A stretch of DNA of 20,823 nucleotides from an uncultured Megamonas sp. Its GTDB lineage: Bacteria; Bacillota; Negativicutes; Selenomonadales; Selenomonadaceae. Location: positions 1 through 20,823 of the forward strand of contig USIX01000018.1 of assembly GCA_900554895.1 (NCBI GenBank), written 5' to 3'. Below the pieces are notes generated by a model, which searched no databases, was not told where the DNA came from, and saw only the letters and a list, made by a program, of their open reading frames with translations. Positions 1 through 20,823 of this stretch are shown here, in pieces. Position 1 is the stretch's first letter, and each line of letters starts with the position of its first letter. The translations under genes and the position numbers were made by a program.

Positions 1-547
1 AAGCAATCACATCACTATCTGAAATATCGCCACATACATCTAAAAGAATTTCACGCTGCCGCTTCCACGCCATATTATTAAAAAATATGGTAGATGACAC
101 CATCTTCAGGACCTCAATATCTGCAATATTTTCACAGATAAACTCATTAAAATCCCTTTTGCTTCTCGGCGCACCATTGATGAAATAACTCGTAACGTGT
201 CCGGAAAATTCTTTTTCCGCCCTGCCATTTTGCTTAATCCATTTTTCTTTATAAACTTTTTTTAGAAATATCCTGTTTTTATTCTCCAGCTCCACCACAG
301 CTTGAACGCTGTGCTCAATCCCGCCGTCTTTTAGCGGATTGCCTGTCAGCTTATTGGCAATCTTAATATCGTTATCCAGCTTTTTATCAAGGCTTGATTT
401 ATCCATTAAAAGCCAATAATAAGCGTCGGCAAGAGTAGTTTTACCTACTCCATTTTTGCCGTAAATATTCTTGTCCTCACCATCAGCTTTTAAAATAAAG
501 TGTTTTACATTTTTAAAATTAGTCAACTCTAAAGAAATAAGTTTCAT
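1..547 (-). CDS. SbcC/Rad50-like AAA ATPase, N-terminal part (partial)
   Basis: The gene starts at ATG 547 with an AGGAGGAAG ribosome binding site and runs off the left edge, leaving 182 residues. The N-terminus reads MKLISLELTNFKNVKHF, followed by a Walker A motif (GKNGVGKTT, about residues 30-38). This is the layout of the RecF/SbcC/Rad50 family, in which the N-terminal half-ATPase is followed by long coiled coils. Phages often carry such a protein among their recombination and replication genes, where it probably acts with a nuclease or annealing partner on DNA ends. It is the last gene visible in the leftward early operon. The family call is firm. The exact subfamily cannot be settled because the coiled coil, Walker B and signature motifs lie outside the window. 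Confidence 0.85.
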   Translation of the reverse strand, partial: MKLISLELTNFKNVKHFILKADGEDKNIYGKNGVGKTTLADAYYWLLMDKSSLDKKLDNDIKIANKLTGNPLKDGGIEHSVQAVVELENKNRIFLKKVYKEKWIKQNGRAEKEFSGHVTSYFINGAPRSKRDFNEFICENIADIEVLKMVSSTIFFNNMAWKRQREILLDVCGDISDSDVIA

Positions 548-598
548 TGTCTTCCTCCTTATGCTATAATCAAATCAAGTTTAATAATTTTGTTTGTT

Positions 599-631
599 CC
601 GGTTGTCTTAGTGACAGCCGGCTTTTTTTAT
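599..631 (+). terminator. Hairpin plus T-run on the plus strand
   Basis: CCGGTTGTC (599-607) pairs with GACAGCCGG (613-621) around a 5-nt loop and is followed by a run of T on the plus strand. It looks like an intrinsic terminator for rightward transcription, although all flanking genes are leftward. It overlaps the end of the 44-residue gene next to it. In leftward RNA the same hairpin has no U-run. It may block antisense transcription into the early operon. Confidence 0.4.
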
Positions 632-742
632 ATCCAGCATAAACTTAAACCAGAATACATAAAATTCCTTAGCCGTCAGGAAGCCTTTCCTGCCCAGCAG
701 TCTTTCCACCATAGCTTTATTCAGCGTTATTCTTTCCTGCAT
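608..742 (-). CDS. Small phage early protein, 44 aa, unknown function
   Basis: ATG at 742 is preceded by AAGGTGAGAG and opens a 44-residue frame beginning MQERITLNKAMVERLLG and ending KKAGCH. The protein is basic and probably helical, with an aromatic patch (EFYVFWFKF) in the second half. Its start overlaps the end of the zinc-ribbon gene (727-921) by 16 nt, and its end is about 60 nt before the ATPase start, so it fits the early operon. I do not recognise a family. Support comes from the ribosome binding site and the operon spacing. Confidence 0.55.
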   Translation of the reverse strand: MQERITLNKAMVERLLGRKGFLTAKEFYVFWFKFMLDIKKAGCH

Positions 743-921
743 TTACTCTCACCTTTCTTTTTAACTTTCGGGTATAAACCCTTGTCATAGCACATTCTAT
801 CGTCGGCGCATACGGTAACTTTTAGACCGCAAACAAGACACAGCTTCTGTGCTTCATATTCTTTTATACGTTTGCCGCACCGCCAACACCGCAAAATCAT
901 CACCATCTTTCGATAAACCAT
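727..921 (-). CDS. Small zinc-ribbon-like phage protein
   Basis: This is a 64-residue frame with two CxxC knuckles (CWRC near residue 12 and CLVC near residue 28) and two further cysteines (VCADDRMC). The pattern predicts a zinc ribbon. Three in-frame ATG codons (921, 906, 900) are possible starts and none has a strong ribosome binding site. The later ones keep all the cysteines. The C-terminus is rich in lysine, which suits nucleic-acid or protein contacts. It lies in the leftward early operon. The biochemical role is unknown. Confidence 0.6.
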   Translation of the reverse strand: MVYRKMVMILRCWRCGKRIKEYEAQKLCLVCGLKVTVCADDRMCYDKGLYPKVKKKGESKCRKE

Positions 922-945
922 AACAAGTATTGTATGGAAACAAAA

Positions 946-1263
946 TCACATTTTCATATATCGTTCGTATTCCGAATACGGAATACGGATAAGTCTGTTG
1001 TCTCGTTTCGCCTTTATTGCACCAGTGCGGATGCGCTCATAGATGGTCGTATAACTCGTATCCACCTTTTCGGCAAATTCCTCAATCGTGAGCCATTCCT
1101 TCCGGTTCTTTAACCTGGCTTCCTGCATTTCCAACGTTTCTTTGTGCATTTGTAAAACTTTTTTAGAAATAGTAATCATTTCATCAAATTCGCGAAGAGC
1201 TGCTTCTTTCAGCCTTATAAAAGTACGTATCTTAATTTCGCATTCCAATTCCAAATCTTCCAA
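946..1263 (-). CDS. Excisionase-like helix-turn-helix protein
   Basis: The 105-residue protein starts at TTG 1263 behind AAGGTG at 6-nt spacing. The first 60 residues are predicted helix or coiled coil with heptad character (KKVLQMHKETLEMQEARLKN). The last 50 form a MerR/Xis-type winged HTH of the helix_turn_helix_17 kind: WLTIEEFAEKVDTSYTTIY, then a basic wing and a final IPYSEYERYMKM. Such domains bind DNA as excisionases or small regulators. With a tyrosine integrase at the other end of the lysogeny region it could be the directionality factor. However, it sits deep in the early operon, so a different regulatory role is also possible. Confidence 0.65.
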   Translation of the reverse strand: MEDLELECEIKIRTFIRLKEAALREFDEMITISKKVLQMHKETLEMQEARLKNRKEWLTIEEFAEKVDTSYTTIYERIRTGAIKAKRDNRLIRIPYSEYERYMKM

Positions 1264-1356
1264 TCAAATCACCTTCTTTTTCAACATTTTGTTTTCCCGC
1301 AATACAGCTTCATGCTCTGCTTGTATAGTAGCTAACCCTTTATCAAATGCACCCAT
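1264..1356 (-). CDS. Small coiled-coil ORF, 30 aa
   Basis: ATG at 1356 has a good GAGGTGA site and opens 30 residues (MGAFDKGLATIQAEHEAVLR and on to the C-terminal KKKVI). The stop at 1264 sits just before the TTG start of the HTH gene, so the two are probably translationally coupled. The sequence is a short amphipathic helix. It could be a real micropeptide or a leader that feeds ribosomes to the downstream TTG start. No family is recognised. Confidence 0.45.
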   Translation of the reverse strand: MGAFDKGLATIQAEHEAVLRENKMLKKKVI

Positions 1357-1360
1357 AAAA

Positions 1361-1765
1361 TCACCTCGGTAAAACTCGCTTGATTTCCTGATTTATCTCG
1401 TCTATCGTGTAACCAATATTACGACCCATGTCGACAACCATTGCCATATAATCCTGCTCGATTTCTTCAAGTACTTTTCCTGTTATCATTTTCTTTCCGG
1501 CAAAATATTTTCTAGCATATGCTATAGCTGAAAGTTTCGTTAATGCCTTTTGATAATGCTTGTCGTTATCTCTTTTTACTTTTATTTTGGTTTGTAAATC
1601 ATTCGCTACAATTTCAAAATCAATTCCTATAATCTTTGCCAATACCTGCGCATTATTTAAATAAACCTTAGATAATTCATTGTCATCCGTAAGTGCATAA
1701 TAAGCTGCTAAATCCAGATAAGTGTCATAATGCTGTTTAATTTCCGATGCTTTGATTAATTCCAT
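1361..1765 (-). CDS. Phage early protein, 134 aa, unknown function
   Basis: ATG at 1765 is preceded by GAGGT. The protein is mostly helical and charged, without membrane segments or cysteine motifs. It has an N-terminal helical repeat-like stretch (YDTYLDLAAYYALTDDNELS) reminiscent of a TPR-type helix pair, and ends in a basic tail. It is followed at 4-nt spacing by the 30-residue ORF, so it belongs to the early operon. I do not recognise the family. The leader upstream (1766-1918) holds a copy of the 19-bp repeat. Confidence 0.6.
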   Translation of the reverse strand: MELIKASEIKQHYDTYLDLAAYYALTDDNELSKVYLNNAQVLAKIIGIDFEIVANDLQTKIKVKRDNDKHYQKALTKLSAIAYARKYFAGKKMITGKVLEEIEQDYMAMVVDMGRNIGYTIDEINQEIKRVLPR

Positions 1766-1918
1766 ATTTTTTACCTCGCAAAAGTTTTATTTCGGTAGCA
1801 ACCCGATGAAATGCTATAAGTTTAGACACAGCGGTTTAATCAGTAACCCACCGCCAAGCGTTCGTCTGGACATGGAGAATTTACATAGTAATAACTAGGC
1901 TTTATTAAATTTTTTATG
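1766..1918. other. Noncoding gap in the early operon
   Basis: This 150-bp stretch has no credible gene. Apart from the 19-bp repeat (1882-1900) it is visibly richer in G+C than its surroundings. It contains several small self-complementary pieces, for example CGG/CCG around 1790-1805 and GCGG/CCGC around 1833-1852. It could be a structured leader of the 1361-1765 gene or a scar of module exchange. The sequence alone does not decide. Confidence 0.4.
1882..1900 (+). repeat. 19-bp direct repeat, copy 1
   Basis: TACATAGTAATAACTAGGC is identical to copies at 8623 and 9972. Its centre is an imperfect inverted repeat (TAGT-AATA-ACTA). This copy lies between two minus-strand early genes. Unlike the other copies, it has no ribosome binding site or integrase start after it. 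Confidence 0.9.
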
Positions 1919-2191
1919 TTAAAACTCGTTTAGGTATTTAATTTCTTGTTGTATAGTTTCATCTAATACATTAAAAAATTTTTTATACGTAATCTTGATA
2001 TATTCAACTTCAGTTAAAAGTGTTGGTTGTATACTTTTCTGCAATTCAAATTTAACATTTAACAAATTTTTTAATCTCTTTTGAGACAAATATTTACTTA
2101 TATCTTGTTTTGTCATTACATTCTGCCGTTCTTCAAGTTGCCGCTTGAGTTCGGCATTTTCTTTTTCCAGTTCTTCATAGGATTTGTTCAC
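1919..2191 (-). CDS. Small coiled-coil phage protein, 90 aa
   Basis: The frame starts at 2191 behind GGAGGCGAT. Residues 1-25 (SYEELEKENAELKRQLEERQ) form a textbook leucine-heptad coiled coil, and the rest is a mixed helical domain rich in lysine, isoleucine and phenylalanine. It lies 12 nt after the preceding gene in the leftward operon. The function is not recognisable. The coiled coil suggests a dimer or an adaptor. Confidence 0.6.
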   Translation of the reverse strand: MNKSYEELEKENAELKRQLEERQNVMTKQDISKYLSQKRLKNLLNVKFELQKSIQPTLLTEVEYIKITYKKFFNVLDETIQQEIKYLNEF

Positions 2192-2194
2192 TTT

Positions 2195-2220
2195 ATCGCC
2201 TCCTTAATAGCCTAAAATTT
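2195..2220. repeat. 26-bp gene-junction repeat, copy 1
   Basis: This exact 26-bp match to 2564-2589 spans the last codons (KILGY, stop) of one gene and the GGAGG ribosome binding site of the next, read on the minus strand. Confidence 0.85.
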
Positions 2221-2560
2221 TTCTAATCTGCCATTCAACTTGTCTCTTGAGTATAAAATCAGGTGTTTTACCCGTCATCAAGGCTTCAGCTATTTGTTTA
2301 GCTTTTTCATTTCCTTCTGCTATTTTCTTCTGTACGGCATTTTCTAAATCAGTTGCTATTTCAAACGGGTCTTTATCCAAGTTTCTGCCAAAATGAACAG
2401 CTTCTAAAGCGTAATGTCTAGGGAAAAACCTATCCAAATCTTGATGTAGTCGGTTTGATACTTCACACATAGCGTATAAATCTACAGCTCGTTTATATGA
2501 AGCTTCCTGTACAAATTCATACTGTTCTAACCATGAATTTTCTTCATTTGAATTTAACAT
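2204..2560 (-). CDS. Phage early protein, 118 aa, unknown function
   Basis: ATG at 2560 follows TAAGGAGGCGATTAG at good spacing. The protein is soluble and helical. It has a middle segment with aromatic and histidine residues (LDRFFPRHYALEAVHFGRN) and a C-terminal amphipathic helix ending in RKILGY. No known motif is visible. It lies between the membrane protein gene (2573-2767) and the coiled-coil gene (1919-2191) in a tight operon. Its last five residues and stop are the same as those of the upstream gene because of the 26-bp repeat. Confidence 0.6.
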   Translation of the reverse strand: MLNSNEENSWLEQYEFVQEASYKRAVDLYAMCEVSNRLHQDLDRFFPRHYALEAVHFGRNLDKDPFEIATDLENAVQKKIAEGNEKAKQIAEALMTGKTPDFILKRQVEWQIRKILGY

Positions 2561-2563
2561 CTA

Positions 2564-2589
2564 ATCGCCTCCTTAATAGCCTAAAATTT
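2564..2589. repeat. 26-bp gene-junction repeat, copy 2
   Basis: This copy is identical to 2195-2220. It covers the end of the membrane-protein gene (ILGY, stop) and the ribosome binding site of the 118-residue gene. Confidence 0.85.
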
Positions 2590-2767
2590 GTAAAATTATT
2601 AGTGCCGATATTGTTATTGCCGCAATTATTAATAGTGGTTTAAGAAGCTTTATCGCCAGCAAAATTAATGACGGTATACAACAAACTATTAATAACAAGG
2701 CGAAGAAAACTAATGGAATAAGGAATAGTGTTCCTATACCTAAGCCGATATACTGAATAATTTCCAT
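2573..2767 (-). CDS. Small phage membrane protein, two hydrophobic segments
   Basis: This 64-residue protein is almost entirely hydrophobic. Residues 5-35 (GLGIGTLFLIPLVFFALLLI and following) and 40-60 (LLIIAAITISALIILQIL) can each span the membrane, joined by a short KLLKP loop. ATG 2767 has AGGGTGA upstream at long spacing. It is the first gene after the antirepressor. Small membrane proteins in this position sometimes act in superinfection exclusion, but nothing in the sequence shows that here. Confidence 0.55.
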   Translation of the reverse strand: MEIIQYIGLGIGTLFLIPLVFFALLLIVCCIPSLILLAIKLLKPLLIIAAITISALIILQILGY

Positions 2768-2839
2768 AAATATTTAATCACCCTTACAATTTGTACTCCC
2801 AATTATCTACTTGCAGGTTCGAGGCTTTATTTCAACCTC

Positions 2840-3664
2840 TTAGCCAAATAATGCCTGCTGTTCGCGGTCGAAGTTGGCGATGAAACCGAGCTGCGTTAAT
2901 ATTTCATGGATTTTAAGTCTGCCTTTTTGCGTCCATTTCGTATACATTTTCGTTTCCTGTCTGCCATCACTTCGTGTAATTGAAATTGTTTCGGATTTTG
3001 TATAACCTTTATTCATTTTGTCGTTATACAAAATCCACTGATTATTTACCTTATGCTGGATTTTTTCATCATGCAGGATTTTATTTAATTTTTTGGCACT
3101 CAAGCCGTAATCAGCGGCAATCTGTGTCGTTGTTACCGTTCCGGTGGATTGCAGAATGATATCCACATATTCCGCCTTTGGTTTAAACTCTGCAATCTGC
3201 TGCGCCTGCATCTGATTTTCCGCAGTAAGCGTTGCAATCTGTTTTTCCTGCTCAATACGTTTTGCTCGTTCCTCTTTAAGTGCTGTGAAAACTTTTATCG
3301 CATTATCCGGGTCGGCAAGCATGATTTCGATTGTCTGCGTCGTGGCATATATACCGTGCTTGTTAATTGTCGGTAAGACTTCATCAAATACCCAGCGTTC
3401 AAACTTTTCAGCATTCGGTAATTTGCTTCTGATGATTAAGCGGTAAACATCGCCTTCTGGAATAAAATTAAGCTGTTGTTTTCCACCTTCCGTAAGGGTG
3501 TAACGTTTTGTTATACCCTTACAATGGTCATTAATAGCTTTACTTACATTCGTATATCCTAAAGCCTTTGCAACATCACTAGCACAAAATAAAATCTTAT
3601 TGCTTTCTTGAATTATTCTCATCTGACCAAATTCTGGTTTATTAAAAATTTGTAATTCGTTCAT
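2840..3664 (-). CDS. Phage antirepressor, Bro-N plus KilAC
   Basis: The 274-residue protein has a Bro-N domain at about 1-110, with CASDVAKALGYTN, the conserved PEGDVYRLIIRSKLPNAEKF and WVFDEVLPTINKHG. A coiled coil follows at about 130-165, then a KilAC DNA-binding domain at about 160-270 (TVTTTQIAADYGLSAKKLN, TQKGRLKIHEIL). Proteins of this architecture counteract the phage repressor or act as early DNA-binding regulators. The start codon overlaps the cro stop as ATGA, so translation is coupled to cro. An operator palindrome lies about 25 bp upstream, inside cro. Length and domain order are typical, and no defect is visible. Confidence 0.9.
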   Translation of the reverse strand: MNELQIFNKPEFGQMRIIQESNKILFCASDVAKALGYTNVSKAINDHCKGITKRYTLTEGGKQQLNFIPEGDVYRLIIRSKLPNAEKFERWVFDEVLPTINKHGIYATTQTIEIMLADPDNAIKVFTALKEERAKRIEQEKQIATLTAENQMQAQQIAEFKPKAEYVDIILQSTGTVTTTQIAADYGLSAKKLNKILHDEKIQHKVNNQWILYNDKMNKGYTKSETISITRSDGRQETKMYTKWTQKGRLKIHEILTQLGFIANFDREQQALFG

Positions 3665-3897
3665 TTATTTTTTCCTTTCTTACTTCTTACGCTTAAAGCG
3701 TTGTTATTGGGTAAAAAAATAAGATTACTATAAGCAATACAATACACTTTTTCTATTGCCGGTATATATTTGCTATTGGGAGTACAAAGACCTCTTTCCC
3801 ATGCACTTATAGTATCTTTACTTACACCTATTAGTTTTGCAGCTTGTTTTTGCAATAAATTTTTATTAATTCTAGCTGCTTTTATTGTTATTTTCAT
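3661..3897 (-). CDS. Cro-like HTH repressor
   Basis: The protein has about 78 residues and an HTH_3/XRE fold: KAARINKNLLQKQAAKLIGV, then the recognition helix SKDTISAWERG. I chose ATG 3897 because GAGGTGA lies 4 nt upstream; a TTG at 3900 is too close. It is the first gene of the leftward early operon and divergent from the ImmR-like repressor, the usual place for Cro. Its own promoter contains the operator between -35 and -10. The C-terminal codons overlap another operator at 3689-3701, so coding and regulatory information share the same bases. Confidence 0.88.
   Translation of the reverse strand: MKITIKAARINKNLLQKQAAKLIGVSKDTISAWERGLCTPNSKYIPAIEKVYCIAYSNLIFLPNNNALSVRSKKGKNK
3689..3701. promoter_or_regulatory. 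Operator palindrome inside cro
   Basis: ACGCTTAAAGCGT has 6-bp perfect arms around one central base and is identical to the operator at 3931. It lies within the last codons of cro, just upstream of the antirepressor start. It could act as a roadblock or a distal repressor site. Confidence 0.75.
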
Positions 3898-3922
3898 CAA
3901 ATCACCTCGCTTTGATGTTTTT

Positions 3923-3951
3923 ATTATACTACGCTTAAAGCGTCTTGTAAA
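3923..3951 (-). promoter_or_regulatory. Early promoter driving cro
   Basis: On the minus strand TTTACA (3946-3951) and TATAAT (3923-3928) are separated by exactly 17 bp. The operator at 3931-3943 fills the spacer and a second operator touches the -35 box, so repressor binding should block polymerase. Confidence 0.85.
3931..3943. promoter_or_regulatory. Operator in the cro promoter spacer
   Basis: ACGCTTAAAGCGT is a perfect palindrome with a one-base centre. It lies between the -35 and -10 boxes of the cro promoter. Confidence 0.85.
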
Positions 3952-3965
3952 TACTTAAAGCGTAT
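3951..3965. promoter_or_regulatory. Middle operator, imperfect
   Basis: ATACTTAAAGCGTAT matches the operator consensus in its right arm and is degenerate in the left. It overlaps the edge of the cro -35 box and is centred 21 bp from the first operator, about two helical turns. Confidence 0.75.
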
Positions 3966-3981
3966 TTTTTTTATAAAAATA

Positions 3982-4010
3982 TTGCTTTTAATACGTTTCA
4001 AGCGTATAAT
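3982..4010 (+). promoter_or_regulatory. Repressor promoter (rightward)
   Basis: TTGCTT (3982-3987), a 17-bp spacer and a perfect TATAAT (4005-4010) lie 26 bp before the repressor start. The third operator overlaps the spacer and -10 box, which predicts autorepression. Confidence 0.8.
3991..4007. promoter_or_regulatory. Operator over the repressor promoter
   Basis: ATACGTTTCAAGCGTAT is palindromic in its outer arms (ATACG/CGTAT) and related to the two operators to its left. It covers part of the spacer and the -10 box of the rightward promoter. Confidence 0.75.
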
Positions 4011-4035
4011 TTAGATAAAAACGGAGGATATACTC

Positions 4036-4467
4036 ATGAGTGATTTAGGTAATAAAGAAATTTTTTCTGCAAATTTAAAATATTATATGAACCAATATAA
4101 CAAAACACGCCAAGATATTTGTAATGAGTTGAATTTTAAATATACTACTTTTTCCGATTGGTATAACGGGAAAAAGTATCCTCGTATAGACAAAATAGAA
4201 ATGTTAGCAAGCTATTTCCATATTCAGAAATCTGATTTAATTGAAAGACATTCAAACGAAAAAGATTTACCGGAACTTACCGCAAAAGATGAGCGTGAAA
4301 TAGAAAGTGATTTGGAAGATATGATGCACTCCGTAGCCAGTGCTGCATGCGAGAGCGATGAAGACTTTGAAGATATAGAAGCGTTTAAAGCTGCCGTTAA
4401 GGTTGCTATGGTGCAGGCGAAACGTATTGCCAAAAAGAAATACACTCCAAAAAAATACCGTAAATAG
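4036..4467 (+). CDS. ImmR/CI-like prophage repressor
   Basis: The 143-residue protein has an N-terminal XRE-type HTH at about 8-65 (TRQDICNELNFKYTTFSDWY as turn and recognition helix). Its helical C-terminal part is acidic and then ends in a lysine-rich tail. It has no S24 peptidase domain, so it is not a LexA-type self-cleaving repressor. The next gene encodes an ImmA-type protease, the pairing known from ICEBs1 and related phages, in which ImmA cleaves ImmR to induce the element. GGAGG lies 9 nt before ATG. The promoter and operators upstream predict autorepression and repression of cro. Confidence 0.88.
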   Translation: MSDLGNKEIFSANLKYYMNQYNKTRQDICNELNFKYTTFSDWYNGKKYPRIDKIEMLASYFHIQKSDLIERHSNEKDLPELTAKDEREIESDLEDMMHSVASAACESDEDFEDIEAFKAAVKVAMVQAKRIAKKKYTPKKYRK

Positions 4468-4479
4468 AAGGTGCTGTAT

Positions 4480-4911
4480 ATGGATATAAAAGCAAAAGCC
4501 GAAAAGCTAATAAAAAAATATGGCACAAGCGACCCGTTTGAAATTGCCAAACAAGAGAATATTCACATTATTTATACAAATCTAGGCGGCAAGTTCGGTA
4601 ACTATGTAAAATACAAACGTGAAAAATTTATTCTAATAGATAACACGGCTACACCTCCTGAAATGCTTAACTTTGTCTGCGCGCATGAACTCGGACACGC
4701 TCTTTGTACAACTAAAGAAAATACACAATGGCTTAAAACCTACACTATGAGCATAAACAGCGATAAGATTGAACGTATAGCAAATACTTTCGCTGTCGAG
4801 CTCTTATTGCCGGATACATATTTGAAAGAAAACGCTGATACCAGTATCTACGATTTAGCCAGAATAAAAGGTATTCCAGCGAAGTTCATAAACTTGAAAC
4901 TGAAAAATTAA
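4480..4911 (+). CDS. ImmA/IrrE-family metalloprotease
   Basis: The protein has 143 residues from ATG 4480, chosen because AAGGTG lies 7 nt upstream; a GTG at 4471 is too close to that site. The zinc-binding motif HELGH sits in FVCAHELGHALCT, and a downstream glutamate in FAVELLLPD completes the gluzincin-like site. ImmA/IrrE (COG2856) proteases inactivate the partner repressor in response to DNA damage or a signal. It is separated from the repressor gene by 12 nt and is almost certainly cotranscribed. The length is on the short side but typical for phage ImmA. Confidence 0.9.
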   Translation: MDIKAKAEKLIKKYGTSDPFEIAKQENIHIIYTNLGGKFGNYVKYKREKFILIDNTATPPEMLNFVCAHELGHALCTTKENTQWLKTYTMSINSDKIERIANTFAVELLLPDTYLKENADTSIYDLARIKGIPAKFINLKLKN

Positions 4912-4930
4912 CTATATTAGGAGTGATAGC

Positions 4931-5066
4931 GTGGATTTTAAAAATCATTAGATAAAACACAGCATGATTTATATGTAAAGCCTAAGTCAAACGAAAAGGC
5001 AATTTGATATTCACTAGTGATGACTTTTGGAAAAGTAAGTATTATAAATCTAATAAAAATCTTTAA
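4931..5066 (+). pseudogene. Possible frameshifted small ORF remnant
   Basis: A good AGGAG site precedes GTG 4931, but the frame stops after six codons. Neighbouring frames carry peptide-like continuations, LDKTQHDLYVKPKSNEKAI and then FTSDDFWKSKYYKSNKNL ending at 5066, that would join if two frameshifts were undone. It may be the original gene after immA, broken when the ATPase module arrived. The evidence is weak. It could be plain noncoding sequence. Confidence 0.3.
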
Positions 5067-5079
5067 GGAGATTAAACTT

Positions 5080-7308
5080 ATGGAAATTACACATTTACAA
5101 GTAAATGGATCTATTTTAAAAGAAGTCGGTGAAAAAATTCCTGATGTAGTGGTGGCATTAAATGAATTAATAAAAAATGCTTATGATGCAGAAGCAACTG
5201 AAGTAGAAATTTCTCTTAACGCGAATAATAAAAAACTTATTATTCAGGATAATGGTATTGGAATGGATAGATCTACAATAGATGCTCTATTACAAGTAGG
5301 TCAAAGTAAAAAAAATTATGGTACATTGAATTCACATACAAATAGATATGTTCAAGGCTCAAAAGGATTGGGATTTTTATCAGTATGTAAATTTGGAAAA
5401 ATTGTCATTTGGGAAACTAAAGCTAAAGAAAACCCGGGCTATTGTATATCAATAGATTTTAACAAATTATATTCCGTTAAAAATATTTCTGATGAAGATA
5501 TCATTATTAATGAAAGAGATTCTATTTCTTATGGAACAAAAATAACTATTAATTTAAACGACTATGAGGCCCAAAGATTATCACAACATTTTTCCAACGA
5601 AAAAGATAGATACAAAATTTTATATTCTTTTTATGATGATAATTTTACAATAAAATTAAATATAAATGGAACAAGATATGATAATACAAATAAAATAAAA
5701 CTAGAAGAAATTTCTCCTAATTATTTGTTATACAATGTTAAATACAACACTGGAGAACGTATAATAAAATTTTACTGTAAAAACAAACTACTTTTTTCGG
5801 AAAAATTTGACTATGATTTCAAAAAATATGAAACAAAAATAAATATTAATCTCAATATTTATCAATTTAATTTATCATCTCCTACGGGAAATAAAAAATC
5901 AATTCCAAAATTATTTTATAATGATATTGATAATCTCACACCTTTAATTTACTTTTATAATAATTTCTTTAAAAACTATCAATTATTCAATCCAGAAATA
6001 TTATCGAATACACAAACAGCGTTAGTTTTACGACAAATTATTGGATTTATTAACATAATACCTGATCCTAAATTTATTGATTTTAACTCAGATAGAACTA
6101 ATTTACTTGACAACGAATATACTCAAATATTAACTAATTTTTTATTAGAAATTAATAAACGTATTCAAGCAAAAGGTAGTAAATTTAAAAAAGAACATTT
6201 AAATATCTTAAATTCAAAAAACAATTTGACAATATTTGACAAACAAAAAGTAACAAATAATACCATAGATGCTAATAAATTTAAAATAAATACTACAGAA
6301 GATTTTCGACAATTTATTTCAGATAATATAAAAATAAAAAATCTTTTTGATATAAAGTATGATGAAAATGTTGTATCTTATAGTCTTTTTAAATATTGTA
6401 CTACTTTAAATGTTGTAGGTTCTATTCAATTAAAAAAATCAGAAACAGAATCGGCTTCTGCAAAGGATAGTTCTAAAAATCCAGGATCAGAATCGGCTTC
6501 TCCAAAAGATAGTTCCAAAAAATTATATAATCCAGCTGAAATCATTTTAACTAAAAAAGAAAATATTACAATTAAAATTCCTTCGGAACAAATTGATTTA
6601 TTAAATTATATATATAAAGCTACTAATAGTATAGGTGAAAAAATCGATAAAAAAGATATACAAATATTTGTCAATGATAACCCCATATCCACAAATATTT
6701 TGCCTTCTATTACAGAAGAATGTAGAAAAAAAATCCAATTTGTTTATAATGACCCAAATACATCTAAAGCTGTATCTACCATGTATATAGACTTTGTATT
6801 AGCAACAAAAAAGTTAAGGACAAAATCATCACAAACATCTACAATTTTACTACCAACGAATAAAACATATACATTACAACATTTTCCAGTTGTGACAAAA
6901 TTAATTGAACAAATTAATTCATTACCTAGAGTTAAGTATCAAGAAATTATTGCTTGTTCTTTGCGTGCTATTTTTGATATAGGACTTGAAGAAATCAAAC
7001 AATCAAATAAACTAGCTTTTTCTGAAAATAACTTTGTAAACAATGTTTATGCAGTATTTGATACTGTTATCAATAGAGAACCTAAAAAATATTTTTCTAC
7101 AATAGCAGAACAGACAGGTATGAGTTTTAATACCATAAAAAATACAGTTGATTTTTCTTCATTGAGAGAAACACTAAAAAAAGCCCATGTGGGTGCTCAT
7201 CGTTCAACATCTTACTTGACTGATGATGATATAATAAAATTAGGTATATTAGCTGGTATTTATATCGTTTTTATTCAGGAGTTATTGTATAATCCTGATA
7301 TTAAATAA
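5080..7308 (+). CDS. GHKL/MORC-like ATPase with candidate C-terminal HEPN domain
   Basis: The protein has 742 residues from ATG 5080, which has AAGGAG 9 nt upstream; an in-frame ATG at 5017 has no such site. Residues 1-200 are a Bergerat-fold ATPase: N box ELIKNAYDAEA (Glu29, Asn33, Asp36), G1 box DNGIGM (57-62) and G2 box GSKGLG (93-98). An S5-like transducer segment follows (IGFINIIPDP, FNSDRTNLLDNE). It lacks the dimerisation and histidine-phosphotransfer segments of a kinase and is closer to the MutL/Hsp90/MORC type. A charged linker with a duplicated 14-residue unit precedes a beta-rich region and then a helical C-terminus. There Arg696 and His703 form an R-x6-H motif resembling HEPN RNases (inference). 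The DNA methyltransferase gene follows after 15 nt. The coding sequence is strikingly AT-rich, suggesting transfer. Confidence 0.85.
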   Translation: MEITHLQVNGSILKEVGEKIPDVVVALNELIKNAYDAEATEVEISLNANNKKLIIQDNGIGMDRSTIDALLQVGQSKKNYGTLNSHTNRYVQGSKGLGFLSVCKFGKIVIWETKAKENPGYCISIDFNKLYSVKNISDEDIIINERDSISYGTKITINLNDYEAQRLSQHFSNEKDRYKILYSFYDDNFTIKLNINGTRYDNTNKIKLEEISPNYLLYNVKYNTGERIIKFYCKNKLLFSEKFDYDFKKYETKININLNIYQFNLSSPTGNKKSIPKLFYNDIDNLTPLIYFYNNFFKNYQLFNPEILSNTQTALVLRQIIGFINIIPDPKFIDFNSDRTNLLDNEYTQILTNFLLEINKRIQAKGSKFKKEHLNILNSKNNLTIFDKQKVTNNTIDANKFKINTTEDFRQFISDNIKIKNLFDIKYDENVVSYSLFKYCTTLNVVGSIQLKKSETESASAKDSSKNPGSESASPKDSSKKLYNPAEIILTKKENITIKIPSEQIDLLNYIYKATNSIGEKIDKKDIQIFVNDNPISTNILPSITEECRKKIQFVYNDPNTSKAVSTMYIDFVLATKKLRTKSSQTSTILLPTNKTYTLQHFPVVTKLIEQINSLPRVKYQEIIACSLRAIFDIGLEEIKQSNKLAFSENNFVNNVYAVFDTVINREPKKYFSTIAEQTGMSFNTIKNTVDFSSLRETLKKAHVGAHRSTSYLTDDDIIKLGILAGIYIVFIQELLYNPDIK
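6446..6529 (+). repeat. 42-bp tandem duplication in the ATPase linker
   Basis: Two head-to-tail 42-bp units (6446-6487 and 6488-6529) encode ESASAKDSSKNPGS and ESASPKDSSKKLYN. The frame is kept, so this is a flexible low-complexity linker between the S5-like part and the beta-rich part of the ATPase. Confidence 0.8.
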
Positions 7309-7323
7309 AAGGAATGAGGATTA

Positions 7324-8568
7324 ATGTTATCGGATATTACAGATAAGGATATAGAGTTTAAAGACTATAAAAAGCAATCGGATATACACGGAACAGCACT
7401 TTATCCAGCTGTTATGATTGCTCCAATACAAAAAAAAATACTTGAGGAACTATTATCTGAAGATAATACCATTCATACTATTTTTGATCCCTTTCATGGT
7501 TCGGGTACTGCTTTATACGAAGCAAGTGTTCTATCTGATAATATTATGGTTTTTGGATGCGACATTAATCCATTAGCTAACTTATTTACAAAAGTAAAAT
7601 TAGAAGGTATTGATTTTCATTCTATCCATAAAAATATTGATTCTTTAAAAAGTATCATTAATAATCCTCCACCTATAATAGAAAATCTTTATTTTCCTAA
7701 AATAGATAAATGGTTTAAGCCAGATATTATAAGTGCCTTATCATTATTAAAAATGGCCATTAATAATATAAATTGTAAAAAAAATCGACTTTATTTTTGG
7801 TATATGTTGTGTGATATTATTAGAAAGTATAGCAATACACGTAGTTCTACTTACAAATTGCATATGCGCAGTCAAGAAAAGATAAATACTTTGCCTTCTG
7901 GAGAGCATTTAATAGAAGATTATATTTTACGTATTGAAAAAAATATCAACAAATTTAAATATCATACTAAAAAATATAAACTTTATAAACAAGATATTTT
8001 ATCCAAAATAAAAGAGTTTAATCCAAATGAATTTGATATTTCTATTACATCTCCTCCTTATGGCGATAATGCAACAACTGTTCCTTATGGTCAATTTTCA
8101 ATGTTAGCATTGTATATTATTGATAGAAGAGATTTAGAATTAGAAGGATGGGAATTAGAGAACTATTCTATTATTGACAATTATAGTTTAGGTGGCAAAA
8201 AAACTAAAACAAGTCTTTCAGATTTCGAAAGTTCACTATTACAACCATATTTATCAAAAATCAAAGAAAGCAAACATAAAAAGGTTGTTAATTTTTTTAA
8301 AGATTATTTTACCTTTCTTAAAGAATTAGTTAGAGTAACAGATAAATATATCGTTATTACTTTAGGACATCGAACTGTAGATAGAGTAAAAATAGACTTA
8401 ACACAAATAACGCAGGATTACTTAGAACAGTATCATTTTAACAATATTTTAACTAGAAAACGTAATCTTTCAAAAAAACGTATACCTAAAATTACTTCCC
8501 TGGTTAATAATCACCCTGTATCTTCAATGAATAAAGAATATATTAGTATTTTTCAATATCAACAGTAA
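7324..8568 (+). CDS. DNA methyltransferase (N4-cytosine/N6-adenine type, SPPY)
   Basis: The 414-residue protein starts at ATG 7324, after AAAGGAATGAGG and 15 nt behind the ATPase gene. The AdoMet-binding motif I is DPFHGSGT (55-62), followed by GCDINPLA (78-85). The catalytic motif IV is SPPY (243-246) in TSPPYGDNATTVPYGQFS. The order I then IV, with about 180 residues between, puts the target-recognition region in the middle. SPPY is common in N4-cytosine enzymes, but some N6-adenine enzymes share it. Tight coupling to the ATPase suggests the pair works together as a modification-linked defence module. No restriction endonuclease gene is adjacent. The target sequence cannot be read from the protein. 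Confidence 0.88.
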   Translation: MLSDITDKDIEFKDYKKQSDIHGTALYPAVMIAPIQKKILEELLSEDNTIHTIFDPFHGSGTALYEASVLSDNIMVFGCDINPLANLFTKVKLEGIDFHSIHKNIDSLKSIINNPPPIIENLYFPKIDKWFKPDIISALSLLKMAINNINCKKNRLYFWYMLCDIIRKYSNTRSSTYKLHMRSQEKINTLPSGEHLIEDYILRIEKNINKFKYHTKKYKLYKQDILSKIKEFNPNEFDISITSPPYGDNATTVPYGQFSMLALYIIDRRDLELEGWELENYSIIDNYSLGGKKTKTSLSDFESSLLQPYLSKIKESKHKKVVNFFKDYFTFLKELVRVTDKYIVITLGHRTVDRVKIDLTQITQDYLEQYHFNNILTRKRNLSKKRIPKITSLVNNHPVSSMNKEYISIFQYQQ

Positions 8569-8575
8569 ACATTTC

Positions 8576-8609
8576 AGCTTCATGTTTCGATTGACATGGA
8601 GCTTTTTTT
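8576..8609 (+). terminator. Terminator after the ATPase-methyltransferase module
   Basis: AGCTTCATGT and ACATGGAGCT form a 10-bp stem with one G-U pair, followed by seven T residues. It starts 8 bp after the methyltransferase stop codon and should end the repressor-immA-ATPase-methyltransferase transcript. Confidence 0.85.
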
Positions 8610-8622
8610 CTTTCATACTGAA

Positions 8623-8641
8623 TACATAGTAATAACTAGGC
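8623..8641 (+). repeat. 19-bp direct repeat, copy 2
   Basis: This copy is identical to those at 1882 and 9972. It lies 19 bp upstream of ATG 8661, which opens an integrase-like start that is cut off after 12 codons. Confidence 0.92.
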
Positions 8642-8660
8642 ATTTGGAAAGGAATATAAA

Positions 8661-8699
8661 ATGCCTACAATTCATGAACGTATAACAAAAAAGGACTAG
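8661..8699 (+). pseudogene. Integrase start remnant (12 codons)
   Basis: ATG 8661 is preceded by GGAAAGGAAT and encodes MPTIHERITKKD, then stop. This matches the way many phage tyrosine integrases begin (M-x-T-I-x-E-R-x-x-K). The frame is truncated where the YoeB terminator begins. Together with the 19-bp repeat upstream, which also precedes the intact integrase, this looks like the 5' stump of an older integrase gene. The peptide is too short for certainty. Confidence 0.5.
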
Positions 8700-8715
8700 A
8701 AAAAATCTAGTCCTT
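8691..8715 (-). terminator. Terminator of the yefM-yoeB operon
   Basis: AAGGACTAG (8691-8699) pairs with CTAGTCCTT (8707-8715). In leftward RNA the hairpin is followed by a run of U. It overlaps the yoeB stop codon by two bases. Confidence 0.8.
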
Positions 8716-8980
8716 AAAGTCTTTCATAATGCGACCATAAGCTGATTATTTTTATAGTTTGTTCTTCCTCATAAACCTGATATACCAAACGGTGCTGAAG
8801 GTTTATTCTTCTTGAGTAGATGCCGGCTAAGCTTCCGACCAATTTTTCATATCTGGGCGGCATCTTATACGGGTCTTGAGCTATCAGGTCAATCAAAGCC
8901 TTAGCTTTTTTATCAAGATGAACTGCTTTCAGTTTCGGAATATCTTTAACGGCTGTTTTCGTATAAACGATTTTATACAA
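8714..8980 (-). CDS. yoeB: YoeB/Txe-family mRNA interferase toxin
   Basis: The 88-residue protein matches the RelE-superfamily YoeB pattern: PPRYEKLVGSLAGIYSRRIN, then QHRLVYQVYEEE and the C-terminal SLWSHYERL. The conserved Glu, Arg and His/Tyr near the end are the residues YoeB uses for ribosome-dependent mRNA cleavage. The start is TTG 8980, directly after the antitoxin stop, with GAGGT upstream. A weak start coupled to the antitoxin would keep the toxin level below the antitoxin level. The length is complete and no inactivating change is visible, so the toxin is probably functional. Confidence 0.92.
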   Translation of the reverse strand: MYKIVYTKTAVKDIPKLKAVHLDKKAKALIDLIAQDPYKMPPRYEKLVGSLAGIYSRRINLQHRLVYQVYEEEQTIKIISLWSHYERL

Positions 8981-9229
8981 TTACCATTCAACCTCGCTTT
9001 CCGGCACGCAATTATCAAGCGGAGTGTTTCTTCCGTCTATAATTTTATCTTTCATTTCCGGATTGGATAGAATGGACAATGTTTCAATTAAACCTCTGTA
9101 TTCATCTTCGCTCAATACGACGGCATTGCCGAATTTTGTGGTAATATTCAATAAATCGTTATACTTAATAGTGTTTTCCAACATCTCAAAAATATTCTGT
9201 CTAAAATTTGTAATATTTGTTGTTGTCAT
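8981..9229 (-). CDS. yefM: YefM/Phd-family antitoxin
   Basis: The antitoxin has 82 residues from ATG 9229, which has GAGAGGTG upstream; a GTG at 9238 lies within that site. The N-terminal half (TNFRQNIFEMLENTIKYNDL, then NAVVLSEDEYRGLIETL) is the Phd/YefM DNA-binding and dimerisation fold. The acidic, proline-containing C-terminus is the disordered toxin-wrapping tail. It is the first gene of the operon, with two TGTACA operator boxes in its promoter. It neutralises YoeB and represses its own transcription. The pair sits in the cargo segment next to the phage integrase, where such modules commonly stabilise elements. Confidence 0.9.
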   Translation of the reverse strand: MTTTNITNFRQNIFEMLENTIKYNDLLNITTKFGNAVVLSEDEYRGLIETLSILSNPEMKDKIIDGRNTPLDNCVPESEVEW

Positions 9230-9244
9230 TGCAATCACCTCTCA

Positions 9245-9279
9245 TGTACAGTATAATGTACATATATAAATAAAGTCAA
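9245..9279 (-). promoter_or_regulatory. yefM promoter with two TGTACA operator boxes
   Basis: On the minus strand TTGACT (9274-9279), a 17-bp spacer and TTATAC (9251-9256) form the promoter. TGTACA occurs at 9257-9262 and 9245-9250, centred 12 bp apart and flanking the -10 box. TGTACA pairs are the known recognition core of YefM-YoeB autoregulation. Confidence 0.85.
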
Positions 9280-9292
9280 TGAAAAACAAGAA

Positions 9293-9314
9293 AGCACCGG
9301 CATTTACCGGTGCT
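9293..9314 (-). terminator. Terminator after hicB
   Basis: AGCACCGG and CCGGTGCT form an 8-bp stem. In leftward RNA it is followed by a U-rich stretch. It lies just after the hicB stop and separates it from the yefM promoter. Confidence 0.75.
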
Positions 9315-9318
9315 AATC

Positions 9319-9696
9319 TTAAATAGTTTTTGCAATTAATGCTTCCTGCAATACTTTAGAAAAATTTATGCCTTTATCCAGTGCTCTTTGATTGAGCCAT
9401 GCAGGAATGGTGAGAGTTTTCTTGACGGATTTAGTGTTTTTCGCTAAATCAATATCAGATTTTATCAGTGTAGCGAATGTATTCTTTTCAAGGTGCATAT
9501 CTTTGATGTCAGTGGCTTTCGGCGGTTTAATGCCGTCTTCCAGTAATCCTAAAACAAACAGCTCCATCGCTTCCGCTGCTCCCGTCAGTACTTCCGATAT
9601 ATCATCGCCGAATGTTGTACATCCTTCTAAATCTGGAAACTCAGCCCAAATACCGTCGGTATCTTCATGGATAATTGCCGGATAAATAAAAATCAT
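9319..9696 (-). CDS. hicB: HicB-family antitoxin
   Basis: The 125-residue protein begins with the HicB partial RNase H-like fold (FIYPAIIHEDTDGIWAEFPD, then LEGCTTFGDD and EAMELFVLGLLEDG). It ends with a DNA-binding segment (KKTLTIPAWLNQRALDKGIN) of ribbon-helix-helix character. HicB neutralises the HicA mRNA interferase and represses the operon. ATG 9696 has GGAGGG upstream. The hicA gene directly upstream is frameshifted, so this antitoxin appears to have lost its toxin. It could still act as an antidote to HicA from another element or as a DNA-binding regulator. Confidence 0.9.
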   Translation of the reverse strand: MIFIYPAIIHEDTDGIWAEFPDLEGCTTFGDDISEVLTGAAEAMELFVLGLLEDGIKPPKATDIKDMHLEKNTFATLIKSDIDLAKNTKSVKKTLTIPAWLNQRALDKGINFSKVLQEALIAKTI

Positions 9697-9739
9697 GATT
9701 ATCCCTCCGATTTCAATTTATAGTGAGGCAGGAAGGGCA

Positions 9740-9914
9740 TTATTTCAGCCCTGTCCTTTTAAGGATTGCATTGAGCAGTCCTATAGGTACATCCTTACCG
9801 TGTACAGCAATGACTTCTACCTTATCATCTTTTATCAGACGATGGTGGCTGCTTCTTAAAAACGTCTTGCCAGCCGTTTTTAAGAAGCAGCTTCAATAAG
9901 TCTTTGTCTCGCAT
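9740..9914 (-). pseudogene. hicA: hicA toxin gene, frameshifted
   Basis: ATG 9914 (GAGGAGG upstream) encodes MRDKDLLKLLLKNGWQDV, the normal HicA start, and then runs into a premature stop at 9825. A shifted frame continues with SHHRLIKDDKVEVIAVHGKD and PIGLLNAILKRTGLK, ending at 9740. That is the rest of HicA with its catalytic-site histidine. The break lies at the second arm of a perfect 17-bp inverted repeat whose first arm encodes the KLLLKNG helix. Unless ribosomal frameshifting rescues it, no active HicA is made. Confidence 0.82.
9848..9891. repeat. Perfect 17-bp inverted repeat within hicA
   Basis: GCTGCTTCTTAAAAACG (9848-9864) and CGTTTTTAAGAAGCAGC (9875-9891) are exact reverse complements around a 10-nt loop. 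The repeat coincides with the hicA frameshift. It has no T-run and is unlikely to be a terminator. Confidence 0.92.
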
Positions 9915-9940
9915 AATATCAGTACCTCCTCACATTCATA

Positions 9941-9969
9941 ATTATAATACGTGTATACGTATATGTCAA
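9941..9969 (-). promoter_or_regulatory. Consensus promoter of the hicAB operon
   Basis: On the minus strand TTGACA (9964-9969), exactly 17 bp and TATAAT (9941-9946) match the sigma-A consensus perfectly. The spacer contains the near-palindrome ATACGTGTATACGTAT, a likely HicB operator. Confidence 0.85.
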
Positions 9970-9971
9970 CC

Positions 9972-9990
9972 TACATAGTAATAACTAGGC
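9972..9990 (+). repeat. 19-bp direct repeat, copy 3
   Basis: This copy is identical to those at 1882 and 8623. It ends 20 bp upstream of the intact integrase start, a spacing nearly the same as for copy 2 and the truncated integrase start. Confidence 0.92.
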
Positions 9991-10010
9991 ATAATAAAAG
10001 GAGAATTATT

Positions 10011-11189
10011 ATGGCTAGAATATATAAGAAAAACAATTCATACTACTTTTCATTTGAAGCTGGCCGCGATGAACGGACCGGCAAACGCCAGCGCATCGTC
10101 CGCGGCGGTTTTCGCACAAAAAAAGAAGCCCAGCAGGCAAGTGCTGAGCTTGAAGTAAAATTTAATACTGGCAAAGTAATAGCCAAACCGAGCGATATCA
10201 CGCTGCACGAATTCATGTGGGAGCATTGGCTACCTTACCATGGATACCAGGTAAAGCCGTCCAGTATCCACGCCATTAAAGTGCATTTAAGACGTATTGA
10301 TAAATATTTTAATAATATAAAACTAAAAGATATAACAACGCTGCAATGCAATCGTTTTGCACTTCACATGTTGGAACAAATGCAGCTAAGCCGCAATGTC
10401 GTCTCTTCGACTATAGCATATTTAAAGATAATATTCAAATATGCTATATATGTAGAAAATATACTGATTAATAATCCTGTTGATTATGTAGTAATTCCCA
10501 AGTATTATAACCAGCAAAAAGAAAATGCGCTGCGCCAAAAGAAAAAACCGCTTTATCTGGAAAAAGAAACATTGAAAAAATTTTTAACCGAAGCTAAAAA
10601 GGATTTTAAAAACTTTCCGTTTTACATGGCCACCGTATTAATGACGTACACAGGAATGAGAATAGGTGAAGTATTAGCTTTACAATGGGATGATATAGAC
10701 TTGAAAAACAAAGTAATTCACGTGAAAAACGGTTATTTTTATTTAAGCAATAACCAATTCATTATACAGACACCGAAAACAAAAACCAGTATGCGAGACA
10801 TAACTATTCACGATTTACTGATTAAAGAAATAACAGCGTACCGGAAACAATTCATTGCCTTTAAAATGCGTTCATTTTCATGGTTTGAATGTGATTATGA
10901 TTTTGTTTTAACTTCGGTAAGATTTCCCGGAAGACCATTTTTAGAACAAAGTCTGAAGAGCTGGATGCATACTATCGGTAAACGAATAGATATAGATTAT
11001 ATTCATCCGCATATATTCCGCCATACTCATGTATCACTACTCGCAGAAATCGGCGTACCGCTCGAAGTGATTCAGGAAAGGCTTGGCCATGCCAACGACA
11101 CGACAACACGACAAATCTATCTGCATATAACGAAGAATACAAAAAATGAAGCCGCGGTCCGCTTCGATAAATTGATGTCTAAAATCTAA
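10011..11189 (+). CDS. int: Phage tyrosine integrase (first)
   Basis: The protein has 392 residues from ATG 10011, preceded by AAAAGGAG; an in-frame ATG at 9951 would run through the repeat without a site. The N-terminal arm-binding domain (ARIYKKNNSYYFSFEAGRDE) and the SAM-like core-binding domain (about 60-165) precede the catalytic domain. There, Arg lies in YTGMRIGEVLALQWDDI, the H-x-x-R in HIFRHTHVSLL and the nucleophile Tyr in ATTRQIYLHI-like context (TTTRQIYLHIT). It catalyses integration and, with a directionality factor, excision. It is transcribed in the same direction as the repressor and sits at the end of the element, typical of Firmicute temperate phages. Confidence 0.93.
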   Translation: MARIYKKNNSYYFSFEAGRDERTGKRQRIVRGGFRTKKEAQQASAELEVKFNTGKVIAKPSDITLHEFMWEHWLPYHGYQVKPSSIHAIKVHLRRIDKYFNNIKLKDITTLQCNRFALHMLEQMQLSRNVVSSTIAYLKIIFKYAIYVENILINNPVDYVVIPKYYNQQKENALRQKKKPLYLEKETLKKFLTEAKKDFKNFPFYMATVLMTYTGMRIGEVLALQWDDIDLKNKVIHVKNGYFYLSNNQFIIQTPKTKTSMRDITIHDLLIKEITAYRKQFIAFKMRSFSWFECDYDFVLTSVRFPGRPFLEQSLKSWMHTIGKRIDIDYIHPHIFRHTHVSLLAEIGVPLEVIQERLGHANDTTTRQIYLHITKNTKNEAAVRFDKLMSKI

Positions 11190-11337
11190 ATGGCACCCAA
11201 AAGGCACCCATAACGAAAATAGCTTAATAAAAATCCTTGATTTTCTTATAATCTAAGTGTTTTATTGATACGCTATAAAAATCAATACCTTTTTGACAAT
11301 TATATTAAAAGAAAGTTTTTTCTGATAAATATATGGG
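11190..11337. other. Noncoding region after integrase, probable attachment-site region
   Basis: The region between the integrase stop and the LacI-gene terminator has no ORF. It opens with GGCACCCA twice (11192-11199 and 11203-11210), the kind of short direct repeat found as integrase arm-binding sites next to attP in many low-GC elements. The rest is AT-rich. The chromosome-prophage boundary probably lies here, but no second copy of a core is visible in the window. Confidence 0.45.
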
Positions 11338-11371
11338 ATAAAAAAGGGAATTTATTCTTATAAATTCCCTT
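11338..11371 (-). terminator. Terminator of the lacI-type gene
   Basis: AAGGGAATTTAT (11344-11355) and ATAAATTCCCTT (11360-11371) form a perfect 12-bp stem with a 4-nt loop. In leftward RNA it is followed by a U-run. It touches the stop codon of the regulator gene. Confidence 0.88.
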
Positions 11372-12345
11372 CAGCATGTATCACCCTTACGCAAAGTAAC
11401 CGGCAGAATTTTTTCCGTATCTACTTTTTTCCCTTGTATTAAGGCAACAATCATATTTGCCGTCTCTGTTGCCAACAAAGTTATCGGCTGCACAATCGAA
11501 GTTATATTATAAAAACCGCTCTCTGTTATGAATGTACCGTCATATGCTATGAATTTTATATCTTTTGGAATACTTAAATTCCGTTTATGCGCTTCATTCA
11601 AACAGGTATTAATTACCATATCCGCTCCAAACACACCGTCAACTTCAGGATATTTTGCAAAAACTTCTTTAACCGTTTGTCTGTAATAATCCATACCGAA
11701 CTGGTTCCAGCCCATTTCATAATTTATAACCTCAATACCGCTTTTCATCATTTCATTTTCAAAAACCGCATGGTGTAAATGCGCCGGTGTAGAAACGCTT
11801 TTTGCTCCCATTATCTGAACAGGATGTTTGCAGCCTGCCTGTATCATTGCCTGTGCCGCCAATCTGCCTCCCTGTTCATGGTCTGAACGTATAATCGGAA
11901 TTTTACTGTTGATAATGCGGTCAAAAGCTACAATCGGTTTATTAATATTATTATACAAACCGATTTCCAGTGAATGACATCCCATAATAATTCCGTCAAT
12001 CATCTGTCTTTGCAGCATATTAACCAGTTCATGCTCAGCATTTTCTCTCTCAACCGTTGAACATACCATTATTTTATAACCGTGCTTATACAATGCAACC
12101 TCTAAAGAGCCGATAAACGTTCCAAAAAACGGATGGGCTACATCAGGTACGATAACACCGATTATATTAGTACAATTATGAAATAAATTTCGTGCTAATT
12201 CATTCGGCACATAATTAAGCTTCTCTATCGCATCCAATACTTTTTTCCGCGCATTATCTGAAACATAACCTTTATTATTAAGTACTAATGATACCGTACT
12301 CGGCGCAACTTGCGCCAGTTTTGCCACATCTCTGATACTAGCCAC
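11371..12345 (-). CDS. LacI/GalR-family transcriptional regulator
   Basis: The protein has about 324 residues from GTG 12345, 8 nt behind AAGGAG; a TTG at 12348 is the alternative. The N-terminal HTH (IRDVAKLAQVAPSTVSLVLN) and hinge (NYVPNELARNL) are followed by a periplasmic-binding-type effector domain (IGVIVPDVAHPFFGTFIGSL, IMVCSTVERE, DGVFGADMVINT, SIVQPITLLA). It binds DNA as a dimer and responds to a small ligand, normally a sugar or nucleoside. No transport or catabolic gene adjoins it, so the regulon cannot be inferred. It is complete and looks like the first chromosomal gene beyond the prophage. Confidence 0.92.
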   Translation of the reverse strand: MASIRDVAKLAQVAPSTVSLVLNNKGYVSDNARKKVLDAIEKLNYVPNELARNLFHNCTNIIGVIVPDVAHPFFGTFIGSLEVALYKHGYKIMVCSTVERENAEHELVNMLQRQMIDGIIMGCHSLEIGLYNNINKPIVAFDRIINSKIPIIRSDHEQGGRLAAQAMIQAGCKHPVQIMGAKSVSTPAHLHHAVFENEMMKSGIEVINYEMGWNQFGMDYYRQTVKEVFAKYPEVDGVFGADMVINTCLNEAHKRNLSIPKDIKFIAYDGTFITESGFYNITSIVQPITLLATETANMIVALIQGKKVDTEKILPVTLRKGDTC

Positions 12346-12520
12346 CAAATCATCTCCTTAAAAATAAAATTTGTTTCACATTTAATAAAATAGTATAATA
12401 CTTTATATATTTTATCCTATATCAATAAACAATATCAACATCTGTTACATTAAATAAAAATCTTCAAAATATTGTTATAGTATAATACATCAATTATTTT
12501 ATATAAAGAAGGTAATCAAC

Positions 12521-12907
12521 ATGAATAAAAAAGAAGAACTTATTCGATTATGGTTTAACATGTGGTTAAAAAAACAAGATTTAGGTATACAAGAAGTTTT
12601 TGAAGAAGATGTCTTGTATATTGAAAGTTATGGTCCTATGTATGAAAATATAGCAAATTTAGAGCAATGGTTTAACGACTGGAATAAAAAAAATACTGTC
12701 ATAGAATGGAATATCAAAAATTTTTGGCATAAAGACAATTCAACAATAGTATCATGGTATTTTAAATGTGAATTTAATCATGAAATTAATTCTTTTGACG
12801 GAATTAGTGAAATTATATGGAATAAAAATGACAAAATACAGTTTTTAAAAGAATATGCCTGTAAATTACCCAATTATAATCCTTATAAATTAAAAATACT
12901 AGCCTAA
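12521..12907 (+). CDS. NTF2-like (SnoaL-type) domain protein
   Basis: The 128-residue protein starts at ATG 12521 behind AAGAAGG. The pattern is the NTF2-like fold of small polyketide-cyclase and nuclear-transport-factor-2 family proteins: N-terminal helices (ELIRLWFNMWLKKQ), an acidic early strand (FEEDVLYIESYGP), LEQWFNDWNKKN, then the strand pair TIVSWYFKCEF and GISEIIWNKNDKI. These proteins form cone-shaped pockets, and their ligands are usually unknown. It is divergent from the LacI-type gene, about 170 bp away, with a TATAAT at about 12481. It may be under that regulator's control, but no clear operator is seen. Confidence 0.75.
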   Translation: MNKKEELIRLWFNMWLKKQDLGIQEVFEEDVLYIESYGPMYENIANLEQWFNDWNKKNTVIEWNIKNFWHKDNSTIVSWYFKCEFNHEINSFDGISEIIWNKNDKIQFLKEYACKLPNYNPYKLKILA

Positions 12908-12931
12908 TTTTATCTTTAGGCTAGTATTTTT
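12892..12931. terminator. Bidirectional terminator
   Basis: Perfect 16-bp arms (12892-12907 and 12916-12931) enclose an 8-nt loop. The T-rich end works in both directions, serving the NTF2-like gene and the permease fragment that faces it. Confidence 0.88.
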
Positions 12932-13145
12932 AATGGAAAAACAACAATATTAAACCACCGACAGTCGGCATGGCTACAATACAAAATTTCAAAAAAGGCC
13001 GCGGCGCAAGATGAGTACATTTTGAACCGATAAAAGCTCCTATCATCAAGCCCAGCAGCGTCTGAATAAAAATCGGAAAATCGAGATTACCGTTTAAAAG
13101 ATAACCTAATCCGCCGGATGCTGATATCGGCAGAATAATCAACAT
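12930..13145 (-). pseudogene. TauE/SafE (TSUP) permease, C-terminal fragment
   Basis: The remaining 71 residues (LPISASGGLGYLLNGNLDFP, then QTLLGLMIGAFIGSKCTHLA, KFCIVAMP, GGLILLFF) match the last third of TSUP-family anion exporters, with the final membrane segments. Full proteins have about 250 residues, so roughly 180 N-terminal residues are missing. The frame opens abruptly at 13145 without a ribosome binding site. It is a decayed chromosomal gene truncated from its 5' side, probably by the same event that truncated the neighbouring ParB-like gene. Confidence 0.7.
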
Positions 13146-13188
13146 ACAACTTTAAAAAAGACTATATTAAAAATAAAAGATTACAATC

Positions 13189-13217
13189 AGGACTACTATA
13201 ATATAGTAGTCCTTTTA
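13189..13217 (+). terminator. Orphan terminator
   Basis: AGGACTACTATA and TATAGTAGTCCT pair almost end to end and are followed by TTTT. No gene ends before it on the plus strand, so it appears to be left over from a lost gene. Confidence 0.75.
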
Positions 13218-13356
13218 TTTAAAAACTTCAATACATACTCTCTCTTTTATAAACAAAAAACCTATTGACATATGTGTATTATAAAAGGAGATATAATTTG
13301 CAAAGGTTTATCCTTTTCCATAATAAAAGATTTAACTGTTAGGCAGCAAAAAATAA

Positions 13357-13629
13357 TGGAAAAATATAAAAATTTGTGTTGTAGTGATAGACAAGCCACT
13401 AAGTGAGCGTATAGCAAGCACAATAAGGCATAATCGTGCCCGTGGGAGTCATGATGTTGATTTGATGGGCAATATTGTTCGCGAACTAAAAGAAATCGGA
13501 AAAACCGACAAATGGATAATGAAACATTTAGGAATGGATGCTGATGAAGTAATTCGATTAAAACAAATGAGTGGTTTAGCAGCACTGTTCAGAGATGAAG
13601 ATTTCAGTCAATCATGGGATATAAAATAA
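13357..13629 (+). pseudogene. IbrB/ParB-like protein, C-terminal fragment
   Basis: From 13357 the open frame reads VVVIDKPLSERIAST, HNRARGSHDVDLMGNIVREL, DKWIMKHLGMDADEVIRLKQ and GLAALFRDEDFSQSW. This is the C-terminal half of the ParB-nuclease-like IbrB family, including its HNRARG motif. The N-terminal half, with the DNA-contacting ParB core, is absent: a stop lies at 13354 and no matching peptide is found upstream. The only possible starts (for example GTG 13384) have no ribosome binding site. A TTGACA and an AGGAG lie near 13265-13285 but are followed by an unrelated short frame. It is a truncated chromosomal gene with an intact natural end and its own terminator. Confidence 0.7.
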
Positions 13630-13630
13630 A

Positions 13631-13661
13631 AAAGGCCGTACCCTATTAAGGTACGGCCTTT
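13631..13661. terminator. Bidirectional terminator
   Basis: AAAGGCCGTACC (13631-13642) and GGTACGGCCTTT (13650-13661) form a perfect 12-bp stem. It follows the ParB-like fragment and also stands about 60 bp beyond the end of the leftward lysis genes, so it probably marks the border between chromosome and phage segment. Confidence 0.88.
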
Positions 13662-13720
13662 AACGTATATAAAAGAAAGCAGTAGGAGTGTGTTCGCCTC
13701 CTTTCTATATGAATTATATA

Positions 13721-14188
13721 TCAGAATTTAATTTTATAACCAATAGATATTATATTACTATCTGCAAATAACCAAATATTATTTATATCTGCATTCATGG
13801 CAAGGCTATTATTACTAATACCTAACCCAACAGCATAATTTTTATTCTGTTGACTGTCTTCGTATTTGTTCAAAGAGGCTTTCGCACTCTCCAATGATGT
13901 CGTCAAACTTTGAACTTGTTTCTTGAGCGTTGTCGATTGAATTTTCAGTTCCACTAATTCCTTTTTCGAGTTTTCCAGCTGTGCTTTCGATTGTGTTAAC
14001 TGTTCCTGTAATATCTGATTTTGCTTCTTCAATTCGTTCAAGTTGGTTTCTAATTCTATCAGCTGTTCCTCCGTCATCCAATATGTTTTTTCTGCTGCTG
14101 AACAAGATAATGGTACACAAAATAGCCATAATAACAATACAAGTAAAGATGTATTTATGTTTACTAATAAATGTTTTGATTTTATCAT
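13721..14188 (-). CDS. Exported coiled-coil phage lysis protein (spanin-like)
   Basis: The protein has 155 residues from ATG 14188. It has a signal peptide (NTSLLVLLLWLFCVPLSCSA, probable cleavage before AEKTYW), then a long coiled coil (about 40-115; MTEEQLIELETNLNELKKQN and on). Its C-terminal tail has alternating hydrophobic residues and ends in ISIGYKIKF. The final phenylalanine after alternating residues resembles an outer-membrane beta signal. The ITE/MTEEQL-x-x-LE-x-N-L pattern recurs in late phage proteins as I remember them. It could be the outer component of a spanin-like pair that bridges the envelope at lysis. Its frame completely contains a second gene that starts 4 nt earlier. 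Confidence 0.7.
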   Translation of the reverse strand: MIKSKHLLVNINTSLLVLLLWLFCVPLSCSAAEKTYWMTEEQLIELETNLNELKKQNQILQEQLTQSKAQLENSKKELVELKIQSTTLKKQVQSLTTSLESAKASLNKYEDSQQNKNYAVGLGISNNSLAMNADINNIWLFADSNIISIGYKIKF

Positions 14189-14192
14189 ACAT
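13842..14192 (-). CDS. Membrane-anchored coiled-coil protein nested in another frame (inner spanin-like)
   Basis: The protein has 116 residues from ATG 14192, 4 nt upstream of and out of frame with the neighbouring lysis gene. It has a short basic N-terminus (YDKIKTFISKHKY), one membrane span (IFTCIVIMAILCTIILF), then a charged helix with coiled-coil character (RIRNQLERIEEAKSDITGTV and on) ending IGECESLFEQIRRQSTE. This N-in/C-out topology with a helical ectodomain is what Rz-type inner spanins have. Both overlapping frames carry credible protein features, as in the lambda Rz/Rz1 overlap. The start is coupled to the stop of the preceding gene (TGA at 14194). Confidence 0.65.
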   Translation of the reverse strand: MYDKIKTFISKHKYIFTCIVIMAILCTIILFSSRKNILDDGGTADRIRNQLERIEEAKSDITGTVNTIESTAGKLEKGISGTENSIDNAQETSSKFDDIIGECESLFEQIRRQSTE

Positions 14193-14193
14193 A

Positions 14194-14406
14194 TCAACAC
14201 ACTTCTAATTTTGTAACTATAGCATTATTTCTATCTTTATCACCAAGACCATCTAAAAAAATCATATTATCATTCATTGCGTGATATCGAGGAAATACTG
14301 CGATAAGTGGCTCTTTCGGATTGTTACTTGTTTTGTAAATATCCTGAATAACATGTTTTTCTTTCTCTGTTAATTCTGTTTTTGAAAAAATAATTATAGT
14401 TTTCAT
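14194..14406 (-). CDS. Small phage protein, 70 aa, unknown function
   Basis: ATG 14406 has GGAGTGA upstream. The protein begins KTIIIFSKTELTEKEKHVIQ and continues with an alpha/beta-like pattern (LIAVFPRYHAMNDN, NMIFLDGLGD). There is no signal peptide or membrane span. The stop codon lies one base before the start of the nested spanin-like gene, so the three genes are a translationally coupled unit at the end of the lysis operon. No family is recognised. Confidence 0.6.
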   Translation of the reverse strand: MKTIIIFSKTELTEKEKHVIQDIYKTSNNPKEPLIAVFPRYHAMNDNMIFLDGLGDKDRNNAIVTKLEVC

Positions 14407-14740
14407 ATATGTTCACTCCATATCTTGATAGTATCTTAATAATATCTTGATATTTTTTCTTATTTGCTAAAACATCTTAATATATCAAGATATTGTCTTT
14501 AAATCCTTAATTTATAAGGCTTTTTTTATTTGCCTATCATTTGCAAATGTGGTCGAATTGGGCATATTAACTGCGTAATATTTGACACGGTTAAATTCCT
14601 TGAATATGAGGATTTACGAAAGCTGCTTGACTTTTATGCAAGTATCTGTATTCTACTTGATTTTTAAAAGTCAAGTGTAATACTAAAAATTAGCTAAAAG
14701 TCAAGTGATTAACAAAATTTTTGTTTAATTTAAGCTAAAT
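14407..14740. other. Noncoding 334-bp gap with operator-like repeats
   Basis: No credible ORF lies here. Two families of short repeats are clear. TATCTTGATA-type boxes occur at 14421, 14441, 14472 (CATCTTAATA) and, inverted, at 14482-14494; AATATCTTGATAT (14441-14453) and ATATCAAGATATT (14482-14494) are perfect inverted arms. CTTGACTTTT occurs at 14626-14635 and 14656, and its complement AAAAGTCAAG at 14666-14675 and 14697-14706. A TTGACA with TATGAG 17 bp later (14582-14610, plus strand) could be a promoter. The region looks like a control site for the last three lysis genes. Confidence 0.55.
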
Positions 14741-15229
14741 TTAGTTTATTTTTATAAAAGACATTTTTTTATCTTCATATATACCATTTTCTATAGGTTC
14801 GTTATTATAATTAAGAGAAAATTTAATAGGTGCTATTTCTATTTTCTTTTTATTATTGCAAATAACTTTGTATGGAATTAAAAACTCACCATCCTCTAAA
14901 CCTAGTTCATCACCTGTTTCTAAAGTAGTCACATTATGCATTTCACTTACCGGCTCATATGTTTTTTCGAAAATATCCGGTTTACATGGATAAAATTCAC
15001 CGTTTACTCCTTTAATAATCCAATCGCCGATACTTGCATAATGCACGCTGCCGTTTGTATCCTCAAGGGTTTTTATTTTTAACAATGGCGCATTTGTTCC
15101 GTTTTCATAAGAAATAATTAGGTCCTGATTGTCTATAAAATCTGCCAATTCCATTAGATTATCGTCATCTTTATCACTTTTGAATTGGACAGCTTCAATT
15201 ACTATCGGTTTTTTCTTAAATCTCTGCAT
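14741..15229 (-). CDS. Common phage protein with a GDyIIkGvkGEfYPCKPDIF motif
   Basis: The protein has about 162 residues from ATG 15229; GTG 15232 or TTG 15250 are alternatives because the AAGGGAT site is at long spacing. The core RFKKKPIVIEAVQF, LKIKTLEDTNGSVHYASIGD, WIIKGVNGEFYPCKPDIFEK is a widespread phage family of unknown function, often found near structural or replication genes. A C-terminal extension of about 60 residues (after TYEPVSEMHN) is beta-rich and less familiar. It lies between the endolysin gene and the operator-rich gap. Confidence 0.7.
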   Translation of the reverse strand: MQRFKKKPIVIEAVQFKSDKDDDNLMELADFIDNQDLIISYENGTNAPLLKIKTLEDTNGSVHYASIGDWIIKGVNGEFYPCKPDIFEKTYEPVSEMHNVTTLETGDELGLEDGEFLIPYKVICNNKKKIEIAPIKFSLNYNNEPIENGIYEDKKMSFIKIN

Positions 15230-15260
15230 CACTAAAATCAATCCCTTCAATTTGCAATAA

Positions 15261-15884
15261 TTATCTACCGTTTCCAGCTTCTCCGTATATCGGAACGCCG
15301 TACGGTGTGGTCAAATCTATTCCTGCTACATAATAATACGTATTTTCTGCTCTGTTTGCGTAACCATCTTTGTAGATTTCTCCCACGCCCGCACCGATAT
15401 AATATTCGTCTTTAAACAGATTTTTAAGTGCTTCGAGGCTTCTAAGATTGCAGCGAGTAAATCTATTAGTTAAAAATTGACGGACTACATATTCACTTGT
15501 CGGACACCAGATGCCAGCATAGATAAAACAGCGGCTATCGTCTAGAGTCGGCACTCGTTTTAATTGTGGCACATATCTATCTAAACAATCTTGAGCCAAT
15601 ATCATTTGTTGAGCTATTTGTCCTTGTTTACTTTCCAATAATGCTTTCAACGCCGGCAACTCACCTCGATATTTTATATCGCTATAACTTCTGCCGGCAA
15701 AATAAGAACCGCCGTCAAGATACGATAACAACAAATCTCCTCTTCCGCCTAATCCTTCCCATTGACTTACTCCCATAGATGGATAATCTCCGGCAGTAGA
15801 ACAGCTTACACTTCCATAGCTACCCTCAACACCTGTTTTGATAATTCCCAGAGCTATTTCTTTAGCTAATTCTTCATTTGTCAT
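15261..15884 (-). CDS. Putative phage endolysin (lysozyme-like fold)
   Basis: The protein has 207 residues from ATG 15884, with AAAGGA 10 nt upstream; ATG 15893 is too close to that site. The N-terminus (ALGIIKTGVEGSYGSVSCST, then GDYPSMGVSQWEGLGGRGDL) has a glutamate in an E-G-x-Y context followed by an S-M-G-x-S-Q-W motif. This is the pattern of VgrG-related and lysozyme/transglycosylase-like phage hydrolases. There is no signal peptide, so release would depend on a holin. Two holin-like proteins and a small membrane protein are encoded in the same operon. The enzyme class is inferred from motif style and context; the exact bond cleaved is unknown. Confidence 0.6.
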   Translation of the reverse strand: MTNEELAKEIALGIIKTGVEGSYGSVSCSTAGDYPSMGVSQWEGLGGRGDLLLSYLDGGSYFAGRSYSDIKYRGELPALKALLESKQGQIAQQMILAQDCLDRYVPQLKRVPTLDDSRCFIYAGIWCPTSEYVVRQFLTNRFTRCNLRSLEALKNLFKDEYYIGAGVGEIYKDGYANRAENTYYYVAGIDLTTPYGVPIYGEAGNGR

Positions 15885-15902
15885 TATGTGCATATCCTTT
15901 CA

Positions 15903-16073
15903 TTAAAGTTTATCAATCCATTTATTTATAGCTTTTTTTATATAATCGGTTTGTTCTTTTTTTGTCGGTGTAATACAGTAATGTTCATTCATCCAGATTT
16001 TCAGGCCATTTATAGCGGCTTTTTGAATAACAATCACCAACAATAATAATAATATAATCAAAAACGCTAACAT
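15903..16073 (-). CDS. Small single-span membrane protein, 56 aa
   Basis: ATG 16073 has AAGGAGG 6 nt upstream. An N-terminal membrane segment (LAFLIILLLLLVIVIQ) is followed by a basic, soluble tail (KKAINKWIDKL). It lies 12 nt after the ATP-grasp gene and about 20 nt before the endolysin gene. Its position suggests a holin, antiholin or pinholin-like helper, but a single-span protein of this kind could also be a simple accessory protein. No family is recognised. Confidence 0.6.
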   Translation of the reverse strand: MLAFLIILLLLLVIVIQKAAINGLKIWMNEHYCITPTKKEQTDYIKKAINKWIDKL

Positions 16074-16085
16074 CAAAAATCCTCC

Positions 16086-17321
16086 TTATTTAAAATTGAA
16101 GCCAATCATTTTATTATTGGTCTGATTTTCTACTAAATTTATCGGCATCCATAAAGCCCCGGCTCCACAAATTTTATTAGTATCAAACCTGCCATATAAA
16201 CCAACTGCTTCACCGTTTAAAAGAAACACGCTATATGTTACGTATCCGTCCAACTTAACATTTTCTGCAGTAGTTACCGCAGTATCGTTTTGTTCAATGT
16301 ATTCCTCATAAATATATTCAACATCTTTAGTTTTACTGCTTTGTTCTATGATATTCTTGTTTTTGTCGTAGATAGTAATACCACTACCTTCTCGGCCATA
16401 AACAGGCTTCTCAATAATTTTTTCAGCTTGACTTATTTGTTGAACTGTTTCAAACCTTAATCCGCTACAAGGAATGTGTTTTTGTATATATTCAGCTTCT
16501 TTCCTGGAATAAAAACAGAATTCATCATTCAGATAATGCATCATGGCAGGAATTCGTTTATCTTGCATAATAAGTGCTTCAGGCGGGTTTACCAAAATAA
16601 CCTTACCTTCATTATGCAATTCTATTAATTTTCTTCCGATCGGATAGCCATCTTCTGATTTATCCCCCATCAACATTTCTGTTGGATACAGGCGGTATAG
16701 TACATCTATTTTTTTGTTAGTACCTTTTAGATATACACCATTATCGAATATTTCTAAATCTGATAACGGTATTAATACTGAATCTATTAATGGTGCAAGA
16801 GGTATAAAGTTTTCATATAAATACTTTGCATTATACCAATCTTCTACATAATCAGGGTCGGCAGCGAAAACAACCAAGCTGTTTTCGGTATGACAGAGAT
16901 TTTCAAAAACCCTAGCTAACTGTAAATTTATATTATGTTCAGTTTGCGTTGTTTCTTTGGAACTAAATCTAAAATTACCGTAGAATGTTTCCGGTATAGC
17001 ACAAGGAGTATCGGCGTTTATTTCAACTAATTTAAAGTTTCCTTGTTTATCTTTAACAAAATCCATACGAGATAGATTACTTATACAATCGAATTTAGAG
17101 CCGATGAAATTAAGGTGTTTAAAAACATCTATGTGGCGAACTGATTTTACTGTTTTATGCATAGCCCAGAATAACGTATTTGAAATATCAAACAAAGTTT
17201 CTTTTTCTTTTTGGGTTATATCTAAAGGTGATAAGGCCGGGTAGCTATAATCCCAATCATCTTCTTTAATATAAGGTATTTTATCTCTATTAATATTATC
17301 AATCCAATTAACTTGCTGCAC
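16086..17321 (-). CDS. Glutathionylspermidine-synthase-like ATP-grasp ligase (YgiC/YjfC type)
   Basis: The protein has 411 residues from GTG 17321 with GGAGG upstream. The GSP_synth family signatures are present: LVEINADTPCAIPETFYGN (about 108-126), DVLYRLYPTEMLM, the ATP-grasp segment EKPVYGREGSGITIYD (about 305-320), IYEEYIEQ and a C-terminal GLYGRFDTNKICGAGALWMP. It lacks the amidase domain of E. coli Gsp, as do YgiC and YjfC, which are thought to form amide or peptide bonds with unknown substrates. It overlaps by 14 nt the gene for a lipoprotein, the partner arrangement seen in ygiB-ygiC. It is unexpected inside a phage lysis operon and may modify envelope components. Confidence 0.85.
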   Translation of the reverse strand: MQQVNWIDNINRDKIPYIKEDDWDYSYPALSPLDITQKEKETLFDISNTLFWAMHKTVKSVRHIDVFKHLNFIGSKFDCISNLSRMDFVKDKQGNFKLVEINADTPCAIPETFYGNFRFSSKETTQTEHNINLQLARVFENLCHTENSLVVFAADPDYVEDWYNAKYLYENFIPLAPLIDSVLIPLSDLEIFDNGVYLKGTNKKIDVLYRLYPTEMLMGDKSEDGYPIGRKLIELHNEGKVILVNPPEALIMQDKRIPAMMHYLNDEFCFYSRKEAEYIQKHIPCSGLRFETVQQISQAEKIIEKPVYGREGSGITIYDKNKNIIEQSSKTKDVEYIYEEYIEQNDTAVTTAENVKLDGYVTYSVFLLNGEAVGLYGRFDTNKICGAGALWMPINLVENQTNNKMIGFNFK

Positions 17322-17781
17322 TGCTTCTTCCTCCTGTACTGCCTATTCCTGTTTTACCGTTAGAAACACTGGTTTTATTTCCGATATTAGATATATTTTT
17401 GTTTGGAGTTGTAATGTTTTTTGCTCCGCTCTGAGTTTGCTTTTCAACGGATTTAGTGGTTTCTTGAGATGTTTTTTCTTTAGCAGAATTATTAGTTATT
17501 GATGAACTATTCGTATTTTGAGTTGTAGGTTTTGAATAAGTAGTAGTTGTATTAGAATTATTACTACTTGAACTACCTAACCAATGACCAATCATGGTTC
17601 CGGCCAAGAAATCACTAAAAGATGAACTGTCGTTATTAACAATTACAGTATCACCGCTATCAGGTGACTGTTTTTGCTCCTCATCAGAGCCACAACCTGT
17701 CAATAAAATTGTACTTACCGCTAAAGCCGTAGAAAAAATAGCTGCTTTTTTTAATTTTGAATATCGTCTAGGTTTTTTCAA
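17308..17781 (-). CDS. Low-complexity lipoprotein (YgiB/DUF1190-like partner)
   Basis: The protein has 157 residues, with TTG 17781 as start behind GAGGTG. A basic N-terminus (KKPRRYSKLKKAA) and hydrophobic stretch lead to the lipobox LLTGC (cysteine near residue 30). The mature part has a short ordered piece (FSDFLAGTMIGHWLGSSS) and then Ser/Thr/Asn-rich low complexity, ending GGRSSAAS. E. coli YgiB and YjfM are also lipoproteins with a low-complexity body and a glycine/serine end, encoded before the GSP-synthase-like gene. By analogy the C-terminal tail may be the ATP-grasp substrate; this is inference. It overlaps the ligase gene by 14 nt. Confidence 0.75.
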   Translation of the reverse strand: MKKPRRYSKLKKAAIFSTALAVSTILLTGCGSDEEQKQSPDSGDTVIVNNDSSSFSDFLAGTMIGHWLGSSSSNNSNTTTTYSKPTTQNTNSSSITNNSAKEKTSQETTKSVEKQTQSGAKNITTPNKNISNIGNKTSVSNGKTGIGSTGGRSSAAS

Positions 17782-17922
17782 TCCATCACCTCATTTAATT
17801 CATATATAAAAACTATATATCTTTAAAAAGGTTCATGCATATCAATCTAAAATTTTTATTATAAAAATATCTGATTTTGTAACATGAACTTTAATTACGA
17901 ATATTCATTTTACAAAAACAGC

Positions 17923-18660
17923 TTATTTTGTAATATCTAAACTTTGTAATCTTTCATTGGCTATTTCACAATAAACAGGAGTACGTTCAAATCCGATAAA
18001 ATTACGATTATGCATTTTAGCTGCTACTGCAGTTGTTCCGCTTCCCATAAACGGATCTAAAATAATCGACCCTTCTGGTACAATTTGAACCAATTCTTCC
18101 ATTAGCGGTGTCGGCTTGCCAGTTAAATGAAACTTATCTGTTTGTTTTACAGGATACTGATAGCAACCTGCAAAAGGGCCGGCGTGTAAATTTCTTCTGC
18201 ATTTTCCTTTAGTAGCCCAAACAACATATTCACATTGATGACGAAAATATCCTTTGTGAGGTGCTCTTGAACCTCTACCTTTATCCCACGCAATAATACC
18301 TCTCCAAATTAATTCTCCTATCTGAACAGCATCTGTTGTAGATGGAAGCTGTCTCCAATCTGTAAACATAAGAAAATATCCACTGTCTTTTAAAACACGA
18401 TAACATTCACTAATCCAAAGATTACACCAATGAAGCCATGCACGAGTATCTTTAGAATCGCCAATAAAATCTGGTCTATGAATTGTTGTATTTGAACTTT
18501 GTTCATATTTTTTAGATGGTAACATAGATTTTTCAGATGCTGTACGTCCTCCACTGCAGTATGGTGGGTCTGTAATTACTGCATCTATAGAATTATCCGG
18601 TAATTCTCGTAAGTATTCTAAGCTATCTCCAAGTAGTATTTTATTTAAAAATTTATTCAT
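17923..18660 (-). CDS. DNA methyltransferase, beta class (DPPY)
   Basis: The protein has 245 residues from ATG 18660 with AAGGAG upstream. The catalytic DPPY is at 31-34 (DAVITDPPYCSGG) and the AdoMet motif DPFMGSGTTAVAA is at 202-214. Motif IV before motif I defines the beta arrangement, with the recognition region between. DPPY enzymes usually make N6-methyladenine. The protein is complete and similar in style to phage-encoded orphan methyltransferases that protect phage DNA from host restriction or change host methylation. It sits in the lysis-side operon after the holins and has no restriction partner. Its target sequence is unknown. Confidence 0.9.
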   Translation of the reverse strand: MNKFLNKILLGDSLEYLRELPDNSIDAVITDPPYCSGGRTASEKSMLPSKKYEQSSNTTIHRPDFIGDSKDTRAWLHWCNLWISECYRVLKDSGYFLMFTDWRQLPSTTDAVQIGELIWRGIIAWDKGRGSRAPHKGYFRHQCEYVVWATKGKCRRNLHAGPFAGCYQYPVKQTDKFHLTGKPTPLMEELVQIVPEGSIILDPFMGSGTTAVAAKMHNRNFIGFERTPVYCEIANERLQSLDITK

Positions 18661-18694
18661 ATTAAAATCTCCTTGTATTATAAATTAATATTCA

Positions 18695-18925
18695 TTATTT
18701 ACGATTTAAAATATTGGATATACTGGTTGTGATATTTACTCCACCAATAATTAATATCAATGTTTGTATGATACTTGTTAAATTATCTGAAATATCCCCA
18801 TTTAACGCATACAAAACAAAAGCATATAAAAAAGTGAGTACTGATAAAATAATCAACGCACTCACTTTTGCTTCATTGATAGACAATCCATCTTTTATAT
18901 CAAATTTCTTATCATCATTATCCAA
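18695..18925 (-). CDS. Holin-like protein, two membrane spans
   Basis: The protein has about 76 residues. TTG 18925 fits the AGAGGAG site best (8-nt spacing); ATG 18934 directly abuts it. An acidic cytoplasmic start (DNDDKKFDIKDG) is followed by two membrane segments (VSALIILSVLTFLYAFVLYA and SIIQTLILIIGGVNITTSI) joined by a short acidic loop (NGDISDN). It ends with a basic tail. This is typical of small class II holins. It follows the other holin-like gene with almost no gap. Holin activity is inferred from topology and context. Confidence 0.65.
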   Translation of the reverse strand: MDNDDKKFDIKDGLSINEAKVSALIILSVLTFLYAFVLYALNGDISDNLTSIIQTLILIIGGVNITTSISNILNRK

Positions 18926-18926
18926 A

Positions 18927-19250
18927 TTAATCATCTCCTCTTTGTGGTAATTTTATTGTTTTGTTATAAAGTTTTTCCATAGCTCCATTTCCACCTAAAG
19001 ATTTATAAGCTTCAAATAAATGTTCTAAATTTTCTAGGTTATAGTAAGCTATACAATTTTCTTTTTGAGCTTTATGACAAATACTTATCATTTCTGCTCT
19101 ACATAAACTACGAGTTGCATTATCTCGCGCTTCTGCTCTATCAATATATTTTTTGAATTTATTATATGCAAATTTTAATACACCACCTAGTACACCACAA
19201 TTAACTAAAATTGTTATGATGGTTGCACTGTAAGTTTCAAAAAAATCCAA
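18927..19250 (-). CDS. Single-span phage lysis-region protein (holin-like)
   Basis: The protein has 107 residues. TTG 19250 has AGAGGTG 6 nt upstream and gives the N-terminus DFFETYSATIITILVNCGVL; longer in-frame starts run into the integrase leader. One membrane segment (TIITILVNCGVLGGVLKFAY) is followed by a soluble domain ending NLEHLFEAYKSLGGNGAMEK, LYNKTIKLP. This ending (leucine-rich NLE-x-L, AYK-x-LGGNG) is familiar from proteins in the lysis region of many Firmicute phages, sometimes annotated as holins. It is the first gene of the leftward run, only 47 bp from the divergent integrase, leaving little room for its own promoter. Confidence 0.68.
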   Translation of the reverse strand: MDFFETYSATIITILVNCGVLGGVLKFAYNKFKKYIDRAEARDNATRSLCRAEMISICHKAQKENCIAYYNLENLEHLFEAYKSLGGNGAMEKLYNKTIKLPQRGDD

Positions 19251-19270
19251 GACATTCACCTCTAATTTGA

Positions 19271-19290
19271 TACACTCTATTAAGGAGTGT
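19271..19290. promoter_or_regulatory. Small hairpin over the second integrase ribosome binding site
   Basis: ACACTC (19272-19277) and GAGTGT (19285-19290) can pair around TATTAAG. The 3' arm includes part of the AAGGAG ribosome binding site of the TTG-started integrase, so the hairpin may lower its translation. Confidence 0.4.
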
Positions 19291-19297
19291 GATTGAT

Positions 19298-20425
19298 TTG
19301 AATAAAAGATTAAGATTACCAAATGGCTTCGGCTCTATTACTAAAAAATCTGGTCGCCGTCGCCGACCGTTTGAAATCCGCAAATGGATAGACGGGCGAC
19401 AAAAAGTGATAGGATATGAAGCGTCTTACGAAAGCGCTCTTGCTTTCCTCTGCGAATATAATAAAAATCCATTACTATATTCACCATCTGAAATAACGTT
19501 TAGCGAGTTATTCACTTTAGTTAAAGCCTATCTATATCCACGCATTAAGCCACATACTCAGCAGAGTTACACCGCCGCATATAACCATTTAAAGCGGCTG
19601 TATGAAAAGCAATTTGCTAAAATTCGTATCGGAGACCTGCAAGCAACTATCCGAGATATACACGATACAGGCGCAGGTTACAGCACCCAGAAAAAGGCGC
19701 GACAAGTCCTGCACCACATGTATACCTATGCCGTGAAGTACGAAATAATCCCGCCGGAGCGAGATATAAGCCGATATGTTGATATAGACAAAGATAAAAA
19801 GGTCTATAAGAAAACAATATTCAATACACGGCAGATTTATAAACTTTTCAGGGCTTCTGATAACAAATATGCTGGTTCTAATAATGATTTTGGGACTTCT
19901 AATAACAGATATGCTGGTTTTGATAACGGTTTTAGAATTTCCAATAACAGATACGCTAAAATGATTTTAATGCATATGATGCTTGGAACACGCCCAAGTG
20001 AATTTTTGAATATTGAACGGTCCGATGTTAAAATCCGGCAGCGTTATGTTTTAATCCGTGAAAGCAAAACAGAAGCGGGCAGAAACAGAATTATCCCAAT
20101 ACACAGACAGACATTGCCGTATTGGATAGAATTTCTCTCCGAAACAAGCAAATATATTGCCACGGACATTAACGGTGCACGGCTTAATTACAGCCGTTTT
20201 CGTACTCGTTTTGATAGAACACTAGCGGAGCTAAAGATAAAACGCCATACGCCCCATGAGTGTAGGCATACGTTAGCAAGTTTGTTAAATAATGCGGACG
20301 CTAATCCGACCGCAATAAAAAGAATACTGGGACACGCCAGCAGTAGCGTAACAGAAAAACATTATACGCATAAAGACCTGCACCAACTAAAAAAAGCAAT
20401 GGACCTGATAGTATTTAGATACTAA
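19298..20425 (+). CDS. int: Phage tyrosine integrase (second)
   Basis: The protein has 375 residues from TTG 19298, 9 nt behind AAGGAG; GTG 19289 is too close. The N-terminal arm-binding domain (LPNGFGSITKKSGRRRRPFE) and core-binding domain (about 70-165, with LFTLVKAYLYPRIKPHTQQS) precede the catalytic domain. Its arginine lies in MLGTRPSEFLNI, the H-x-x-R in PHECRHTLASLL and the nucleophile in SVTEKHYTHKDL. A glycine/asparagine-rich tandem repeat (residues 186-220) is inserted just before the catalytic domain. The gene is divergent from the holin-like genes. The catalytic residues are intact, so it may be active. Confidence 0.92.
   Translation: MNKRLRLPNGFGSITKKSGRRRRPFEIRKWIDGRQKVIGYEASYESALAFLCEYNKNPLLYSPSEITFSELFTLVKAYLYPRIKPHTQQSYTAAYNHLKRLYEKQFAKIRIGDLQATIRDIHDTGAGYSTQKKARQVLHHMYTYAVKYEIIPPERDISRYVDIDKDKKVYKKTIFNTRQIYKLFRASDNKYAGSNNDFGTSNNRYAGFDNGFRISNNRYAKMILMHMMLGTRPSEFLNIERSDVKIRQRYVLIRESKTEAGRNRIIPIHRQTLPYWIEFLSETSKYIATDINGARLNYSRFRTRFDRTLAELKIKRHTPHECRHTLASLLNNADANPTAIKRILGHASSSVTEKHYTHKDLHQLKKAMDLIVFRY
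19853..19957 (+). repeat. 42-bp tandem repeat inside the second integrase
   Basis: Units 19853-19894, 19895-19936 and a half unit 19937-19957 keep the reading frame and encode variants of T-S-N-N-R-Y-A-G-F-D-N-G-F-R. They diverge at scattered positions, so the duplication is not brand new. Confidence 0.85.
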
Positions 20426-20429
20426 ATTT

Positions 20430-20510
20430 GGCACTAATACGGCGTTAATATTTTTCTGTAAAATTGCCGTATCCCGTTGTTTTCTAAGGCGGAACACGGC
20501 ACAAATACGG
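20430..20510. repeat. Direct repeats after the second integrase, possible arm-type sites
   Basis: GGCACTAATACGG (20430-20442) and GGCACAAATACGG (20498-20510) match at 12 of 13 positions. A partial inverted match (GCCGTAT) lies at 20466-20472. Short repeats directly after an integrase gene are typical of arm-binding sites flanking attP. Confidence 0.5.
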
Positions 20511-20531
20511 TAATATAATTTTTTGCATAAT

Positions 20532-20579
20532 AAAAGCACCTCTTAACCCTTGTTATTATTGGGATTATCGGTGCTTTTT
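20532..20579 (+). terminator. Long-loop terminator after the second integrase
   Basis: AAAAGCACC (20532-20540) and GGTGCTTTT (20570-20578) form a 9-bp stem with an inner CCC/GGG pairing, followed by T. It ends integrase transcription and overlaps the 3' end of the zinc-ribbon gene on the other strand, where it could also work. Confidence 0.75.
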
Positions 20580-20707
20580 GTTTTAGCTGCTAATGCAATT
20601 TTCTCTGTTTGTATAATTTCTTTGCGTTTGTAATCAGGACACTTTTTATTAGTGCAAAAGCCTTCTGCATCAAGTTTTCTTCCACAAAATGTACAAAATT
20701 TAAGCAT
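20543..20707 (-). CDS. Small zinc-ribbon protein, 54 aa
   Basis: ATG 20707 has GGAGG upstream. The protein begins MLKFCTFCGRKLDAEGFCTN and continues KKCPDYKRKE, giving CxxC...CxxxxxC, a double-knuckle zinc ribbon. A lysine- and asparagine-rich tail follows. Its start overlaps the end of the preceding gene by 8 nt. It lies on the far side of the integrase from the lysis genes. It may be the end of a phage tail-side operon or belong to a neighbouring element. No specific role is known. Confidence 0.65.
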   Translation of the reverse strand: MLKFCTFCGRKLDAEGFCTNKKCPDYKRKEIIQTEKIALAAKTKSTDNPNNNKG

Positions 20708-20823
20708 TATTTAACTCCTCCAGTTTTGTCGCATACTCATCTAGTGTGTTTTGTCGTTCCTGCTGTAATTCAGTAACATACTCAGTATCGCCGTTATTTT
20801 TTGCAATCTGAATTGCTTCATCA
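20700..20823 (-). CDS. Phage-like protein, C-terminal 40 residues (partial)
   Basis: Only the end is in the window: EAIQIAKNNGDTEYVTELQQ, ERQNTLDEYATKLEELNNA, stop at 20700. The sequence is helical and acidic. The stop overlaps the start of the zinc-ribbon gene, showing an operon. The protein cannot be identified from this piece. Small helical C-termini like this occur in phage tail-fibre or tail-assembly proteins. Confidence 0.5.
   Translation of the reverse strand, partial: DEAIQIAKNNGDTEYVTELQQERQNTLDEYATKLEELNNA

Follow-up and report, generated by a model that had tools for sequence, protein, structure and literature searches.

The C-terminal tail of a GHKL ATPase encoded in a prophage (residues ~601-742) is related, as judged by sequence comparison, to PD-Lambda-5_A, and it is this relation that is new here. 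Through one shared domain, an unnamed pair of ATPase and methyltransferase genes is tied to a tested defence system, and the search for its effector is narrowed to about 140 residues. The pair lies in a window (the whole stretch of DNA analysed) of 20,823 nucleotides from an uncultured Megamonas sp. We regard the module as a probable relative, in compact form, of restriction-type immunity, and it is plausible that the two proteins sense self and non-self.

Results

Layout of the module

A sequence-only reading of this DNA had described a 742-residue ATPase with complete GHKL motifs, an SPPY methyltransferase 15 nt behind it, a terminator closing the pair, AT-rich composition and a prophage cargo slot, and each of these features was recovered (Table 1). 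The slot lies between repressor/ImmA genes and the integrase. We place the ATPase start at ATG 5080, with AAGGAG upstream, and the stop at 7308; the mechanically called frame is longer (GTG 5017, 763 aa). The GC content is 24.3% in the ATPase gene and 26.1% in the methyltransferase gene, against 33.9% in the rest of the window, with one small flanking gene (3661-3900) also low at 28.3%. Between positions 4800 and 9300 we saw four terminator-like sites (hairpin and T-run) where 0.8 were expected; promoter-like sites were at chance level (33 versus 34.1 expected). No DNA-level similarity was found between positions 1-12400 of the window and any phage record searched. Toxin-antitoxin-type genes also occur in the region of the pair.

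Table 1. Features of the ATPase-methyltransferase module and its borders
Feature	Position	Strand	Evidence
Xre regulator, same upstream border as ImmA/IrrE gene	4036-4467		
ImmA/IrrE-type metallopeptidase, upstream border of cargo slot	4471..4911	+	Peptidase_M78 4.7e-19, phrog_87 9.7e-30
GHKL/S5 (paraMORC-type) ATPase with PD-Lambda-5_A-like C-terminal domain, 742 aa	5080..7308	+	ORF; Pfam HATPase_c_3 1.1e-18; 428 homologues; AF2 model
GHKL (Bergerat) nucleotide-binding domain, residues 25-136	5152..5487	+	Pfam match; motif residues 108/108
S5/middle domain and following long helix, residues ~190-378, with invariant R339	5647..6213	+	Foldseek to Hsp90/MutL, secondary structure
Low-complexity linker, 42-nt tandem repeat, 2.1 copies	6434..6521	+	TRF
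Beta-rich domain, residues 487-574, start of PDLC03996-matching stretch	6538..6801	+	Secondary structure; PADLOC match
C-terminal helical domain, residues ~601-742, related to PD-Lambda-5_A	6880..7305	+	PADLOC models, hhalign, alignment
Invariant tail residues R629, H707	6964-6966, 7198-7200	+	Homologue alignment
Intergenic gap, 15 nt, with AAGGAATGAGG ribosome-binding-like stretch	7309..7323	+	
SPPY-type (N6/N4 amino) DNA methyltransferase, 414 aa	7324..8568	+	PADLOC MTase_II PDLC03322 3.8e-61 over 4-410; alignment n=32
Methyltransferase motif I	7486-7509	+	
Methyltransferase SPPY	8050-8061	+	
Rho-independent terminator-like hairpin, then T-run	8576..8603	+	
Prophage tyrosine integrase, downstream border region	9951..11189	+	Phage_integrase 3.4e-28, Arm-DNA-bind_4 1.6e-12

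The GHKL and S5 front end

In an alignment of 108 homologues, out of 120 listed among the 428 found, the GHKL residues E29, N33, D57, G59, G61, G93, K95, G96, G98 and T153 are identical throughout, as is R339 of the S5 domain. The S5-like segment that had been proposed from the letters is borne out by the AlphaFold2 model (mean pLDDT 85.9, pTM 0.61), which Foldseek matches to TRAP1/Hsp90 (E 4.1e-14) and B. subtilis MutL (7.7e-12) over approximately 400 alignment columns with an rmsd of 7-10 and a query TM of ~0.3, values that would fit a flexible multidomain protein; the borders of this domain were drawn by eye from the predicted model. Residues 455-480, in the linker, have a pLDDT below 50, and the linker is longer in close relatives (expanded in P0002 and P0010). 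The label MORC, as first worded, did not survive: the S5 motif of MORC proper, GhXhhpXXRhl (Iyer et al. 2008), is found in 0 of 108 homologues, and for that reason "paraMORC-type" is the better label, used here in the broad sense of a methylase-linked GHKL and S5 ATPase with its catalytic motifs and without the MORC motif. Neither Pfam nor PADLOC recognised a nuclease family in the window's ATPase beyond REase_II matches to the GHKL part, and Pfam found no TIR or RE-fold domain in it.

The tail and PD-Lambda-5_A

PADLOC matches residues 489-722 of the ATPase to positions 358-596 of the 613 in PDLC03996 (E 8.4e-15), and the tail on its own to PD-Lambda-5_A models at E 1.8e-13. Among 29 homologous tails, 28 match PDLC04001 and 25 match PDLC03996 (best E 1.3e-19); at E 1e-3, PDLC03996 missed the genomes of loci L024 and L035. 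When the ATPases were compared with 34 PD-Lambda-5_A homologues by hhalign, the match again fell in the tail (E 2.2e-5, probability 76; E 4.6e-5, probability 69) and brought the invariant arginines of the two families into alignment, with the conserved histidine of PD-Lambda-5_A out of register with H707. Conversely, when 112 GHKL proteins were searched with a profile of the PD-Lambda-5_A tail, 21 matched at E<=1e-3, the best stretch lying in the last 30% of each, and no reversed or methyltransferase control matched. A weak result (probability 9) came from setting the single tail sequence against one PD-Lambda-5_A protein; the comparison of families is the stronger.

Four Firmicutes loci whose tails differ (L012, L016, L017 and L031) had been excluded beforehand from the set of 29. 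The whole-family profile aligns with them up to positions 685-693 of 703, and neither tail profile matches any of them; at 1e-3, L016 gives no hit to PD-Lambda-5_A, and the PDLC03996 match of L017 has E 9.9e-6. We read these tails as divergent, and possibly they have been replaced. Over sets of 398 and 249 genomes the tail profile revealed no new architecture, its matches (two and one, respectively) being the two seed genomes and G989, the genome of L032 with the same genes. Searching PDB sequences with the tail produced no meaningful hit (best E 0.018), and when proteins were searched with the tail of a single homologue, a poorly suited query, only that protein and a near twin came back.

HTH-like Pfam matches occur in two of the 29 tails, and the Pfam families listed for them (25 of 34, E<=10) include neither a nuclease family nor Ymh (PF09509). 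The fold is perhaps HEPN-like; only 4 of 108 homologues have an arginine five to seven positions before the invariant histidine, as in the HEPN Rx4-6H motif. Because the tail is common to PD-Lambda-5_A, the effector may well be inside the ATPase, as the sequence-only reading had offered as one option, and more precisely in this domain.

The methyltransferase and its partnership with the ATPase

The SPPY protein is a predicted Type II-like DNA methyltransferase (PADLOC MTase_II): its PDLC03322 match is full length, motif I and SPPY are intact, and all 32 aligned sequences keep S243-P-P-Y246, D55-P56-F57 and G59-S60 unchanged. Since this enzyme and that of PD-lambda-5 belong to different families, the tail probably does not serve to dock either of them.

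Rather than occurring mostly alone, relatives of the ATPase are accompanied by the same methyltransferase family at 33 of 35 loci, within 170 nt at 28, and the two loci that lack it end at contig edges. The ATPase gene comes first at 20 loci, the window included, and the methyltransferase gene at 13, with one opposite arrangement; the existence of two gene orders means that the association has outlasted rearrangement. For the two proteins, pairwise distances are correlated (r 0.67 over 30 pairs, shared host descent left in; the maximum of 2000 permutations was 0.39). The ATPase and methyltransferase are a conserved unit. Dependence in the reverse direction is weak: among 398 genomes from a single phylum, seed included, the methyltransferase family occurs in eight and the ATPase in the seed only.

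The pair is spread from Firmicutes to Proteobacteria. Single-sequence scans with the ATPase found no relative in viral or genome contigs; alignment-based scans with the family found two loci in the former and 36 in the latter. Matches in phage records are partial (four records, 18-25% of the query), and of 21 matching plasmid records none covers 80%. At some loci, R-M or transposon genes lie nearby and encode type IIG (L006, L009), BsuBI/PstI-type (L019) and type I R (L013) proteins, a C5 methylase (L016), a helicase-Eco57I protein (L025) and TnsE (L021).

Discussion

We favor, at a little short of even confidence, the view that the pair is a compact two-gene prophage defence cassette, resembling restriction-modification (R-M) with an abortive arm, in which the tail is the effector. 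The methyltransferase would mark host and prophage DNA. The fold and catalytic residues of the ATPase are those of an Hsp90/MutL-like protein, and we infer that it would dimerise and clamp DNA, the GHKL and S5 domains driving its ATP cycle. Unmarked invading DNA would then change the state of the ATPase and switch on the C-terminal helical domain, the presumed effector, which perhaps cleaves RNA in the manner of HEPN nucleases, with conserved residues that lie off the HEPN pattern. If the tail is an RNase, its active site would be unusual; if it is not, a mechanism based on the clamp alone would be the simplest reading.

In line with such a mechanism, C. elegans MORC-1 is reported to entrap and condense DNA (PMC8277788). 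A MORC-like clamp could close on unmethylated incoming DNA and block its replication or transcription, the tail serving in DNA recognition and dimerisation and no nuclease being needed. The Hsp90/MutL fold matches, the HTH-like matches in two tails and the failure to recognise a nuclease family in the ATPase or among those listed for the tails all suit this proposal. We nevertheless consider it unlikely, for the MORC S5 motif is absent from all 108 homologues, and PD-Lambda-5_A shares the tail without a GHKL front end, so that the common element is the tail and not the clamp. We are equally doubtful that the pair is a plain type II R-M system with the ATPase as an ATP-dependent endonuclease cutting unmethylated DNA. 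PADLOC does class the partner as MTase_II and matches the N-terminus to REase_II (7.6e-11), the nearest NCBIfam model is BbrUII/HgiDII (E 3.4e-21), and the GHKL-nuclease VcSduA restricts directly, as PMC12137116 describes; however, the BbrUII/HgiDII match is confined to the GHKL part (it spans residues 25-203 and scores 75.4 bits where the cut-off is 550), as are the REase_II matches, and no other nuclease family was recognised.

Lone phage methyltransferases are common, and the pair might instead be a cassette for prophage maintenance or regulation, in which the methyltransferase protects the prophage's DNA against restriction by the host and the ATPase has a role in DNA topology or repair. 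The nearby toxin-antitoxin-type genes would be at home in such a setting. This seems quite improbable to us, given that the pair recurs next to R-M and tnsE-like genes and that its tail belongs to a tested family of defence proteins.

Returning to a defence cassette with a tail effector, PD-lambda-5 combines a tail of this kind with another front end and a D12 methyltransferase, so that front ends seem to be interchangeable. More tentatively, we put forward that compact immune systems guided by methylation form a family. In each, a DNA clamp driven by nucleotide (GHKL in the present pair, ParB/sulfiredoxin-like in PD-lambda-5) would be set on one shared C-terminal effector, itself of a new type, and would be paired with a methyltransferase unrelated to those of the others; the window's pair would found the GHKL branch, a larger form of which has a second, kinase-like GHKL protein. 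Our confidence in both proposals is lowered by the unaligned tail histidines and by prior publication of the modular idea for Shedu. The pair also leads to a testable suggestion, that bacterial MORC/MutL-type ATPases are sensors wired to a removable effector.

The sequence-only reading had proposed a comparison with PADLOC models, and in PADLOC 2023 the pair fully matches no named system. Among its closest counterparts is PD-lambda-5, a tested E. coli anti-phage system, described by Vassallo et al. (2022, PMC9519451) as a prophage version of RM+Abi. Both have two genes, one for a DNA methyltransferase, and both have the homologous tail with its aligned arginine, but the front end of PD-lambda-5 is ParB/sulfiredoxin-like (several sources), its methyltransferase is of the D12 class rather than the SPPY family, and its tail histidine does not align with H707. 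We rejected membership in PD-lambda-5 because the window's protein has a GHKL front end and a PD-Lambda-5_A match limited to residues 489-722; at E<=0.1 there were matches to 14 families, and the D12-class PD-Lambda-5_B methyltransferase is not one of them. BbrUII/HgiDII (NCBIfam NF050001) likewise has a GHKL N-terminus in an R-M protein, and membership was rejected on the extent and score of the match. In VcSduA, a GHKL-Shedu protein (2025, PMC12137116), the GHKL domain controls a C-terminal nuclease and defence needs both, and Shedu is presented as a single nuclease under diverse N-terminal regulators, the same logic that we propose here; as portrayed there, VcSduA differs in being one gene, without a methyltransferase, with a PD-(D/E)xK (DUF4263) nuclease and direct rather than abortive action. 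The paraMORC proteins of R-M operons, as treated by Iyer et al. (2008, PMC2292703), resemble the window's ATPase in their GHKL and S5 domains, C-terminal extension and adjoining DNA methylases, and a minority of their neighbourhoods have methylases or restriction enzymes without a helicase. Two marks given there are unconserved in the present family, ExxxH of paraMORC2 (25 of 108 homologues, residues 150-420) and HxH of paraMORC5 (1 of 108). Fusions of paraMORC to HEPN (Ymh), for which Anantharaman et al. (2013, PMC3710099) proposed PrrC/RloC-like action in R-M neighbourhoods, have the same predicted layout of GHKL ATPase, C-terminal effector and R-M genes alongside, although the HEPN motif Rx4-6H does not hold in this family. 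The GHKL ATPases of R-M operons (2008), paraMORC-HEPN (2013) and GHKL-Shedu (2025) are close precedents for the pair.

Results

The pair lies in a lysogeny region, as cargo between repressor genes and an integrase (see table). Since repressor-type genes and the ImmA/IrrE peptidase stand upstream and toxin/antitoxin-type genes and the integrase downstream, the prophage cargo slot proposed by the sequence-only reading is a fair label. Two Xre-type regulators also precede the pair, and no further minus-strand ORF of at least 35 aa was found between the HicB-like antitoxin and the integrase. GC content is 24.3% in the ATPase gene and 26.1% in the methyltransferase gene, against 33.9% for the remaining window. 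A second segment of mobile look occupies positions 16086-20425.

Features of the window and of comparison loci (window positions unless a locus is named)
Feature	Position	Strand	Remark
Antirepressor	2840-3664		upstream of pair
ImmA/IrrE peptidase	4471-4911		upstream of pair
ATPase gene	5080-7308	+	ATG behind AAGGAG; 742 aa
In-frame 42-nt tandem repeat	6434-6521		encodes linker of ATPase
Methyltransferase gene	7324-8568	+	414 aa; 15 nt downstream of ATPase gene
Terminator-like hairpin	8576-8603	+	3' of methyltransferase gene
Txe/YoeB-type toxin, weakly YefM-like antitoxin neighbour	8714-9238		between pair and integrase
HicB-like antitoxin	9319-9696		between pair and integrase
Tyrosine integrase	9951-11189		downstream of pair
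Glutathionylspermidine-synthase-like ATP-grasp	16086-17321		second segment
N6/N4 methyltransferase	17923-18660		second segment
Second tyrosine integrase	19289-20425		second segment; internal 42-nt repeat at 19854-19957
Larger form	L018:7449-11718		
Larger form	L024:10588-14903		
Larger form	L036:3614-7749		
Larger form	L026:3325-7524		split ORFs
Larger form	L022:9348-11839		no methyltransferase before contig end
Decayed pair, Leclercia adecarboxylata	L035:6614-9875		methyltransferase fragmented; ATPase ORF without N-terminal part

Residues 25-136 of the ATPase match Pfam HATPase_c_3 (1.1e-18) and HATPase_c (3.6e-7), and the rest of the protein has no firm Pfam match. The GHKL residues and R339 are invariant in all 108 aligned homologues, taken from among the matches listed (120 of 428 found). 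The AlphaFold2 model (mean pLDDT 85.9, pTM 0.61) resembles TRAP1/Hsp90 and MutL, in alignments that span some 400 columns at rmsd 7-10; R339 sits within FNSDRT, which we take to be comparable to the catalytic arginine loop of Hsp90. C-terminal to it follow a disordered low-complexity linker, then a domain rich in beta strands at residues 487-574 and a helical one at 601-742. The close relatives P0002 and P0010 hold more copies of the linker repeat, and linker length is therefore variable while the frame is kept.

Profile-based scans found ATPase relatives at 36 loci in species genomes and two in viral contigs. Three loci, all from a single Gilliamella assembly, repeat the ATPase gene of a fourth without change and were set aside, leaving 35. 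The window's methyltransferase family is represented at 33 of these, within 170 nt at 28 (at L011 as a gene broken into two ORFs). Of the other five, three have further genes in between (L024, L026, L036), one is a decayed copy of both genes (L035) and one has the methyltransferase at 3.9 kb (L038). In the two loci without one, the contig ends inside a larger-form gene (L022) or starts inside the ATPase (L033); L036, a separately counted locus of the L033 assembly, has the methyltransferase, and its contig ends inside an ATPase. The ATPase comes first in 20 cases (window included), the methyltransferase in 13, and one pair is in opposite orientation. Distances between the ATPases track those between their partner methyltransferases, with a correlation of r 0.67 over 30 pairs (best of 2000 permutations, 0.39), a value that still includes common descent of the hosts and was computed without L011, L022, L028, L033, L035, L036 and the three Gilliamella copies.

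The link is one-sided, for the methyltransferase family is also met without the ATPase: in a set of 398 genomes from a single phylum, the seed genome among them, it occurs in eight, and the ATPase in the seed only. One of the seven others (L046) has a more distant GHKL protein adjoining (E 1.5e-18); in the other six the ATPase profile found no match in the flanking DNA examined.

Five loci carry a larger form, in which two further genes lie near the same methyltransferase and ATPase families. Its first protein (about 830 aa) begins with a BbrUII-like GHKL domain and ends with an ATPase domain of histidine-kinase type, and its second (547-597 aa) has no family assignment; in L022 and L026 at least one of the two is truncated or divided. 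This arrangement recalls kinase-like paraMORC elements (PMC8011034); at E 1e-3, neither L018 nor L024 matched the Pfam domains of those elements.

Among the selected neighbours that were scanned are type IIG enzymes (L006, L009), a BsuBI/PstI-type fusion (L019), a helicase-Eco57I protein (L025), a type I R subunit (L013), a C5 methylase (L016) and TnsE (L021), with related genes in L026 and L028. Because the methyltransferase gene directly follows the tnsE-like gene in these last three loci, the pair is apparently also cargo of Tn7-type transposons.

ATPase residues 489-722 match PADLOC's PD-Lambda-5_A (8.4e-15). We compared 29 tails, from the window and 28 of the 35 loci (all but L012, L016, L017, L028, L031, L033 and L036): PDLC04001 is matched by 28 and PDLC03996 by 25, and nine of the ten PADLOC families hit at E<=0.01 are PD-Lambda-5_A, the tenth being HORMA (two tails). 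Profile comparison of the tail with the PD-Lambda-5_A family gives E 2.2e-5 over 85 columns in the first half of the tail; between the two families at full length it gives E 4.6e-5 over 131 columns, in the tail only. The latter alignment pairs the invariant arginines R629 (108/108) and R403 (34/34) and leaves the conserved histidines H707 (108/108) and H474 (33/34) unaligned, H474 falling about seven residues earlier. At E<=1e-3 the PD-Lambda-5_A tail profile matches 21 GHKL proteins out of 112, the best stretch always lying in the last 30% of the protein, and none of the reversed or methyltransferase controls. L044 served as a comparison PD-lambda-5 locus and is distinct from the E. coli system that was tested. 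Its protein A matches PDLC03998 (9.4e-164) and no Pfam family, and protein B matches PD-Lambda-5_B (1e-123) and the Pfam D12 methyltransferase; source annotations call some protein A homologues 'ParB N-terminal' or 'ParB/Sulfiredoxin domain'.

In four Firmicutes loci with the methyltransferase first (L012, L016, L017, L031), the tail profiles do not recognise the divergent ATPase tail, which is possibly a different effector.

Discussion

Our comparisons establish which domains the proteins contain, that the motifs of both the ATPase and the methyltransferase are intact, that the pairing is conserved and that the tail is related to that of PD-Lambda-5_A. We suggest that the methyltransferase would mark self DNA, that the GHKL clamp would test DNA and that the tail would be the acting part. 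The system may instead work by the clamp only, or by plain DNA cleavage.

ParaMORC ATPases were placed in R-M operons by Iyer et al. 2008 (PMC2292703), and Ymh-HEPN tails on paraMORCs were proposed by Anantharaman et al. 2013 (PMC3710099). Our literature search found neither the pair nor its kinship with PD-lambda-5 described. In the record of Escherichia phage PhiR44_1 (L043), a gene annotated 'ParaMORC3' adjoins one for Dcm, with portal and replication genes to either side.

According to PMC9519451, PD-lambda-5, called there a compacted RM+Abi system, changed plating or plaque size for all but one tested phage, in assays with MG1655 lacking the mrr region. It and the pair have in common the tail and the fact that each includes a methyltransferase of some kind, and nothing else; because only these are shared, the comparison points to the tail as the putative common working part. 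Shedu is a published parallel to such a modular reading: according to PMC12137116, Shedu nucleases have diverse front ends, and defence by VcSduA, which itself acts without cell killing, requires both its GHKL domain and its C-terminal nuclease.
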